From NCBI GenBank assembly GCA_001314865.1, contig LJZR01000005.1, positions 124,001 through 188,000 on the forward strand: DNA of 64,000 bases. The letters run 5' to 3'. The notes under the pieces were generated by a model. That model was not told the DNA's origin and did no database searches. It was given only the letters and a program-made list of their open reading frames with translations. The position numbers and the translations under genes were made by a program. The DNA comes from Phormidesmis priestleyi Ana. GTDB lineage: Bacteria; Cyanobacteriota; Cyanobacteriia; Phormidesmidales; Phormidesmidaceae. Position 1 is the stretch's first letter, and every line of letters starts with the position of its first letter. Shown piece by piece: positions 1 through 64,000 of the stretch.

Positions 1-2585
1 CCAAAGTCATCAATACTAATCCGAACACCCAGATGTTTAAGTTCATTCAGCACTTTAACCGTTGTATCGATATTAGCAATAAGCAGATTTTCCGTCACTT
101 CCAGCGTCAAGCAGCTACTACATAAACCTGTTTTTGACAGAATCTGCCGCACCTCGTGGGAGAAGGTTGGCTTGAGTAGATCTTGCACCGACAAGTTAAT
201 ACTCATCTTGAGGTCAGAAAGATTCTCAAATGCTGTTTGCCAATTGGCCAACTGACGGCAAGCAGTTTCTAACACCCAAGCTGTCAACTCTGTAATCAAC
301 CCTGTCTCTTCTGCTAATGGAATAAATTCACCGGGTGAGATAAAACCCAGTTCAGGATGCTGCCAACGCACCAGAGCTTCAAAACCAGCCAGTTGGTTGG
401 TGGCGATTTCCATAATGGGTTGGTAATGCACCACAAACTCTTGCTGATCAATGGCTTGGCGCAACTCTCGCTCTAGATTCAAGCGCCTGAGCGCTTTTTC
501 ATACATGGCTTCATCAAAAATGGCATAACAATCCCGCCCCCGAGACTTCGCCTGATACATGGCAATATCGGCATCTCGCAACAGGGCCGTAGGCGAGTCA
601 TACTGCATCCCCTCTAAAACAATACCCATGCTGGCGGTTACAAAGACCTCGCGGTTTTGTAACCGAACGGGCGCTTGAAATAAGGATAGGATACGTTCGG
701 CAATATTGCAGACAGACTCTGCATCTAATCCATTCAGCAAGATGACAAATTCATCTCCTCCCAAACGCACTGCAATATCCCCCTCACGCAAGCTGGCTGC
801 CAGCATCCGGGCAACAACCTCAAGTAGCTGATCGCCCGCGGCATGACCGAGGCTATCATTGACGATCTTAAAACGATCGAGATCGAGGAGGAGAACAGAC
901 AATTGACCAAGACTGTTTTCTAGAGGCTTCTTATTTAAACAAGACTCTAGCTCGTTGAGCACAAAACTACGATTTGGCAAATCCGTAAGGGAGTCATGCA
1001 GGGCATTATAGAGAATTTGATTTTCTGCTCGCAGACGCTCTTCTAATTCATCTTTTGCTTTTTGGTAAGCCTCGGCCTGCTGAATCGCGATCGCCAACTG
1101 GATCGAGAGTTCTCTGAGCAATGCTACTTCCTCTAGAAGCCACTGCCGAGGTCCCTGGCTTTCGGCAACGCTCAGAAGCCCCCACAACTGACCATGTTGA
1201 AGAATCGGAACCAAGACTTGGGCATGAATATTCAAGCCCTTGAGCAAGTCTCGGTGACAATCTGCCATAGGATGGGTGTCTATGTCTTCTAAGATATTCG
1301 TGTTGCCTTGGAGATAGGCTTCAACCCAAGCTGGTGCATCAAAACAGGGGTCTAGAACAATTTTTCCCAAGTTTGAAGGCACACCTTCTGCAACAGCCTC
1401 AGCTACGACCGCAACACAGTAATCTGGCCGCATTTTCCACAGGGCGACCCGATCACACTTAAACAATGCCTGAACCCGCTCCACAGTCGTCTGCAAGACA
1501 TCGTCCAATACCAACGAAGCTCGCACATCGTTGGCGACCGCTGCCAACAATTGCTCCCGCTCAACTTTCAACCTCAAATCCTGGGTCCGCGATTGAACTT
1601 CCTGTTCTAGCTCAAGGGCTCTCTGTTCAAGGATTACCAGTTTGTCATTCTCCAGCTTCGCAACGCGCTGTTTGAGCTTTTCCACCAACCGGCATAGATC
1701 CACAGGGCTCAGTGCCTTTAGCAAACTGGATTGGGTTACAATCCCCTGCAAAGAGCCATCTTTGCCATTGACAATGATTCGTCGAATTCCCTGCCGTTGC
1801 ATCAACTGCTGGACATCCCACAATGAAGTATTCAGCAAGACGGAAAAGACCGGAGAACTCATGACAACAGCAGCATCTAGGGCCTCGAAGTCCAGCTCTA
1901 GGGCTTGAAACTGAACAATGTCTCGCTCCGTAATAATCCCGGTAGCAACCTCAATTAAATCACCAACCTCCGAGGTCTTTTCTTCCGTTAAAATTAAACA
2001 ACTCACCCGGTGGTTGGACAGTAGTTGAGCGGCTTCCATCACGGAAATACCAGGAGAAGCGGACACTACATCCGCAGACATCACCTCAAATACACTCTGA
2101 GATCTGAGCAGATGCCCAGGACGCAGTAAATGCCTCAAGCTCTCGTGAGTGACCATGCCCAGAATGTTATTCTGCTCATCGACAACTGGCAAATGGCGAA
2201 TACGGCGATGCCAAAACCGGTTGAGAACCGCGAATGGATCGCAAAGTTCAGATTTCTGCAAAGTAATTACTGGCGAGGTCATCACCTCCCTGACACAGAC
2301 TTCCAAGCGTAAGGTGCCTAAGGCACTGAGTCGCACTACGTCTCGTTCCGTAAAAATGCCGATCAATTCTCCCGCCTCGACGACGAGTAAGCAGCTAGAT
2401 CGTGCGTCCTGCTGCAGTCTTTCTATTTCGACTTGGTCACCCTCTGGCTGTGCCCTAGAGCAACGATCATGCACAGCGCTCATTAGCACAATTGCTTGAG
2501 AAACCAACAAACCAGGCTCAATAATGATGGGCTCCCGAATAATTGCCTCGTCTAAATCCAGTGCCGCTAAATCACAAGCCTGCAT
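1..2585 (-). CDS. CBS-GAF-GGDEF-EAL signalling protein (3' end outside window)
   Basis: This is a c-di-GMP turnover protein; 861 residues lie in the window and the C-terminus runs off the left edge. I chose the ATG at 2585 because AGGATT precedes it. Domains in order are four CBS motifs as two pairs (about residues 12-280), a coiled coil (about 290-335), a GAF domain (about 345-500), a GGDEF domain with intact GGDEF at 609-613, and an EAL domain with EAL at 736-738 and DDFG at the window edge. The GAF carries DPCF (Cys414) and a DCH motif (Cys443), the two-cysteine pattern of DXCF cyanobacteriochromes. The usual AHQC stretch after LWGLL is replaced by VAES, so bilin binding is uncertain. CBS pairs usually sense adenine nucleotides. 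Both cyclase and phosphodiesterase motifs look intact. Confidence 0.93.
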   Translation of the reverse strand, partial: MQACDLAALDLDEAIIREPIIIEPGLLVSQAIVLMSAVHDRCSRAQPEGDQVEIERLQQDARSSCLLVVEAGELIGIFTERDVVRLSALGTLRLEVCVREVMTSPVITLQKSELCDPFAVLNRFWHRRIRHLPVVDEQNNILGMVTHESLRHLLRPGHLLRSQSVFEVMSADVVSASPGISVMEAAQLLSNHRVSCLILTEEKTSEVGDLIEVATGIITERDIVQFQALELDFEALDAAVVMSSPVFSVLLNTSLWDVQQLMQRQGIRRIIVNGKDGSLQGIVTQSSLLKALSPVDLCRLVEKLKQRVAKLENDKLVILEQRALELEQEVQSRTQDLRLKVEREQLLAAVANDVRASLVLDDVLQTTVERVQALFKCDRVALWKMRPDYCVAVVAEAVAEGVPSNLGKIVLDPCFDAPAWVEAYLQGNTNILEDIDTHPMADCHRDLLKGLNIHAQVLVPILQHGQLWGLLSVAESQGPRQWLLEEVALLRELSIQLAIAIQQAEAYQKAKDELEERLRAENQILYNALHDSLTDLPNRSFVLNELESCLNKKPLENSLGQLSVLLLDLDRFKIVNDSLGHAAGDQLLEVVARMLAASLREGDIAVRLGGDEFVILLNGLDAESVCNIAERILSLFQAPVRLQNREVFVTASMGIVLEGMQYDSPTALLRDADIAMYQAKSRGRDCYAIFDEAMYEKALRRLNLERELRQAIDQQEFVVHYQPIMEIATNQLAGFEALVRWQHPELGFISPGEFIPLAEETGLITELTAWVLETACRQLANWQTAFENLSDLKMSINLSVQDLLKPTFSHEVRQILSKTGLCSSCLTLEVTENLLIANIDTTVKVLNELKHLGVRISIDDF

Positions 2586-3230
2586 AGCATAATCCTATAG
2601 AAGAAATCCTAATAAAACAGAAAGTTAGATACGATCACAGCAATTTCAAGGTCCACCTTACAGGCGCGATTTTTACCTTACTCCAAAATAAGTTTGCTAA
2701 GTTTCAGCCACTCAATGCTGTAAGTCAGATTTGGCCATGATCTGAGGCAAGCGAAAAATCAAGGGGTTGGAATGGACGTAGTCTGGAATTTAGAATTGCT
2801 GATATGACTAAATATTACGTTGTTGTATTAAGTTACCCTTAAGATTCACATTTCGCTTCAGAAAAAGCCAGGATTTTTCTCACTGAAATAATTCGTAATT
2901 GAGCAAGGCGTTGTTGCAAAAATAGGGGTTACGGAAAGGGCGAGGTACGATAAGTTTTTAGGGCTTGCCGTGGTTTTTGGTGCCACCCGGCATCGCAATG
3001 ACCTGACCATCACAATACTCATAGCGAAGTTCTTGGTATGATTTCCATACCCAGTATTCTTCGGCAGTCATTTTTTGAGATTCAAAGGCGGCAACTATAC
3101 CGTAGGCTCTCGACTCGTAGCGAGCTTTCTTTGCTGAGTGCTTCTAACCTATGGTGGCATATGCTGGGACTGATTTGCTCAGTGCGATCGCCTCTTCGTA
3201 GCCACACTCTCACCTGCACCGACCGGGTCA
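2586..3230. other. Intergenic region with a gene remnant
   Basis: This is the non-coding gap between the GGDEF-EAL gene and the end of the histidine phosphatase gene. Apart from the Uma2-like remnant at 2958-3071 I see only AT-rich sequence near 2600-2900, presumably holding the promoter of the GGDEF-EAL gene, and one HIP1-like site near 3185. No RNA gene was recognised. Confidence 0.5.
2958..3071 (-). pseudogene. Uma2-family (DUF820) endonuclease remnant
   Basis: Read on the minus strand, 37 codons give MTAEEYWVWKSYQE, then LRYEYCDGQVIAMPGGTKNH, then a stop. This closely resembles the conserved N-terminus of cyanobacterial Uma2/DUF820 proteins (MTxEEYLxxE, LRYEYxDGEVxAMxGGT), which are usually about 190 residues long. 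The homologous reading continues a little upstream (GIVAAFESQK). Everything after the GGT-xxH turn is lost, including the catalytic core. It is best read as a decayed copy of a multicopy family. Confidence 0.7.
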
Positions 3231-4448
3231 CTACACATTGAGCGCTTGCAGTACAGGGCGATGATGAGGTGTATAGTGAACGATGCTGAAATGAGCGGGC
3301 TGGATTTGCAGATGGTCTGACTCACAGGCCTCTCCACCTAATGTTTTGATCAATAGCTTTTGAATTTCTTTAGCAGGAGCGATCGCTAATCCGGTGGTTA
3401 AAGTATCTGCGGTTTGTCGAGGCTCGCTGAGCTGCTGCGACCAGGTTTCTAAAAAACTATCATCTTGGGCAGTCAGGTGAAGGCCCACCGATTGACGATT
3501 GAGCAAGTCCAATAGCGCAGGCTTAACTGTGCTCGCCGTTAGTGAAAAATCTATGGGCATTGCGGCTGTCATTTCAGCCATCCGATCTGCTAAGCGTTGG
3601 CAATGCTCGGGTGTGAGCTGATCGCTGGCTAGCAGTAACAGTCGCAGCCCCTGTTTACCCTGCTTCAGCTTTGGAAAAACTTCGCCAATAGAGGTAGTTT
3701 GATTGAGCTGTTGAAGTTGTGCGAACGGCAGAGATTGACCGCTGGCTGAATGAGAGAACACTAGCTGGCTGATGCCGCAGTTAGACTGTTGTAAGCTATG
3801 GTGATGCCGTGGGTGAAGACCCAAGGCGGTACTGATAAGCGCATGATTAGTGCCACTGTGACCAACCACTAAGAGCGTTTTGCCCAAATGGCTTGGGAGG
3901 GTTTGTTGCCAGAACTGATGGGCTCGTTGATAGAGCGATCGCACTGGGAAGTAGTTTTTTTGAGCAACAGCAACTCCAGATTGTGGAATTCTGGTGCCTG
4001 CGGCAAAAGAATCCTCAGTAACCTCAGTAACCTTAGCAGCCTCCGCACTCTTAACAGCAGGCTTAACCCGTAGAGGTAACTCGAACTGATCGGGCTGGTG
4101 CTGCCAACATTGATATTGTTCGCTAAAGTGCTGTTGCACATATTTATAAGTGAGACCTTCCCACTGCGAAAGGGAGATTTCTTTCAGATGAGGACTAATT
4201 TTGACAGGAGGCGATTGAGAGGCACAGCGTCCTTTCAAAATTTCGCAAGTAGTTTGTTGAACCCGCCGAAGCGGGCTGGTGTATATAGCATGGATGGGCG
4301 TGTGTCGGAGTGACTCTCCTACCTGTCTGGCCGTTTCTAAGCCCTTTGGCGTTAGCACAGCATCATCAGAACTCCCCTGATAACAGCCTTTATCGTTAAA
4401 AGTACTGCGTCCATGACGAACGAGAATAACGCGAGTTGTAGTATGCAT
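3231..4448 (-). CDS. Histidine phosphatase (phosphoglycerate mutase-like)
   Basis: A member of the histidine phosphatase superfamily. VILVRHGRST near the N-terminus carries the phospho-accepting RHG, LTPKGLETARQVG follows, and VVGHSGTNHALI carries the second catalytic His. A C-terminal region of about 150 residues resembles a degenerate second phosphatase-type domain, as in other long cyanobacterial members. I chose the ATG at 4448 (MHTTTRVILVRHG), where family members begin. An in-frame ATG at 4484 forms TAATG with the stop of the upstream glycosyltransferase, so translational coupling from there is possible. The substrate is unknown; the position suggests a sugar or lipid phosphate, but housekeeping phosphoserine or phosphosugar phosphatases look the same. 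Confidence 0.85.
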   Translation of the reverse strand: MHTTTRVILVRHGRSTFNDKGCYQGSSDDAVLTPKGLETARQVGESLRHTPIHAIYTSPLRRVQQTTCEILKGRCASQSPPVKISPHLKEISLSQWEGLTYKYVQQHFSEQYQCWQHQPDQFELPLRVKPAVKSAEAAKVTEVTEDSFAAGTRIPQSGVAVAQKNYFPVRSLYQRAHQFWQQTLPSHLGKTLLVVGHSGTNHALISTALGLHPRHHHSLQQSNCGISQLVFSHSASGQSLPFAQLQQLNQTTSIGEVFPKLKQGKQGLRLLLLASDQLTPEHCQRLADRMAEMTAAMPIDFSLTASTVKPALLDLLNRQSVGLHLTAQDDSFLETWSQQLSEPRQTADTLTTGLAIAPAKEIQKLLIKTLGGEACESDHLQIQPAHFSIVHYTPHHRPVLQALNV

Positions 4449-4483
4449 GGTGCAGAAAGGGTGGTCAACAAGGGTGGTCAACA

Positions 4484-5704
4484 TTAGTGAGCAGACTGAA
4501 CAGTTTGGAGCGTTTTTTGAACGACGGATTGCTCAATCGGCTGCGGCGCATCAGGATGATTTTGAATATATCGGCTGTAAAGAAAGTGGTTGAGCTTATG
4601 CTCCCATCCAGAAATCCATTTTTCGAGGCGATCGCTCCCGCGCCCAAAGGTCAGCCAATTGACCAACGGATACACCAGCAGCTCGCGGCGACGACCGCCC
4701 AGTCCGGCATAGCGTTTTTTGAAGTATTTATCTTCAGCTAGGTTCCACTTTTGGCGCAAATGATGAAGACTCGCTAAATCCCAGGCGTCACTCCAGCGCA
4801 GCATAAAGTAGGGTAAATCATACAGCTTGAAATCGGGTAATTGGGATTCTCCAAACCACTCCATAAGTCCAGTTTTGTTAGCTGCAATGCCGACAGTATC
4901 GGTAGTGATAACGGCAGTGCGATCGCTATAAATAGTTCCCCCTGCCTCGGTGACCATAAAACAAAAGTCAATATGCTCTCGGGTTGCCATCATGCCTTCA
5001 TCCAATAGCCCATTGGTCGCCTTAAAAGGCGCTGTTGAAAAAATGCTAGTCCGCACCAGCGCGCAGTGAAACTCCACATAATCGCACTGAACTCGGCATA
5101 GTTCATCCGGAACATCTGCAACAGCTTTTCCAGTAAGATAAGCAGACTGTTTTATTTTTCGCTTGATTTTACCGTTTGTAGTGCTGGTTTTAATGTACGA
5201 GCGTCCACCTGCGTTATGAATAACTTGATGGGCTGGATGACCAATACAGGTGAGCGGCCCGACTACAGCCGCATTCGTTTCTTCGGCACAAGCCACTAAT
5301 TGGGTGAGCCAACCCGGTTTAACAATAACGTCATTTTCCACAAACACGACATATTCGCTATCAGCACAGTCAAGAATAGTACGGTCAAGAACATAGCGCA
5401 GACCCAGGTTTCTGGCCTGATTAGGAGAAATATATCGCGCTGTGCGAATCACTTTAAACGATTCTTCCTCAGCTTTTTTTCGCAGATAGCGCTCAACAGG
5501 CTTTGGCGAGCAAACATCCACAAAAACCAAATCGAAGGGATAATGAGTATTGCTGTAAATACTTTCTAAACAGTCTTGAGTATAGCTAAAACGTTCTCTT
5601 GGACCTATTACTAAAGTGACTTTAGGCGTTTTTTTAGATGTTGACTGCACAAGTGCTTGGGGTTGTGTCTCAAGATAATCGCTAGCAGAGGATGTTGTTG
5701 TCAT
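4484..5704 (-). CDS. Glycosyltransferase family 2
   Basis: GT-A fold family 2 transferase of 406 residues. The N-terminus has VTLVIGPRERFSYTQDCL and DLVFVDVCSPK, followed by SPNQARNLGLRYV and the acceptor or metal motif VENDVIVKPGW. The ATG at 5704 is chosen over 5743 because AGGAAGAG lies six bases upstream. It is homologous to the second GT2 at 7372-8676: the same PRERF, SPNQARN, [12 protein letters not shown], QKWNLA and KRY blocks occur in both, so the pair arose by duplication. It lies in the minus-strand glycan cluster and presumably transfers one sugar of the exported product. The donor sugar is unknown. Confidence 0.88.
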   Translation of the reverse strand: MTTTSSASDYLETQPQALVQSTSKKTPKVTLVIGPRERFSYTQDCLESIYSNTHYPFDLVFVDVCSPKPVERYLRKKAEEESFKVIRTARYISPNQARNLGLRYVLDRTILDCADSEYVVFVENDVIVKPGWLTQLVACAEETNAAVVGPLTCIGHPAHQVIHNAGGRSYIKTSTTNGKIKRKIKQSAYLTGKAVADVPDELCRVQCDYVEFHCALVRTSIFSTAPFKATNGLLDEGMMATREHIDFCFMVTEAGGTIYSDRTAVITTDTVGIAANKTGLMEWFGESQLPDFKLYDLPYFMLRWSDAWDLASLHHLRQKWNLAEDKYFKKRYAGLGGRRRELLVYPLVNWLTFGRGSDRLEKWISGWEHKLNHFLYSRYIQNHPDAPQPIEQSVVQKTLQTVQSAH

Positions 5705-5816
5705 GATCTCTTCCTTATTTTTTGTTTGATAAACAGTAGTCAATTTTGGTTAATGCTGGTCAACGCTGGTTAATAGTGACCTCCTAAGATAGTCAACAGC
5801 ACTTGCTGGGCAAGGC

Positions 5817-6308
5817 TTAAAAGCTGACGCCGCTCTCGATCCGACCAAAGCCTTGAATAGGTTCATTGGTAATAGCTTCAAGTCCAATACTAAACGCCAA
5901 GTCAATGCCATTCGCTTCCACTTCGTAGGTAAGTTCGGGCTGCATAAACCACTCAAAATCGTCTTGACCAACCAAAATTTCTAACTCTAGCTCTGCTGAT
6001 TCACTGGCTGATTCACTGGCTGATTCACTGGCTGATTCACTGAGCAAAAAAATAGGGCCAATCTGCCATTTACTAAGCCTTTGCTCATCCAGGCTATATT
6101 CAAATTCTCCTCTAATTCGAGTGTCGGCAACGGCTATCAGTGTCGAATTCAGCAAAATAGAAATTGCTGAGATCCATATTGCTGAAATCCATATTGCTGA
6201 AATCCATATTGCTGAAATCCATATTGCTGAAATCCATATTGCTGAGATCCATTGAGTAGTACAGCAAGCGTGATCGCGAATGGGGTATTTTTTCACATGT
6301 TTTTCCAC
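5817..6308 (-). CDS. Small repeat-bearing protein, possible outer-membrane beta-barrel fragment
   Basis: An open frame of 163 codons starting at GTG 6308, seven bases after the aldo/keto reductase stop. I do not recognise a family. The N-terminal third is made by six copies of a 15-bp repeat (ISAIW units) and the middle by four copies of a 12-bp repeat (SESA units). The remaining sequence alternates polar and hydrophobic residues (RGEFEYSLDEQ, ELELEILVGQDDFEW, FMQPELTYEVE, IDLAFSIGLE) and ends in ESGVSF, a pattern typical of outer-membrane strands with a terminal Phe. It could be a truncated porin-like gene whose 5' part was overwritten by repeats. The repeats are also open in another frame (MDFSN units). 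Confidence 0.45.
   Translation of the reverse strand: MEKHVKKYPIRDHACCTTQWISAIWISAIWISAIWISAIWISAIWISAISILLNSTLIAVADTRIRGEFEYSLDEQRLSKWQIGPIFLLSESASESASESASESAELELEILVGQDDFEWFMQPELTYEVEANGIDLAFSIGLEAITNEPIQGFGRIESGVSF
5995..6042. repeat. 12-bp tandem repeat, 4 copies
   Basis: Four exact copies of GCTGATTCACTG lie inside the 163-codon frame. As the unit is a multiple of three, the frame stays open and reads SESA four times on the minus strand. Confidence 0.95.
6163..6252. repeat. 15-bp tandem repeat, 6 copies
   Basis: Six head-to-tail copies of ATTGCTGAAATCCAT occur; the first and last have G in place of one A. On the minus strand one frame reads ISAIW and another MDFSN. Confidence 0.95.
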
Positions 6309-6314
6309 AATGGT

Positions 6315-7280
6315 TTAGGCGATCGCCAAATTGCTCTGCTGCGTTTTGGTGAACTCAACCAAACGAGCCCTTTCTTCAGAAGAGAGCAGCATTTGCCCCG
6401 CGCTAGCATTGACAGCGACTTGTGCAGGAGACTTGGCACCTGCGATCGCTACGGGTTGAATAGGATGAGAAGTTACAAATTGCAGGGCGGCTGTCACCAT
6501 CTCTTCACCCGGTGCTAAAGCCGTTTTAAGATTCTCAACCTTAGTGAGCTTGCGAGCAAGCTTTTCTTTAGCCTTGTCGTTTTTGTACCATTCAGAGCGC
6601 ACCGTATCCGTAAACATTGTTTGAGAAGAATACTTTCCAGAGAGCAAACCCTTATGCAGTGGCCCTCTCACTAGCACGGCAATATTGTTGTCGGCGCAGT
6701 AAGGAAAAAACGCTTTATCAGGATCACGGCTCAACAGAGAATAATCAACTTCGACTACGCGGCAGGTGCCGTTAGTATTAAACAACTTAAGTACCTCTAA
6801 TTTATCTGTAGAAATGCCGTAAGTGCCAATGAGCCCCTGTTCTTTGAGCAGATCAAACCCTGCTAAATAGGTCTCTGCTAGCTGAGGATCGTCTAACTTA
6901 CCTTCATGGCAGAGCATGACATCGACATAGTCTGTTTTTAGGCGATAGAGAGAGGCATGAACACAGAGCCTGACCATATCTGTTGTAGTCATAGGCACCA
7001 TTTGTCCAGAGCGTCTGCCCCAGCGGCCAATTTTAGTGACCAAGTGAACGCGATCGCGCAGACCCACAAGTGCTTTGCCTAAGCGCTCTTCTGAAAGGCC
7101 CGCAGGAATGCCGTAAGATTCGGCAGTATCAATCATATTGATGCCATTTTCTACAGCGCTGCGGACAGTCGCGATCGCCGTTTCTTCGTCAATGTTGCCC
7201 CACTGATTGCCAATGTTCCAAGTGCCTAGGCCGATGGCCGATGCTTGGATGCCAGTAGTGCCAAAGTTACGATAAAGCAT
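6315..7280 (-). CDS. Aldo/keto reductase
   Basis: A 321-residue AKR superfamily enzyme, an NAD(P)H-dependent aldehyde/ketone reductase with a TIM barrel. The N-terminus MLYRNFGTTGIQASAIGLGT and the motifs MIDTAESYG (catalytic Asp and Tyr), LVTKIGRWG (Lys) and VMLCHEGK (His) form the usual catalytic tetrad. VAIAGAKSPAQV near the C-terminus is the cofactor phosphate-binding region. The start at 7280 is supported by CAGGAG about seven bases upstream. A longer in-frame ATG at 7454 would read through a heptanucleotide repeat and is rejected. It may modify a sugar nucleotide or lipid in this glycan cluster; general detoxification is equally possible. Confidence 0.9.
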   Translation of the reverse strand: MLYRNFGTTGIQASAIGLGTWNIGNQWGNIDEETAIATVRSAVENGINMIDTAESYGIPAGLSEERLGKALVGLRDRVHLVTKIGRWGRRSGQMVPMTTTDMVRLCVHASLYRLKTDYVDVMLCHEGKLDDPQLAETYLAGFDLLKEQGLIGTYGISTDKLEVLKLFNTNGTCRVVEVDYSLLSRDPDKAFFPYCADNNIAVLVRGPLHKGLLSGKYSSQTMFTDTVRSEWYKNDKAKEKLARKLTKVENLKTALAPGEEMVTAALQFVTSHPIQPVAIAGAKSPAQVAVNASAGQMLLSSEERARLVEFTKTQQSNLAIA

Positions 7281-7294
7281 GGGAAAACTCCTGA

Positions 7295-7368
7295 GGATTG
7301 GGGATTGGGGATTGGGGATTGGGGATTGGGGATTGGGGATTGGGGATTGGGGATTGGGGATTGGGGAT
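7295..7368. repeat. GATTGGG heptanucleotide repeat, about 10 copies
   Basis: Perfect tandem repeat of the 7-mer GATTGGG between the second GT2 gene and the aldo/keto reductase gene, just upstream of the latter's ribosome-binding site. Heptanucleotide arrays of this kind (the STRR class) are known from filamentous cyanobacteria. Confidence 0.95.
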
Positions 7369-7371
7369 GAC

Positions 7372-8676
7372 CTACCGACGGATGGGCTCAGCAGTGCTGT
7401 GTTTAGCGTAATAAACCTTACTGTCAGCGGTATTTTGACTAAGCGCACATTCACGAGCGGGAGAAGAGTTTGCCATATGCGAAGAGGGGAAAGGAGGTAA
7501 GTTTGGCTTGATGGTTGGGTGACTGGTAGAAGAACGCTGTAATTTTTGAGAGAATCGTGGTTCTGGATAGCTGCAAATTAGCGGAGTCTTGGCATTGTTG
7601 AGAGTGAACTGATACTGTCTGGAAAGATAGCGGTTAAAGAGTTTTTCGACGCGGACAAGGCGCTTTTCTAGCCATTTTTTAGCGGGTTCATTGAGGAAGG
7701 TAAACTGAGCGACCAGCGGTTGAATCAATTCTTTACGGCGGCGTTGACCTAGTTTTTTATAGCGTTTTTGAAAGTACTTGCTGTGGGCTAAGTTCCATTT
7801 TTGTTGAAAATGCTTAAGACTAGCCTTCTCCCATTCGTCGCTCCAGCGCAGCATAAAGTAAGGTAAATCGTAAGGCTGGAGAGCGGGCGCGGGGGGATGC
7901 GTGAGAAAGGTAACAACAGAAGTAGGCTCAAGATAGATAGGTTCGCCTAGTCGGGTAACGGTCATGCAAAAGTCTAGATATTCTTTAGTGCAGCAGCAGC
8001 CCTCGTCTAGCAGGCCAATGCGGTCGAACAAGTCGGTACGCACGAGCATGGCGTGAAATTCAATAAAGCCCACAGTTTGACGCTGAATTTGATCGTTGAC
8101 TTCGGCAAGGCGCTGATTCTGAAAATATGTTTTTTCTTCAATGGTCCACTGATGATCGATGGAGTTGCGATCGCCTTTGAATTCATTTTTATTAGACTCA
8201 GTTTGGTGGGAGGAAAAGACTTGAGAAAAGGCAGCATATTCGTCGGGTTCCATATAGTCGCCGCCGATGCAGTGAACAATACTGTGAAAGGGTTCGTACT
8301 GGCACACCAAAGAACCCACAACAGGTGCGTTAGTCTCCTGAGCGCACCTCATCAGGGCACTCAGCCAGCCGGAAGAAAATACAACATCGTTGTCTACAAA
8401 AACAACATAAGGGGTCTTAACCCGTCGCAGTCCTGCATTTCTGGCTTGATTAGGGGAGAGATAATAGGGCGATCGCACATGTTCAAAACCCTTTTCCTCG
8501 GCCTGCACTTGCAAATATTCATAGATATGTGACGGCGAGTTGTTGTCTACATAAATTAGCTCAAAAGGATACTGCGTATTGTCGTATAAGCTCTCTAACG
8601 ACTGCTGAGTGAACTGAAATCGTTCTCTGGGAACAACAATAATGGTAACCGGGGGCTGATGGGTTAGTTGAGTCAT
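7372..8676 (-). CDS. Glycosyltransferase family 2, paralogue
   Basis: A 434-residue GT2 protein. [48 protein letters not shown] and [11 protein letters not shown] match the paralogue at 4484-5704 block by block, including [12 protein letters not shown] and [17 protein letters not shown] lies five bases before the ATG at 8676. The last 70 or so residues (from about 365) are low-complexity and have no counterpart in the paralogue. Their coding DNA overlaps, in another frame, a segment related to 14565-14741, so the tail may have been acquired by loss of an earlier stop. It is probably the second sugar-adding step of the cluster. Confidence 0.88.
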
Positions 8677-8746
8677 GGGTGACCTCCAAAGATGAACTCA
8701 AGAAGAGAAATTTCAAGAAGAGAAATCTCAAAAGATGCAACAGATG

Positions 8747-10600
8747 CTAAATAGGGGCAGCAGCCTGCTTTAGCCTGTCTGAAATCATGGCAGTCTGTAG
8801 CTGATAGAGGGCAGCATAGTGCCCCGATTGGTGCATCAAATCGGTATGAGTGCCGCTCTCTATAATCCGACCTTTTTCGATATAAAACAGCCGATCAAAG
8901 TTTTTAGACGCTCGCAAATCATGCGTAATCAAAAACGTAGTAGATCCTTCAGTTAAACGCCTGAGCGCTTCATTCACGCTTTTTTCACTTTTGTTGTCAA
9001 GACCCACCGTGGGTTCATCAAGAATCACAATGCGAGCTTTGCGGATGGCAGCGCGGGCGATCGCAATTCGCTGCCGTTGTCCGCCCGAGAGGGTTGCACC
9101 GCGCTCGCTCATGAGCGTGTCGTATCCGTGGGGCAACTGCATGATAAAGTCGTGAGCATTGGCCAGTTTAGCGGCCTGCTCAATTTCTTTTTCGGTTGCA
9201 TTGAGCGCACCATAGGCAATATTTTCTCGTACGGTCGCACCAAAAAGAACGCTCTCTTGTAAAACAATACTCACCTGCTGACGCACCGACTCAATCGTAT
9301 AGTCGCGAATATCTTTTCCATCAATACAAACTTGGCCCAACAGCGGATCGTACAGGCGCAGCAGCAAGCTTACCAGCGTCGATTTACCACCGCCCGATGG
9401 CCCCACCAAGGCAATTCTCTCCCCAGCGCTGACCTCAAAGCTGACATCTTCTAAAATCATTCTATTCGATTCATAGGCAAAGTAAACATTGTTAAACGCC
9501 ACCTCACCTTTAAACGGGAGCGCTGCGATCGCTCCATGATTATTCTGTACCGCTGGCACCACATCAAACAAATCAAGAATTCGCTCCCCTGACGCGATCG
9601 CTTTAGAAATTTTAGCGGCTTCCTTAGCCAAATCGCGAGTGGGCTTAAAAGCCGTTTTGAGATAGGTAATAAAAACCAATAAATCACCAGGCGTTGCACC
9701 GCCCTGTTGAACAATAAGGGCACCCCGCCAGAGTACAAAAGCCGTGGCAATAGCCACCAATATTTCTGCCGTACGCTGCAGGCCAGCCGAAAGCTGCTGT
9801 GTTTGAGCACTATCTTCCAAACTCTGTCGGTTATCGTCCCCAAAAATCTTTTCTAACCGACCCTCTAGCGAAAGCGCCTGTACCACCTTAATTGCACCAA
9901 TGGCTTCGGCTGCGGTTGCGGCCATGGCACTTTCTCTTTTACGCTGCTGGCGAGAGACTTTTTTAATCCGCTTTGTGAGCTTAATACTAGAAATAAGAAA
10001 CAGCGGGAGAATGCCCATTGCAATCAGCGCTAGCTCCCAGTCAATCCAAAACATCACCACCACCATGCTGATCAGCGTGAGGGTATCTACAACCAGAGGT
10101 AGTGCGGCATTCACCGTAGTACTGCGCAGCGTATCCATATCGCTGGTAATGCGAGTGATGAGGTCGCCACTCTTAGTCTTGTGATAAAAAGAGAGCGAGA
10201 GCCGTTGAAGGTGTGCATACAGGTCGGCGCGCACCTCGGTAACCACACGACTCGCGGCAATAGAGAGCCCCACCAAACTCACATAAGCAGACATCGCCCG
10301 CAGCGCAGCCGTAGCCACAATTGCAAAGGCTAGCACCAGCAGCAACGTCTGAGAACTCATATCTCGCAATAGCGGCCAGTCTAGTTCTGCGTTATGCGCA
10401 TCGGGCACGAGCACAAAGTCAAAAATCAGCTTGAGCGGCCAGGGCGCTATCAGCCGCGAGAGCACTTTGGTGATTAGCGCAAATCCAGCCAAGGCAAACA
10501 GTCCCTGTTGGGTTTTAATATAGGGCCAAAACTGCCGCATGGTTCGCCGTATTCCTGGCCACGCCTGATTTAGAGTTTTTGGACGCTTACGTTTCATCAT
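8747..10600 (-). CDS. ABC exporter, fused permease and ATPase
   Basis: A 617-residue MsbA/LmrA-type half-transporter expected to act as a homodimer in the inner membrane. Residues about 25-320 form six transmembrane helices (ABC_membrane). The ATPase follows with Walker A GPSGGGKST, Q-loop VLQESVLFG, signature LSGGQRQRIAIARA, Walker B IVILDEPTVGLD and H-loop LITHDL, all intact. It is flanked on both sides by glycosyltransferase genes on the same strand, so export of a glycolipid or glycosylated product is the likely job. There is no clear Shine-Dalgarno before either of the two adjacent ATGs. A multidrug role cannot be excluded. Confidence 0.93.
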   Translation of the reverse strand: MMKRKRPKTLNQAWPGIRRTMRQFWPYIKTQQGLFALAGFALITKVLSRLIAPWPLKLIFDFVLVPDAHNAELDWPLLRDMSSQTLLLVLAFAIVATAALRAMSAYVSLVGLSIAASRVVTEVRADLYAHLQRLSLSFYHKTKSGDLITRITSDMDTLRSTTVNAALPLVVDTLTLISMVVVMFWIDWELALIAMGILPLFLISSIKLTKRIKKVSRQQRKRESAMAATAAEAIGAIKVVQALSLEGRLEKIFGDDNRQSLEDSAQTQQLSAGLQRTAEILVAIATAFVLWRGALIVQQGGATPGDLLVFITYLKTAFKPTRDLAKEAAKISKAIASGERILDLFDVVPAVQNNHGAIAALPFKGEVAFNNVYFAYESNRMILEDVSFEVSAGERIALVGPSGGGKSTLVSLLLRLYDPLLGQVCIDGKDIRDYTIESVRQQVSIVLQESVLFGATVRENIAYGALNATEKEIEQAAKLANAHDFIMQLPHGYDTLMSERGATLSGGQRQRIAIARAAIRKARIVILDEPTVGLDNKSEKSVNEALRRLTEGSTTFLITHDLRASKNFDRLFYIEKGRIIESGTHTDLMHQSGHYAALYQLQTAMISDRLKQAAAPI

Positions 10601-10668
10601 TGAAATAGCAAATGATTGAATAGGGTCTTTATCTGGAGTTTCCTCTAAAGTTCTATAAAAGAAACCGC

Positions 10669-11931
10669 TTATCCGACTTCTGCGAACACTCCAGAATGAG
10701 CAGATAGGTCAATTTGGTGGTGGTCAATTTGACGGTTAGCTTCAAAGGCCTGTTCATAAACAACTTTCCAATTCTGCTGTTCTATAGCAAGTGAGTGTTG
10801 CTCCAATGCGGTTTGACGAGCGGCTAAGCCTAGCTGATGCCGTCGGTCAGGCTGCAGGAGTAGCCGCCGCAGCGCGTCGGTCAGGCTTTCAGTATCGCCA
10901 GGGCGCACAACCAACCCGTTTATGTCATCTTCAATTATCTCGCCAATAGCGTCTACGCTGCTGCCCACAATGGCTTTGGCGGCCAGCATCGCTTCTAGCA
11001 TGGCATTGGGGCAGCCGTCGCGCAGAGAAGGAATAGCAAAAATATCTATATAGGGCAGGTAGGCCAGCGCTTCCTGACGGCTGATTGTGCCGGTAATGAG
11101 CACCCTGTCAGCAAAGCCACTTTGAGCCAGGGTCTGTTCCCAATAGCCGCGTTCTTTTTCAGCAAAGTCTCCGACCAATAACAAGGTAAGCACATGGTTC
11201 GCTCGCAACGCTTGGCAGGCATCAAATAAATATTCCAGTCCTTTTTTGTCTCTAAAGCTGCCGACAGATCCAATGACGGTGCCTTGTAGCTGTTCGGCTA
11301 AGGCAGGCTTAGGCAAATCGTCAAAAACAATAGGTTCAATGGCGTTCCAAAAGGCCGAGGATCGGTTTTGAATATCAGGCGCGATCGCACAGGCCCGTTT
11401 CATCAAATCCCGACTCACAAACGTTGTCCAACTTGAGTGGTTGAGCGTCCAGGCGACCTGGCTAAACTGCGCCGGACTAAACACATGCTTGTTCAAATCC
11501 GCGCCTCTCACGCTGTTGATAACTGGTAGATTTTCTTCTTTGGCAAGCAGCGTGGTTAAAAAGCCCATTTCATTAATAAAAAAGGCATGGAAAATGTTGA
11601 ACTGATAGATGCGATGCAGCGTTTTAAGTTGACTATGCAAGTCGCAAAGATAGTCTTGGTCTTTGGCCTGTTCGTAGCGCACCGCAGGCTTTAGACGATG
11701 GACGGTAATGCCTGCTAGCTCAGTCGTTTGGCAGCTCGCGCGGCGATATGCTCCCGCTGCTGCCATCGCCTTCTCTTCTCGAAAAATAGCCCGAAAAACA
11801 GCAACATGAACCTCATAACCAAGATCTAAAAGCATGTGAGCAATCCGGCTCACCGACTGGCCTACCCCACCTACATCGGGCGGAAACTCTAACGTTGTGA
11901 TACAAATTTTCTGTTTCATGGTTTGTCTCAT
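10669..11931 (-). CDS. Glycosyltransferase family 4 (GT-B)
   Basis: A 420-residue GT4 transferase. The N-terminal domain begins KICITTLEFPPDVGGVGQSV, the acceptor-side glycine loop. The C-terminal nucleotide-sugar domain has VIGSVGSFRDKKGLEYLFDA, LLLVGDFAEKERGYWEQ, YIDIFAIPSLRDGCPNAMLEAMLAAKAIVGSSV (the E-x7-E motif) and GLVVRPGDTESLTDAL. The start could be 11931 or the ATG four codons later; neither has a good Shine-Dalgarno. It lies between the ABC exporter and three related GT-B genes on the same strand, consistent with one transcription unit. Confidence 0.9.
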   Translation of the reverse strand: MRQTMKQKICITTLEFPPDVGGVGQSVSRIAHMLLDLGYEVHVAVFRAIFREEKAMAAAGAYRRASCQTTELAGITVHRLKPAVRYEQAKDQDYLCDLHSQLKTLHRIYQFNIFHAFFINEMGFLTTLLAKEENLPVINSVRGADLNKHVFSPAQFSQVAWTLNHSSWTTFVSRDLMKRACAIAPDIQNRSSAFWNAIEPIVFDDLPKPALAEQLQGTVIGSVGSFRDKKGLEYLFDACQALRANHVLTLLLVGDFAEKERGYWEQTLAQSGFADRVLITGTISRQEALAYLPYIDIFAIPSLRDGCPNAMLEAMLAAKAIVGSSVDAIGEIIEDDINGLVVRPGDTESLTDALRRLLLQPDRRHQLGLAARQTALEQHSLAIEQQNWKVVYEQAFEANRQIDHHQIDLSAHSGVFAEVG

Positions 11932-11970
11932 GGTTTATCTCACTGGTGTAGTCGAATTGATTCAATCAAC

Positions 11971-13221
11971 TCAAACCATTTTTGTTAATGCAGGTGTTAA
12001 TTCGGGTGTTAGTTCGGGTGTTAGTTCGGGCATTACTTCGGGCGCTTGCAGCAGCGTTTGAAAATAGTGGGCAGTATTGTCAGCACCTTGCAAATTGATA
12101 GTATGGGCTGCTGGGATTCGGCAAAGAGCGGTGATGATGGCTCGCCCTAAACGCTCAGGCTGCAAGTCTGCTGTTGTAAGCAGCGTTAGAACATCCATGC
12201 GAGCAAGCTTTTCGGCTCTGATGCGCTGCTCATCAGCCTGACTGGGATTGAGAGACGGCAGTAAGAGCGATCGCACCTTCGTTCTCAATAAATTCATCGT
12301 CGTATTATATCCGCCCAAGCTCACCGACAAATCCGCCTGTTTAAAGTAGTCCAACAGCAAAGAGGTATAGCGACGCAGTGTCACATTTGGCCGATGGAGA
12401 GCTGCTTGCTGCAATTTCAAAAAGTCTTCTTCCGGCATAAATGGCCCGGCAAACGCATAGATTTGATGAGGAATGGTTTCAGCTAACTGCGGACTCGCTG
12501 CAATCACAGCATTTAGCAGCTCAAATCCATGTCTGCCGCCGCCCGTGCTAGCAACAATCATCGGCGCTTTAGCACTGAGCGCGGCAACGTCATCTGGCAT
12601 CGGTAACTGCGCTTGAAACGGTGACTGTGCCACATAACCTGTGTAAATAATTTCACAGGTTAGATCACCCACCCGAGGGAAAAACTCTTCTAGCTTTATA
12701 AAACTTGGATCAGAATGGAACAACACCGCATCATAAAAGCGATTGATCAATCGACAGACTTTTTCTTCTCTGCGTTGTCTAGCACCCGGCGATAGCGGCT
12801 GCGTCATGATGATATCTCTCAAGCTGCAAACAATTTTCACCGGCTGGGCCGAAGCCTTGGCCTTTTTTAGCAGCGGTTTTAGCTCGGACTTCATGCTCAT
12901 TTTGCTAAAGGGGAAGCACTCTGTAACCAAACAATCTGGCTGAAAGCGATCAAAGGTGTTGATCAAGATCTGCTGTCGCTCAGCTTTTACCGCTTCCAAA
13001 GACTGCGTTCCCTCCAATGGCAATAGCGCTGCGCCCTTTTGCCAGAGCGCAGGTAAATACACAATTTCTACTTCATCCGGCAGCTGAAACTGCGGAACCA
13101 TTTGCCCACCAGTGACAAAACACACTTTAAAGTTTTTCACTAAGCTGCGCATGATCTCCCGGCAGCGAACTAAATGGCCCATCCCGGCTAAATGTTGACA
13201 GTAGATCATAATTTTGTTCAT
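11971..13221 (-). CDS. GT-B glycosyltransferase (MurG/GT28-like), copy 1
   Basis: A 416-residue protein starting MNKIMIYCQHLAGMGHLVRC, a MurG/GT28-type glycine-rich acceptor loop. The C-terminal nucleotide-sugar domain has MIVASTGGGRHGFELL, IYAFAGPFM and LSVSLGGYNTTMNLL. It is homologous along its length to 13299-14525, and more distantly to 14782-16059. GAGGAG lies seven bases upstream of the ATG. The extreme C-terminus consists of PELT repeats made by a 12-bp tandem duplication. This family occurs in bacterial glycan and glycolipid clusters, but the donor and acceptor here are not known. Confidence 0.82.
   Translation of the reverse strand: MNKIMIYCQHLAGMGHLVRCREIMRSLVKNFKVCFVTGGQMVPQFQLPDEVEIVYLPALWQKGAALLPLEGTQSLEAVKAERQQILINTFDRFQPDCLVTECFPFSKMSMKSELKPLLKKAKASAQPVKIVCSLRDIIMTQPLSPGARQRREEKVCRLINRFYDAVLFHSDPSFIKLEEFFPRVGDLTCEIIYTGYVAQSPFQAQLPMPDDVAALSAKAPMIVASTGGGRHGFELLNAVIAASPQLAETIPHQIYAFAGPFMPEEDFLKLQQAALHRPNVTLRRYTSLLLDYFKQADLSVSLGGYNTTMNLLRTKVRSLLLPSLNPSQADEQRIRAEKLARMDVLTLLTTADLQPERLGRAIITALCRIPAAHTINLQGADNTAHYFQTLLQAPEVMPELTPELTPELTPALTKMV
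11995..12042. repeat. 12-bp tandem repeat, about 4 copies
   Basis: Units close to GTTAGTTCGGGT at the 3' end of the copy-1 glycosyltransferase gene; they encode repeated PELT (last unit PALT) before the stop. Confidence 0.9.
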
Positions 13222-13298
13222 GGCGTCTCCTCTTACAGATAGTGCTCAGATAATGTCCAGATAATGTCCAGATAACGGCTGTTTAGTATTGAGTAAAT

Positions 13299-14525
13299 TT
13301 AGGCCACCGCTGTTGCCGCAATGCTGCTGACCTGTTTTCTAGCCGGATTACTGGTGACTAATGTTCCTTGTGCTAAAGCCGTTACAAATTGAGCCGTGTT
13401 TTCCACTCCGTTGAGATCAATATCCAGCCGACTAGGAGACTGCTGTAAATGCGCAATAATCACTTCAGCAAAACGCGCTGGCTGCAAATCTTCTGGTTCT
13501 ATCTTCCGCGCTTTTCCAAGTGCTGCTAGCCGCTCAACTCGCTTGGTTTGCTCCTGGTCATCATTACCAGTAAAAGGTAGCATCATGGCTCGCACGCCTG
13601 TGGTTAAAATGTTCATGGTGGTGTTGTATCCTGACATGCTTATAGACAGATCTGCCTGCTGCATATAAGACAAAAAGTTGGGTGTATAGCGACTGATTTG
13701 TAGATTGTTGCGATCGCGCGTTGCCGCCTTCAGTTCCCAAAACTTTTCCTCTGGCATAAAAGGCCCGGTAAATACCTGAATGTGATGCGGCAGCTTGCCT
13801 TCTAAAAATTCAGCTGTCGCCACCACACAATCGAGCAGCTCATGTCCAAAGCGACCACCGCCCACACTGACTAAAATCATCGGTCGTTGCTTGCTCAACG
13901 CAATTCGATCCACAATCGTCAGTCGGTTATGCTCCGGCTTTTGTACCACATAGCCGGTGTAGCGCACATCACAGTTCAAATCAGCCATCCTCGAAAAGCT
14001 CTCTTCTAAGGGGTGAAGCGTGGGGTCGCCGTGAATCAATAGCTGGTCAAAATATTGATTGATTAAACGAACAACTTTCGCTTCATGACGAGCCTGATTA
14101 CTTTTAGTGACCACAATGTCACGCAAACTAGAAACAATCTTTGTTCCCCTAGCCATTGCCGCCTCCATCAGCGGCACTAGCTCAAAGGAAAACCGCCGCC
14201 GTCCAAATGGAAACAGCTCAATCATGAGCACATCTGGCTGAAAAGTCTCAAGCGTCTCAAGCAGCTGCCGTCGCCGCATTTCTTCAGCCGCTTCTAGGCT
14301 TAAGTTTGGATTAACAGACATCAGCTCACGAAACTCGGTATCGGTTTTAATCGCAGGCAAATTGATCACCTGCACCGATGGCGGCGGCTGAAAACCTGAA
14401 ACCACTTCTCCCCCATTGACAAAGCACACTTCAAAACTGGCCGTGAGCCCACGCACAATTTCCATACTGCGAATAAGGTGACCCATGCCTAAAATATGCT
14501 GACAATAGAACATTAGTTTTTTCAT
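13299..14525 (-). CDS. GT-B glycosyltransferase (MurG/GT28-like), copy 2
   Basis: A 408-residue paralogue of the gene at 11971-13221. It begins MKKLMFYCQHILGMGHLIRS and shares SLRDIVVTKS, ILVSVGGGRFGHELLD, VFTGPFMPEEKFW, LSISMSGYNTTMNIL and the FTGNDDQEQTKRVERL region that corresponds to NPSQADEQRIRAEKL in copy 1. AAAGGT lies seven bases before the ATG. The close similarity and direct neighbourhood indicate tandem duplication. The two may add successive sugars of the same linkage type. Confidence 0.82.
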   Translation of the reverse strand: MKKLMFYCQHILGMGHLIRSMEIVRGLTASFEVCFVNGGEVVSGFQPPPSVQVINLPAIKTDTEFRELMSVNPNLSLEAAEEMRRRQLLETLETFQPDVLMIELFPFGRRRFSFELVPLMEAAMARGTKIVSSLRDIVVTKSNQARHEAKVVRLINQYFDQLLIHGDPTLHPLEESFSRMADLNCDVRYTGYVVQKPEHNRLTIVDRIALSKQRPMILVSVGGGRFGHELLDCVVATAEFLEGKLPHHIQVFTGPFMPEEKFWELKAATRDRNNLQISRYTPNFLSYMQQADLSISMSGYNTTMNILTTGVRAMMLPFTGNDDQEQTKRVERLAALGKARKIEPEDLQPARFAEVIIAHLQQSPSRLDIDLNGVENTAQFVTALAQGTLVTSNPARKQVSSIAATAVA

Positions 14526-14781
14526 GATTCAGATACCTTTGGATAAACAGGGTGAATGAGAAAGTCACCGAAAATTTACTTGCACAGTTTTTCTAGTCAC
14601 AGTTTTTCTAGCCAGAGTTTGTTGACTAGCGCCGTCAAAACGAAGGGAATCGCAATTACATACACTGCCAGCAGATGGGCTTAGTAGGGCTGTGCCTAGC
14701 GCCATAAGCTTTACTGTCGTTGATATCTTCATTAAACGCATCTCTAGCCATTGAGCTAAGCCATTGGGCTAAGCCATTGAG
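14526..14781. other. Short gap with a small ORF and direct repeats
   Basis: This gap between copies 2 and 3 of the GT-B genes holds a 58-codon frame (14565-14741) and direct repeats: AGTTTTTCTAG twice near 14587-14612, and a 13-bp ATTGAGCTAAGCC-like unit three times near 14751-14788, running into the end of copy 3. Confidence 0.6.
14565..14741 (-). CDS. Small ORF with signal-peptide-like N-terminus
   Basis: A 58-codon frame whose N-terminus has a basic start, a hydrophobic core and a small-residue stretch (KLMALGTALLSPSAG), resembling an export signal. DNA 14667-14741 aligns without gaps to about 7378-7451 (roughly 53 of 74 identical bases). In this frame the differences fall most often in the third codon position and least in the second, and both copies read xRLxKIxxTV then xALLSPSxG. 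That points to a once-coding small exported peptide present in two copies. The rest of the frame (QQTLARKTVTRKTVQ) is unremarkable. No ribosome-binding site is evident; it may be a decayed leader. Confidence 0.35.
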   Translation of the reverse strand: MRLMKISTTVKLMALGTALLSPSAGSVCNCDSLRFDGASQQTLARKTVTRKTVQVNFR

Positions 14782-16059
14782 CTAAGCGGGAAGGCATAGC
14801 GAAGGAGAAGACGCAGAAAGAGAAAAATTCATGCCAGAAAGGTCTGACGATACCAGAGCCGACAAATAATGACTAATGCAAGAAAGTCCGTTGAAGTTGA
14901 TATCATTAGGATAGAACGGGGGAATTGAAAACTGCTTGAGTACAGTTTGCAAAAGCGATCGCGCCGTCATCTCTTCAGGATGCAACATCGTCACCCAGCC
15001 CTTTTGCTGAAAGCGAGTCGCGCGAATTAACTGTTCTTGCGAAGGTCGAATGCGGGGTACTACCACCACTCGCTTACCCAGGCTTAAAATTTCAGTCAAG
15101 GTGTTGTAGCCACCCATTGCTACAACCACATCAGCGGCTTTCACACAGCTCAACAGATCATTCGAAAAGCTTTTAAAAATAACATCAGGACAGCTCGCCG
15201 CCATTTGCTGAAGCTGAAGCTGCTGTTTAATCGGCATCTCGGGGCCGCACAGCACCAGGCTTTTAAGAGAGTGAGAAAGCTCGCCATCTCTCGTAGAAGT
15301 TTTGATCTGCTGAATACCTTCAAGATAAGTATGCACCATATCGTAACCATCTTCTCCACCACCAGGCGTGACCAACACCAGCGGAGCATCGCGTTCTATG
15401 TTCAACTGCGCTCTAAAATCACCCCGCTGACGATTGTCCGGTTGTTTACGAATGTAGCCACAGTAGCAAACCTTGTGAGCCACCGGCAGGGGCAAGCGAT
15501 ATTCTTGCACAATATCAAAAACTGTCTGCGAACCCACTACCAAAATTTGTGCGTAGTATTTTTGAATCGTCGAGTAGTAGCCCCATCTACACCATTCAGC
15601 AATGGTTTTTTGAGGCGTGTCTAAAATATCGCGTAGCAGGAGCACACATTTGCTATTAGGAAGATCTTTTTTGAGATAGTTGAGAGTAGCAATGAGCTCA
15701 CCTTTTAAGCCGGTGGGCTTTTTATCCACGAGTAAAATGTCGGGCTTGAAATGAGTGACCGCTGAATGAATGAGCTGCGATCGCAAAGCAACCGTTTCTT
15801 CAGTCGGCATTCTCAAATACTTGGCACACAGTTCTCCCGACAAGCCTCGATTTAAGCAGGGCAGCTTAATATAATCTAACCTTTGGGGCAGGCGAAACTC
15901 ATGTATCATCGGTGAGCCCGATACCAGCAACACAGAGAGCTTAGGCCAACAGATTAGCAACTGCTCACAAATAGCTAGCATGCGACGCAGATTACCAAGC
16001 CCAAACGTATCATGGGAGTAAACCATTATTCGGGTAATGTTTGTATTTTTCAAGGCCAT
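14782..16059 (-). CDS. GT-B glycosyltransferase (MurG/GT28-like), copy 3
   Basis: A 425-residue, more divergent relative of the two genes downstream. It has TRIMVYSHDTFGLGNLRRML at the N-terminus (the acceptor loop with GLGN for GMGH), VLVTPGGGEDGYDM, LVLCGPEMP and VVVAMGGYNTLTEILSLGKR, the nucleotide-sugar motif. I chose the ATG at 16059 because residues upstream of it in the longer frame (from 16146) look non-coding and an AGG lies about ten bases before it. It is the first gene of the minus-strand glycan run, so the operon promoter should lie in 16060-16780. Function by family: transfer of a sugar from a nucleotide donor. Confidence 0.82.
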   Translation of the reverse strand: MALKNTNITRIMVYSHDTFGLGNLRRMLAICEQLLICWPKLSVLLVSGSPMIHEFRLPQRLDYIKLPCLNRGLSGELCAKYLRMPTEETVALRSQLIHSAVTHFKPDILLVDKKPTGLKGELIATLNYLKKDLPNSKCVLLLRDILDTPQKTIAEWCRWGYYSTIQKYYAQILVVGSQTVFDIVQEYRLPLPVAHKVCYCGYIRKQPDNRQRGDFRAQLNIERDAPLVLVTPGGGEDGYDMVHTYLEGIQQIKTSTRDGELSHSLKSLVLCGPEMPIKQQLQLQQMAASCPDVIFKSFSNDLLSCVKAADVVVAMGGYNTLTEILSLGKRVVVVPRIRPSQEQLIRATRFQQKGWVTMLHPEEMTARSLLQTVLKQFSIPPFYPNDINFNGLSCISHYLSALVSSDLSGMNFSLSASSPSLCLPA

Positions 16060-16143
16060 TATTGAGAACCTGAGCGTGATTGGCGTGATGTATCTGCTGT
16101 TAACTAACTTGTCATTAACTCTCACAAACTTGATTAAGACAAT

Positions 16144-16215
16144 CATGAACCTTACATGAGAAAATACTCATGAACCTTACTAACTCATGAACCTTACTAG
16201 CTCATGAACCTCATC
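16144..16215. repeat. Direct repeats of CATGAACCTTAC, 4 copies
   Basis: TGAACCTTAC starts at 16146, 16171 and 16188, with TGAACCTCAT at 16205. The last three are spaced exactly 17 bp, as in a 17-bp tandem repeat. The same octamer (GAACCTTA) forms the arm of the inverted repeat at 16526-16562. It could be a repeated binding site for a response regulator or simple slippage. Confidence 0.8.
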
Positions 16216-16525
16216 CTACTAATGTAAGAATGCTTTCATATCAACATCTGGGCCCTTTTTCACCTTCGCCTTTTTTCACCTTCTTTTACCTTGGCTTCTT
16301 TTACCTTATGGAGTGGTTATAGATGTCGTTATCAGCGCTCTTAAACACACGCTTACACACGAAAGAGAAAAGTAGAAGAGTAAAAAGCGAACGTAAGTCA
16401 ATCAAAATAAAACACTAAATAATCGCATTAACGGTTCCAATGAAAGATTCCTACAGTGACAGAAAGAAAAGAGTCCATTCTTGATAAACGTTATTTTTAC
16501 AAACGTCCTACACTCATAAGTGACT

Positions 16526-16562
16526 GAACCTTAATCATTAACTATAGCAATGATTAAGGTTC
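16526..16562. promoter_or_regulatory. 14-bp perfect inverted repeat
   Basis: The arms are GAACCTTAATCATT (16526-16539) and its exact complement (16549-16562) around a 9-base spacer. No T-run follows on either strand, so a terminator is unlikely. It lies about 220 bp upstream of the kinase start and could be an operator. Confidence 0.55.
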
Positions 16563-16782
16563 GGCTAAGTATGCATTCAGCAATAACAAGAAAATATATT
16601 TATATTCAGTCATTTTTTTAAATGAATTAGATGTAGAGCTAAAACATATTCATATATTGCATAACGTCTATTGCATAAATAGTAGTCAATAATTCTTCAG
16701 CACCTGACCTGTTTCCACTTTATTTTCCAACAGTTATCTATACATTTTGATTGTTGGCTTTGGCTACTTTACTGGGAAATTT

Positions 16783-18276
16783 ATGTGGAAGCAACTACTA
16801 CGAGAAACACGAACCCGTATTTTGTTAATGTATACGGCATTGTTGATGCTCATTATAGTAGCCTCAATTCCGTTGTATCGATATCTGTTGTTTCGCGGTA
16901 TCGATAACCGTGTTCAGGAAGATCTTGCTGAAGAACGAGCATTTTTTTTATCAGCTTATGAGAACTGGGCGCGATCGCCTAATCAGACGCTCGAAGACCT
17001 CAAAAATTTCTCCCAAAATTACCTTAGAGATACTCGGCCAGAAGACGATAATTTTCAAATAATAATAATTGATGGCGAATTATTTCGCTCCAATCCACAT
17101 TATCTCATAGAGCCCATAAGCCCAGGGTCACAGCTATTTACAAGCTGGAAAAACCTCACTCAGTCTTTGGTCGAAGAGTACGCAGCTAGCTCTGATATAG
17201 GGGCTGTACTTTATTCTGCCGATCCGCTCATGCTAAACGGCGAGCAGCGAGGCGTTTTTGTCGTGGCGCATACTTCGGCGGGTGAGCGTCAAGAGGCGTT
17301 GGTCAGCGTCTACTTGTTTGCGCGCCTGATGATCGTGACTCTGCTGCTCTCGCTGGTGTGCTCTTGGCTGAGCGCTGGCCGCCTCATGGCCCCCATCGCG
17401 GAGCTATCAAAGGCAGCAAAGTCTGTGAGCGAATCTGATCTCACTCAGCGAATATCGCCCCCCCAAGGCAATGGTGAGCTAGCCAATTTGGCCAATACGT
17501 TCAATGCCATGATGGATCGTATCCAGGCCACATTTGACAGCCAGCGCGATTTCATCAATGATGCAGGTCATGAGCTACGAACTCCCATTACCATTATGCA
17601 GGGCCATTTAGAACTGCTAGATGACGATCCACAGGAGATTAAAGAAACCATTGAACTCGTGATGGATGAGCTTGAACGAATGGGTCGATTGGTCAACGAT
17701 ATGGTTTTGCTGGCTAAATCAGAACGGCCTGATTTTTTGAAGTTAGAAACCATTGATATTTCCCACTTTACTGAAGAGCTATTTGCCAAAGCAAAGGCGC
17801 TAGCCAATCGTCAGTGGATACTAAAAATAGAGGCTAGCGGTCAAATAGTCGGCGATCGCCAAAAGCTAACTGGCGCACTGCTCAACCTGCTGAGAAACGC
17901 CACCCAATACACTCAAGCCTCCGACCAAATCACCTTGAGTTGCGCGTTTGGTGAAAATCACCATATTTGCTTTTCGGTCAGCGACACGGGCGAAGGCATC
18001 ACCATTGCCGATCAACAGCGCATTTTTTCTCGATTTGCCAGAGGAAGCAACCGCCAGCGCAAACCAGAAGGATCTGGGTTGGGACTCGCTATTGTGAATG
18101 CAGTGGTTGAAGCACATGGCGGTCAGGTTAAGCTAACTAGCCAGCCAGGACAAGGCGCCACCTTTCAAATCACTCTGCCGCCGGGGATTTTTTTGGAGAA
18201 TTCTCCGGTAAAGAATCCGCCGCTAAGGAACGCGGCGCAGAAACCAGCTGCTGTACCGCCGTCAGCAGTTCCTTAA
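16783..18276 (+). CDS. Sensor histidine kinase with HAMP domain
   Basis: A 497-residue membrane histidine kinase. TM1 lies near residues 12-32 (ILLMYTALLMLIIVASIPLY), an extracytoplasmic region of about 140 residues follows, then TM2 near 180-200 (LMIVTLLLSLVCSWLSAG) and a HAMP linker (MAPIAELSKAAKSV). The H-box DAGHELRTP has the phospho-acceptor His263; the N-box LLNLLRNATQYT, G1 VSDTGEGI and G2 GSGLGLAIVNAVVEAHGG are intact. The ATG at 16783 (GGGA upstream) is preferred to TTG 16747. Its last 107 bp overlap, tail to tail, the response regulator gene on the other strand. The two neighbouring response regulators are its likely partners. Confidence 0.92.
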   Translation: MWKQLLRETRTRILLMYTALLMLIIVASIPLYRYLLFRGIDNRVQEDLAEERAFFLSAYENWARSPNQTLEDLKNFSQNYLRDTRPEDDNFQIIIIDGELFRSNPHYLIEPISPGSQLFTSWKNLTQSLVEEYAASSDIGAVLYSADPLMLNGEQRGVFVVAHTSAGERQEALVSVYLFARLMIVTLLLSLVCSWLSAGRLMAPIAELSKAAKSVSESDLTQRISPPQGNGELANLANTFNAMMDRIQATFDSQRDFINDAGHELRTPITIMQGHLELLDDDPQEIKETIELVMDELERMGRLVNDMVLLAKSERPDFLKLETIDISHFTEELFAKAKALANRQWILKIEASGQIVGDRQKLTGALLNLLRNATQYTQASDQITLSCAFGENHHICFSVSDTGEGITIADQQRIFSRFARGSNRQRKPEGSGLGLAIVNAVVEAHGGQVKLTSQPGQGATFQITLPPGIFLENSPVKNPPLRNAAQKPAAVPPSAVP

Positions 18277-18586
18277 ACCGAAAAGGCTTTTGTAGGTAGT
18301 CATTAGCATAGGCCGCTAATGCATCTTGGCGGAGGTCACTCATGGCGGTCATAATAATAACTGGAGAAGTATCACCGCGATCGCGCAGCTCTTTTAGCAC
18401 CTCCCAACCATCCTTAATCGGCAAGCCCAAATCCAGTAAAATTGCCTCATAGTGGTGAGATTTTGTAATCCGCAACGCCTCTTCACCATCTGCAACCACA
18501 GTAGTGCAATAGCCGTGTTTACGAAATCCTTTCACCACAAACGAAGACAAATTCTCCTCATCCTCAACAATTAAGATTCGACACAT
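18170..18586 (-). CDS. Single-domain response regulator (REC only)
   Basis: 138 residues. MCRILIVEDEENLSSFVVKGFRKHGY has the acidic pair, AILLDLGLPIKDGWEVLKEL the phospho-acceptor Asp, IIMTAMSD the switch Thr and YLQKPFRFKELL the conserved Lys. There is no output domain; a 20-residue Pro/Ser/Lys tail follows, encoded in the 107 bp shared antisense with the kinase 3' end. The start is at 18586, where the REC domain begins, not 18616. A CheY-like protein beside a kinase and an OmpR-type regulator suggests a phosphorelay intermediate or a regulator that lost its DNA-binding domain; its receiver resembles that of the neighbour at 18754-19422. Confidence 0.88.
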   Translation of the reverse strand: MCRILIVEDEENLSSFVVKGFRKHGYCTTVVADGEEALRITKSHHYEAILLDLGLPIKDGWEVLKELRDRGDTSPVIIMTAMSDLRQDALAAYANDYLQKPFRFKELLTAVQQLVSAPRSLAADSLPENSPKKSPAAE

Positions 18587-18753
18587 AATAGCAGCGTTTA
18601 ACTGACAGAAAAACAATCAAAGTCAGTATAGTGAACTTAATTTATCCTGTTGGGTCCTGATGCTACATGAGAAAAATCTTATTTGTCAATAATATTCATT
18701 ATCCCTTCAAAAGCTTTTACAAATATCCTTACAGGGCCTTTTCCCGAATCTCA

Positions 18754-19422
18754 TTATTGGCGGAGCCGATACCCCATTCCTCGAACAGTTTCTATCAAAT
18801 CACCACCGAGCTTTTTGCGCAAATAACCTACGTAAACATCTACAATGTTAGATCCTGGGTTGTAGTCATAACCCCAAACCCTATCTAGTAGCTGCTCACG
18901 ACTAAGCACCTGCCCCGGATGGCGAAAAAAGGTTTCCGCCAACGTAAACTCCCGCGCCGGTAAATCAACAGACAAACTGCCCACATGAGCGCGCCGCGTT
19001 CGTAAATCAAGCACTATATCGCCCACCTTCAGCGCCACATCATTCGCAGTTGCCATATCTGAAGCTGACCTCAAGCGCAGCCGAATTCTGGCTAGCAGCT
19101 CTTCAAATCGAAAAGGTTTGGTCATGTAGTCATCGGCGCCCCCCTCTAGCCCTGCAACCTTATCGTCAATTTCATCTCGGGCCGTCAAAATAATGATAGG
19201 AAAGTTGATGCCCTGCCCACGTAGCTCCTCTATAACTTTCAGCCCATCTTTGTCAGGCAGCCCTAAATCTAGCAGCATTAGATCAAAGGCGCTTGAGCTC
19301 ACCTGTGAAAGCACTTCAGCCCCACTACTAACCACTACTGTCATAAAGCCGTGAGATTTAAGCCCCTTTTCAATAAAAGATGATATTCGAGATTCATCTT
19401 CTGCAATTAGAATTTGGTACAT
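18754..19422 (-). CDS. OmpR/PhoB-family response regulator
   Basis: 222 residues. The receiver domain begins MYQILIAEDESRISSFIEKGL, with LMLLDLGLPDKDGL (Asp), IIILTARDE (Thr) and YMTKPFRFEELLARI (Lys). The winged-helix DNA-binding domain follows: LTRRAHVG-type strand, LPAREFTLAETFFRHPGQVLSREQLLDRVWG and NIVDVYVGYLRKKLGG ending in ETVRGMGYRLRQ. It is full length for the family. It probably takes phosphate from the kinase at 16783-18276, although no gene links them in one operon. Direct repeats in the 16.1-16.2 kb promoter region are candidate targets, since OmpR-type regulators bind direct repeats. Confidence 0.93.
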   Translation of the reverse strand: MYQILIAEDESRISSFIEKGLKSHGFMTVVVSSGAEVLSQVSSSAFDLMLLDLGLPDKDGLKVIEELRGQGINFPIIILTARDEIDDKVAGLEGGADDYMTKPFRFEELLARIRLRLRSASDMATANDVALKVGDIVLDLRTRRAHVGSLSVDLPAREFTLAETFFRHPGQVLSREQLLDRVWGYDYNPGSNIVDVYVGYLRKKLGGDLIETVRGMGYRLRQ

Positions 19423-19486
19423 ATATCACACATACGTCTCAGTACATTGCAGAATCGCTCAGGAGGGGGTTGTACAGGGCTTTTTT

Positions 19487-19523
19487 ATTCTAGAAAACTT
19501 ATTTCCTGTAAGTTTTCTAGAAT
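19487..19523. promoter_or_regulatory. 15-bp perfect inverted repeat
   Basis: ATTCTAGAAAACTTA (19487-19501) pairs with its exact complement (19509-19523) over a 7-base loop, 65 bp upstream of the OmpR-type regulator. It is flanked by T-runs on the plus strand. It could be an operator or a weak terminator. Confidence 0.55.
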
Positions 19524-19934
19524 TTTAAGGGCTCAGTTCAAAGCTCAATATGGCCTTGAACTCATATCCTTGAACTCATATCTAGGTTAGTTGAATTTTC
19601 AGTTTTAGATCCAATCTTGAGGCTTTACATCTTAACCAATAAAACTAAATAGTAAGCATAGAATAGCATCTCTTAGCATCTCTATAAACCTAAACTTTCA
19701 GTCCTTTGAAAGAGTTCAGATAGCAGACGGTTAAAGTGTAAAGTATCTCGATAGTTCTGGAAAATATAAACAATTTTTTCTGCTGAAATATTGGGCACTC
19801 CCAGTAGAAAAAGCGTAGGCACTAATGTTAGCTCTATTTGCCTGAGTGATGGTTAGAACTGTTGTGTACTAATAATTAAGCAGCCAACCGTCGTGCGATC
19901 GCACCTGCCTGACAGCCACGACAAAAGCTGACTC

Positions 19935-19974
19935 ATAAAAAAGCTGTGCTTCAGCCCATTAGCGAAGCACAGCT
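19935..19974 (-). terminator. Rho-independent terminator of the amt operon
   Basis: On the minus strand an 11-bp stem (AGCTGTGCTTC at 19942-19952 against 19964-19974) with an 11-base loop is followed by a run of six T. It lies about 60 bp after the stop of the 166-residue gene downstream of amt. Confidence 0.8.
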
Positions 19975-20035
19975 ATTAATCGCGAAGGAATCGTGAACAT
20001 TCAAGAAGAATGCTACTAGAGAAAAAGTGAGCCGC

Positions 20036-20536
20036 TTACCAGCGAGACCGTCTCTTGCGAGAAAAATAAGCGGATGCTCGTTTGCCAGAGTTGTTGCGAG
20101 AGATGCGGCGAAGCCGAGGAAGCCCCGCTCCGACCATCCCTAACAATCCTATGGGTAACTGTCGAGAAGCCTGCTGAAAAGATTTTCTTTGAGTCAGGCT
20201 TTGAGTCGGGCTTTGAGTCAAGCTTTGCCGAGCCGTTTGATTAGCACTCGGGTGCCGAACAAAATGCTGTTGAGTTGCCGCGACAAATGACAGCAAACCA
20301 ACCACAATAAACGTGCTCAAGTGACTAAGCGACTTATCAACAGGGTTATCAGTACTGTTGGAAGGCATGGCATGGGTGGTGTAGGTTGTAATCATAAACC
20401 ACACAAATATGCCAACTGCAACCAACAAAGCAATGATGTTAATTGCTGGGTTTTGAGCAAAGGTGTAGATAGCCCCTCCGGTTGGGCCGTCTAAGGCAGC
20501 GTTGAATTCTTCTAGGGTCGTAAATGGACTAGACAT
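20036..20536 (-). CDS. Small membrane protein in the amt operon
   Basis: 166 residues, family not recognised. The N-terminus (MSSPFTTLEEFNAALDGPTG) precedes one strongly hydrophobic helix (INIIALLVAVGIFVWFMITT, about residues 33-52). A second helix follows (LSTFIVVGLLSFVAA), then a long Gln/Ser/Thr and Arg/Lys-rich tail (RRISRNNSGKRASAYFSRKR). LTQSPTQSLTQ reflects a 12-bp duplication. AAGGAG precedes the ATG. It starts 12 bp after the amt stop and ends at the shared terminator, so it is co-transcribed with amt. An accessory role for the ammonium channel is inferred from position only; it is not PII/GlnK. Confidence 0.7.
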   Translation of the reverse strand: MSSPFTTLEEFNAALDGPTGGAIYTFAQNPAINIIALLVAVGIFVWFMITTYTTHAMPSNSTDNPVDKSLSHLSTFIVVGLLSFVAATQQHFVRHPSANQTARQSLTQSPTQSLTQRKSFQQASRQLPIGLLGMVGAGLPRLRRISRNNSGKRASAYFSRKRRSRW

Positions 20537-20548
20537 AAACCAATCTCC

Positions 20549-21949
20549 TTACATTACTCTTGCAGCAGTTTGCGGAACCACAGCGACAGGCACTTGGCCA
20601 TTGCCATTGGATTCGGCGACTAAAGGATATTCTGGATAACCGCTCAGCCCGTACTCGGTTAGATCTAAGCCGTTGATTTCTTCTTCATGAGAAACGCGCA
20701 GCAGACCTAACTTGTTGAGCACAAAGCTGACCCCATAGCCAGGGATAAAGCCTAAGATAACCGTGCAAATCAAGGTGCCGACTAGCTGGCCGCCCAAGCT
20801 GGTGAGCGGTGCTCCGTCAACCTGTGGGTAGCCAGAGGCCATAACACCAACTGCCATTGCCCCGATTACACCGCAATAGCCATGTACTGCAAAGGCACCA
20901 ACGGCATCGTCAATACCGGCTTTTTCAACTGCTGCCCCAACAAAAGGCATCGTGTAAGCGCCAATAAACGCAATGAGGATGACAATAGCTGGGCTGTACA
21001 AATCTAGCCCGGCGCCCACTGAGATAATACCGGCTAGCCCTCCTGATATGGTGTAGAACGGATCGGCTTTGGATGAGATGTAAGATCCAACAATGCCGGA
21101 ACATAGGGCCAAAGTGGTGTTAACACCAATAGAAGCCAGGGTCATCGGCGTGCCGTAGATTGTAATTTCTCCGGTTTGGCCGGGAACGAAGATCACACAG
21201 GCTGCTAAGAACGCATAAAAGCCCACAAATATCAGCATTAAACCAACCATCGTTAGCGGTAGGTTATGAGGCAAGATTGTTCTTGGCTTGCCGGTGGCAT
21301 CAAACTTGCCAATGCGTGGCCCAAGATTGATTAAAACACCCAGCGCGAAAAAGCCCGCAACGCCGTGCAGAACTGCCGAACAACCAAAGTCGTGGTAGCC
21401 AAACTGTGTGAGAAACCAACCATAAGGATTCCAGCCCCAGGCTGCGGCAACGACCCAGGTGAAAGAGCCCAAAACGACTGCAAGAATGGCGTAAGCACCC
21501 ACTTTGATCCGTTCGATGACCGCACCTGAGAGAATAGAGGCGGTGGTCATGGCAAAGAGTGCGAATGCAAACCAGAAAACCCCGGTGAGATTGTCGCTGA
21601 CGTTGGGGCCTAATGATGGAGACCAAGGATAAGAAGCTTGAACCAAGCCCAGTACTTCGCCTACCACGCCTTCGGCGTTAGGATCTGTCCAGGGGCCAAC
21701 AATGCCTCCTGTGAGCGGAAATAGCGGAAAGGCATTGTACACCCACCAGCCAAAGAAGAAGAACGTAAGGCCAATAATTGACAGCGTTAACAGGTTCTTG
21801 ATCATGGTGGCCAAAACGTTTTTGGCCCTAGAAGCGCCGCCCTCATAGGCGAGAAAGCCTACGTGGATCAAAAGCATGAGTACAGAAGCCCAGTAGTAAT
21901 AGGATTCTGACACGAAAATTGCGAGAAACTCTTGTGATTCAGGAGTCAT
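20549..21949 (-). CDS. amt: Ammonium transporter, Amt family
   Basis: A 466-residue Amt/MEP/Rh channel for ammonium uptake in the plasma membrane, with about eleven hydrophobic helices. The twin-His pore is present: DFGCSAVLHGVAGFFALG (first His, preceded by the conserved Asp) and FAVHGYCGVIGAMAVG (second His). The ATG at 21949 has GGAG seven bases upstream and is preferred over the TTG at 21961. It is a leading gene with its own control region: an NtcA motif at 22217-22230, a -10-like CATACT at 22189-22194 and a GntR-type palindrome over the expected start point. This gives nitrogen-starvation activation with pathway repression. Confidence 0.95.
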   Translation of the reverse strand: MTPESQEFLAIFVSESYYYWASVLMLLIHVGFLAYEGGASRAKNVLATMIKNLLTLSIIGLTFFFFGWWVYNAFPLFPLTGGIVGPWTDPNAEGVVGEVLGLVQASYPWSPSLGPNVSDNLTGVFWFAFALFAMTTASILSGAVIERIKVGAYAILAVVLGSFTWVVAAAWGWNPYGWFLTQFGYHDFGCSAVLHGVAGFFALGVLINLGPRIGKFDATGKPRTILPHNLPLTMVGLMLIFVGFYAFLAACVIFVPGQTGEITIYGTPMTLASIGVNTTLALCSGIVGSYISSKADPFYTISGGLAGIISVGAGLDLYSPAIVILIAFIGAYTMPFVGAAVEKAGIDDAVGAFAVHGYCGVIGAMAVGVMASGYPQVDGAPLTSLGGQLVGTLICTVILGFIPGYGVSFVLNKLGLLRVSHEEEINGLDLTEYGLSGYPEYPLVAESNGNGQVPVAVVPQTAARVM

Positions 21950-22000
21950 CAGTAGCTCCAATTGGTAGTGTTAGGTTGCAAGGTTGGTTGAAGTAAGGCT

Positions 22001-22048
22001 CTTTGAACTATTCTTTGAACTTATTCTTTGAACTTATTCTTTGAATTA
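22001..22048. repeat. Tandem TTCTTTGAACTTA repeat
   Basis: Three to four imperfect 13-bp copies in the amt leader, between the predicted start point and the ATG. They lengthen the 5' untranslated region; no function is apparent. Confidence 0.85.
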
Positions 22049-22173
22049 TCAGTTAAATCTACTGGGCCAGTTTTGATGGCCGGTCTTAATGACCCGTCTT
22101 AGTATCCAATCTTAAAAGACACATCAACAACAGTCTTTAAAACTGCTCTCATCTTTGACTGGGATCTAATGCA

Positions 22174-22187
22174 CTTGTTATATCAGG
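22174..22187 (-). promoter_or_regulatory. GntR-type operator candidate, amt
   Basis: CTTGTTATATCAGG matches the palindrome found at the gntR promoter (CTTGTTATAACAAG) at 12 of 14 positions. It covers the start point expected from the NtcA and -10 elements just upstream on the minus strand, a typical repressor position. Confidence 0.6.
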
Positions 22188-22216
22188 CAGTATGCAACGC
22201 AATGTTTTCTTCAGCT

Positions 22217-22230
22217 GTATTCATCAATAC
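22217..22230 (-). promoter_or_regulatory. NtcA site and -10 of amt
   Basis: GTATTCATCAATAC is an exact GTA-N8-TAC. Reading towards amt, 22 bases separate it from CATACT (22189-22194). This is the class-II layout of NtcA-activated promoters. Confidence 0.7.
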
Positions 22231-22288
22231 TGAAAGACGATTAATATATGACTCAATTCTCCGTGATTAAATTCTCTGTGGCTGAACG

Positions 22289-22795
22289 CTAGGGCTGATT
22301 TATTTTTGTCTTCAGGCAAGTTAGGTGTGACTGCGAAGCATGTATCTCTACAGCGGGTTGGCCTTGAATGTAGTGCCGCCAAATGACGAGGGCGATATCG
22401 TCAAGCTGGGCGGGAACTGCTTGATTGTTCGGTAGGTTGGCTAGGCGGTGAGGCGCTCTAACGCTCGCCTGTTCGATCAGCGCTGGCAGCCGGTCGAGGG
22501 TTATTTGCATCCTGCCGAGCCAGTCGTACTGTTTTATCCATATGCAATATTGTGGCCCCAACTGCTGTGCGATCAGTCGATCGAAAGCACCAGCGTAGGC
22601 TATGCGGAAGTTATAGTCGCATAGCCTTAAAACAGAGCAATTTTCATGTTGTATTGTCGTTTCTAAAGACTGAAAGGGCGCAAGATGGCCAATGGCCTCG
22701 CCGAAGAGAGATTTTGCCATGGCCAGCCCATCGACTCCGGCCATATCCCAGAGATGATGTGTCATGATTTGATGTGCCATGATTTGATGTGTCAT
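22289..22795 (-). CDS. Unknown protein coupled to the DUF1989-GcvT gene
   Basis: 168 residues, no family recognised. The start ATG overlaps the stop of the preceding gene (ATGA), so translation is coupled. The first 15 residues (MTHQIMAHQIMTHHL) derive from a 15-bp tandem duplication; a later Met (residue 18, MAGVDGLAMAKSLFG) could be the functional start. The rest is globular, with AYAGAFDRLIAQQLGPQY, IWIKQYDWLGRMQITL and WRHYIQGQPAVEIHAS. There is no signal peptide or membrane helix. As the last gene of an amine-catabolic operon it may be a small subunit of the GcvT-like enzyme, much as sarcosine oxidase has small subunits; that comparison is by position only. Confidence 0.65.
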   Translation of the reverse strand: MTHQIMAHQIMTHHLWDMAGVDGLAMAKSLFGEAIGHLAPFQSLETTIQHENCSVLRLCDYNFRIAYAGAFDRLIAQQLGPQYCIWIKQYDWLGRMQITLDRLPALIEQASVRAPHRLANLPNNQAVPAQLDDIALVIWRHYIQGQPAVEIHASQSHLTCLKTKINQP

Positions 22796-22797
22796 GA
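22754..22797. repeat. 15-bp tandem repeat at a gene junction
   Basis: Three copies of a unit near GATGTGTCATGATTT create alternative in-frame ATGs at the overlap of the DUF1989-GcvT gene and the 168-residue gene. Confidence 0.85.
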
Positions 22798-24678
22798 TCG
22801 TGCCCTACTTTTAGTAGGATCAAAGGCTGCGAGTGGGCCAACGGTGGCTTCAATGCGGCGTTTGATACCGTCGAGTAGGCCAACTTCTACTATGGTTGCG
22901 GGTTGGGCGTATTCTGGAGCGATTTGAGCGATCGCAATACTTTTATTCAAAATAGGCGAAAATGTGGCGCTGGTAATATGGCCCACGCGCCAACGCTCAC
23001 CCTGGGCAAACACACACTGCCCATGAGCCGCGACCTCGTTGCCTTGTAGGACTAATCCAACAGTGACTCTAGGCGGATGCTGCCGAATGGCTTCTAGCGC
23101 CGATTTGCCGATGAAATCTGGTTTTTTCATGGCGACCGTCCAGCCAATGCCCGCCTGGTAAGGCGAGGTTAAATCATCAAATTCGTATCCCCTAGCCAAC
23201 AGTCCCGCCTCAATGCGGGCTCGATTGAGCGCGTTCATACCTAGTGGTTGCAGGCCTTGGGGTTTGCCCGCTGCCATCAACCTATTCCATAGCTGCGGCC
23301 CATAGCGGGGATGAACAAACAACTCATAGCCCAGTTCGCCTGTATATCCAGTTCGTGAGAGCAAAACGGGAATGTCGTCTATCCAAACGGGCTCAAATTG
23401 AAAGTAGCCGAGGTGGTGGAGTGAAAAGCTATCGAGCGAGGGGGAAATTGGCGTGATTAAAGGGGCCAGAATGCTGCCAGAGGCAGGCCCTTGCAAAGCA
23501 AGATTGTGAACCTGGGGGCTGATATCTGTGACTGTTGCACTCCAGCCCTGGTGCTGAGCAATTTTTGCCAGCCAGTCGCCGTCACTATCGCAGTTGCCTA
23601 CATAGCGATAGTGAGTTGGGCTAAAGCAAAAAACAATGCCGTCATCTACAATGCCGCCGTGAGGATTGAGCAAGCAGCCATAGGCACAGTGACCGGCGGT
23701 AATTTTTTCTACATTGCGAGAAAAGGCATATTGCAACAAGGCAAAGGCATCTGCGCCGGTAATTTCAAACTTGCGCAGGGCGGAAAGATCCATGAGTGCG
23801 GCTTTTTCTCGCAGCGCCCAGTATTCGGCCAAATCACCCTGATGGGCAAAACTGCTGGGCACCCAAAAACTGTTGTATTCGCTCAAATCGTCGGTGAGTG
23901 AGCGGATGCGAGGAGTGAACGCACTCTCTTGAGTGAGTCGTAGTGGTAAGTCGGCAGCGATTCTTGTTCCGGTGAGTCGTGGAAATGTTTGATGGGCCGC
24001 GTAGATGCGAATATGAATGGGTGTGGGCTGCCAGCCGTTGGCAGGGTCAATATCGTCGGGGCAAGCAGAGCTGGCGCACAGAAGGTTTTGATGGGCTTGT
24101 AACAGCACATAGTCGCCCGGACGAGACCAAGATTCTGCGGCTGTGACGTGGTTTGTGTCGTTGATGTGAGTATTGAAAAAGAAGTTAATTGCAGGCCAGC
24201 CGGGTCTGGGCTGAATCCCGTAGGGAGCGAGTACTTGGTTGAAATTGTCGCTACAGCTAGGGTGGCCCGGATAGCCTGCGTCTTCGTAGTAGCGAGATGT
24301 GCAGGCCAGAAGGAAGCTATCGTGGCGATCGCAGGTTGATTGAATCACCTCCACCATTGGCTGCAGGGTCTGAGAAAAGTACTTGCCATGCAGCCCTGCT
24401 TGCGGGTTGGCGATGCCGTTGAGCGTGCGCGTCACCGTACTGTCTATTTCTTGTCTGTCTATTTCCGACCTAGAAACATTGGCTGAGTCTTCAGCAAATG
24501 CTAAAAAATCAGAGCATTGAGAACCGGCTACATCAATGATTTGAATATATTGACCTTTTACGACAGGATAGGCTTGAGCGCTACCGGGCTCAAGCCGATA
24601 TTCTGCAACGACTATGCCCAACGGTGAGGGAATATCTAAATAAGGGCTGTGAGATGGTTCCTTAGTGACAGCAAGCAT
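22792..24678 (-). CDS. DUF1989 (urea-carboxylase-associated) fused to GcvT aminomethyltransferase
   Basis: A two-domain protein of about 628 residues. The N-terminal part is DUF1989, the fold of the urea-carboxylase-associated and carboxyguanidine deiminase subunits, with metal-site-like motifs AGSQCSDFLAF, GHPSCSDNFNQVL and CASSACPDDIDPANGW. The C-terminal part (from about residue 265) is a folate-binding GcvT/DmgdO-type domain: YWALREKAALMDLSAL, LQYAFSRNVEKITAGHCAYG, LLNPHGGIVDDGIV, ALQGPASGSIL, LSRTGYTGELGYELFVHP and GLLARGYEFDDLTSPYQAG. GcvT-like domains pass methylene or methyl groups from amines to tetrahydrofolate. Start 24678 overlaps the amine oxidase stop by 17 bp; a longer frame begins at 24723. 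The fusion suggests deimination or demethylation of a methylated N-compound. Confidence 0.85.
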   Translation of the reverse strand: MLAVTKEPSHSPYLDIPSPLGIVVAEYRLEPGSAQAYPVVKGQYIQIIDVAGSQCSDFLAFAEDSANVSRSEIDRQEIDSTVTRTLNGIANPQAGLHGKYFSQTLQPMVEVIQSTCDRHDSFLLACTSRYYEDAGYPGHPSCSDNFNQVLAPYGIQPRPGWPAINFFFNTHINDTNHVTAAESWSRPGDYVLLQAHQNLLCASSACPDDIDPANGWQPTPIHIRIYAAHQTFPRLTGTRIAADLPLRLTQESAFTPRIRSLTDDLSEYNSFWVPSSFAHQGDLAEYWALREKAALMDLSALRKFEITGADAFALLQYAFSRNVEKITAGHCAYGCLLNPHGGIVDDGIVFCFSPTHYRYVGNCDSDGDWLAKIAQHQGWSATVTDISPQVHNLALQGPASGSILAPLITPISPSLDSFSLHHLGYFQFEPVWIDDIPVLLSRTGYTGELGYELFVHPRYGPQLWNRLMAAGKPQGLQPLGMNALNRARIEAGLLARGYEFDDLTSPYQAGIGWTVAMKKPDFIGKSALEAIRQHPPRVTVGLVLQGNEVAAHGQCVFAQGERWRVGHITSATFSPILNKSIAIAQIAPEYAQPATIVEVGLLDGIKRRIEATVGPLAAFDPTKSRARS

Positions 24679-26596
24679 TTTTTGCAGGGGAGGGGGGCAC
24701 GTCGTTAGCCGGATTCTCGTCAAAGAAGTTGAGCGGTTTTAGCATAAAGCCAATGGTTGCAACCGGCATGATCGGCCAGTCTTCGGCACGCGGAGAGTGA
24801 CTATGAGCAAAGGTGTACCACACTACGATGTCGGTATCCGCGACGGGGCGATCGCGCTGAGTCCATTGGGTTAATCCTTCTCCACCAGGGTGCTGATTGG
24901 GATAGTCGCCTGCCGGATAATTCTCATCTTCGTGGTAGGGGGTTACCCACAGGTGCTTACTCATGTAGCTCGCTCGCTGACTGACGCTGGCATCTGGGCG
25001 GGCCATGGAGGCGGTGTTTTCTCCTGGCATCAGCTTGTAGGCCGTTGGATAGCCCATTGCGTTGGTTTTAGAAGAATTCACAATTTTCCAGTAGCGGCCC
25101 TGCATGGGGTCAATTAATCGCTGCGCGGTTTGCTCGGTGGGCAGAAGGGTCGATTTGGCATAAAAGGCGTTGCCGTAGGGATTGTGCTCATCGACTTCGG
25201 GGACGATATCTACTTCATAAACAGAGTTGTTGCCGCCATCTACCTGCATATCCATACGGACGTTGAAAATATGTTGGTGAATGGGCGCGTTGAGCTGCGG
25301 TGCGATTAATGTGCCGTACTTGGGTATTTCACCTGGCATGACGGCAGCAGTGCTGACCACGCCAGTGAGTTTGACTTCGTACTGAATGGTGCCGTCTTGA
25401 TAGAAGTACCAGTAAAATCCGTATTCATAGTTGCCAACGGTGGCGATAAAGGAGACCACTAAGCGACGCGATCGCCTCACCTCAGCCTGTTCTGTCCGCC
25501 AGTCTACATGCTTCCACAAAATGCCAAAGTCTTCTTCATGCAGACAAATGGCATTCTCTATTTGCACCACTTCACCTTTAGAGTTGGTGATAAAGCCATC
25601 GAAGTAATAAATTTCACCCAGGCAATCACAGCCTAATTTGAGCGAATTTGCCAGCGAGCCAATGCCATATTCTCCCACATCAAACGCATTTTTACGATAG
25701 TGATGGGGGGCAGGATCGCCATAGGGCACAGTCATTTCGGCCAGTGAAGCCCGGTAAAAAATAGGTCGCTCATGCTCACCATCTTGGTAAGTGACGTCAT
25801 AGAGTACGAGTCCTTCACGCGGCGTAAAGCCCACTCGAATTTTCCACTTTTGCCAGCGAATTTCATGGTCTTTTACTTCAAAGCTAGGGCCTTCTGGCTG
25901 TACAATTTCCAGCGGTTTAATGTCGGTTCGATAGTTTTTGACATACTCTGGCGTATAGTTGCCATCTTTAGGTGGCAGAGGAACAACGCCGTAGTCTTCA
26001 ACCCGAATGACCTCCATTTTGTTGAGATCGACGACCGGAATCACGCCTTCAATGGGCCTTGCATAGCCATGATCGGTCGGACTAGATCTAACCCAGCACA
26101 GCGCTCTTGAAAGGCGAGTCCCCTCTTCGTCGGCAATGCCGTAGTGACCTGCCGACCAGGGATCGACCATGACTAGGTCTGGGTTGGTGATGCCGCGTTT
26201 GGCGATCGCCGCTAGAAACTCCGGACTGGCTTTAACCGCAGCTTCGCATTCTACAAATTCATCGAGCATAATTGGCGGCTGTACGCCCGGAATATGTACC
26301 CAAGATTTCACCTCGCCAGTGCTCAATGAAACCACCGCCTCGTAGGTTTTGGCCGTTGCGTTATCTAGCAAAATAATAAAGGCTTCTCGCTCAATCGTAT
26401 CGCCCGGCTGAAAGCTTAAAACGGTTGCTTTGGGGGGCTCTTTAAGCGTCACGGTGGCAAAGCGGACGCGATCGCCCAAAGACGGTTGCGCCCGTGCGAT
26501 CGCAACTGCTGCGGAGATTTCATCAGGTGTGAGTGGCTCTAGCGGATGGCTAACGCCAACGGATGTGCTCAAAGGTCGATCTGTTACAAAGGTCAT
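24662..26596 (-). CDS. Copper amine oxidase (topaquinone enzyme)
   Basis: 644 residues, normal for bacterial copper amine oxidases, which convert primary amines, O2 and water to aldehyde, NH3 and H2O2. The topaquinone precursor Tyr is in VGNYEYGF (consensus N-Y-[DE]-Y). The first two copper ligands are in IHQHIFNVRMDMQVDGG (H-x-H) and the third in HSPRAEDWPIMP. The catalytic Asp region appears as the EIYYFDGFI block. There is no signal peptide, so it is probably cytoplasmic like the arthrobacterial phenethylamine and histamine oxidases. AGGAA lies nine bases before the ATG. It sits in the middle of the 29.0-22.3 kb operon. Confidence 0.94.
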   Translation of the reverse strand: MTFVTDRPLSTSVGVSHPLEPLTPDEISAAVAIARAQPSLGDRVRFATVTLKEPPKATVLSFQPGDTIEREAFIILLDNATAKTYEAVVSLSTGEVKSWVHIPGVQPPIMLDEFVECEAAVKASPEFLAAIAKRGITNPDLVMVDPWSAGHYGIADEEGTRLSRALCWVRSSPTDHGYARPIEGVIPVVDLNKMEVIRVEDYGVVPLPPKDGNYTPEYVKNYRTDIKPLEIVQPEGPSFEVKDHEIRWQKWKIRVGFTPREGLVLYDVTYQDGEHERPIFYRASLAEMTVPYGDPAPHHYRKNAFDVGEYGIGSLANSLKLGCDCLGEIYYFDGFITNSKGEVVQIENAICLHEEDFGILWKHVDWRTEQAEVRRSRRLVVSFIATVGNYEYGFYWYFYQDGTIQYEVKLTGVVSTAAVMPGEIPKYGTLIAPQLNAPIHQHIFNVRMDMQVDGGNNSVYEVDIVPEVDEHNPYGNAFYAKSTLLPTEQTAQRLIDPMQGRYWKIVNSSKTNAMGYPTAYKLMPGENTASMARPDASVSQRASYMSKHLWVTPYHEDENYPAGDYPNQHPGGEGLTQWTQRDRPVADTDIVVWYTFAHSHSPRAEDWPIMPVATIGFMLKPLNFFDENPANDVPPSPAKNACCH

Positions 26597-26649
26597 GAAG
26601 TGAATTTCCTATTTGGGTATCTTCTAAATAATCTCTGGCCGATCCTTAA

Positions 26650-28095
26650 TTAATCTCTTCCTGTACTTGCCATTGCCATTTCCGGCCTTTTCAAAAGTGT
26701 TTCAGAATTGTCCACTTCAGCTAAAAGAATTTCAGCCAGTTTCCGTTTGTCCTCAGCGGTCATTTTCTTTAACTCATTGTGCAGCATTCGCTCATTGACA
26801 GATTGATTCCAATAGTCCAAGCTCTCAAAGCCTAGCAGTGCAGATTTTCCAACGAATTGGCGCAGAATTTCATTGGTTGGTCCCATCACCCAGCCCGCCT
26901 TGCCATCGCGCAAATATCGCTCTATTTCCATATCTTTTTTAAAGCCTGATCCGCCGCAGGCATGGAGCATTTTGTCGCATACATGAGCCACATTTTTTGC
27001 TGCCGAAAATTTAATTTGCCAGTACCAGTGCAAATAGGCCGAGCGCGGCAGTGCCAAGGTATCGGCATGGAGAGACCAGTCACAATTATTGGTGAGTCGA
27101 TCCATCAGCTGCCCCATAGAAAAGGTATACATCCGGCAGGCGCTAGTGTCGATAATCGCTTCGCCAAAGTAGTCTTGAATGGTGGGATAGTCGGCTACTC
27201 GCATGCCTACATCGACATGTTTTTTACGGGTCACATGCTTTTTGGCGATATCAATCGCCCCGAGCGCAATTCCATTCCAACAGGCCGAAGAACAGAGTAA
27301 AAAGAAAGGATCTACAATTTCATCATTAGAGGCGACGCCATCGCCGATGGGGCCAACCATTCGCTGCGGGGGAACCACCACGCCATCTACCAGCAGACTG
27401 CCAGACTGATTGCCGCGCAATCCCATTGCATCCCACTTGTGGGGCTCGGCCTGAGCTTCGTCACCGTAAATTAAAAAGCAGGAAAGATCGGAATAGTCGC
27501 CATCAAAGTTGGGGCTAGTCGTTTGCACAATATACCAGTCGGCAAATCCTGCTGAGGTGGTCCAGGAGGCTCGCTTAAATACCTGCCAGCCAGCTGCGAT
27601 TTCTTCTGCCCGAGAGGAAACCGGATACCAAAAGTGAGAACCGGTTTCTGGATCAGAGTAGGACAAGGTTCCAATTGAAACCTTGGCATCTAAGTCTTGA
27701 AGCAGCGTTTGCAGTTCAATATTGTCATGGGCTCTAAACAGCGCAGCGGCCACTGCGCCCAAGTGCATGGTGTAGCACATTGCCGTACTCGGACAGCCGT
27801 AGCGGGCAATGGTTTCAACAATCATAGCGGCGCAGGTATGATTTTCACCCAATCCACCCCATTCTTGGGGGACTAGCAGGCCCAGCAAGCCCAAAGAGGC
27901 TAAAGCTTCAAAGTTTTTGCGGGGATAGATGAGGTTTTGATCGGAGGCGATCGCATTGGGCCTAAGCACCTTTGCGCATAGGTCAATCAGCTTATCTTGC
28001 AGCGTCTGTTGCTGAGGCGTTAGCAGCCACTGCGGGTCAAAGTCTTCGCTGAGGCCACCGAAGAATGTTTTATCAGCCTGAGTTGTCGTAGTCAT
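26650..28095 (-). CDS. Acyl-CoA dehydrogenase-superfamily flavoprotein
   Basis: 481 residues. The ACAD fold is recognisable: helical N-domain (GLLGLLVPQEWGGLGENHTCAAMIVETIARYGCPSTAMCYTMH), middle beta domain (SIGTLSYSDPETGSHFWYPVS, FKRASWTTSAGFADWYIVQTT, KWDAMGLRGNQSGSLLVDGVVVP) and a C-terminal helical domain (HACGGSGFKKDMEIERYLRDGKAGWVMGPTNEIL, the FAD/dimer motif). The catalytic Glu of true acyl-CoA dehydrogenases is not obvious. The superfamily also includes flavin monooxygenases and nitroalkane or amine-oxidising enzymes, so an N- or C-oxidation step in amine breakdown is possible. It is co-transcribed with the dioxygenase upstream (30-bp gap) and the amine oxidase downstream (53-bp gap). 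Confidence 0.85.
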   Translation of the reverse strand: MTTTTQADKTFFGGLSEDFDPQWLLTPQQQTLQDKLIDLCAKVLRPNAIASDQNLIYPRKNFEALASLGLLGLLVPQEWGGLGENHTCAAMIVETIARYGCPSTAMCYTMHLGAVAAALFRAHDNIELQTLLQDLDAKVSIGTLSYSDPETGSHFWYPVSSRAEEIAAGWQVFKRASWTTSAGFADWYIVQTTSPNFDGDYSDLSCFLIYGDEAQAEPHKWDAMGLRGNQSGSLLVDGVVVPPQRMVGPIGDGVASNDEIVDPFFLLCSSACWNGIALGAIDIAKKHVTRKKHVDVGMRVADYPTIQDYFGEAIIDTSACRMYTFSMGQLMDRLTNNCDWSLHADTLALPRSAYLHWYWQIKFSAAKNVAHVCDKMLHACGGSGFKKDMEIERYLRDGKAGWVMGPTNEILRQFVGKSALLGFESLDYWNQSVNERMLHNELKKMTAEDKRKLAEILLAEVDNSETLLKRPEMAMASTGRD

Positions 28096-28125
28096 AAGTG
28101 GGGATAAAAATGGCGTTGGGTTAGG

Positions 28126-29025
28126 CTAAACAGCAACTGTCATTGGATTGCTCAGCGGATCGGCACAATAGTCCGCCAAATGAGGCGTGCGATAGCCATC
28201 TTTTTGCCATAGCACCGGAAAGAAACTCTCATCCATTTCAGTGCTATTTACGCGCTTATAGCGCCCGTAAATATAGCCTGGAGAATTGGTGGGATGAAAC
28301 TGGGTATTGGCCGGAATGGTATGTAGCCCAATACTGTGAAAGCTGCCTTCTGTGCGCGTTGTTTGGCACAAACCATGCCAGGTTCGTCCATGGTGAAACG
28401 CGCAACCGCCTGCCGGAACTTCGACAACAACCAGCTCTGGCTCATCTACACCGGCATTTTCTGCGGCCTGAAGCATTGCCCAACGATAATCTTTTTTAGG
28501 TGCGTGAAACTCTCCCTCTACGCTGGCGAGGGGCCATTTGTGAGAACCTTTGACATAGACAAGCGTGCCATCGGCAGCAGCGGCGTCATTAAGGGCGACC
28601 CAGCAGGTCATCATAGCGGCAGGCGCTAAATAGTTGATGTAGGTGCCGTCTTGATGCATGGCGATCGCCTGCGCACCGGGCGGCTTCATCCAAAGGCTGT
28701 CTTGACCAATGCGGGCACCGTCCCAACCGGCTAACGTGGCGGTGAGTCGGCCAATTTCGGCAGAGAGTACTAGGCTGGCAATAGTGCGATCGCTCTTCCA
28801 GGCATTACACATCTCGCGCGTAATATCCGGCAAGCTCATACTGGGCCGCCAATGCCATTCATCTGGGAAAATGCCCGTCTCAAACTCGCCATGAAACAGC
28901 GGTTCCATACGGCTCTCTAGCTGCTGGGCAAATTCAGCAGGCAAAAAATTCTCCACAATCAAAAATCCATCTTCTTCAAACTGTTGTAGCTGTGCTTGAG
29001 AAAGATTGATCGGCTGGTAGTTCAT
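28126..29025 (-). CDS. Phytanoyl-CoA dioxygenase-family (PhyH) oxygenase
   Basis: 299 residues; a non-heme Fe(II)/2-oxoglutarate oxygenase. IAMHQDGTYINY supplies the HxD iron ligands and GGCAFHHGRTWHGLCQTTRTEGSFHSIGLHTIP the distal His and the Arg that holds 2-oxoglutarate. Length is normal. It is the first gene of the minus-strand amine operon and faces an upstream region with a GntR-type site (29197-29210) and a near-consensus NtcA site (29230-29243). Family members hydroxylate or oxidatively demethylate small substrates; oxidative N-demethylation would suit the neighbouring GcvT-like gene, but that is inference. Confidence 0.9.
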   Translation of the reverse strand: MNYQPINLSQAQLQQFEEDGFLIVENFLPAEFAQQLESRMEPLFHGEFETGIFPDEWHWRPSMSLPDITREMCNAWKSDRTIASLVLSAEIGRLTATLAGWDGARIGQDSLWMKPPGAQAIAMHQDGTYINYLAPAAMMTCWVALNDAAAADGTLVYVKGSHKWPLASVEGEFHAPKKDYRWAMLQAAENAGVDEPELVVVEVPAGGCAFHHGRTWHGLCQTTRTEGSFHSIGLHTIPANTQFHPTNSPGYIYGRYKRVNSTEMDESFFPVLWQKDGYRTPHLADYCADPLSNPMTVAV

Positions 29026-29196
29026 ACACTTGAGGCATCCTTACGAAACTGGCTGATAAAAACCTACTGATAAAAACTCACTGTAAAAAAACCTATTGCA
29101 AAAACCCATTGCAAAAACCTATTGGCTGGCGAAAATCTAGCGAATGAAAATCTATCTGATAAAAACCTATTGACAAAACAAAGCTAGCAAACTCTA

Positions 29197-29210
29197 CTTG
29201 TCATAATAAG
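29197..29210 (-). promoter_or_regulatory. GntR-type operator candidate, phyH operon
   Basis: CTTGTCATAATAAG differs from the gntR-promoter palindrome at two positions. It covers TATTAT (29203-29208, minus strand), the -10 expected 21 bp after the NtcA-like site. Confidence 0.45.
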
Positions 29211-29229
29211 TTTCTGTCAAAAAGAAAAT

Positions 29230-29243
29230 GTATTATTCGTCAC
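29230..29243 (-). promoter_or_regulatory. Near-consensus NtcA site, phyH operon
   Basis: On the minus strand it reads GTGACGAATAATAC: GTG-N8-TAC, one base off GTA-N8-TAC, 21 bp before TATTAT. Confidence 0.4.
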
Positions 29244-29297
29244 TTTTCAGCAAACCTTTTAGCAAATCCTTTGAGAAAAATAGAGGAAGAACAAGTC

Positions 29298-30035
29298 ATG
29301 ACATTTGAAAAAACACTCACTGCTCAACCCGGTGTCCTTAATATTGTCACTAGCGACTTTGATGCGCGCCCAATGAGCTACCTCACTTCTGATGGCTACC
29401 GTGCCGGGTATGAACCTGAACTGGCTCGCCTAGTCTGCCAAAGACTCGGTTTAAAGCCGGTTTGGCACAACCTGCCTATGGCCGACTTCTACCATTCGTT
29501 ACAGGCTTCAGGCGCAAGCGAACCGCCCTACGATATTGTCTGGTTTAATCAAGCCATTACACCCGAAAGGCAACAGTGGGTGAACTTCACACAGCCCTAT
29601 GGTTTGTTTGACGAGGCCGTTATTGTAAAAGCCGCAAGCTCTGTTGCTAGCCCTGCGGATCTTGCCGGACAGCGAGTGGGCGGGCTAGCCGATAGCACCA
29701 ATATTGCCTTGGTAGAAGGCTTTCCCGGTGCCACAGCTGTCCCTTATCCCGGTAGCGACAAAGTGCTTCCCGAGATGCTCGCAGCGCTGCGGGCAGGCGA
29801 AATTGATGCCCTCATTGACGATGAACTTGTTTTGCTAGTCGCCGCTCAAGAAGACCAAATGCTCAAGCTTGCCTTTAGTTTGGCAACCCAGGTGCCTTTC
29901 GCCATCGGCGTTGCCAAAGAACGGCAAATATTACGAGATAAGCTCAACGACACGCTCACCGACTTGCTCGCCGATGGCACGATGGCCGAGCTGTGGACGC
30001 AGTGGATTCCTTGGAAGGCATTTCCACTCTCGTAG
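29298..30035 (+). CDS. Solute-binding-protein-like (family 3) protein without signal peptide
   Basis: 245 residues of the SBP_bac_3 fold: GVLNIVTSDFDARPMSYL, DGYRAGYEPELARLVCQRLGL, YDIVWFNQAITPERQQWVNFTQPYGLFDEAVIVK, DLAGQRVGGLADSTNIALVEGF, AALRAGEIDALIDDELVLL and FAIGVAKERQILRDKLNDTL. The ATG at 29298 has GAGGAAG eight bases upstream. Family members are normally periplasmic with a leader; here the frame upstream of the ATG contains no hydrophobic signal, and no permease or ATPase gene is adjacent. It may be a cytoplasmic ligand sensor or binding protein acting with the downstream ligase. Its stop codon overlaps the NtcA site of that gene. Confidence 0.82.
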   Translation: MTFEKTLTAQPGVLNIVTSDFDARPMSYLTSDGYRAGYEPELARLVCQRLGLKPVWHNLPMADFYHSLQASGASEPPYDIVWFNQAITPERQQWVNFTQPYGLFDEAVIVKAASSVASPADLAGQRVGGLADSTNIALVEGFPGATAVPYPGSDKVLPEMLAALRAGEIDALIDDELVLLVAAQEDQMLKLAFSLATQVPFAIGVAKERQILRDKLNDTLTDLLADGTMAELWTQWIPWKAFPLS

Positions 30036-30045
30036 CGTCTGATAC
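30032..30045 (+). promoter_or_regulatory. NtcA site of GS-I
   Basis: GTAGCGTCTGATAC is an exact GTA-N8-TAC, followed after 22 bases by TTTACT (30068-30073). The GS-II promoter has the same spacing and the same hexamer. Confidence 0.68.
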
Positions 30046-30048
30046 AAA

Positions 30049-30062
30049 CTTGTTATGACAGG
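30049..30062 (+). promoter_or_regulatory. GntR-type operator candidate, GS-I
   Basis: CTTGTTATGACAGG, 12 of 14 identical to the gntR-promoter palindrome, lies between the NtcA site and the -10-like TTTACT. Confidence 0.6.
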
Positions 30063-30095
30063 TTGGATTTACTTAAAGCAGCGCATTTGTAAAAA

Positions 30096-30170
30096 TTGAA
30101 CTGAAAACTGAACTGAAAACTGAACTGAAAATCGAACTAAAAATTGAATTGAAAGTTGAACTGAAAACTA
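30096..30170. repeat. GAACTGAAAACT-type tandem repeats
   Basis: About six degenerate 11-12-bp copies lie in the GS-I leader between the promoter elements and the Shine-Dalgarno GGGAGAG. Confidence 0.85.
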
Positions 30171-30194
30171 AACCAATTATCGGGAGAGTAGATC

Positions 30195-31724
30195 GTGACT
30201 GGAGTTCTCATTCGGACTGACAAGCCTGGCAATGGAAAGGCGGTCACTGACAGCCCAACAGATTTGGAGGCTTATGTCCATGCAGAAGGGAGAGATGAGC
30301 TAGTCAAGCAGGTTCGCGCCAAAATAGACGAACTAGGCGTTCAATACATTTACTATCAGTTCATTTCTATTACGGGCAAAATCACCGGTAAGGGTGTTCC
30401 GGCAGACCATTGGGAAACCATCGCACAAGGGGGTATTCAGCTGGTATATGGCGCAACGGTAAACTTAACGCTAAACCGTCAGCAGCAGTATTTAGGCTAT
30501 GGCCCCGAGTCGGCTGAGCTGGTAGCGATTCCCGATCCTGACACCTTTTGCCAGCTGCCCTGGGATAAACGAGTCGCGCGCGTTTACTGCATGTGCTTTC
30601 GCAATCGGGAAGAAGAGGAGAATCCTGGTGCTTATCTCACGTCGGACTGTCGCGGTAACCTGATGCGGCTGCATGATGCGTTTCAACAAAAGCACGGACT
30701 CCAGCTTCGTCATGGCTGTGAGCCAGAGATGATGTGGCTTAAAAAAGGGCCTGATGGCCAGCCAGCGGGCGGTGTAACCAAGCCAAACTGCTATCACATT
30801 GATCAGTTTGAAGAACTGCGCCCAGTGTTTTTAAAGGTGATTGAATATTCTCGGGCAATGGGTTTGGATATGATTCAGGGCGACCATGAGGATGCGCCCG
30901 GTCAGCTAGAGCTGAACTTTATGTATGACGATGCGTTGCGGACATGCGATCGCCTCACCACCTACCGCCAAATTTGTGCTCAGGTCGCTCGTGAATTCAA
31001 CCTAATCGCCTGCTTTATGTCCAAGCCCTTCTTGGGTGTGTCAGCCTCAGGTTGCCATCATAATCTTTCTCTTTGGCGTGGTGGTGAAACGGTTGTCAAA
31101 AAGTTTGGCATGGAGAGTTTGCCTGGGCTCGAAGGTAACTACACTTACCACCAAGGGGGTGAAAACACCTTTATGCCGGTAGCTGGCGAATCACCCCGCA
31201 TTCCTGGCCCGATTGGGCTCAACTGTATTGGCGGTGTCATTGCCCATTTGGGTGCTCTCACAGCGGTTGGTTGTTCTACTGTAAATTCTTACCGTCGCCT
31301 ATGGGATGCTGGCTTTTGGGCACCCGTTTACTCGGACTGGGGCTACCAAAATCGTACCTGTGGTTTAAGAGTGTCAGCGCCTGGCCGGTTTGAATATCGC
31401 GCTGTGGATTCGATGGTGAATCCTTACCTTATGGCCGGTGCGATGTTACAAGCTTTTGACGATGGCCTCAGCAACAGTTTAGATCCAGGTCAGCCGGAGC
31501 AGCGCAATATTTATGAGGCAATGGAAGCTGGAAAACAAACTAAAAAACTGCCGATGTCGCTGGGTGAAGCGTTAGATCGATTGGCAGATGATGAGGTTAT
31601 TAAGTCGGCGATGCCCGGTGAAATGTACCGTCTATATGAGGAATACAAGCGCGATGAGTGGATTCGGTTTTTAGCGACAACCAGCAACTGGGATGCTGAA
31701 AATTATATGAACTGCCTGCCTTAA
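30195..31724 (+). CDS. Glutamine synthetase-family ligase, GS-I
   Basis: 509 residues, the most divergent of the three GS-family proteins here. Metal and substrate motifs are LRHGCEPEMMWL (E-x-E), QGDHEDAPGQLELNF, FMSKPFLGVSASGCHHNLSLW, STVNSYRRLW and NRTCGLRVSAPGRFEYRAVDSMVNPYL. The usual GSGxHxHxS reads ASGCHHNLS, so the second His (nucleotide contact) is Asn. It starts at GTG 30195 with GGGAGAG upstream. GS-family ligases join glutamate to ammonia or to amines by ATP-dependent gamma-glutamylation. Its position beside amine-oxidising genes suggests an amine ligase rather than the primary glutamine synthetase, but the acceptor cannot be read from sequence. Confidence 0.88.
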   Translation: MTGVLIRTDKPGNGKAVTDSPTDLEAYVHAEGRDELVKQVRAKIDELGVQYIYYQFISITGKITGKGVPADHWETIAQGGIQLVYGATVNLTLNRQQQYLGYGPESAELVAIPDPDTFCQLPWDKRVARVYCMCFRNREEEENPGAYLTSDCRGNLMRLHDAFQQKHGLQLRHGCEPEMMWLKKGPDGQPAGGVTKPNCYHIDQFEELRPVFLKVIEYSRAMGLDMIQGDHEDAPGQLELNFMYDDALRTCDRLTTYRQICAQVAREFNLIACFMSKPFLGVSASGCHHNLSLWRGGETVVKKFGMESLPGLEGNYTYHQGGENTFMPVAGESPRIPGPIGLNCIGGVIAHLGALTAVGCSTVNSYRRLWDAGFWAPVYSDWGYQNRTCGLRVSAPGRFEYRAVDSMVNPYLMAGAMLQAFDDGLSNSLDPGQPEQRNIYEAMEAGKQTKKLPMSLGEALDRLADDEVIKSAMPGEMYRLYEEYKRDEWIRFLATTSNWDAENYMNCLP

Positions 31725-31957
31725 CAGGCCTGCTTTATTATGCCTTCTCTAATTGCATCTCTCTAATTGCATCTCTGTTTGCATCTCTGTGAATTGGGTT
31801 GCGACGATGATTCTAAGGAATGGACGTATATTAAAGTCAAATACTGTCCAAAAGGAGACTGTCCAAAAGGAGGGGATCGAAGCCGCTTTGAGCGTAGTCG
31901 GCTCTGAGTATTTCCTAGAATTATTTTCTTTTCTTTGGAATCATTGAGACCTCAAAA
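31725..31957. other. Short gap with direct repeats
   Basis: TTGCATCTCTCTAA-type repeats (31747-31795) and a 15-bp duplication ACTGTCCAAAAGGAG-like (31846-31875). No hairpin terminator for GS-I was recognised, and the short open frame here has no coding features. Confidence 0.5.
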
Positions 31958-32455
31958 TCACTGAGATGAGTCGTTCGTCATATCTGCCAGATCATCTTCT
32001 GAAAAGCTTTTACCCATTTTTTTAGGCAGAACATCGTTGAGAGGGCTCTCCCGCTGGTAGGTATTTTCGGCGGTGCTTTTATGGTTGGGGTTATCCTCAT
32101 TGTTTTTCATGGCCTGCTGAACAATCGGCTTCATATCATCCCCATAGTGTTCGACTGTTTTTTCAGCGCGGGCTTTGTCCATATTGTAGTCCACGCTATA
32201 GGCAACTGTTGTTTGACCAGCCGAAGGTAATAGTGCCTTGCTCTGATTTTTTTCAGACTGGTTTTCAGACTGGTTTTCAGACTGGTTGACTAGCTTTTCG
32301 AGGGCATCTGCTTGCCGCTTGAGTTGCTTGGTTTGCTGTTGAAGCTCTTCCATTTGCTGGCTTTCAGAAAAGGCTGTGCTGGTGCGAGGCGTGAGTAACT
32401 GGCAACTTGACAAGAAAAAGCAAACTAGCATTCCAGCAATTAAAATAATGCGCAT
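31958..32455 (-). CDS. Small lipoprotein with coiled coil
   Basis: 165 residues. The start at 32455 gives MRIILIAGMLVCFFLSSCQLL, a lipoprotein signal with lipobox LSSC; GAGGAG lies nine bases upstream. The mature part has a short coiled coil (QQMEELQQQTKQLKRQADALEKLV), a QSEN repeat made by a 12-bp duplication, then a polar acidic tail. The family is not recognised. It begins 1 bp after the HdeD-like gene and is surely co-transcribed with it, suggesting an envelope-stress role. The longer frame from 32560 has no leader and overlaps the HdeD coding sequence. Confidence 0.75.
   Translation of the reverse strand: MRIILIAGMLVCFFLSSCQLLTPRTSTAFSESQQMEELQQQTKQLKRQADALEKLVNQSENQSENQSEKNQSKALLPSAGQTTVAYSVDYNMDKARAEKTVEHYGDDMKPIVQQAMKNNEDNPNHKSTAENTYQRESPLNDVLPKKMGKSFSEDDLADMTNDSSQ
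32253..32286. repeat. 12-bp in-frame repeat (QSEN)
   Basis: Almost three copies of a CAGACTGGTTTT unit inside the lipoprotein gene. Confidence 0.85.
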
Positions 32456-32456
32456 T

Positions 32457-33113
32457 TTAAAGGTCTCCTCGCTGACGATCATAATGATTTGTTTCGTGAG
32501 TTTCATGAACAGCATGAACAGTCGGGCCTTCCTGTCGGGCCTGAGTCGCATCTGCTGCATGTGTGACTCTATTTGCGCCAGCAGTTAAGACAGCTGTGCC
32601 AAATATTAAGGTTGTGATACCGTTTATCAACAGTCCAAAGCCGACCCACAGACCCAGTATCCAAGGGGCATTTAACGGCCATTGAGACCATATGAGAATG
32701 CCTAAGATAATCATTAAAATGCCATTCGTTAAAATCCATCCCCAGCGGTTGGCAGGCTTTACCCTAAAGGCTAAGAAGACACGAAAGATGCCATCTATAA
32801 AAAAGAAAATTCCAATAAGCAAGGTGAGTGAAGCTGCGCTTGCTAATGGATTCGTTAAAAGGAGAATACCTAGAACAATAGATAAAATACTGAGTAGTAA
32901 TCGTAGGATGATAGAGCCACTGCTACGATGGTGGCGAAAGGCATCTATCCCCTGAATAATGCCTCCTACGACAAATACCCAGCCTAAAAAAGCACCAACC
33001 GCTGCGCCAGTTAGAAGCGGGCTAGCGAGGGCTGCGATACCTAATAGAATCAGAAGCGCCCCTAGGAAGATGACCCAACCGGTTCCTGGCTTGATAGGTT
33101 GTTTGCTTTCCAT
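32457..33113 (-). CDS. HdeD/DUF308-family membrane protein
   Basis: 218 residues with six predicted helices in three similar pairs: GWVIFLGALLILLGIAALAS, AVGAFLGWVFVVGGIIQGID, IILRLLLSILSIVLGILLLT, LTLLIGIFFFIDGIFRVFLA, GWILTNGILMIILGILI and WILGLWVGFGLLINGITTL. This is the HdeD/DUF308 pattern; E. coli HdeD is linked to acid resistance. AAGGA precedes the ATG by eight bases. The C-terminal 40 residues are His/Thr-rich and cytoplasmic. It forms a two-gene unit with the downstream lipoprotein; a membrane-stress role is likely but not shown. Confidence 0.88.
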   Translation of the reverse strand: MESKQPIKPGTGWVIFLGALLILLGIAALASPLLTGAAVGAFLGWVFVVGGIIQGIDAFRHHRSSGSIILRLLLSILSIVLGILLLTNPLASAASLTLLIGIFFFIDGIFRVFLAFRVKPANRWGWILTNGILMIILGILIWSQWPLNAPWILGLWVGFGLLINGITTLIFGTAVLTAGANRVTHAADATQARQEGPTVHAVHETHETNHYDRQRGDL

Positions 33114-33228
33114 GTTTGTATTCCTTTATCTTTCTATTCTCCTGAGTGCAGCATCAAGACTTAAAACTAAGCTCTGACGCTACACTGGTTGCAATCGCAC
33201 TTTTCAGGATGGTTTTTTAGGATTGTTG

Positions 33229-33717
33229 TTAGGACTGTGGTTCGGTAATATCGAAGTTTTCCTTGTGCCATATAAACGCGTAGTAGGCGGCTACTAGCCC
33301 GGTGAGACCGTTGAACCACACATTGTTACCGAAAATTGGCATGATGCCAAAGAGTGTTTTGCTAAAGGGGAGAAGGCCCATTACGGCGAGTAACACATAG
33401 CTGATGGCAAAAAAGCGATTGTAGTTGAATGAGCCTCGATCGCCCGTTGCCGAATACAGCCCAAACAACCCGACTGCTAAGTGAACCATATTGTGCAGCA
33501 GGTTAGTGGGGAACAGGCCAAATAGGTAGCCAAATCCTCTCAGGTAGGCGGCTGCATAGTTTGCGCCTGTAGTCGCCGGAATTTGATCAGCACTAATCGG
33601 TGCGACCCCTTCCATGGCACCTGCGGGTAGCGTGACTAAACTTGGAATAAACCCTGCTATTCCGATAACGGTAAAGATAAGACCTAGTGCTAACGCACAT
33701 TTTCGTTCGCCTGACAT
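33229..33717 (-). CDS. DUF4383-family membrane protein
   Basis: 162 residues with four helices: CALALGLIFTVIGIAGFIPSL, LLHNMVHLAVGLFGLYSA, FFAISYVLLAVMGLLPF and WFNGLTGLVAAYYAFIWH. The NLLHNMVHLAVGLFGL and FNGLTGLVAAYYAF blocks are those of DUF4383 proteins, whose function is unknown. The gene is independent of the HdeD pair (115-bp gap, same strand) and has no clear Shine-Dalgarno. It lies among other stress-type membrane genes. Confidence 0.8.
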   Translation of the reverse strand: MSGERKCALALGLIFTVIGIAGFIPSLVTLPAGAMEGVAPISADQIPATTGANYAAAYLRGFGYLFGLFPTNLLHNMVHLAVGLFGLYSATGDRGSFNYNRFFAISYVLLAVMGLLPFSKTLFGIMPIFGNNVWFNGLTGLVAAYYAFIWHKENFDITEPQS

Positions 33718-34073
33718 ATTGATTACATCCCGATTGTGTTAACGCTCATATTGTCGAGCGCGAGCATCAAAAGTACCTCTGCCTAAAATGAGATCCTAAC
33801 GGGCGAATTCTCTTTCAATAGTTTGACTTTGGAGAGGTAGTAAAGCGCTAAGAGTAAGGCGCTTTACTCTTGGCGCTATTTGGCGCTATTAAGTTGGCGC
33901 TATTAAGATAGACATGTTTAGAGATGTCATTTAGAGAGATGTCATTTAGGGATGACCCGTCAAGAGACCTGTTGTGGGAGAGACCTGTTGTGGGAGAGAC
34001 CTGTTGAGAGAGACCTGTTGAGATGCCTATGAGATGCCTAACGATAACCCGCAATAACCTCTGAGGTTCTCCT
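33718..34073. other. Repeat-rich divergent intergenic region
   Basis: Between DUF4383 and MgtC genes. It holds a 10-bp inverted repeat AGTAAAGCGC (33839-33848 with 33859-33868), TTGGCGCTATTAA repeats (33880-33905), GAGATGTCATTTAG repeats (33922-33950) and GAGACCTGTTGTGG/GAGAGACCTGTTGA repeats (33961-34022). No gene was recognised. Confidence 0.65.
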
Positions 34074-34511
34074 ATGACAGAACTGAGCGGACTTACGCCT
34101 GTGGGGATAGGAGAGGTGGTGCTGCGCTTGGGCTGTGCTTTGCTCGGGAGTTTGGTCATTGGGCTAGAGCGCGAGTCTAAGGAAAAGGCAGCAGGCTTGA
34201 GAACTAATTTGCTGGTTGGCTTGGGTGCGGCAATGGTCGTGATAGTGCCGATACAGGTGGGGGCAGTGCAGCAATCGGTAGATGTGTTGGGGCGCTCTAT
34301 TCAAGGTGTGATGACCGGGGCTGGGTTTGTGGGGGCAGGTACTGTGTTTAGAAAGAACCGTGTTCATGGATTGACTTCAGCGGCGGCGGTTTGGGTTTCG
34401 GCTGCGCTCAGCATTGCGGCGGCTTGCGGACAGTGGCAGCTGTGTTTGATCGGCGCGGCGATCGCGTGGATTGTGCTCCGAATATTGGATAATGTGGAAA
34501 AATTTGTGTAG
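34074..34511 (+). CDS. MgtC/SapB-family membrane protein
   Basis: 145 residues matching the MgtC/SapB membrane domain: VVLRLGCALLGSLVIGLERESKEKAAGLRTNLLVGLGAAMVVIV, then GVMTGAGFVGAGTVFRKNRVHGLTSAAAVWVSAALSIAAACGQW. The conserved GLERE and AGLRTN motifs are present. It is a short form lacking the C-terminal ACT-like domain of virulence MgtC. GAGG lies upstream of the ATG. The family is linked to growth at low Mg2+ and to inhibition of the F-type ATP synthase in enterobacteria; the role in cyanobacteria is not established. Confidence 0.88.
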   Translation: MTELSGLTPVGIGEVVLRLGCALLGSLVIGLERESKEKAAGLRTNLLVGLGAAMVVIVPIQVGAVQQSVDVLGRSIQGVMTGAGFVGAGTVFRKNRVHGLTSAAAVWVSAALSIAAACGQWQLCLIGAAIAWIVLRILDNVEKFV

Positions 34512-34584
34512 AGAGAGACTCTGTTAGGTTCTAACAGATCTTATTGGAAAGAATCTAAGATTTTGTGGCGCTTTAAGGGGCCGA

Positions 34585-35304
34585 TCAAGGGGCTGATCTT
34601 TTCACGGTTAAAGCGTAGCAAAAGCGGTCTGCTCGGGAGATGGTTTCGCCCTGGAGAATTGGCTTGTCGGGGTTGCTGTAGGCGGTATAGCGATAAACAA
34701 TGAGCGGCTGGCCGAGCGGCACTTCTAAATGACCGCTCATTTCATAGTCGGCGTGGGTGCATTCAATCGTGGCCTCAATTCGCTCAATGGCGATCGCATT
34801 TTCTTCTAATACTGGAAAAGTCATTTTTCGCTTTAGCTGTGGGCCAAACTGTTGGCCTAGCTCTGGCAAAATGTAGGTGATATCGACCGCGCCCACAGAG
34901 CCGTTCATGGACAACAGTTTTTTTTGAAAATAGGCTGATGGTTCTGTCAGGCCCAAAATGGCGCGTACATTTTCGGGCGGACGCACTTTTTTAAATGATA
35001 TATTTTCAAACGTGAGCTTGATTCCTTTTTGGGCCAGGTCGCTCTCTAGTAAAACCAGTGGGCTAGAGAGTGAGTAAGCGACTTTGGTTTGAGGAGTCAC
35101 AAAAACGCCTTTTCCCTGTTTTGACTGGGCAAGTCCCTGGTTGACTAAGTTGGCGATCGCCTGCCGTACTGTAATTCGACTCACCCCAAAAGCAGCCATC
35201 ATTTGATGCTCGCTGGGGAGCTTTTCTCCGGGCGCGTAAACGCCGGAGGCTATTTGATCGCGTAGCTTTTCGGAGATGCTGATGTGGAGAGGAACAGAGG
35301 CCAT
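34585..35304 (-). CDS. GntR-family (HutC/UTRA) transcriptional repressor
   Basis: 239 residues. The N-terminal winged helix reads VPLHISISEKLRDQIASGVY, PGEKLPSEHQMMAAFGVSRI, TVRQAIANLVNQGLAQSKQG and KGVFV, a complete GntR DNA-binding domain. Residues about 85-235 form the UTRA ligand domain of the HutC subfamily. HutC-type operators have a GT-N-TATA-N-AC-like core, and exactly such palindromes lie at 35326-35339 and 35358-35371 in the 92-bp region shared with the divergent desaturase gene. Related motifs occur at amt, phyH and GS-I. I infer autoregulation and pathway repression relieved by a small N-compound or its product. Confidence 0.92.
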   Translation of the reverse strand: MASVPLHISISEKLRDQIASGVYAPGEKLPSEHQMMAAFGVSRITVRQAIANLVNQGLAQSKQGKGVFVTPQTKVAYSLSSPLVLLESDLAQKGIKLTFENISFKKVRPPENVRAILGLTEPSAYFQKKLLSMNGSVGAVDITYILPELGQQFGPQLKRKMTFPVLEENAIAIERIEATIECTHADYEMSGHLEVPLGQPLIVYRYTAYSNPDKPILQGETISRADRFCYALTVKRSAP

Positions 35305-35325
35305 TGGACAGAAATAATATACAGC

Positions 35326-35339
35326 CTTGTTATAGCAGG
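35326..35339 (-). promoter_or_regulatory. GntR operator candidate, gntR promoter
   Basis: CTTGTTATAGCAGG. On the minus strand it contains TATAAC as a possible -10 of gntR, 22 bp upstream of the ATG, which would give autorepression. Confidence 0.65.
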
Positions 35340-35368
35340 TTGAGTGTGTTAACTTTACTTGTTATAAC
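35340..35368 (+). promoter_or_regulatory. Promoter of the desaturase gene
   Basis: TTGAGT (35340-35345), 17 bases, then TATAAC (35363-35368), the -10 lying inside the perfect palindrome at 35358-35371. Confidence 0.6.
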
Positions 35369-35371
35369 AAG
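35358..35371 (+). promoter_or_regulatory. GntR operator candidate, perfect palindrome
   Basis: CTTGTTATAACAAG is a perfect 14-bp palindrome over the -10 of the desaturase promoter. Its centre is 32 bp (three helical turns) from that of the second site. Confidence 0.72.
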
Positions 35372-35396
35372 CTAGTGATTGAGGGTGTTGAGGGTT

Positions 35397-36488
35397 ATGT
35401 CAGAAGTTGTATCAGGGGTTATGCCAGAGGCTTCATTGCAGGCTGCATTGGAACTTGCCCCTGCTGGCTCAGCCGGGGAACAAGCTGGAGAACAGGCCAG
35501 CGAACAGTCCGAGAAACAGGCCAGCGAACAAGCCAGCGAACAGGCCAAAGAAAAGGTCAGCGAGCAGGCCGAGCAGGTGGCCGCGAGAGCCGTTCATCAG
35601 CTGCTAGAGGCCCAGACGCTTTTGCCTTTGAATCAGCGGTCTAATTGGGCGGGCTCGCTCAGGCTAGGCACTCATTTGGCTGTGATGGTAGTGAGTGGTT
35701 GTCTGTGGGGGCAGGCGTATAGTCGGGCGCTCTACTGGCAAGGTTTGCCTGCGCTGGTGGTGTATGGCGCAAGTTTGGCGTTTATGTTTTGTGCGGTGCA
35801 TGAGTGTGTGCATAGGACGGCGTTTGCCAGCGGGCGGGTAAATGATGCGATCGCATGGTTAACGGGCTGCTTGTCGTTTTACAACAGTACGTTTTATCGA
35901 CGCTATCACAAGTGGCACCATCGCTATACGCGCATAGAAGGCAAAGATCCGGAGCTGCTAGACTTACAGCCGCAAACCCTGACGGAATATGCCTGGGTGC
36001 TCAGCGGCATTCCCTGGTGGATAGGGAAGGTGACGGGTCATCTTAAAGTTTCACTGGGGCAGCTAACAGATTGTTATTACCTGCCAGAAAGCTCGCACGC
36101 ATCGGTGATCCGTTCTACGCGGTTGCAGTTGGGTGTGTATGGGGCGATCGCGCTACTCTCCGCTGCTTTAGGTCACCCTTGGTTTCTCTTGACCTACTGG
36201 ATACTGCCGCTAGCGGTGGGTCAGCCGCTACTGCGATTTGTGCTGCTAGCCGAGCATACTGGCTGTACCTACAACGACAATGCACTGGCAAACACGCGAA
36301 CTACGCTGACCTTGTGGCCGCTACGGTTTTTGATGTGGAATATGCCCTATCATGCCGAGCATCATCTTTATCCGTCTGTTCCTTTTCATGCGCTGCCTCA
36401 GGCTCACACCCTGCTCAAAGAACATTTTGCCAAGGTAGATTCTGGCTATCTTCGGGTGAATCAAGAGATTATTCATGGCCTTTCCTAA
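35397..36488 (+). CDS. Fatty-acid-desaturase-family di-iron enzyme
   Basis: About 363 residues. Three His boxes are present: AVHECVHRTAF, YHKWHHRYT and YHAEHHLYPSVPFH, the di-iron ligands of membrane desaturases and hydroxylases. Hydrophobic segments lie at LGTHLAVMVVSGCLWG, LVVYGASLAFMFCAV, LSFYNS, GAIALLSAALGHPWFLLTYWIL. Before the core, residues 15-70 are low-complexity (SEQASEQ-type) from a 12-bp duplication. The ATG at 35397 or the one at 35421 could be used; both follow GAGG/GGGG. It is divergent from and evidently controlled by the GntR repressor. Family members desaturate or hydroxylate lipids or small lipophilic amines; the substrate here is unknown. Confidence 0.85.
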   Translation: MSEVVSGVMPEASLQAALELAPAGSAGEQAGEQASEQSEKQASEQASEQAKEKVSEQAEQVAARAVHQLLEAQTLLPLNQRSNWAGSLRLGTHLAVMVVSGCLWGQAYSRALYWQGLPALVVYGASLAFMFCAVHECVHRTAFASGRVNDAIAWLTGCLSFYNSTFYRRYHKWHHRYTRIEGKDPELLDLQPQTLTEYAWVLSGIPWWIGKVTGHLKVSLGQLTDCYYLPESSHASVIRSTRLQLGVYGAIALLSAALGHPWFLLTYWILPLAVGQPLLRFVLLAEHTGCTYNDNALANTRTTLTLWPLRFLMWNMPYHAEHHLYPSVPFHALPQAHTLLKEHFAKVDSGYLRVNQEIIHGLS

Positions 36489-37500
36489 CTCTCCTCACTC
36501 TCCTAAGCGTTTTGTTTTAAAGTACTTTGAACTGCAAGGCGGCACCGTATTGCCCGAAGCGGTGCTGGTGTATCAAACCTATGGCAAGCTCAATGCGGCG
36601 CGTGACAATGCTGTGCTTTATCCCACGTCCTATGGCGCACAGCATTGTGATGTTGACTGGCTCGTGCGCCCAGGCGGCATTTTAGATCCAACCGATTGGT
36701 TTGTGATTATGCCTAATATGTTTGGCAATGGGCTCTCTACCTCACCTAGCAACTGCGAAGCGGCTAAGGCAAAAGGGGTTTACTTTACGCATTTTGACAA
36801 TGTGCGATCGCAGCATGCTTTGTTAAAAAGCTTGGGGATTGAGCAGCTGGCGCTTGTGTATGGCTGGTCGATGGGCGCGCAGCAGGCATACCACTGGGGA
36901 GCGCTGTATCCGGAGTGGGTTCAACGAATTGCCGCTGTTTGTGGTACGGCAAGAACCACTGACCATAACCGCATTTTTTTGTATAGCTTGCAAGCTGCTC
37001 TTAAAGGCGACCCTGCCTGGAATGGAGAGTGCTTTGAAGCTGTGCCCGATCGCGGGTTTCACACCTTTACTCAAATCTATGCGAGCTGGGCGGCTTCTCA
37101 AGCCTATTACCGGGCGAAACCCTATTTAGAATGGGGCTATACCTCCCTAGAAGATTACTTACTGCGCAGCTGGGAAGCGGGCTATCGTAAGCGCGATCCA
37201 CATAATTTATTAGCCATGATCGAGACTTGGCTGCATTGTGATGTGGGTAGTAATCCGGTTTATAGAGGGTCGTACAACGATGCGATGAAAGCGATTACGG
37301 CAAAAACACTGGTAATGCCTGCGACCACAGATCTTTACTTCACGCCAGAAGACTGTGAGGCTGAGTCGAAGCTGATAGAGAATAGCCAGTATTTACCGAT
37401 TCCTTCTATTTGGGGCCACCGGGCGGGCAATCCTTATCAAAATGCAGAGGATGAAATATTTATTAAACAAGCTGTTAATAAGCTATTAGCCAGCTGCTAG
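36475..37500 (+). CDS. MetX-like alpha/beta hydrolase
   Basis: 341 residues of the homoserine O-acetyltransferase family. The nucleophile elbow is VYGWSMGAQQAY (Ser), the acid is PATTDLYFTPEDC (Asp) and the base is SIWGHRAGNPY (His). PNMFGNGLSTSPSNC and EAVLVYQTYGKLNAARDNAVLYPTSYGA are typical blocks. The start ATG lies inside the last codons of the desaturase gene (14-bp overlap), so the two are co-translated and probably both under GntR control. True MetX proteins carry a longer lid; several relatives act as acyltransferases or hydrolases, so methionine biosynthesis is not assumed. Confidence 0.85.
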   Translation: MAFPNSPHSPKRFVLKYFELQGGTVLPEAVLVYQTYGKLNAARDNAVLYPTSYGAQHCDVDWLVRPGGILDPTDWFVIMPNMFGNGLSTSPSNCEAAKAKGVYFTHFDNVRSQHALLKSLGIEQLALVYGWSMGAQQAYHWGALYPEWVQRIAAVCGTARTTDHNRIFLYSLQAALKGDPAWNGECFEAVPDRGFHTFTQIYASWAASQAYYRAKPYLEWGYTSLEDYLLRSWEAGYRKRDPHNLLAMIETWLHCDVGSNPVYRGSYNDAMKAITAKTLVMPATTDLYFTPEDCEAESKLIENSQYLPIPSIWGHRAGNPYQNAEDEIFIKQAVNKLLASC

Positions 37501-37936
37501 CAAACGGTTAATTATCTTAGCCCAATCATCTCCAGCTTAATTATTCTGTTAAGACACAGCTTATTCCTTCTTAGAAGGCTCTTAGATTGGAAGGCTCTTA
37601 GATTGGAAGGCTCTTAGAAGAATTAGAAAGATTAGAAAACTTTCGTGCGCAATCCTCTTGTTGGCCTCAGAGGCGAGAAGACACTCGTAGCATTATCGAG
37701 AGGGCCTGTAACTAAATTAACAGTCACCTTGCGGCTTGTATGTTAACCTTCATGCCATCGATAGCGTGTGAATGGTTAACTTTTAAGCGACGCTCAGTCG
37801 TCTAAGTTCAGTTGTCTAATCAGTCGTCTAATCAGTCGTCTAAGAGGTGTTTTTGTCGTTTAATTTTTGAGTTTCTCACGCTTCTACAACCGGCTAATAA
37901 CCGGCGGTTGTAGACATTTTGTAATGGGTCCAAATA
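37501..37936. other. Intergenic region upstream of the AGCS symporter
   Basis: Contains a 16-bp tandem repeat AAGGCTCTTAGATTGG-like (37573-37620), CAGTCGTCTAAT repeats (37794-37845) and an inverted repeat TCTACAACCG (37883-37892 with 37905-37914) 22 bp before the symporter ATG. I looked for the glycine-riboswitch core that often precedes this transporter family and could not assign it. Confidence 0.55.
37883..37914 (+). promoter_or_regulatory. Hairpin in the AGCS leader
   Basis: A 10-bp stem TCTACAACCG and its complement with a 12-base loop, just upstream of the symporter start. It could be an attenuator or block the ribosome-binding region; there is no T-run of terminator quality. Confidence 0.45.
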
Positions 37937-39565
37937 ATGAATCAAAAGCGTTTTTATCCACAGAGGATAGGTGCCGTTACGCTCAGTAACGGGTATCAAT
38001 GGCTGACTCGGCTGTCGGCCAAGTGGTTTCGCCAAGGGCCAGATGGTTGGGCTACTTTGCCGATGCTGCTGGTGCTAATGGCGATCGCGGCTCCTGCTGC
38101 GATCGCTCAAGAAGCTGCTGAACCCACATCTTTAGCTGACGGTATTTTTCAGCCAGTGGTAGATTTTTTAGCGGTTTTGCTGTTCTTTAAAATTGGCGGC
38201 GAAAATGGGTTTCCGTTTATTGTGCTGTGGCTGTTTGTCGCGGCCATTTTCTTTACGTTTCGCATGGGGTTTATTAACCTGCGGGGGCTAAAACATGCGA
38301 TCGCCGTCGTGCAAGGAAAGTTTGACGATCCGCATGATGAAGGTGAGGTGTCTCACTTTCAGGCGTTGGCAACGGCAGTATCTGGGACGGTGGGCTTAGG
38401 AAATATTGCCGGGGTGGCGATCGCCATTCAGCTTGGCGGCCCAGGCGCGATGTTTTGGCTGACTATTGCCGGGCTCTGTGGCATGGTCAGTAAGTTTGTG
38501 GAATGCACGCTCGCGGTCAAATATCGTCGTCAGCTACCGGATGGCACTATTTTGGGGGGCCCGATGTACTACCTCAACCAAGGGCTAGCTGCTCGCGGTA
38601 TGCGGCCGCTGGGTCAGGCGCTGGCAGTGCTGTTTAGCATTTTGTGCTTGGGCGGTAGCTTGGGCGGCGCGAACATGTTCCAATCTAACCAGGCATATGC
38701 GGCTATTTCTGGCCTGATTCCAGGCTTGCCTGCGTGGCTATTTGGATTGGTACTAGCGGCGCTCTCTGCGTTTGTTATTATTGGTGGCATTAAGCGAATT
38801 GGCTCTGTTGCCGAAAAGCTCGTGCCTGCGATGGCAGTGCTTTATATTCTGGCTTGTTTGGTGGTGATTGTTGCCAATATTGGTCAGGTTCCGGCTGCGA
38901 TTGGCACGATTATTGGCGAGGCTTTTGTGCCTAAAGCCGCCGTGGGTGGCCTTGTGGGCGTGATGGTACAAGGCATTAGACGAAGTTCTTTTTCGAATGA
39001 AGCCGGTGTCGGCTCGGCTGCGATCGCCCATTCGGCAGCGCGTACCGATGAGCCGGTTCGCGAGGGAATTGTTTCTCTTTTAGAACCGCTCATTGACACG
39101 GTGATCATCTGTAACTTAACGGCTATCACCATTGTGCTAACTGGCGTTTATTTAGATGATACCGAAGGCCTCAGCGGTGTTGCCATGACCGCTAATGCCT
39201 TTGGCTCTGTGGTGGGCTGGTTTCCGATTGTGCTGAGTGTCGCAGTATGCCTGTTTGCCTTTTCAACCATTATTTCTTGGAGCTACTACGGCATTCAGGC
39301 CTGGACCTATCTCTTTGGCGAGCGCAGCACTCTGCTGTTTAAGTTCATCTATGTGGTCTGTACTTTTTTAGGCTGTTTAACCAGTCTTTCTCTCATTATC
39401 GACTTCAGCGATTTGCTGCTGCTGGGGATGGCATTTCCTAACCTGCTGGGCTGCTACATTCTCTCGAATGAGGTTGCAGGTGATTTGAAGGATTATTGGG
39501 GAAGGCTCACCTCGGGGCAAATGGTCATGGTGGGTCAGGTGCCGGTTTCTAGCGATGTTATGTAG
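37937..39565 (+). CDS. Alanine/glycine:cation symporter (AGCS family)
   Basis: 542 residues. A leader-like N-terminus (LPMLLVLMAIAAPAAIAQEA) precedes a core of about ten helices with the AGCS signatures FFTFRMGFINLRGLKHAI, SHFQALATAVSGTVGLGNIAGVAIAIQLGGPGAMFWL, KFVECTLAVKYR, GGPMYYL, GVMVQGIRRSSFSNEAGVGSAAIAHSAA and FAFSTIISWSYYGIQAWTYLFG. Members import alanine or glycine with Na+ or H+. It fits the nitrogen-scavenging theme as an uptake system for small amino acids. It is monocistronic as far as I can see, with its own leader. Confidence 0.92.
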   Translation: MNQKRFYPQRIGAVTLSNGYQWLTRLSAKWFRQGPDGWATLPMLLVLMAIAAPAAIAQEAAEPTSLADGIFQPVVDFLAVLLFFKIGGENGFPFIVLWLFVAAIFFTFRMGFINLRGLKHAIAVVQGKFDDPHDEGEVSHFQALATAVSGTVGLGNIAGVAIAIQLGGPGAMFWLTIAGLCGMVSKFVECTLAVKYRRQLPDGTILGGPMYYLNQGLAARGMRPLGQALAVLFSILCLGGSLGGANMFQSNQAYAAISGLIPGLPAWLFGLVLAALSAFVIIGGIKRIGSVAEKLVPAMAVLYILACLVVIVANIGQVPAAIGTIIGEAFVPKAAVGGLVGVMVQGIRRSSFSNEAGVGSAAIAHSAARTDEPVREGIVSLLEPLIDTVIICNLTAITIVLTGVYLDDTEGLSGVAMTANAFGSVVGWFPIVLSVAVCLFAFSTIISWSYYGIQAWTYLFGERSTLLFKFIYVVCTFLGCLTSLSLIIDFSDLLLLGMAFPNLLGCYILSNEVAGDLKDYWGRLTSGQMVMVGQVPVSSDVM

Positions 39566-39642
39566 TTAAGAGCGCTTAAAAGAGAATGCTTAAGAGAGAA
39601 TGCGCTTGAACGATCTCTCTTGGCTGCTTGTCGAGCGGCTTG

Positions 39643-39831
39643 TTATCTGGCTGAGGGTGTGATTTTTCTCTGTTGCGCAAGCCAGATTTGACGCGCTCGG
39701 GGCGATCGCACAGTATACTCACCGTAGAACTGGCTGAATCTTAAAAACCATTGTAGGCCTCGCACCACAGCGGGCTTGCGGTGGTTTTTGGGTTGCGAAA
39801 GAGTCGGGATAATAGATGCTTTGAAAATCAT
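39643..39831 (-). CDS. Possible small basic protein
   Basis: 62 codons, no family recognised. The only strong support is AAGGA seven bases before the ATG. The product is basic (KNHRKP, RSPRARQIW, AQQRKITPSAR) with an amphipathic middle (GLQWFLRFSQFYGEY). The start codon is part of a 10-bp inverted repeat (39829-39838 with 39857-39866). It lies between the convergent symporter and stress-protein genes and may be spurious. Confidence 0.3.
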   Translation of the reverse strand: MIFKASIIPTLSQPKNHRKPAVVRGLQWFLRFSQFYGEYTVRSPRARQIWLAQQRKITPSAR

Positions 39832-39963
39832 TGGGAGTCCTTATGAATAAGAAGATACTCCCAATGTAGTGAGGACAATTGAAAACGACAAAAGGCAGCG
39901 TCGATAAGGCCTATGCAAAAGAACGATAGGCCATTGATCGGCTATTGTTATCGCTGATTATCG

Positions 39964-40401
39964 CTATTGTTGCGATTGCTTGAGCACCAGTACCGGACAG
40001 TGCGCAAAGCGAACGACTCTTTCGGCAATAGAGCCCATAAAGAACCGAGATATGCCAGTTCGCCCGCGTGAAGGCATGACGATGAGATCTATTTTTTGCT
40101 GTTCGGCATAGTCGATAATTTCAGCGGTTGGATCGCCTGTTTTAATCGCAAAGTTGAGCCCTGCATACTCACTGGCCGGAAATTTTTCATCGAACAGCGC
40201 TTGAATGGTAGTGGTGCGTTTTTCATCATCTACCGACTCCCAAATCACGCCTGGTTCTGTCGCTTCTAGGGGTTTTAAAACATGTACGACATAAACGTTT
40301 GAGAGTTGTTCGGCAAAGGCAATGGTGTCCTTAAGTGCCTGTAAGGATTTGTCGGAAAAATCTGTAGGGACAAGGATACGGTCTTTTGAAAATAAAACCA
40401 T
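39964..40401 (-). CDS. Universal stress protein (UspA family)
   Basis: 145 residues, one Usp domain: DRILVPTDFSDKSLQALKDTIAFA at the N-terminus and the ATP-binding signature SRGRTGISRFFMGSIAERVVRFAHCPVLVL (G-x2-G-x9-G-S) at the C-terminus. The alpha/beta fold binds ATP in this subclass and forms homodimers. It is a general stress factor in the cytoplasm. No operon partner. Confidence 0.92.
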   Translation of the reverse strand: MVLFSKDRILVPTDFSDKSLQALKDTIAFAEQLSNVYVVHVLKPLEATEPGVIWESVDDEKRTTTIQALFDEKFPASEYAGLNFAIKTGDPTAEIIDYAEQQKIDLIVMPSRGRTGISRFFMGSIAERVVRFAHCPVLVLKQSQQ

Positions 40402-40577
40402 GAGAGCAAACCGTTAGCTATATACGACTATCGATGCGTGCAATCGAACGGTGAATTGAACGGTTGATCAGGCGTTCAGCGCAGCCAATGTCGTTAAAAC
40501 TGGTTGCGATTATAAGGGGTGTTTGGTAAATACTACCAGAGCCCTGCGAATTCAGTCGTAGAAACGAATACAACCGT

Positions 40578-40640
40578 AATGATCGGCGTAATGATCGGCG
40601 TGATAATTGGCGTGATGATTAGCGTCGTGATGGGTGCTAT
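40578..40640. repeat. GTAATGATCGGC-type tandem repeat
   Basis: About five degenerate 12-bp units near the 3' end of the ALDH gene. They create a short hydrophobic open frame (VMIGVMIGVIIGVMISVV) on the plus strand that I do not regard as a gene. Confidence 0.8.
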
Positions 40641-42034
40641 TTTCTCAAATGCCAGCTGCGCGGCTGCAAGAAGGTGCGGATACCTATTTCGGAGAGGGTT
40701 GAGCCGATGCCTGAGTGTCCTCGGCCTGTCCAAGGAAGGCGAGGGCTGACGCGATCGCAACAGTTCCAATAAGCGCTGCCACTGTTAACTTGCTCCAAAA
40801 TCCGTACAGCATGATCGCGATCTTGGCTGTAAACGGCTGCGGTCAGCCCATAATCTGTATCGTTCATCAGGGCGATCGCACTTTCATCATCACTCACGCG
40901 CTGCACGCCGATGACCGGGCCAAAGCTCTCTTCGCGCATGATTGCCATGTCGTGAGTGACTTGGGTGAGGACTGTTGGCGCAAAGTAAAAACCCTGTTGG
41001 TCGAGGGGAGTGCCACCGCAGTGAATGGTTGCGCCTTTGATAAACGCATCGGCAACCTGCTGAGATAAAACGGCCATTTGGGGCTTGCGGCTCAGGGGGC
41101 CAAGGTCAGTATCAGGGCGAGTTGGATCGCCTAGCTTAAAGGCTTGGACGGCCAGTAAAAAAGCGTCTAAAAATGGTTCGTATACATCGGTATGAACATA
41201 AATTCTCTCTATGGCGCAGCAGCTCTGGCCGTTGTTGTAAAATGCGCCATCGGCAAGTCCGGCGGCGGCTGTAGCAATGTCAGCATCGCTGCAAACATAG
41301 GCTGGGTCTTTGCCACCTAGCTCTAGCTGCATTTTGATGAGCTTGGGCGCGGCTGCGATCGCAATCTTTTTCCCCGTCGCATAAGATCCGGTAAAAAACA
41401 CGCCATCAATGTTCTGCGCTAGCAGGGCTGAACCCGTCTGGGCTGCGCCCACCACCGGAATAAATACATCTTGCGGAATGCCTGCTTCATGCATGAGTTG
41501 GGCGATCGCCAAACCCGTCATAGTGGCAATTTCTGAAGGCTTATATAGCACTGTATTGCCGGTGAGCAGCGCCGGGACAAATACATTTGCCCCCACAAAG
41601 TAGGGATAGTTCCAGGCCGAAATATTAGCAATCACACCCAGCGGATCATAGGCAATGATTTCTTCGAGGGCGGCGTTTTGAGAGGTTGCATCTGCGGGCT
41701 CGGTGTACACCAAGTCAGGGGCAATCAGCCGAGCTGCATTTTGGGTGAAAAAATCAATCCGCTGAGGAATGGCTAAAATCTCGTTTTTAGCCTGCGTGAT
41801 GGGTTTGCCGGTTTCTGTTGTAAGCGTCGCCGCCAGCCTATCAACCTGTTGAACCAGGAGGTCTTTAAATCGTGCTAACAGGTCGATTCTTGCACTCAGG
41901 GGCCGCGCTGCCCATGCAGGCTGCGCTTTTCTGGCTTGAGAGGCTTTTGTCGCAACGGCCACACTATCGTCTATCTTAATCTCTTGAATAAATTCTCCAG
42001 TGGCAGGATTAATTACAAACAGAAAGTCGGACAT
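40637..42034 (-). CDS. NAD(P)-dependent aldehyde dehydrogenase
   Basis: 465 residues, the short non-phosphorylating ALDH type resembling succinate-semialdehyde dehydrogenases. Motifs are ISAWNYPYFVGANVFVPALLTGNTVLYKPSE (cofactor), VFFTGSYATGKKI, QLELGGKDPAYVC (catalytic Glu), NNGQSCCAIERIYVH (catalytic Cys) and EESFGPVIGV. GGAG precedes the ATG by six bases. It is the third gene of a minus-strand unit after GS-II and Fe-ADH. It probably oxidises an aldehyde from amine oxidation or malonic semialdehyde from the uracil route. The 3' end overlaps a tandem repeat and is not well conserved. Confidence 0.92.
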   Translation of the reverse strand: MSDFLFVINPATGEFIQEIKIDDSVAVATKASQARKAQPAWAARPLSARIDLLARFKDLLVQQVDRLAATLTTETGKPITQAKNEILAIPQRIDFFTQNAARLIAPDLVYTEPADATSQNAALEEIIAYDPLGVIANISAWNYPYFVGANVFVPALLTGNTVLYKPSEIATMTGLAIAQLMHEAGIPQDVFIPVVGAAQTGSALLAQNIDGVFFTGSYATGKKIAIAAAPKLIKMQLELGGKDPAYVCSDADIATAAAGLADGAFYNNGQSCCAIERIYVHTDVYEPFLDAFLLAVQAFKLGDPTRPDTDLGPLSRKPQMAVLSQQVADAFIKGATIHCGGTPLDQQGFYFAPTVLTQVTHDMAIMREESFGPVIGVQRVSDDESAIALMNDTDYGLTAAVYSQDRDHAVRILEQVNSGSAYWNCCDRVSPRLPWTGRGHSGIGSTLSEIGIRTFLQPRSWHLRK

Positions 42035-42108
42035 GGGTTCTCCAGCGGATTTTCATCAAGGCACCCTTAGTAAAGTATTAAAGCTTTATCAATATTCCAG
42101 CCATCTTC

Positions 42109-43344
42109 TTAGGCCGCCACTAGCGCATCCTGGTAAATGGCATAGAAGTCTTTTTCAGTGACTGGTTTAGGATTAAAGGGATGGCAGGCATCTTGAATGG
42201 CCACGGTCACCAGCTGCTCAATCGTTGTGGCAGAGAAGACCCCGAGTTCATTGAGTGAGTGGGGCATCCCAATTGCCGCAGAGAGTTCTACAATCCAGTC
42301 AATGAGTGCTGCGCCATTGCTCGCTGAAGGGTTAACCACGCGGGCCATTCGCAAAAACTTTTCAGGGGCAGCATCTAGGTTGAATCGCATGGCCGCCGGT
42401 AGCATAACGCCGTTGGCGAGGCCGTGGTGAGTATCGCAGATAGTGGAAAGGGCGTGGGCGCAGGAATGGGTGACGCCTAAGCCTTTTTGAAAGGCGATCG
42501 CCCCCATCATAGAAGCGTTTAACATGCCCGATCGCGCGCTGATATGGGCTGCTTCATCAACTGCTTCATCAACCGCTTCATCAAGGGAGTCTTGGGCCGC
42601 TTCGTTAAGGGAGTTTTTGGCCGCTATTTGTTGGGCAAAGTTGACGCTGTTTTGGAGGTGCTGCGATACCAGATAAATGCCTTCTAGGGCAATGCCATCG
42701 CAGAGCGGATTGTCGCCTTTGGCCAAAAAAGCTTCTATGAGATGCGTGAGTGCGTCCATCCCCGTTGCCGCTGTGATTTTTGCCGGTAGGCCCAGTAACA
42801 AGGTGGGGTCGGCAAGGACGACTCGAGGCAGTAGCTGCGGGTCGAAGATGATCTTTTTGGCGTGGGTTTTGTCGTCTGAAATAACTGCGCTACGGCCAAC
42901 TTCGCTGCCCGTGCCAGCAGTGGTTGGGATAGCCACAATCGGTGCAATCGGCTGATCGATGGGGCGAGTGGCGGCTTCGTCTTCGTAGTCGAACAGATGG
43001 CCGGGGTGATGGGCCATGAGGGCGATCGCTTTGGCTACATCCATGGGCGCACCCCCTCCCACGGCAACTATACCGTCCGCCTTATGGGCGGTGTATGCGG
43101 CGACACCCTGGTTCACCTGGGAAACGACAGGATTTCCCCATAAGTCGCTAAAAGTCTCGGATTCAAAAGTCTCTAAATCACCTTCAATGTCGGCAAACCA
43201 GGGCAGCTGAGCCACGTCTCTATCGGTGACTATCAGCGGACGCTGAATCCCTAAATTGTTGAGTGTTTTGGTGAGTTCTAGGCGAGCGCCGGGGCCAAAT
43301 CTAATTTTAGTTGGAAAGTTGTAGGTGGTCAGTGCAGTTACCAT
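42109..43344 (-). CDS. Iron-containing (group III) alcohol dehydrogenase
   Basis: 411 residues. The Rossmann part has IVAVGGGAPMDVAKAIAL and IPTTAGTGSEVGRSAVI; the metal site has TGMDALTHLIEAFLA (Asp, His), GVTHSCAHALS (His) and DTHHGLANGVMLP (His). A 12-residue Asp/Glu/Ala insertion (SLDEAVDEAVDEA), made by a 12-bp duplication, interrupts a helix in the C-terminal domain. It lies 42 bp after GS-II and 74 bp before ALDH. In the URC and Rut pathways a malonic semialdehyde reductase forms 3-hydroxypropionate; this enzyme could do that, or reduce amine-derived aldehydes. Confidence 0.9.
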   Translation of the reverse strand: MVTALTTYNFPTKIRFGPGARLELTKTLNNLGIQRPLIVTDRDVAQLPWFADIEGDLETFESETFSDLWGNPVVSQVNQGVAAYTAHKADGIVAVGGGAPMDVAKAIALMAHHPGHLFDYEDEAATRPIDQPIAPIVAIPTTAGTGSEVGRSAVISDDKTHAKKIIFDPQLLPRVVLADPTLLLGLPAKITAATGMDALTHLIEAFLAKGDNPLCDGIALEGIYLVSQHLQNSVNFAQQIAAKNSLNEAAQDSLDEAVDEAVDEAAHISARSGMLNASMMGAIAFQKGLGVTHSCAHALSTICDTHHGLANGVMLPAAMRFNLDAAPEKFLRMARVVNPSASNGAALIDWIVELSAAIGMPHSLNELGVFSATTIEQLVTVAIQDACHPFNPKPVTEKDFYAIYQDALVAA

Positions 43345-43386
43345 CGCGTTAATGACTGCCTTAATAGTGCCTGCAATAATGCCTGC

Positions 43387-44781
43387 CTAAATATTGATAT
43401 ATTCATCGATTTCCCAGTCAGTTACGCGCGAACAAAAGTCGCTCCATTCTTTGTGTTTGAACTCAAAGAAGGTTTTAGCACCTAGCTCACCAAATGTTTC
43501 CATCAGCAAACTGTTTTGATCAAGGGCAGTGAGGGCTTCAAATAAGCTGGTCGGCAGGGTTTCAAGGTTGGGGAATTCTGCACCGCGAGCGAACAGGTTT
43601 TCGTCAATGCGATCGCCTGGCGAAGTTTCTTTTTCTATGCCCTCTAATCCGGCTGCTAATAGACCTGCTAGCGCTAAATATAAGTTTGCAGACCCGTCTA
43701 TTAAGCGACATTCAAACCGACCGGCTTCCGGAATTCGCAGCATGTGAGATCGGTTGTTGCCGCCGTAGGAAATATATCGGGGTGTCCAGGTGCTGCCAGA
43801 GGTGGTTGCGCTAGCCCCGAGCCGTCGGTAGGAGTTGATAGTGGGGGCAAATAGCGCCGTTAACCCCTTGGCATGGTTAAGGACGCCGCCCAAAAAGTGA
43901 TAGCCAACTGGAGAGAGACCGCCTGCGTCTGCATCTTGTGCAAAGCTGTTGATGGATTGTTGAGTTTCAGTTTCTTGCCAAAGGCTGCTATGAACATGGC
44001 CGCCGCTGCCGGTGATGCCGCTAAAGGGCTTGGGCATAAAGGTCGCGGTGAGTCCTTGCTTTTCGGCTAGGGTTTTGACCATGTATTTAAAAAATACATG
44101 GCGATCGCAGGTTGTTTTGGCATCGGCATAGGTCCAGTTCAGCTCAAACTGTCCGTTGGCGTCTTCATGGTCGCACTGATAGGGCTCCCAGCCCAAATCT
44201 TCCATGTAGCCAACAATTGTAGAGATTAAATCGAACTGGCGCATCAGGTTGATCTGGTCGTAGCAGGGACGCTGAGCGGTGTCTCTTTCGTCGGCGATCG
44301 CATACCCTGACTCTGTTTTTTTGAGCAAAAAGAACTCGGCTTCTACCCCAGCTTTGTAGGTATAGCCCATGGCCTCACAGCGATCTAGCACTCTGCCCAA
44401 AATCATTCGTGGGGCAGCGGGAAAGGGTTTTCCTTCAAAGTACACATCGCTGGCAACCCAGCCAACAGTGGGCTCCCAGGGCAGCTGAATGAGAGATGAG
44501 GGATCGGGAATGGCCGCAATTTCAGCTGCGTCGGGGCCGAGCCCAAGGTTAGAGGCAAAAGAGCTGAAAAAAGCGCCGTCTTTTTCTACCGAGGCAATCT
44601 TGGCTGCGGGTACGAGTTTGGCCCTGGTGCCCCCGAGCAAATCAGTGTAGGACACTAAAAAGAATTTTATACCCAGTAATTTGGCCTGCTCCACTAGGCT
44701 TATGGCTGGATTCGCTACCGGCGCTGCGACCTGTGCTTGGCCGTCTGTTTGGCCGTCTGTTTTACTAATCGTTCCTACCAT
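43387..44781 (-). CDS. Glutamine synthetase-family ligase, GS-II (GlnT-like)
   Basis: 464 residues with the complete GS motif set: LVSYTDLLGGTRAKLVP, YKAGVEAEFFLLK (E-x-E), YQCDHEDANGQFELNW, FMPKPFSGITGSGGHVHSSLW (both His present), PTINSYRRLG and NNRSHMLRIPEAGRFECRLIDGSANLYLA. It belongs to the GlnT/gamma-glutamylmethylamide-synthetase-like branch rather than to cyanobacterial GlnA or GlnN. It is the first gene of the unit with Fe-ADH and ALDH, and is preceded by an NtcA site and -10 (44901-44914, 44873-44878). I infer a glutamate-amine ligase induced by nitrogen limitation. Confidence 0.9.
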   Translation of the reverse strand: MVGTISKTDGQTDGQAQVAAPVANPAISLVEQAKLLGIKFFLVSYTDLLGGTRAKLVPAAKIASVEKDGAFFSSFASNLGLGPDAAEIAAIPDPSSLIQLPWEPTVGWVASDVYFEGKPFPAAPRMILGRVLDRCEAMGYTYKAGVEAEFFLLKKTESGYAIADERDTAQRPCYDQINLMRQFDLISTIVGYMEDLGWEPYQCDHEDANGQFELNWTYADAKTTCDRHVFFKYMVKTLAEKQGLTATFMPKPFSGITGSGGHVHSSLWQETETQQSINSFAQDADAGGLSPVGYHFLGGVLNHAKGLTALFAPTINSYRRLGASATTSGSTWTPRYISYGGNNRSHMLRIPEAGRFECRLIDGSANLYLALAGLLAAGLEGIEKETSPGDRIDENLFARGAEFPNLETLPTSLFEALTALDQNSLLMETFGELGAKTFFEFKHKEWSDFCSRVTDWEIDEYINI

Positions 44782-44900
44782 AGCGATATCTTAGTGCTCA
44801 CAGTTATGGTGTTTACTAGCTATTTACTGGATGAACTTAAATAATTCAAATAATTTCTGTGCCTTTGTCTTCAGTAAATCAGCACAGCCAAACCTCTTTT

Positions 44901-44914
44901 GTAGTATCTGCTAC
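44901..44914 (-). promoter_or_regulatory. NtcA site of GS-II
   Basis: GTAGTATCTGCTAC, exact GTA-N8-TAC with flanking T and T. Towards GS-II, TTTACT (44873-44878) follows after 22 bases, as at GS-I. Confidence 0.7.
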
Positions 44915-45051
44915 TAAACCTCTTTTCGTCTCTTGATTCTTTTCGTCTCTTTTGTTTAAGAGGATTTCAACAACTTTATACAAATTTTCAATATAAATTT
45001 TCACGAATGTCTGCATCCATTCTTAATAAATGCGAGACGAACTAATACGAA

Positions 45052-45067
45052 TGTGAGATGGATCACA
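45052..45067. promoter_or_regulatory. CRP-type (SYCRP1-like) site
   Basis: TGTGAGATGGATCACA is an exact TGTGA-N6-TCACA, extended by A and T on the flanks. Cyanobacterial cAMP receptor proteins recognise this consensus. It lies about 225 bp upstream of the GATase gene. Confidence 0.65.
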
Positions 45068-45290
45068 TATTTGGTCTTAAATTTCAGTCAACCACTGAAC
45101 AGTTTTACAAGTTTAACTCTTGCATACTGCTGTGAATCCTTTGCTCGCTAGGGTTTTATTTTGTACTTTTAAGTAATCTTTTGTGGTTTTTTGAAGAGGG
45201 GCTGCACTGCATGACTGGACTAGTCAATTTGGGTTGGATCATTGAAATAAAGGTAGTGGCCTGACGTGAATGCTTGATGGATATTATTTA

Positions 45291-46019
45291 ATGAATATTT
45301 TAGTGGTTCAAAACAGCAGTCTTGATCCAATTGGGGTACTGGGTGAGCATCTCACTCAGTTGGGCGCACAGCTGCATGTATGGCTAGCCGAAGAACACCC
45401 TTATCCCTCAAAGCATCCACTAGGGTACGAGTACGATGGTCTGATAATTTTAGGCGGGCCGATGAACGCCCACGAGGATGAAAAGTTTTCTCACTTAGCT
45501 GATGTGGTTGGTCTTATTCATCAGTTTCACGCTGAGCATAAGCCGATTATGGGTATATGCCTGGGCGCACAGCTAATTGCGCGGGCTTTTGGTAGCCAAG
45601 TGTATCCACACAGTGAGCCTGAATTAGGGTTTTCTCCTGTGTATGCGGTGAACCATGCACTTGCAACAGCGCCTGCCGAACCCTGGCTCAAAGACTTTAC
45701 CCAACCGCTTCAGCCGCTTCAGGTCATGCAGTGGCATTTTGACACCTTTGATTTGCCAGCCGAAGCCACGCTGTTAATGACTAACGATGCTTGCAAATAT
45801 CAAGCCTATCGAATTGGCCGCAATATTTACGGTTTTCAGTTTCATTTTGAGGTAACGCCTGAGATTGTCATGAGCTGGATGGCAATGAAAAATGATTGGA
45901 TTGAGGCGAACTATCCCAATCTTGACGCGCAGATTGCGGCCCAAGTGCAGCAGTACGGACAGCAGTCTGCGCAGTTTGCCCAGAGCGTTGCCCAGTATTG
46001 GATAACGTTGCGACCCTAG
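45291..46019 (+). CDS. Class I glutamine amidotransferase-like hydrolase
   Basis: 242 residues. The triad is visible: MGICLGAQLIARAFG (Cys nucleophile) and YGFQFHFEVTPEI (His and Glu); GLIILGGPMNAHEDEKF forms the oxyanion loop region. The fold is that of stand-alone GMP-synthase-like amidotransferases. I start it at ATG 45291 (MNILVVQN), seven codons into the open frame, as is usual in the family. It lies 74 bp upstream of the third GS-family ligase. Together they could form a gamma-glutamylation and hydrolysis pair as in the Puu putrescine route, or the GATase could supply ammonia to a partner. The specificity is unknown. Confidence 0.87.
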   Translation: MNILVVQNSSLDPIGVLGEHLTQLGAQLHVWLAEEHPYPSKHPLGYEYDGLIILGGPMNAHEDEKFSHLADVVGLIHQFHAEHKPIMGICLGAQLIARAFGSQVYPHSEPELGFSPVYAVNHALATAPAEPWLKDFTQPLQPLQVMQWHFDTFDLPAEATLLMTNDACKYQAYRIGRNIYGFQFHFEVTPEIVMSWMAMKNDWIEANYPNLDAQIAAQVQQYGQQSAQFAQSVAQYWITLRP

Positions 46020-46093
46020 CGGCATAGCTGGCTGTATCGATTCCGATACGACGATATCTGTTTTATTTTTTCACCTAAATCAAGGCATTTTCT

Positions 46094-47470
46094 ATGGTTT
46101 ATCCCAACATTCAGTCGCTTTCCCCTGAGGTTGCCTCGTTACAAAAAACGCTTCAAGAGAAGGGCGTTAAGTATGCGATAGCCAGCTTTGTCGATATTCA
46201 TGGTATGTGCAAAGGCAAAGTGGTACCGATGCGTCACTTTGATCGGATGATGCAGGGCTCAGAGTTGTTTACAGGCGCTGCTTTAGATGGCGTGCCGCAG
46301 GAAATTAATGACGATGAAGTAGGGACAATGCCTGATCCTAGCAGTGCAACTGTGTTGCCTTGGAACTCAGAGATTGTTTGGTTTGCGAGTGATTTGCATT
46401 TAGTGGGTGAGCCGTTTGAAGCTTGCTGTCGCACAATTTTGAAGAATACGCTAAAGCAAGCAACAGAGATGGGCTATCAGTTCAATCTGGGGATTGAAAC
46501 AGAGTTTTTTATTTTTAAGGAGACGGTGGGAGGCGATGAAAAAGGGTTTGGGCCAGTGAGCGATCGCGACACGCTCGCCAAAGCTGCCTATGCTTTACCG
46601 ACAGTTTTAGACAATTACAAAATCCTAGACAAAATTGTCAGTGCCATGAACAATCTGGGCTGGGATGTGTACTCTTTTGACCATGAGGACGCGCAGGGGC
46701 AGTTTGAGACAGATTTTACTTATTGCGATGCGCTGACGATGGCGGATCGGCTGACGTTTTTTCGCTTTATGGTGAAAGAACTCGCGCGCTCAGAAGGGTA
46801 TTTTGCGAGCTTTATGCCCAAGCCTTTTGCCAATCAAACGGGGAGTGGTGCTCACTATAATATGTCGCTTGCCGATATTAAAACGGGAGAAAATTTGTTT
46901 GAAGATAAAGACGATCCCTGCGGACTCTCTAAGCTGGGCTATCAGTTTATTGCGGGGGTTTTAAAGCATGCTAAAGCGATTGTGGCGGTGACTTGCCCAA
47001 CGGTAAACAGCTATAAGCGGCTGGTGCGAAAGGGCAGTATGTCCGGGTTTACCTGGGCGCCGGTATATGTGTGTTATGGCAACAACAATCGAACGAATAT
47101 GCTGCGCATTCCACTCGGTGGTGGCAGAGTAGAGTGTCGAGCGGCAGATATTTCGACAAATTTGTATTTGGGGGCGGCGATGATATTAGCGGCAGGGCTA
47201 GAGGGTATTCGAGAAGGGTTAGATCCAGGAGACCCGCATACAGAGAATATGTATGAGTATTCACTTGCGGAGCTTAAGGCGATGGGTGTAGAAACTTTGC
47301 CCAAAACGTTAGGTGATGCGATTGGTGACTTTGCCGCCGACCCGCTGAGCAAACAGGTGATGGGGCCGCTGATGTATCAAACCTACATTGACTTTAAAAT
47401 GCAGGAATGGGAGGCGTATCACTGCCATATCTCCGACTGGGAACTTCAACGCTATTTGAAGTTTTTTTAA
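46094..47470 (+). CDS. Glutamine synthetase-family ligase, GS-III copy (GlnT-like)
   Basis: 458 residues with AIASFVDIHGMCKGKVVPM, FNLGIETEFFIFKE (E-x-E), YSFDHEDAQGQFETDFTY, FMPKPFANQTGSGAHYNMSL, PTVNSYKRLV and NNRTNMLRIPLGGGRVECRAADISTNLYLGAAM. The HxH of the ATP site reads GAHYNMS, so the second His is Asn, as in GS-I. AAGG precedes the ATG by nine bases. It is distinct from GS-I and GS-II by sequence but closer to GS-II. It lies between the GATase and URC1 genes on the same strand and may gamma-glutamylate an amine or act on a uracil breakdown product such as beta-alanine. Confidence 0.88.
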   Translation: MVYPNIQSLSPEVASLQKTLQEKGVKYAIASFVDIHGMCKGKVVPMRHFDRMMQGSELFTGAALDGVPQEINDDEVGTMPDPSSATVLPWNSEIVWFASDLHLVGEPFEACCRTILKNTLKQATEMGYQFNLGIETEFFIFKETVGGDEKGFGPVSDRDTLAKAAYALPTVLDNYKILDKIVSAMNNLGWDVYSFDHEDAQGQFETDFTYCDALTMADRLTFFRFMVKELARSEGYFASFMPKPFANQTGSGAHYNMSLADIKTGENLFEDKDDPCGLSKLGYQFIAGVLKHAKAIVAVTCPTVNSYKRLVRKGSMSGFTWAPVYVCYGNNNRTNMLRIPLGGGRVECRAADISTNLYLGAAMILAAGLEGIREGLDPGDPHTENMYEYSLAELKAMGVETLPKTLGDAIGDFAADPLSKQVMGPLMYQTYIDFKMQEWEAYHCHISDWELQRYLKFF

Positions 47471-47616
47471 AGGGAGAAAGGGGCGGCTCCAACTTTTAAG
47501 GAGGAGGAGATTGCTACTTGTAATACAGTTCAGGGGCTTCTGTATGCGCTAGTTTGAAGGTTCGTTGAATAGGGCTATCAACCTGATAAGCCGTGCAATA
47601 TTCGCAAGGAGTGGCT

Positions 47617-48888
47617 ATGTTATTGCCTCATCCCAAGCCCAAACACAAGCACATTGTTTTAACCTCTCATCCTGGGCAGTTTGGCCAAAAGCCTTTGCCG
47701 ATTCGCTGGGGAGAGGCCGACCCTAACGAGCGCGGGCCGATTATTGCCACATTGGGGAATACGGCTCATCGCAATGCGATTGGCACTCACTCAGGTGCCT
47801 ACGCGGTGTATCGAGCGCTGGCAGTGGCAAGCGGTAATCTAGAGCGAGATCATCGCGCTGATTTAACCAATACTTCGCCGACGGTTTCGATTGGGCCGCA
47901 TCCTAGCTGGGGCAGCCCTAACAAAATTGTTTCTATCGATCCGTATGGCACTTTGGACAATGGATTGTTTACTGAGCTGAGGGCCAAAGGCTATGATATT
48001 CGGCCTTCTATTGCGATTACTAAGGCGCATATCAATATTCCAGAAATGCAGGAAGCGGTTGCGCGAGGACGGGTTAAGGTCGATGGCAAAATTTTAAACG
48101 CGAAAGGAGAATTAGTGGCGACCAAGGCGGCGATTGAGCCAGTTTGGTATTTGCCAGGAATTGCGCAGCGGTTTAATGTGGCTGAAAGTGACCTGCGTCG
48201 AACACTGTTTGAACAAACAGGCGGAATGTTTCCAGAGCTGGTGACCCGGCCTGATTTACAGGTATTTTTGCCGCCGATTGGGGGCTATACCATTTATATT
48301 TTAGGCGATGTGGCAGCGATCGCCGATCCGACTCGGCCTGTGGCTGTTCGGATGCACGACGAATGCAATGGCTCAGATGTCTTTGGTTCAGATATTTGTA
48401 CTTGCCGTCCGTATTTGGTGCATGGCATTGAAGTTGCACTAGAGACGGCGCAGGCAGGCGGCGCAGGCGTCATTATTTATGCGCGTAAGGAAGGGCGGGC
48501 GCTAGGAGAAGTGACTAAGTTTTTGGTGTACAACGCGCGTAAGCGGCAGGAAGGCGGCGATCGCGCTGATACTTATTTCACTCGTACCGAATGTGTGGCA
48601 GGCGTTCAGGACATGCGCTTTCAGGAACTGATGCCCGACGTAATGCACTGGCTCGGCATTACAAAAATTGACCGCTTCGTCTCCATGAGCAACCTTAAAT
48701 ACGATGCGATTGTAAAGTCAGGCATTGAGGTCGGATCGCGAATTACAATTCCTGAAGGCTTGATTCCTGCGGATGCGCAGGTGGAGATGAATGCAAAAAA
48801 GGCAGCAGGCTACTACACCGAAGGCGAAGTGCCAGATGAGGTGATGCTAACCCAAACGGTGGGTCGTCAGTATGAGGAGGTTTTATAA
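47617..48888 (+). CDS. URC1-type GTP cyclohydrolase II homologue (uracil catabolism)
   Basis: 423 residues, much longer than RibA. The C-terminal half is GTP-cyclohydrolase-II-like: VRMHDECNGSDVFGSDICTCRPYLVHG holds three Cys as zinc ligands (C-x11-C-x-C), and IIYARKEGRALGEVTKF corresponds to the REGR motif of RibA. The N-terminal half (LTSHPGQFGQ, PIRWGEADPNERGPIIATLG, HRNAIGTHSGAYAVYRALAVASG) is typical of the URC1 branch. AAGGAG lies six bases before the ATG. In yeast URC1 is needed for uracil degradation by the URC route. The next two genes, URC4 and upp, complete the diagnostic trio, which argues against riboflavin synthesis. Confidence 0.9.
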   Translation: MLLPHPKPKHKHIVLTSHPGQFGQKPLPIRWGEADPNERGPIIATLGNTAHRNAIGTHSGAYAVYRALAVASGNLERDHRADLTNTSPTVSIGPHPSWGSPNKIVSIDPYGTLDNGLFTELRAKGYDIRPSIAITKAHINIPEMQEAVARGRVKVDGKILNAKGELVATKAAIEPVWYLPGIAQRFNVAESDLRRTLFEQTGGMFPELVTRPDLQVFLPPIGGYTIYILGDVAAIADPTRPVAVRMHDECNGSDVFGSDICTCRPYLVHGIEVALETAQAGGAGVIIYARKEGRALGEVTKFLVYNARKRQEGGDRADTYFTRTECVAGVQDMRFQELMPDVMHWLGITKIDRFVSMSNLKYDAIVKSGIEVGSRITIPEGLIPADAQVEMNAKKAAGYYTEGEVPDEVMLTQTVGRQYEEVL

Positions 48889-48938
48889 GGAGAATGTTTT
48901 GAGAATGTTTTGAGGAATGTTTTGAGGAATGTTTACCG
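48889..48938. repeat. GAATGTTTTGAG tandem repeat
   Basis: Three to four copies of a GAATGTTTTGAG unit fill the 50 bp between URC1 and URC4. Confidence 0.9.
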
Positions 48939-50207
48939 ATGTCAACAGAACAAGATGTGGTGGCTTACTTGCAGACGCCACAGGCAATTCGCGATCGCAC
49001 TCAAAAAATCTTCACCCTTTGTCAGGCAAATCAGCTTGAGCATTTCAGCTGCGATCTCTCTCAGTTAGATCAGGTTGCAGCGTATGTGGTTGAAACAACT
49101 CAGCAGCACTATCCCGATTTTGACGTGCCCTTTCACAGCCGGTGGCGTCACTTTGATGCGGGCGGCGTGCCGCGACTAGCGGCTTTGAACCAGTCGCTAC
49201 AGCAGCCAGAGCGTGAGTCAAAGGCGCGATCGCTCCTCGATTTGGTCATTGTCAGCGTGTTGCTAGATGCCGGGGCGGGCCATCAATGGCGCTATTGCGA
49301 CACAACAGAATCTGCTCAGACGGTGATGGGGCGATCAGAAGGACTAGCGATCGCGAGCCTGCGAGCCTTTGAGCAAGGGTTCTTTTCATCTGATCCGGCA
49401 GAGCCCTATCAGGTAGATGCGAAACGACTTCAGCAGTTGAGTGAGCCTGACCTGGCACAGGCTTTTCAGGTCAGTGCTGACAATCCGCTGGTGGGGCTTT
49501 CTGGACGGCTGCTGTTGCTGCATCAGCTAGGCGCAGCGCTGGCTGCTCAACCAGAGTACTTTGGCTCGAACCCGGTTAGACCTGGAAAACTGTTGGATGC
49601 GCTCAAAGCACGCTATGGAATAGCGTCAAATGCTGGGTCAGAGGCTGGGGTAGATATTGGACTAGACGCTGGGGTTCTGTTAACCCAAGTGTTAAGGTGT
49701 TTTGGATCTATTTGGCCCGGCAGAAGCACCCTCGCAGGTGTTAATTTAGGCGATGTATGGAGCCATCCGGCCCTAGGCGATACAGCGCCAGATAATTTAG
49801 TGCCCTTTCACAAGCTGTCGCAGTGGCTCACCTATTCGTTAGTAGAGCCACTGGCAACAGCTGGTATTACGGTAACGAATCTGAATGCCTTAACGGGGCT
49901 GGCTGAGTATCGCAATGGCGGGCTGTGTGTGGATATGGGGTTGCTGATACCAAAGCATTCACAGGTGACGGCAGTATCGCATTTACCAAATTCGCCGGTA
50001 GTCGTAGAATGGCGGGCGCTGACGGTAGCTCTGTTGGATTTGATAGGCGATCGCGTATGCCAACAGTTACATAAGTCTGCTGAAGATTTGCCGTTAATTA
50101 AGGTTTTAGAAGGCGGCACCTGGGCAGCCGGCAGGCGAATTGCCAAACAGCGACGGCCTACGGGTGAGCCACCGATTGCGATTGAGAGTGATGGAACTGT
50201 TTTTTGA
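48939..50207 (+). CDS. URC4-type protein (DUF1688)
   Basis: 422 residues of DUF1688, known from yeast as URC4, an enzyme of unknown mechanism required for uracil breakdown. Recognisable blocks are VPFHSRWRHFDAGGVPRLAAL, LLDLVIVSVLLDAGAGHQWRY, GRSEGLAIASLRAFEQGFFSS, VGLSGRLLLLHQLGAAL, YSLVEPLATAGITVTNLNALTGLAEYRNGGLCVDMG and LEGGTWAAGRRIAKQRRPTGEPPI near the C-terminus. It follows URC1 by 50 bp and precedes upp by 122 bp. The URC pathway is thought to open the ring at the UMP level, yielding urea and 3-hydroxypropionate. Confidence 0.92.
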   Translation: MSTEQDVVAYLQTPQAIRDRTQKIFTLCQANQLEHFSCDLSQLDQVAAYVVETTQQHYPDFDVPFHSRWRHFDAGGVPRLAALNQSLQQPERESKARSLLDLVIVSVLLDAGAGHQWRYCDTTESAQTVMGRSEGLAIASLRAFEQGFFSSDPAEPYQVDAKRLQQLSEPDLAQAFQVSADNPLVGLSGRLLLLHQLGAALAAQPEYFGSNPVRPGKLLDALKARYGIASNAGSEAGVDIGLDAGVLLTQVLRCFGSIWPGRSTLAGVNLGDVWSHPALGDTAPDNLVPFHKLSQWLTYSLVEPLATAGITVTNLNALTGLAEYRNGGLCVDMGLLIPKHSQVTAVSHLPNSPVVVEWRALTVALLDLIGDRVCQQLHKSAEDLPLIKVLEGGTWAAGRRIAKQRRPTGEPPIAIESDGTVF

Positions 50208-50329
50208 AAAGTTTTTGAAAAGTTTTTCAAGAGATCTCTTGAAAAGATTTCTTAAAAGATGTTTGCCTGAGATTGTCTCAACAGATTTTTCAAGAGATTG
50301 TTTTACCGGACTGTTTCAAGAGATAGTTT
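50208..50329. repeat. Repeat-rich URC4-upp spacer with palindrome
   Basis: TTTTTCAAGAGAT occurs repeatedly. Its first copy forms a perfect 22-bp palindrome at 50224-50245 (TTTTCAAGAGA and its complement, no spacer). It could be a processing site or an operator; no T-run follows. Confidence 0.7.
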
Positions 50330-50959
50330 ATGAATCCGACAACGCTGATCGATCATCCTTTAATTCAGCACAAATTAACGCTGATGCGACAAAAGGAAAC
50401 CAGTACGGCTAAATTTCGCCAGTTATTAGAAGAGGTTGGGATGCTGCTGGCCTACGAGGTTACTCGCGATTTACCGCTAGAAAAAGTCTCTATTGAAACG
50501 CCTTTTGCACCGATGGATGCGCCGATGCTAGCAGGGAAAAAGCTGGTGCTCATTTCTATTATGCGAGCCGGGCAGGGCATTTTAGACGGCATGTTAACAC
50601 TGATGCCGTCAGCGCGGGTGGGGCATATTGGGTTGTACCGCGACCCCAAAACTTTAACGCCGATTGAGTATTACTTTAAGGTGCCAGCAGATGTCCATGC
50701 GCGTGAAATGCTGGTGGTAGACCCGATGCTGGCGACGGGAAATTCGGCGATCGCAGCTGTTCACCGACTTAAAGAAACCAGTCCCAAATCTATTAAATTT
50801 GTGTGCCTTTTAGCGGCACCCGAAGGCATTCAAAACTTTCACGAAGAGCATCCTGATGTGCCTATTTTTACCGCTGCTATTGATCACAAGCTAGATGAGC
50901 GGGGGTACATTTTGCCGGGATTAGGCGATGCAGGCGATCGCATGTTTGGCACTCAATAG
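50330..50959 (+). CDS. upp: Uracil phosphoribosyltransferase
   Basis: 209 residues, normal for Upp (uracil + PRPP to UMP + PPi). The PRPP-binding motif is [18 protein letters not shown]; the uracil-binding C-terminus is [32 protein letters not shown] and [19 protein letters not shown] are typical. In the URC pathway uracil must first become UMP, and a UPRT gene (URC6 in yeast) belongs to the set, which explains its place after URC4. It may also serve ordinary pyrimidine salvage. Confidence 0.95.
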
Positions 50960-51083
50960 AGTATATGAAACGGCTGATCCTCTATGTTGGTAAATATTGG
51001 TAGATATTGGTAGATCTTAGTAATTGGTAGATTCTTTAAGGGTGGTTCCCTTAGGGCTAGGGCTCTTAAGGCTCTTGGGGCTT

Positions 51084-51392
51084 CTAGGACTCGGTGGTTT
51101 GAATATTCAACAAGGTGAGTAAATCTTGTGAGTTTAGCTGATTCGTAATGATTTCTTCTTTTCGAGATTTTGTCAGTTTTTTGATGTGATACTCGGCTTT
51201 AGCGGCAAGCGAGCGATTGCCTAGCTCTACTTGGTAGACCAGGCTCAGTGGCCCTTTTGCCCGCAGATATTTAGCCCCCTGTCGGCCGTTGGTATGCGCC
51301 TGTAACCGTTGGGCAACATCGGTTGTAATGCCGGTGTAGAGAGTATTGTGGCGGGTACGAATGAGATAGACAAACCAGCTACTTGCAGCCAT
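51084..51392 (-). CDS. GIY-YIG endonuclease-domain protein (UPF0213/YhbQ-like)
   Basis: 102 residues. MAASSWFVYLIRTRHNTLYTGITTDVAQRLQAHTNG shows the GIY-YIG-type core (here VYLI and YTGITTDVAQR, with catalytic Tyr and Arg). KYLRAKGPLSLVYQVELGNRSLAAKAEYHIKKLTK carries the conserved Glu. The ATG at 51392 overlaps the stop region of the upstream hydrolase gene by 14 bp. Small stand-alone proteins of this kind are widespread; DNA repair or processing is assumed. The longer frame from 51515 is antisense-like extension and is rejected. Confidence 0.88.
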   Translation of the reverse strand: MAASSWFVYLIRTRHNTLYTGITTDVAQRLQAHTNGRQGAKYLRAKGPLSLVYQVELGNRSLAAKAEYHIKKLTKSRKEEIITNQLNSQDLLTLLNIQTTES

Positions 51393-52299
51393 CGCGCTCA
51401 AGGTGGTAGGAGTGAGCCCGAATTTGGGCGAGCGATTGGTATAGCTCTTCGGTGTGTGGCCAGCCGACAAATCCGGCAAATAAACAATCTCCCATCGAGT
51501 TCGATAAAAATACATGGTGAATGTTGAGTCGGCTGCGCCAGGTGCGTAGGACTAAGTGATGGGGTAGGTATGCCCACACTTCTGAGCGCGTAAACCCCCG
51601 ATAATGGGCATCGGTTATACCAGGAATGTTTTGCAAATGACGAATCACCTTATCGCAGTAACTTTCTATGGGCTCAGGTACACATAGGCAGCTTGTATTT
51701 TGCCAAAACTGTTGGATAATGCTTGCCACCGCTGGATGCTGCTTCATGCGGGCATGGTTGATGTTATTGATTTCTACATAGCTGGCCCGGTGAAACTTGG
51801 TGCATTCTACCGGTACTATGCCGTCGCTACCGGCGTCGTAATTGCCCGCAATAATCAGCGTGGGCACCTCAGCAGCAATTTTTTCAGCGATCGCCCGTCG
51901 ATTGGTTCCGAGGTCTCTGGCAATCCCAATCCCTAGTGAGAGCGGATCGATCATTCGGCTTAGGTCTGCGCCGCCCACTGGAGAAGCCACCAAGACTAAT
52001 GATTCGACTAGGGGCCACCATTCGGGGTGCCTAGCGAGTACCTCTAGCCATATTAATCCGCCCATGGAATGGCCCACAATGCGGATGGGGGTGGGGGCGT
52101 GTTGGGCTTGCGTTTGCTGTGCGATCGCCTCAACGCGATCAATCAACGGCGCAATCCTAATCCAGGTATTTAAAAAGCCCAGGTTGGGCACGACTACTCG
52201 CGCATTGGGGCTAGCGACCTGCTTGGCTAATTGACCAATGCCGCGATCTACATCAGCCCAACCATGCTGCGCATACAAAATATAGTCGGGCTGAGCCAT
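51379..52299 (-). CDS. Alpha/beta hydrolase (lipase-like)
   Basis: About 306 residues. ILYAQHGWADVDRGI gives the oxyanion HG, VGHSMGGLIWLEVLARHP the Ser nucleophile, IIAGNYDAGSDGIVPVECT the acid and INNINHARMKQHP the catalytic His. The last 80 residues (CVPEPIESYCDKVIRHLQNIPGIT...) are an extension seen in some cyanobacterial members. The ATG at 52299 is chosen as first residue before the fold; another lies at 52314. It is a probable esterase or lipase; substrate unknown. Confidence 0.85.
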   Translation of the reverse strand: MAQPDYILYAQHGWADVDRGIGQLAKQVASPNARVVVPNLGFLNTWIRIAPLIDRVEAIAQQTQAQHAPTPIRIVGHSMGGLIWLEVLARHPEWWPLVESLVLVASPVGGADLSRMIDPLSLGIGIARDLGTNRRAIAEKIAAEVPTLIIAGNYDAGSDGIVPVECTKFHRASYVEINNINHARMKQHPAVASIIQQFWQNTSCLCVPEPIESYCDKVIRHLQNIPGITDAHYRGFTRSEVWAYLPHHLVLRTWRSRLNIHHVFLSNSMGDCLFAGFVGWPHTEELYQSLAQIRAHSYHLERDGCK

Positions 52300-52421
52300 G
52301 GCTAAACAAACCAAAAGAAAATTCTATAGACTGTAAACCACAATCTATGACTACTGAATCAATAAAAACCATAACTTTATAGGCGCGATCGCCCACTCCC
52401 TCAACTGTCCTTCCTCATCCT

Positions 52422-53420
52422 TCATCCTTCATCCCTCATCTTCAGAGCCGCTGGCAGCGCTGCTACGATCTGCATGACCTCGCCACTGCTCGGATGCACA
52501 AATTGCAAACGATGCGCGTGCAGATGATACCCACATTCTCCTGGCATTGCAGTTCCGTTCACAATCGGCACACCGCCCGCTGCATAAAGCGGATCGCCCA
52601 GCAGCGGATAGCCTGCGGCGGCCAAATGAATCCGGATTTGATGCGGTCTGCCGGTTGAGATAGCGACTTCGATTAGCGTAGCGTCAGCGCGACGCTGCAA
52701 AACGGTGCAGTCGCTGCGAGCCGGTAAGCCCTGCGGGCAATGGCCGTACAGATAGTCGAGGCCCGGGTAGGGCAGTTTGCCGATAGGGTGGTTGCAGGTG
52801 AAGCGATCGCTCAGTTCGTTTATACTCGCAGGCCCAACCAGCGTTCGGTACACTTTGCTCAATCGATTTGAGGGTGAATTCGACGGCGAGATGGACTGCC
52901 CTAGCTCAGCAGTGCGTACCCTAAACTGCCGGGCGAGTAAATTTCGGGCCGCGTGAGATTTGGCGACTAGCATCGCGCCTGACGTTCCGCGCCCAAGGCG
53001 ATGGACGGGTACGGGCACGGCCTCAGGATAATGCAGCCGCATTTGATGGAGCAGCGTATGCTCTAAAAAGCCGCCGCCGGGCAATACGGGTAACCCAGAA
53101 GGCTTATTGATTACCCATAGATCGGCGTCTTCGTAGAGTATTTCAAACGTTAACGGTACGTTGGGTTCGTGCCAGGGCGGGCGAAAGTAGCTGAGTGACT
53201 GGTTTAGCTGCAAGGCTGTTTGCGCTGCGACTCGCTCACCATTGAGCAGTATTTGGCCTTGATGAATGCGCGATCGCCATTCCTCTCGCGTTGAGTGCTG
53301 GTAGCGCTGAGTGTAGTAGTTCAGTACTGATTGCCCCACCGCGTCTGTTTTTATCTGGTCGTAGTAAGTCCAGCCATTGTTGAGCTTACGATTGACCTCA
53401 CGATTGACCTCACTGCTCAC
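52422..53420 (-). CDS. RluA-family pseudouridine synthase homologue with Asp-to-Gly active site
   Basis: 332 residues. An S4-like N-terminus (WRSRIHQGQILLNGERVAAQTAL) precedes the RluA catalytic domain: LWVINKPSGLPVLPGGGFLEHTLL, then the active-site loop VPVHRLGRGTSGAMLVAKS and GRPHQIRIHLAAAGYPLLGDPLYAAGG. In RluA enzymes the loop is HRLDxxTSG, with Asp as nucleophile-like catalyst; here the codon is GGG (Gly). The rest of the motif set is intact and the frame is clean. It starts at GTG 53420. It may be a non-catalytic RNA-binding relative or belong to a subgroup with a displaced catalyst. Confidence 0.85.
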   Translation of the reverse strand: MSSEVNREVNRKLNNGWTYYDQIKTDAVGQSVLNYYTQRYQHSTREEWRSRIHQGQILLNGERVAAQTALQLNQSLSYFRPPWHEPNVPLTFEILYEDADLWVINKPSGLPVLPGGGFLEHTLLHQMRLHYPEAVPVPVHRLGRGTSGAMLVAKSHAARNLLARQFRVRTAELGQSISPSNSPSNRLSKVYRTLVGPASINELSDRFTCNHPIGKLPYPGLDYLYGHCPQGLPARSDCTVLQRRADATLIEVAISTGRPHQIRIHLAAAGYPLLGDPLYAAGGVPIVNGTAMPGECGYHLHAHRLQFVHPSSGEVMQIVAALPAALKMRDEG

Positions 53421-53518
53421 ATCACTCGCCTTGCCTTATTAATTATCTTAAGAACATCATCTATTCTTGAATCATCTATTCTTGACTATAGCTTTCTTCC
53501 TCTTACCGCCGTTGCGAT

Positions 53519-54805
53519 ATGCCTTTTGAGTCCCCACTTTGTGAGTTCCCGTCTCAGCATCAATCTCAGATCCGATCAGCTCAGACTCGATCAGCGCTTG
53601 AAAAGATTTTTGCTAGGTTCAAAGCCAAGATTCAAACAGGACTGAGAAAAATTTGGTTGGGCCTACTCATGCTGCTGTTGTTAGGTGTGTTGTTAGGCGG
53701 TTGCGCGCTGCCTCAGGTCAGCGCCGAAGATCGGCTATTTTTAGATGTTTCGGTCGAGCTAGTTGGCAGTACGACCCTACCCAAGCAAAGTTTTGACGGC
53801 GAGCCGGTGGGCGGTATTTCGGCCATTACCTACGATATTCCTAACGACCGTCTCTATGCCCTTTCCGATAACCGCGATCGCCCCCGATTTTACACCCTAC
53901 AGGCTACGGGGCTTTCTACCCCGGCTCCTAGCCTCACTGTCAACAGTGTCACCTATCTTAAAGACAACGAGGGCAACCCCTATGCACCGGGCGAGTTCGA
54001 TCCAGAAGGCATGGTGCTCACGCCCACAGGCACACTCCTAATTTCTAGCGAAGGCTCTGCTAGGCAACGCATTGCACCCGCCATTGGCGAATATGACCTC
54101 ACGACCGGTCGGCTACAAAAGGTGCTGCCCCTACCAACACGCTACATTCCTGATAGTGTTCTTGATAGTGTTCTTGATGCAGCCGCAGCCGAACAAACTC
54201 AGGGTGTTCAAGAAAATATGAGCTTTGAATCTCTCACGATTAACGTTTCTTCGGGGACGGGTGGCGTCTATGAGCCCTACCGCCTGTTTGTGGCGACTGA
54301 AGGCCCGCTTCTGCAAGATCTCGACTTTGCGCCCGATATTCCCTATAAAAACCGCTTGCTGCATTACACTATCGATCCCTACCAAACCAGCATTATTTCT
54401 GAACATCTCTATCTAATGGATCTTGCGCCCACTGCCGCTGTGCTGCATGGCCTTTCGGAAATCGCGTTGCTTGACCAAGGCGGTCACTTTTTAGGGATAG
54501 AGCGCTCCTATGGATTTCAAGGGTTTGCCGTGAAGCTATATCAGCTCGCTTCTGGCGGGGCGACAGACATTAGTGCGATCGCCTCTCTGAAAGCCGAAAA
54601 AACTGACACCAGCGGCATTAGCCCCATTCGCAAACAGCTCGTGCTAGATCTCGCTGAGCTGCCCTTGCCCCTGCAAAACTATGAGGGCATGGCATTTGGC
54701 CCTAGTCAGCCTAACGGCAGCCAAACCCTGCTGATTGTAAGCGACGATAACTTTCTGCTTGAGCAGGAAACCAGGCTACTTGTTTTTCAGCTGAAGCAGA
54801 CTTAA
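53519..54805 (+). CDS. Esterase-like (phytase-like) lipoprotein
   Basis: 428 codons. A hydrophobic segment with lipobox (LLMLLLLGVLLGGCALPQ) lies at about residues 48-64 after an unusually long basic N-region, so the true start may be further in. The remainder is the esterase-like activity of phytase domain: GISAITYDIPNDRLYALSDNRDRPRFYTLQ, PEGMVLTPTGTLLISSEG, FESLTINVSSGTGG, HGLSEIALLDQGGHFLGIERSYG and NYEGMAFGPSQPNGSQTLLIVSDDNF, a beta-propeller. It is probably a periplasmic or outer-membrane-anchored phosphoesterase. VLDSVLDAA reflects a 12-bp duplication. Confidence 0.87.
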   Translation: MPFESPLCEFPSQHQSQIRSAQTRSALEKIFARFKAKIQTGLRKIWLGLLMLLLLGVLLGGCALPQVSAEDRLFLDVSVELVGSTTLPKQSFDGEPVGGISAITYDIPNDRLYALSDNRDRPRFYTLQATGLSTPAPSLTVNSVTYLKDNEGNPYAPGEFDPEGMVLTPTGTLLISSEGSARQRIAPAIGEYDLTTGRLQKVLPLPTRYIPDSVLDSVLDAAAAEQTQGVQENMSFESLTINVSSGTGGVYEPYRLFVATEGPLLQDLDFAPDIPYKNRLLHYTIDPYQTSIISEHLYLMDLAPTAAVLHGLSEIALLDQGGHFLGIERSYGFQGFAVKLYQLASGGATDISAIASLKAEKTDTSGISPIRKQLVLDLAELPLPLQNYEGMAFGPSQPNGSQTLLIVSDDNFLLEQETRLLVFQLKQT

Positions 54806-56273
<1,468 letters not shown>

Positions 56274-56436
56274 GCATCAGGAGTCATATAGTTGATGAAT
56301 CAACACATGGGCGACTGAGTTCCTATGGGTATGGTCGGCTAGCATTCAGGAGAAATCCATTTTGCCAGTCGGCCATTTTGCTGGCTAGTTTTTCGGTTAC
56401 TTTTTTCTTACGCCCCTTCTCTTTTTTCCTGCTGCC

Positions 56437-57582
56437 ATGAGAATCGCAATTTTTACAGAAACTTTCCTGCCCAAGGTTGATGGCATCGTCACGCGCCTGA
56501 AACATACTGTTGAGCATTTGCAAAACTTTGGAAATGAGGTGTGTGTGTTTTGTCCGGATGGCGGATTGCGGGAGTATAAAGGCGCAAAAATAGAAGGCGT
56601 TTCTGGCTTTCCGCTGCCGCTGTACCCTGAGCTAAAGCTGGCCTTTCCTCGCCCTTCTATGCGAGAAGCGATTGAATCTTTTAATCCTGATCTCATTCAT
56701 GTGGTCAATCCGGCGGTGCTAGGGGTGGGCGGCATTTACTACAGTCACTCGCTCAATATTCCGCTGATTGCTTCGTACCATACGCATTTGCCTAAGTATT
56801 TGGAGCATTACAATCTTGGCATGTTAGAAGGTGTGCTTTGGGAGTTGCTCAAGGCCATGCACAATAAGGCTGCGATTAACCTTTGCACCTCGACGGCGAT
56901 GCAGCAGGAGCTGACTGACCATGCGATTGAGCGGGTGTCGGTATGGCAGCGAGGGGTCGATACTGAGACTTTTCGGCCCGATTTGCGCAGCGATGAAATG
57001 CGATCGCGTCTCAGTTTGGGCCACACCGATACCCATCCCGACGCTCCTATTTTGATTTATATCGGTCGCCTCTCTGCCGAAAAGGAAATTGATCGTATTA
57101 AGCCTGTACTCGAATCTATTCCGGGTGCTTGCCTTGCTTTGGTCGGCGACGGCCCTAACCGCGAAGAACTCGAAAAGCATTTTGCAGGTACGCCTACTCA
57201 CTTTGTGGGTTACCTCGCTGGAGAAGAATTGGGGGCTGCCTATGCATCAGCCGATGCCTTTATTTTCCCCTCGCGGACTGAAACGCTGGGTCTGGTTTTG
57301 CTCGAAGCGATGGCGGCGGGCTGCCCTGTGATTGCTGCGCAGGCGGGTGGTATTCCAGATATTGTGACTAACGGTGTCAATGGGTTTATGTTTGACCCGA
57401 CTGACGAGCAGGGCGCGATCGCGGCGACCCAAAAGCTGTTGGGCATGAAGGCCGAACGCGAACTGCTCCGGCAAAATGCCAGGGTAGAAGCAGAGCGTTG
57501 GGGCTGGGAGGCTTCGACCAAGCAGCTGGAGCAGTTTTATATAAGTGTATTAAACGAAAAGGAAGTTGCGATCGCAGCTTAG
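56437..57582 (+). CDS. sqdX: Sulfoquinovosyl transferase (SQDG synthase)
   Basis: 381 residues, GT4 fold: MRIAIFTETFLPKVDGIVTRL (acceptor glycine loop), FPLPLYPELKLAFP, LPKYLEHYNLGMLEGVLWE and SVWQRGVDTETFRPDLRS (both typical of SqdX), IYIGRLSAEKEIDRI, LVGDGPNREELEKHF and FIFPSRTETLGLVLLEAMAAGCPVIAAQAGGIPDIV (E-x7-E). It transfers sulfoquinovose from the SqdB product to diacylglycerol at the membrane. The adjacent sqdB makes the assignment secure. Confidence 0.95.
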   Translation: MRIAIFTETFLPKVDGIVTRLKHTVEHLQNFGNEVCVFCPDGGLREYKGAKIEGVSGFPLPLYPELKLAFPRPSMREAIESFNPDLIHVVNPAVLGVGGIYYSHSLNIPLIASYHTHLPKYLEHYNLGMLEGVLWELLKAMHNKAAINLCTSTAMQQELTDHAIERVSVWQRGVDTETFRPDLRSDEMRSRLSLGHTDTHPDAPILIYIGRLSAEKEIDRIKPVLESIPGACLALVGDGPNREELEKHFAGTPTHFVGYLAGEELGAAYASADAFIFPSRTETLGLVLLEAMAAGCPVIAAQAGGIPDIVTNGVNGFMFDPTDEQGAIAATQKLLGMKAERELLRQNARVEAERWGWEASTKQLEQFYISVLNEKEVAIAA

Positions 57583-58020
57583 AAACAGGCAAATAAACAA
57601 CGTACCACTTTCCCTCTCCATCAGTTCTTCTCTCTAAATTCTCCTCTCTAAATTCTTCTCTCTAATCTCTTTCTATTGGGGAGATGGAGATAGAGGCAGG
57701 GCGGCTTTGCAAGCACTTACTCAAATGACATGGGGTAAGTTCCCTTACGCTGCCAACTTTGTATAAGCTTGCTCTCCTATACGCTCACATTTTAAGAAAG
57801 CCTTTTGTTTTATTAGGCTAGCGCAGCTTATGCTTTTAGCATCGACGCTAGTTTCAACTCTTTACTTGTGACTCCTTACTCGTGACTCTTTCGCTTCGGC
57901 TCTTTAGGGCAGAACAAAGCGTAGAACAGAGTGCAGGGCATGCAACAGAGTGCCGAGTAGAGAGTAGAGAGTAGAGAGTAGAGAACAGAGTTAACAAGCC
58001 CCCTCATACAACTAATAGCG
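57583..58020. other. Intergenic region upstream of the N-demethylase gene
   Basis: It holds CTCTCTAAATTCTTCT repeats (57621-57667), a GTA-N8-TAC palindrome (57735-57748) and AGAGAGT repeats of about 9 bp (57956-57990). No gene is visible. Confidence 0.55.
57735..57748 (+). promoter_or_regulatory. NtcA-type motif, N-demethylase gene
   Basis: GTAAGTTCCCTTAC fits GTA-N8-TAC and is itself palindromic. The downstream TATAAG (57762-57767) is only 13 bases away rather than the usual 20-24, so the assignment is weaker than for amt and GS-I/II. Confidence 0.35.
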
Positions 58021-58995
58021 ATGTATCTTCCATTTGTAAAAGAGAAAGGACGCCCCCATATGGGATTAAAGGCGCTCTCGATAGAGGATTGGATCGAGAT
58101 AGACGAGCATTTTTGCGAGCAGATGGCTGAAAAGCAGCGGCTGTTAAAACATCGTCATTCTGACGTATTCGTCAGTCAGGGCGATACTCAGCTGGCCCAA
58201 CAAGAGAGTTTATCTTTATTGGTCAGTCATTTGTTGCAGTACTTTCCTGAGATCTATCAGCTTTTTGACAGCCGCCAAGGTATCTACAACAAGCAAACGC
58301 AGCAAAGTTGGAAATTTTCAGACTTTGCAGATGCACCGCTAGACCTTGCAGGACAGCTCGTACAAGAAGATCTTTGCCTAATGATGCCTGACACTACAGG
58401 CTATTGCCTAGCCGCAGCATCTGTGTGCTTTCCACTGCGATGGACACTACGCGAAAAAATCGGTAAACCTATGAGCCAAATTCATCAGAGCGTTCCCGAC
58501 TATACTCAAAAGCTTGCCTGCCCGGTTGATAATGTATTTGCCCGACTTCAAGCAGATTTTTCGGGACTGCGATTTAACTGGAATGTTGTAGATTCTCCTG
58601 AATTAAATTTGGCTCAACAAAGATATCAAACGCTGCTTAACGACAACATTACGGCTGATAATGCTGGACATACATTATGGCTTAGAGTAGAGCGGCAAAC
58701 AATTCGTCGCCTGCCGACTAGCGGCGGAATTTTGTTCACTATCCATAGCTATGTGTATCCTCTCTGGCAGGTGGTAAAGTTGCCTCAAGCTTGTGAGCAG
58801 CTTATTCAGGCGATTCACAAGCTAAAGGTAGAGATGCAAACTTACAAAAATTTGCTGCCTTTTAAGGCGGCTTTACTTGGCTATTTAGAAGCCAGTTTAC
58901 AAGTAAGTTTAAAGTCTAGTTTTAAAGCCAGTTTAAAAAGTGATTCAAACACATCAGCTAGCTTGATGCCGACCCCAATTTTTAACAGTCTTTAG
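58021..58995 (+). CDS. Heme-dependent oxidative N-demethylase family protein (DUF3445)
   Basis: 324 residues. DUF3445 blocks are clear: GLKALSIEDWIEIDEHFCEQMAEKQRLL, DLAGQLVQEDLCLMM, AAASVCFPLRWTLREKIGKPMSQIHQSVPDY, NVFARLQADFSGLRFNWNV and LWLRVERQTIRRLPTSGGILFTIHSYVYPLW. The family includes a PAS-fold heme enzyme that demethylates dimethylamine with O2. The C-terminal tail (SLQVSLKSSFKASLKSD) comes from short DNA duplications and is not conserved. It fits the amine-nitrogen theme: the methylamine formed could feed a GS-family ligase, and formaldehyde the folate pool. Confidence 0.88.
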   Translation: MYLPFVKEKGRPHMGLKALSIEDWIEIDEHFCEQMAEKQRLLKHRHSDVFVSQGDTQLAQQESLSLLVSHLLQYFPEIYQLFDSRQGIYNKQTQQSWKFSDFADAPLDLAGQLVQEDLCLMMPDTTGYCLAAASVCFPLRWTLREKIGKPMSQIHQSVPDYTQKLACPVDNVFARLQADFSGLRFNWNVVDSPELNLAQQRYQTLLNDNITADNAGHTLWLRVERQTIRRLPTSGGILFTIHSYVYPLWQVVKLPQACEQLIQAIHKLKVEMQTYKNLLPFKAALLGYLEASLQVSLKSSFKASLKSDSNTSASLMPTPIFNSL

Positions 58996-59322
58996 CCAAG
59001 ACAATTGGCCCTTTTACGGTTAGTTTGCGCCGAGGAATCGACGTTTGAATTCATAACTTTTAATTCATAAAACAGTGTTCTCATATACACTCAGTGAGCC
59101 GTTAAGATTGCTAGGGTATTCGCATCAAGAAGTTTTGCTGTAGTTGTTTTCTTTCTTTCTTTGAGGTGCTGGCTCTTGATAGACTTTATCCTCGATAGAC
59201 TTTAGTATTTGATAGACTCTTGTGCAGGCAATGGGCAAACGCTACGGGGGTTTCTTCAGTTTTGCTTCCTTCGGCCCTTCTCAACTAACTATTTCGACCT
59301 CTTCGACTAAGGTTATTAAGCA
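58996..59322. other. Intergenic region upstream of the aminotransferase
   Basis: 327 bp, AT-rich. Repeats of GATAGACTTTA-type (59178-59220) and TTTAATTCATAA (59045-59070) occur. Nothing else was recognised; the promoter of the aminotransferase probably lies here. Confidence 0.5.
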
Positions 59323-60756
59323 ATGATCGTAAGATTAGATGAAAAGCAATTAAGCCAAAAAAACATTGCTTCAACCGACTCAGAGGATGGGGTGGTAGAA
59401 GATCTGGCCACTATGGACACTCAGTCACTGTGGCATGCCATGGTGCAGCACAAACCCTTCGCACAGCAGCCTCCTAAGTGCATGGTCAAGGCCAGCGGCT
59501 GCATGGTCACCGATAGCCAAGGCGTAGAATACTTTGACGGTGTTTCTGGCCTGTGGTGTGTGAATGTAGGCTATGGTCGCCAAGAACTCGCCGAGGTCGC
59601 CTATGAGCAAATGCTCAACTTAGCCTACTCGCCTCTCACCATGAGCCATGAGCCCGGTATTCGGCTGGCCCACAAGCTCACCGAACTGCTCGGCTATGAG
59701 GGCAAAGTCTTTTTTTCGACCAGCGGCTCGGAAGCCAACGAAACCGCCTTCAAAATTGCCCGCCAATACCACGCCCAAACCGCCCCTGTAGGCGCAGGCT
59801 CGCGCTACAAATTCATCTCTCGGTATCGCGGCTACCATGGCACGACTATGGGCGCATTGAGTGCCACTGCCCAAGCCGAGCGGAAGTCAAAGTACGGCCC
59901 ACTCGTCCCCGGTTTTCTGCATGTGAGCCCCCCCTATGCCTACCGCTTTGACGATGGCCAGCCTGAAGCCGCCTATACCGCAAGCCTGTTAAGAGAGTTG
60001 GAAATGACGATCTGCTACGAAGGCGCAGATTCTATCGCAGGCATTATTGTTGAACCTGTGATTTCGGGTGGCGGTGTGATTGTGCCACCTGATGGCTACT
60101 TGCAAGGCGTCAGAGAGATTTGCGATCGCACCGGAATCCTCCTAATTTTTGACGAAGTTGTCAATGGATTTGGTCGCACTGGCAAAATGTTTGGCCACCA
60201 GCACTGGGGCGTAGAGCCTGATATTATTACCTTTGCCAAGGGGCTCACCAGTGGCTACATGCCGCTTTCAGCCACGGTCGTTAAGCAGCATATTTTTGCC
60301 GCCTTTTTAGACGAGCCCGGTACTGACAGCCACTTTCGCCATATCAGCACCTACGGCGGCACCCCTGTTGGCACGGCTGTGGGCCTGCGCAATATTGAAA
60401 TTATTGAAAGAGAGAACCTAGTAGACCGTGCTGCTGAGATGGGTGAGTATTTGCAGGGTAAGCTGCAACCGCTGCTCGACCATCCCAACGTAGGCGATGT
60501 AAGAGGAAAAGGGCTGCTTCTGGGGATAGAGCTGGTTGAAGATAAAGTGAGTAAAACGCCTCTGAATGATGCGGCTGTCGTCTCGTTGGTTAAGCATTGT
60601 ATCGAACAACAGGTGATGATTGGTCGCAATACCAACACCATTCCAGGCTTCACCAATGTGTTGATTATTTGTCCGCCGCTAGTCATTACCCGCCCAGAGG
60701 CCGATCGCTTGGCAAATACCCTTTATCAAGCAGTATCCGCGCTAACTACTCGTTAA
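59323..60756 (+). CDS. Class III (omega-amino acid) aminotransferase
   Basis: 477 residues, PLP-dependent. Key motifs are YFDGVSGLWCVNVGYG, FFSTSGSEANETAFKIARQYH (phosphate loop), SRYRGYHGTTMGALSATA, GIIVEPVISGGGVIVPPDGYL, LLIFDEVVNGFGRTGKMFG (the Asp that contacts the pyridine N) and DIITFAKGLTSGYMPLSATVV (the PLP-binding Lys). GLWCVNVGYG and the overall length are those of omega-amino acid:pyruvate and beta-alanine or diamine aminotransferases. AAGG lies ten bases before the ATG. It could convert an omega-amine to an aldehyde for the ALDH/ADH pair, or handle beta-alanine and malonic semialdehyde. Confidence 0.92.
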   Translation: MIVRLDEKQLSQKNIASTDSEDGVVEDLATMDTQSLWHAMVQHKPFAQQPPKCMVKASGCMVTDSQGVEYFDGVSGLWCVNVGYGRQELAEVAYEQMLNLAYSPLTMSHEPGIRLAHKLTELLGYEGKVFFSTSGSEANETAFKIARQYHAQTAPVGAGSRYKFISRYRGYHGTTMGALSATAQAERKSKYGPLVPGFLHVSPPYAYRFDDGQPEAAYTASLLRELEMTICYEGADSIAGIIVEPVISGGGVIVPPDGYLQGVREICDRTGILLIFDEVVNGFGRTGKMFGHQHWGVEPDIITFAKGLTSGYMPLSATVVKQHIFAAFLDEPGTDSHFRHISTYGGTPVGTAVGLRNIEIIERENLVDRAAEMGEYLQGKLQPLLDHPNVGDVRGKGLLLGIELVEDKVSKTPLNDAAVVSLVKHCIEQQVMIGRNTNTIPGFTNVLIICPPLVITRPEADRLANTLYQAVSALTTR

Positions 60757-61495
60757 AATCTCTTGGTTTTTTTATCGCTGATTATGGTGTTAATCAGTCG
60801 GTTGTAGGCTGTTGATAAAACCATGGTGAATACTGACAGCTTCGGTATCGTTGCTGCGGACGGTATCGCAAATAGTACTGTTAAAACGTCATCCTTTACA
60901 GCCTTGCTAGGAAGCGTCCCATCCAGCACAGATTCCATAGCCGACAAATCGCTGAGTTCCACATACAAATTGGCCATGACAGAAAAAAGTGACTGGTTTG
61001 TTTATTTAAGATCAAGAAATATTGAAAAATAAACACCCATAGAACTAGAACAAAGCAGAAAATGCTTACGACAAATAAAGGTTAATGCAGACACGAAAAT
61101 CTCCGTATGACGACTGGTTCATAAAGGCCTAAAACCGAAGAGTGAAGGTCTCCGCATAAACCCCAACTCCATAGCAAAAAGGAGGTTAAAAGGATACCGT
61201 AGAATTTGTAAAGAAATCATACGGAAATCCGGAAACCCATTACCCAATGTAGTCAATTTGACTCTCTATTAAGTAATAATTACGTATATACACTTGGTGG
61301 CGTTCGATAATGCTTGTTTGTAGAACAACTCGGTGAGTCGGCATCATTCACGGCCTTCTGCACCTAGGATGCCTATTAAAAGATGGATGCCTATTAAAAG
61401 ACGCGCCCACCAAATATTGCTCAGTGATATTGGCTAGGTGTCATTACTGAGTGTCATTGCTAAGTGTTATTACTGAGTGGCGGCTTTATTGGCCA
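60757..61495. other. Long intergenic region
   Basis: 739 bp with no convincing gene; short open frames on both strands around 60753-61032 lack ribosome-binding sites. Direct repeats are present: a 16-bp GGATGCCTATTAAAAG unit twice (61368-61400) and GTGTCATTACTGA/GTGTTATTACTGA copies (61439-61480). It presumably contains the promoter of the exoprotein gene. Confidence 0.5.
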
Positions 61496-64000
61496 ATGAC
61501 ATTTCTGATAGAACCATTCGCAGAGGCAAAATTGGAATCACGGCTTTACAAACTGGTTGGCGTTAGCCTAACGGCAGGTGCCTGGATCTCAGGCGGCTGG
61601 ACAGGTGGCTGGACAGGTGGCTGGACATCAGAGGCCCGAGGCGAAATGGCTCCGCCTGCTAACCAAATCACTCCTGATGGTTCCTTGAGTACTTTGGTGA
61701 ATGGTTCTCAAAGAGAAAGCTGCCTGTCACTCACCTGTACCATTACCGGTGGTACGCTCAACAGCACAGGTAGTACGTTGCTGCATAGTTTCAGCCACTT
61801 CTCAGTTGGCCCTCAAGCGACGGGTGGCGATGCGTTGCCCGAGGGCTATTTTCAAGCAGATGGCGCCTTGTCGTCAGCGATTTTTGTTGATCCTGGTGTC
61901 AGGGATATTGTGGTTCGGGTTACGGGTGATTCTGCTTCATGGGTCAATGGGCTTATTGCCACAAGTGCAGGCAGTCATGCCAATTTGTTTTTGGTCAATC
62001 CCAGCGGTATCCATTTTGGGGCCAACGCTAGGCTTGATCTCGGCGGTGATTTTGTCGGTAGCACCGCGAGTAAAATCTTGTTTGACAATGGTATTGGGCT
62101 GACGACTGGTGAGCCTACACCGGCGGATGCTCAGTTGCTGACTGTCAGTGCTCCCATTGGTCTGGGCTTTTTAGCCAGCCAGCCCAGCGGCCCGATTACT
62201 GTTCAAGGGACTGGCAATCGGCTGGTGTTTGGCTCTCCTAATAACCCTAACGATCAGTTTGTCAACCGAGTGTTTCAACAGGCGCAATCCATTGATGACT
62301 CGCCTATACTCCCGCCGATTTCGGAGCTTGCGGTGCGGCCCATGAGGGCGATCGCTCTCATGGGTAATGGCATTAATCTTAGCGGCGGCAATCTAACCGC
62401 AGCTGGCGGCCAAATAGAGCTTAGTAGCATCAAATCAGGCACGGCTTTGCTCAACGGTAATAGCCCTGTAGACTACAGCAACATCAGTCAATTTGCTGAC
62501 ATTACGCTGACAGGGCGAGCCACCCTAGAAGCCAGCGCTATCAACCCCGGCAGAATTAGGATGTATGGCCGAGATATTTCTATTTTAGATAGCTCTGCTG
62601 TGCTCTCTGAGGCGCTACCGGCGTTATCGGGTAGCGCATTACGGGCCTCCGGTATCGGCGGCTTGATAGACATCCAAGCGACCCGAAGGGTGGCGATTCG
62701 TGATTTCACCACAACGCCTAGCAGTCCTTTCAATCCCCCTTTTCATACTTATGTTTCTGTCGATGTTTTGCCTGGCGCTGACGCGGCTGGCGGACTGCTC
62801 AACATTCGCAGCTATGAGCTAAACATTGACAAGGGCGGTCAAATTGGAGCCAATGCTTATGGATTCGGTGATGCGGGTCGGCTGCAAATTACAGTCGGTG
62901 ACCGGCTGACAATTAATGGGGGGTCTTTTTTAGGGCCGAGTGGGCTGTTTGCAATTACCGGTAGGCGGGGTAACAACAATAGCGGTCAGATTAACATCAA
63001 CGCTGGAGAGCTGGTGATGACTGACGGTGGTCAGATTTTAACCAGTAGTTTGAATGAGGGTGCTGCTGGCAGCATCTTTATTGACGCTGACCGTGTCAGC
63101 CTTCAGGGCATCGGGATAACAGAGGTTCCTCCGTCTGATGGCAACATGCAGGCTAATGGCAGTATGCAGACTAATGGCAGTATGCAGACTAATAGCAGTA
63201 TGCAGACTAATGGCAGTATGCAGACCGTGAGCAGACCTACCTTGATCCAGTCTGGTATGGGAGAAAGATCTTTGGGCCAAAGCGGAGACTTGGTGATTAA
63301 TGCAAGAGAGCTACGAGTGGTCGAAGGGGCCGAAATTGCGACGACCACCTTTGGCAGAGGACGAGCTGGCAGCATTCATATTTCAACTGAAGATATTGAA
63401 GTGAGCGGGTTTTCAGCCTTAGAAGGGCCTAGTTTGATTGCCACTACCGTTGCGGCTGGGGCGACCGGAGATGGCGGCGATTTGAGTATTACTAGCGATC
63501 GCCTGCGAGTTTTAGGGGGCGGACAAGTGAGAACCGGGACGATAGGCTCAGGCTCATCGGGCGATTTGCTGGTCAACAGTGGGTCGGTTTTGGTTTCAGG
63601 GCGGACAGAGCAGGGGCGCAGCGGCCTACTGGCAGATGCGGTGGGGGGCGTTGGTGCGGGTGGCAACCTCATTGTAAATGCCGATACGGTTGATATTCTG
63701 GACGGGGCGACGCTCAGCGTCAGTAACTTCCCTAGCCAAACCAATTCTCCGATTTTACCGGGGCAAGGTGCCGCAGGCGACCTGCGGATAACCGCAGGTC
63801 GAATTAATCTGCGGGGGCAAAGTGTGCTGAGTGCGGGCACCGCAGCGGGTGACTTAGGCAACCTGACGCTCACCACTCCTCTGCTTATGCTCCGCGACAA
63901 CAGTCAAATCACCACCAATGCTATTCATTCTTCGTCGGGTGGCAATATTGAAATTAACGCCGACAACGGATTTGTGCTGGCAATTCCTAGTGAGAATAGC
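61496..64000 (+). CDS. Filamentous-haemagglutinin-type (TpsA-like) exoprotein, 3' end outside window
   Basis: 835 codons without a stop to the right edge. The N-terminus is signal-like (LYKLVGVSLTAGAWISGG) and followed by the haemagglutination-activity/TPS secretion domain: NQITPDGSLSTLVNG, ITGGTLNSTGSTLLHSFSHFSVG, NDQ-type VNPSGIHFGANARLDLGGDFVGSTAS and SAPIGLGFL. Then come beta-helix repeats (GQININAGELVMTDGGQI, GDLSITSDRLRVLGGGQV, GNLIVNADTVDILDGATLSV). Two-partner secretion through a TpsB/Omp85 channel is expected; no TpsB gene is in the window. Tandem duplications give GGWT (61595-61630) and GSMQTN (63140-63229) repeats in frame. A surface or adhesion role is likely. Confidence 0.88.
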   Translation, partial: MTFLIEPFAEAKLESRLYKLVGVSLTAGAWISGGWTGGWTGGWTSEARGEMAPPANQITPDGSLSTLVNGSQRESCLSLTCTITGGTLNSTGSTLLHSFSHFSVGPQATGGDALPEGYFQADGALSSAIFVDPGVRDIVVRVTGDSASWVNGLIATSAGSHANLFLVNPSGIHFGANARLDLGGDFVGSTASKILFDNGIGLTTGEPTPADAQLLTVSAPIGLGFLASQPSGPITVQGTGNRLVFGSPNNPNDQFVNRVFQQAQSIDDSPILPPISELAVRPMRAIALMGNGINLSGGNLTAAGGQIELSSIKSGTALLNGNSPVDYSNISQFADITLTGRATLEASAINPGRIRMYGRDISILDSSAVLSEALPALSGSALRASGIGGLIDIQATRRVAIRDFTTTPSSPFNPPFHTYVSVDVLPGADAAGGLLNIRSYELNIDKGGQIGANAYGFGDAGRLQITVGDRLTINGGSFLGPSGLFAITGRRGNNNSGQININAGELVMTDGGQILTSSLNEGAAGSIFIDADRVSLQGIGITEVPPSDGNMQANGSMQTNGSMQTNSSMQTNGSMQTVSRPTLIQSGMGERSLGQSGDLVINARELRVVEGAEIATTTFGRGRAGSIHISTEDIEVSGFSALEGPSLIATTVAAGATGDGGDLSITSDRLRVLGGGQVRTGTIGSGSSGDLLVNSGSVLVSGRTEQGRSGLLADAVGGVGAGGNLIVNADTVDILDGATLSVSNFPSQTNSPILPGQGAAGDLRITAGRINLRGQSVLSAGTAAGDLGNLTLTTPLLMLRDNSQITTNAIHSSSGGNIEINADNGFVLAIPSENS
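63140..63229. repeat. 18-bp in-frame tandem repeat, 5 copies
   Basis: Units close to GGCAGTATGCAGACTAAT encode GSMQTN five times within the exoprotein. Confidence 0.93.

Follow-up and report, generated by a model that had tools for sequence, protein, structure and literature searches.

An operon in the window (the whole 64,000-nt stretch of DNA analysed here) probably encodes a nitrogen-scavenging route from small methylated amines, which would lead from trimethylamine (TMA) through TMAO, dimethylamine (DMA) and methylamine to ammonia, with an unrelated flavoprotein, like an acyl-CoA dehydrogenase (ACAD), replacing trimethylamine monooxygenase (Tmm). The part of this reading that concerns the Tdm-like TMAO demethylase is strong, being drawn from close sequence similarity, while the steps after it are those that we infer. 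What is new is the ACAD-like protein as the likely substitute for Tmm; the DUF1989-GcvT architecture itself is already known as that of TMAO demethylase. A wider proposition, on whose two parts taken jointly we are evenly divided, is that the ACAD-fold protein founds a second, unrelated TMA monooxygenase family, which displaces Tmm beside Tdm in cyanobacteria, actinobacteria and Xanthobacter, and that the cyanobacterial Tdm is a remodelled enzyme encoded by two genes, lacking the degenerate DUF1989 domain at the N-terminus and having a degenerate GcvT subunit encoded separately.

Layout and conservation of the operon

Five ORFs, all verified at their coordinates on the minus strand, make up the operon, and Pfam supports the domain calls. 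The unit extends past the five genes to a codirectional amt gene downstream, and solute-binding-like and glutamine-synthetase-like genes lie divergently upstream, as they also do in the related locus L023.

20549..21961, minus strand: Amt-family ammonium (or methylammonium) transporter (PF00909, 1.6e-64)
22217..22230, minus strand: NtcA-like site GTAN8TAC in front of amt, with CATACT after a further N22
22289..22795, minus strand: stand-alone mini-GcvT/SoxG-fold protein of 168 residues (AlphaFold2, Foldseek, hhalign)
22792..24723, minus strand: Tdm-like protein of DUF1989 and GcvT domains that lacks the N-terminal DUF1989-like domain (PF09347, PF01571, PF08669; DUF1989-GCV_T-GCV_T_C), the fusion
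24662..26596, minus strand: copper/TPQ primary amine oxidase (CAO), candidate methylamine oxidase (PRK11504)
26650..28095, minus strand: ACAD-fold flavoprotein, candidate Tmm replacement (ACAD Pfam domains)
28126..29025, minus strand: PhyH-type Fe(II)/2-oxoglutarate oxygenase, first gene of the operon (PF05721, E 5e-23)
29271..30035, plus strand: SBP_bac_3 protein, divergent, without a signal peptide recognisable by eye (PF00497)
30195..31724, plus strand: glutamine-synthetase-like ligase (PF00120)

The first-pass annotation had described five tightly spaced genes, the last three overlapping, and this is borne out by gaps of 30 nt (PhyH/ACAD-like) and 53 nt (ACAD-like/CAO), by an overlap of the CAO and fusion ORFs of 62 nt from the listed TTG start or 17 nt from the ATG at residue 16, and by a 4-nt overlap of the fusion and 168-aa ORFs. 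Its reading of an amine operon, probably for an N-methylated amine, is supported; the guanidino compound that it offered as an alternative substrate found no support. A search for the five-gene order in relatives had been set beforehand as a test, and the order proved to be conserved. Relatives were taken from a scan for Tdm in which at least 591 stretches matched and 577 were confirmed, the loci named here by L numbers being the best 80 of these 577. The complete series PhyH-ACAD-CAO-fusion-168aa-Amt is kept in L007 and L023, the series from ACAD to Amt in L009 and L012, and that from CAO to Amt in L006. Judging from positions, ACAD and CAO of the Tildeniella genome (L010) lie on a different contig from the fusion.

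A probable TMAO demethylase of the Tdm kind

The fusion matches the NCBIfam model of Tdm (NF053776) with 805 bits over positions 142–762 of 763, which falls short of the equivalog cut-off of 1100 bits, and it matches the Tdm of PDB entry 9q59 with an E-value of 1e-171. Set beside Tdm it is 46–51% identical and retains the published metal-site residues, D72, C141, H154, C157, C221 and D224 being the equivalents of D198, C263, H276, C279, C343 and D346. These Zn/Fe-site residues are identical in the window protein and in all 79 rows compared (from the best 80 of 577 loci), which comprise 17 cyanobacterial and 5 other rows of the ACAD type and 6 cyanobacterial and 51 other rows of the Tmm type; the comparison covers 79 of the 83 fusion rows, four from genomes with neither gene being omitted, and L071 is counted among the 51 without a genome search. 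All 83 fusion proteins compared, drawn from the best-scoring loci, carry the GGxxDD motif in their GcvT domain. By homology, there is a strong case that the fusion cleaves TMAO to dimethylamine and a C1 unit. In Tdm, according to the 2025 paper (PMC12560246), F487 and L618 stand in place of THF-contact residues, and the window protein has the same two residues at these positions, so the hand-over of the C1 unit to folate, proposed in the first-pass annotation, may or may not take place.

The DUF1989-GcvT combination had earlier been taken as uncharacterised and its DUF1989 part as deiminase-like. Both ideas give way to the known architecture of TMAO demethylase, with its published Zn/Fe residues kept, and a urea-amidolyase-associated or deiminase-type identity of the DUF1989 part was rejected on scores of 84 and 53 bits for the UAAP models versus 805 for Tdm. 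The N-terminal DUF1989-like domain of Tdm is described as ubiquitous in PMC12560246, but the cyanobacterial fusion ORFs start at the second Tdm domain and lack it; where examined in cyanobacteria, matches to a profile of the N-terminal domain fell mostly on the DUF1989 domain itself. Because this domain is absent, we call the protein Tdm-like rather than Tdm. Homologs of Tdm are also found in 139 of 72,556 plasmid records (E 1e-80).

A stand-alone mini-GcvT protein behind the fusion

The 168-aa ORF gave zero Pfam or NCBIfam matches. Its AlphaFold2 model (pLDDT 92) points to a GcvT-type fold, with Foldseek matches to 1yx2 (1.8e-8) and to SoxG (1vrq_C, 3.4e-4), and the best sequence match of the family is the GcvT domain of Tdm (hhalign probability 95, E 2e-8). 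In profile searches none of 21 members matched Pfam SoxG, two had weak GCV_T matches (best 0.0022), and a PDB profile search with the family returned two MHC sequences only, at E 0.3. The possibility that the protein is the split-off N-terminal domain of Tdm was rejected on an hhalign probability of 0.2 and on its GcvT fold. GGxxDD is missing from 21 of 21 family members, in an alignment that omits the frame-broken copy of L006. In all 21 cyanobacterial loci that allow the test (best 80 of 577), the gene follows the fusion, and in 19 of them it does so within 150 nt. We propose that it is a non-catalytic partner of the Tdm-like protein, and the two together would convert TMAO to dimethylamine and a C1 unit.

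An ACAD-fold flavoprotein as a likely replacement of Tmm

Upstream of this step, the ACAD-fold flavoprotein would oxidise trimethylamine to TMAO in place of Tmm. Among 81 genomes selected for having Tdm, drawn from the best-scoring loci of the scan, searches for Tmm and ACAD at E ≤ 1e-60 give 55 with Tmm only, 22 with ACAD only, 4 with neither and 0 with both. These are 39 selected genomes, among them four of the five ACAD genomes found outside the cyanobacteria, and the other 42; the counts omit L071, and L032 and L037 are one genome. The same exclusion is seen within the 82 loci themselves, with Tmm in 44, ACAD in 13 and both in 0. The search of the window genome for a Tmm-type class B FMO gave only a partial match of 29% identity (E 5.4e-8), and true Tmm lies near the fusion in the cyanobacteria L004, L005 and L018 (NF058570, 790 bits, cut-off 675). 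Gene positions agree with a substitution. Methylocella silvestris (L084) has the order DmmD-Tmm-Tdm, while the genes of Xanthobacter L051 are one for a DmmD-type GcvT protein on the opposite strand, then ACAD, Tdm, a permease, DmmA, DmmB and a HODM gene, and in the actinobacterial loci L041, L057 and L066 ACAD immediately precedes Tdm, so that ACAD occupies Tmm's place beside Tdm in actinobacteria and in a Xanthobacter.

Such exclusion could in large part reflect shared ancestry and sampling, since few events are involved and only the best 80 of the 577 confirmed loci were kept. On a tree of 57 fusion proteins out of 83, from which 25 close relatives and L069, a truncated copy, were left out, six independent pairs on supported branches include just three that go in opposite ways, with none going the same way and three showing no difference (sign test, p 0.25). 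The Tmm/ACAD label nevertheless changes at least five times on that tree, both types occur inside the cyanobacterial clade, positions beside Tdm are similar in unrelated groups, and not one of the 81 genomes has both genes; we therefore consider ancestry and sampling a decidedly unlikely explanation. Replacement of Tmm by an unrelated ACAD-fold flavoprotein is likely from these genomic patterns, which comprise few independent switches.

Ordinary acyl-CoA dehydrogenases top the profile and fold searches with the flavoprotein, the flavin monooxygenase 5z8t ranking 11th; the structure model is moderate (pLDDT 69.6), and identity to the 50 best Foldseek structure matches is 15–24%. Where acyl-CoA dehydrogenases have the catalytic glutamate of the YEGT motif, all 22 aligned homologs have a glycine (Gly405); the base that isovaleryl-CoA dehydrogenase uses instead was judged by eye alone. 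Enzymes of the ACAD fold are known to carry out S-oxygenation and N-oxygenation. The operon genes include no flavin reductase, which a two-component monooxygenase of the ACAD fold would be expected to need. In a sample of 386 Cyanobacteriota genomes that was not chosen for Tdm, ACAD occurs in one, the Tdm-bearing genome of the window itself. None of the 33 stretches of viral contigs that matched the ACAD pattern was confirmed, and the 72,556 plasmid records hold no ACAD at E 1e-60.

The lead of dehydrogenases in these searches, and a fold that is mostly a dehydrogenase fold, would suit an enzyme that demethylates TMA or DMA directly and bypasses TMAO, the Tdm-like protein separately using environmental TMAO. 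We find this quite improbable: the sole ACAD in the 386 genomes sits in a Tdm-bearing one, ACAD adjoins Tdm in unrelated groups, and Xanthobacter L051 retains DmmAB and a HODM gene for DMA. Since L051 keeps these genes, ACAD is not needed there as a DMA enzyme, and a role as replacement of the DMA monooxygenase was likewise set aside.

Alternatively, the ACAD-like protein, perhaps with PhyH, might act upstream of TMA and cleave a larger quaternary amine (choline, betaine or carnitine-like), freeing TMA or TMAO for the Tdm-like enzyme. The crotonobetainyl-CoA dehydrogenase model is among the weak matches of ACAD (53 bits, cut-off 540), and PhyH is encoded in the same operon and has homologs in the fusion loci L004, L007, L015, L018 and L023. 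Yet two of these loci belong to Tmm genomes (L004, L018) and three to ACAD genomes (L007, L015, L023), the non-cyanobacterial loci examined (best 80 of 577) gave no match to PhyH, and the YEGT glutamate is absent from ACAD. Cleavage of a quaternary amine, which also leaves unexplained why ACAD and Tmm never occur together in the 81 genomes, thus appears unlikely, and we retain oxidation of TMA as the candidate function.

Proposed steps from dimethylamine to ammonia

For the conversion of dimethylamine to methylamine, the candidates would be the PhyH oxygenase of the operon and a HODM-like protein at 58021–58995. The best PDB match of PhyH is SnoK (4.6e-10), and the protein may serve in N-demethylation or in making the amine substrate. 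Methylamine would then be oxidised by CAO to ammonia, formaldehyde and H2O2. CAO matches the primary-amine oxidase model PRK11504 with 995 bits (cut-off 651), and its NYEY and HQH...H align with the phenylethylamine oxidase of Arthrobacter; an NY[DE]Y TPQ motif with three His ligands is the signature of copper amine oxidases. Its nearest solved relatives are phenylethylamine oxidases, and a match (E ≤ 1e-60) is present in 23 of 25 Tdm-bearing cyanobacteria from the best 80 of 577 loci.

Amt, presumably under NtcA-type nitrogen control, would retain ammonium or methylammonium. The 168aa-Amt order is conserved in seven relatives, and in all seven the NtcA-like site followed by N22 and CATACT, as read by eye, precedes amt. 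GTAN8TAC was found in none of 16 stretches upstream of the relatives' first genes (two of them shortened by contig ends), and no NtcA-like site lies upstream of PhyH in the window. Of the divergent genes, the SBP_bac_3 protein has homologs near the fusion in L004, L018, L019 and L023. The ligase, which scores 295 bits against TIGR03105, under the cut-off of 469.6, is 72% identical to that of L033, whose neighbours read as N-methylglutamate-synthase-like; it perhaps glutamylates an amine.

Significance and comparison with known systems

Tmm is reported to have been proposed, by Chen in 2012 (cited in PMC4543880), as a functional marker gene for the use of methylated amines. If an unrelated flavoprotein does its job, Tdm-bearing organisms that lack Tmm are miscounted, and if the proposed route is real, some filamentous cyanobacteria are among the users of methylated amines as nitrogen. 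For testing the mechanism of Tdm, the cyanobacterial Tdm-like form also supplies a natural variant made of two genes and points to the domain that may be dispensable. Among the open-licence PMC papers listed, judged by title and start of abstract, none reports a cyanobacterial TMAO demethylase or an ACAD-fold trimethylamine oxygenase.

Like the Tdm of Methylocella silvestris and Ruegeria (PDB 9q59/9q5a), the fusion has DUF1989 followed by GcvT, the Zn/Fe residues and GGxxDD, and in some cyanobacteria it lies near Tmm; unlike Tdm, the window protein has no N-terminal DUF1989-like domain, is followed by a mini-GcvT gene and belongs to a genome without Tmm. With the Tmm-Tdm-DmmDABC pathway of Methylocella, the Roseobacter group and Paracoccus the cluster shares the TMA-TMAO-DMA-MMA logic and a nearby Amt-family gene, but it has an ACAD-fold protein for Tmm, a copper amine oxidase and a cyanobacterial host, and DmmABC is not among the cluster genes of the window. 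The flavoprotein shares its ACAD fold (Pfam, Foldseek) with group D flavin monooxygenases such as ACIAD0428, DszC and DnmZ, the first of which oxidises DMSO according to PMC13352529; it differs from them in having no reductase in the operon and in belonging to a family, 59–86% identical to the window copy, that is found with Tdm. Finally, the 168-aa protein resembles the gamma subunit of sarcosine oxidase (SoxG) and the N-terminal domain of GcvT as a truncated GcvT fold beside a GcvT-bearing protein, whereas in sequence it is closest to the GcvT domain of Tdm itself.

Gene set, packing and gene order

The five genes that the first-pass annotation had grouped at 22289-29025 as one amine operon, encoding PhyH, an acyl-CoA-dehydrogenase-like protein (ACAD), a copper amine oxidase (CAO), a DUF1989-GcvT fusion and a 168-aa protein, were all found on the minus strand where it placed them, with the domains it named, spaced by gaps of 30 and 53 nt and then by two overlaps. 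The grouping stands, but the set was drawn too small: an Amt-family gene comes next after the operon in the same orientation, and a solute-binding-like and a glutamine-synthetase-like gene, divergent from the operon on its upstream side, belong to it too. Conservation of gene order, proposed as a check, is borne out in several cyanobacteria. Among loci carrying homologs of the fusion (those named being the best 80 of 577 confirmed), PhyH-ACAD-CAO-fusion-168aa-Amt is retained in L007 and L023, while L009 and L012 have the same order from ACAD onward and L006 from CAO onward. The amine oxidase appears as two ORFs in L023 (8123-10065) and the 168-aa gene is frame-broken in L006 (3971-4249); both are low-coverage MAGs, so error and decay are indistinguishable there. 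In L020 ACAD and the fusion are separated by a permease gene, a gene of the creatininase family (PF02633) and a pair of glutamine-synthetase-like genes (3516-9100), a hint that some cyanobacteria add an amide- or glutamyl-linked step. Two features lie on the upstream side of the operon:

29026-29270, intergenic, 5' of PhyH: several imperfect copies (by eye) of a TAGGTTTTT-like unit
29271-30035, plus strand: the divergent solute-binding-protein-like gene, no signal peptide evident by eye

L004, L018, L019 and L023 have homologs of the latter close to the Tdm-like gene; the protein could serve as a sensor or binding protein in the cytosol.

In the window GTAN8TAC stands 5' of amt, followed after 22 nt by CAYACT (spacing by eye), and GTAN8TAC-N22-CAYACT also precedes amt in 7/7 relatives with the same gene arrangement. 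The arrangement matches the NtcA promoter layout and points to nitrogen control of amt. As background, GTAN8TAC occurs 44 times in 300 kb of cyanobacterial loci and 11 times in the window, against an expectation of 6.1; no site of this type turned up 5' of the first operon gene, either in the window itself or in 16 stretches from relatives.

The fusion is a Tdm-like protein

Degradation of an N-methylated amine or guanidino compound had been proposed, by a combination of genes for which no characterised pathway was known to the annotation; the area of chemistry was right, but it was missed that the central enzyme, the fusion, is of an already known type. Its residues 21-643 match the solved trimethylamine N-oxide (TMAO) demethylase Tdm, 9q59 (E 1e-171), with 46-51% identity to non-cyanobacterial homologs among the matches listed. 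The metal-site residues given for Methylocella silvestris Tdm in PMC12560246 (C263, C279, C343, H276, D346, D198) are all present in the window fusion and in 79/79 rows compared. The same paper describes an N-terminal DUF1989-like domain as ubiquitous in Tdm, and this domain is missing from the cyanobacterial copies. Complete cyanobacterial ORFs are 601-671 aa long versus 750-860 aa for most others; the exceptions are L029 (645 aa), L069, which its contig truncates, and L053 and L057, whose starts are too long. The profile built from the N-terminal domain hits 58/58 non-cyanobacterial loci, including L029 (E 3e-26); its matches in the 25 cyanobacterial loci are weak (E 2e-10 to 0.06) and, where examined, mostly cover the DUF1989 domain, a relative of the N-terminal one. 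Because of this absence, and since the 805 bits against the NCBIfam trimethylamine N-oxide demethylase model miss its cut-off of 1100 bits, we call the fusion Tdm-like rather than canonical Tdm. Judged from its sequence, it most likely works like Tdm. TMAO as its substrate is supported by true trimethylamine monooxygenase (Tmm) near the fusion in cyanobacterial loci L004, L005 and L018 (NF058570, 790 bits, cut-off 675).

L030 (Candidatus Obscuribacter), from a non-photosynthetic relative of the cyanobacteria, encodes the long form of Tdm next to Tmm and falls in the non-cyanobacterial clade. Tdm homologs (E 1e-80) are found in 139/72,556 plasmid records, mostly of Rhizobium (95), Acinetobacter (20) and Paracoccus (10); some groups thus carry the gene on plasmids.

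The 168-aa protein

The 168-aa gene lies 3' of the fusion in 21/24 cyanobacterial loci fetched, at <=150 nt in 19 (the outliers are L018, at 646 nt and with an ORF in between, and L026, at 1188 nt); in the remaining three the contig ends within 70 nt. It is present in 4/386 genomes of the window's phylum, namely the three that have a Tdm-like gene plus G005, whose contig 125 (locus L164) holds only a decayed remnant of the fusion and 168-aa genes; this genome has no full fusion, and the pathway was apparently lost. The window copy matches no Pfam or NCBIfam model, and 2/21 family members match GCV_T weakly (best 0.0022). The structure predicted from the family alignment is confident (pLDDT 92) and shows the same fold as the folate-binding domain of GcvT and the gamma subunit of sarcosine oxidase. 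Comparison of the family with the GcvT domain of Tdm by hhalign gives a probability of 95 (E 2e-8), and that domain is also the best match of the 168-aa profile in non-cyanobacterial loci (E 1.7e-6 and weaker). The GGxxDD motif is present in 83/83 fusion proteins and absent from the 168-aa protein. The simplest reading is a putative non-catalytic partner of the fusion, derived from a GcvT domain; cyanobacteria probably possess a new, two-gene form of the demethylase.

Amine oxidase and the dimethylamine step

The amine oxidase is of the primary-amine type, scoring 995 bits against that model (cut-off 651), with its TPQ and copper residues aligned. It has a match (E<=1e-60) in 23/25 Tdm-bearing cyanobacteria and 0/7 other genomes searched; apart from the window, five cyanobacterial loci have it inside the cluster. 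In this context methylamine would be its natural substrate. Candidates for the dimethylamine step are the operon PhyH or a HODM-like protein:

58021-58995, plus strand: HODM-alpha-type haem N-demethylase-like protein (PF11927, 250 bits), 33 kb from the operon

The HODM family occurs in 6/25 Tdm-bearing cyanobacteria.

ACAD as a probable replacement of Tmm

No Tmm was found in the window's genome, the sole one without it among the three with a Tdm-like gene in 386 genomes of its phylum; of these 386, it alone has the ACAD protein. Both proteins were searched (E<=1e-60) in the reachable Tdm-bearing genomes, 39 and then 42 more. Tmm only was found in 55 of these 81 (16 + 39), ACAD only in 22 (21 + 1), the two together in 0/81, and neither in four (cyanobacterial drafts G404 and G405, Rhodospirillaceae MAGs G441 and G456). 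For the 25 Tdm-bearing cyanobacterial genomes the corresponding counts are 6, 17, 0 and 2. The Tmm/ACAD label changes at least five times on the Tdm tree, and an independent-pairs test is weak (six pairs: three opposite, none the same, three without difference; p 0.25). These statistics of exclusion are suggestive and no proof.

Gene position adds to them. In M. silvestris (L084) Tmm is flanked by a DmmD-type GcvT gene and Tdm; in Xanthobacter (L051) ACAD is flanked by the same two kinds of gene, the GcvT gene there being on the opposite strand. The distance from the end of ACAD to the Tdm match is 447-542 nt in actinobacterial L041, L057 and L066, and little of it remains once the N-terminal domain of Tdm is counted. 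This comparable position beside Tdm supports replacement of Tmm by ACAD. A second Xanthobacter (L078, G458) has ACAD in its genome; the fetched locus, which begins near a contig end, shows none, so a neighbouring position would be out of view there. After Tdm in L051 come genes for an amino-acid-permease-type transporter, for DmmA and DmmB and for a HODM-family protein (the last by coordinate conversion); as the dimethylamine genes are retained, ACAD is not their substitute at this locus.

A stand-alone MOSC_N/MOSC protein is encoded 5' of the fusion in L017 (by domain scan) and in L014, L015, L020 and L021 (by clustering). It comes after ACAD in L015, L017 and L021, and in L020 at a greater distance from it. 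Substrates of YcbX/mARC-type MOSC proteins are N-hydroxy and N-oxide compounds.

Members of the well conserved ACAD family, 59-86% identical to the window copy, have glycine at the position of the YEGT glutamate of acyl-CoA dehydrogenases. The oxygenase reading has two weak points: the operon has no flavin reductase, and a structure search with the ACAD model, of moderate confidence, ranks ordinary dehydrogenases first. We regard the family as probably a new, second family of trimethylamine oxygenase. Group D monooxygenases are ACAD-fold flavoproteins that oxygenate nitrogen or sulphur. One of this group and fold, which oxidises DMSO, is described in PMC13352529.
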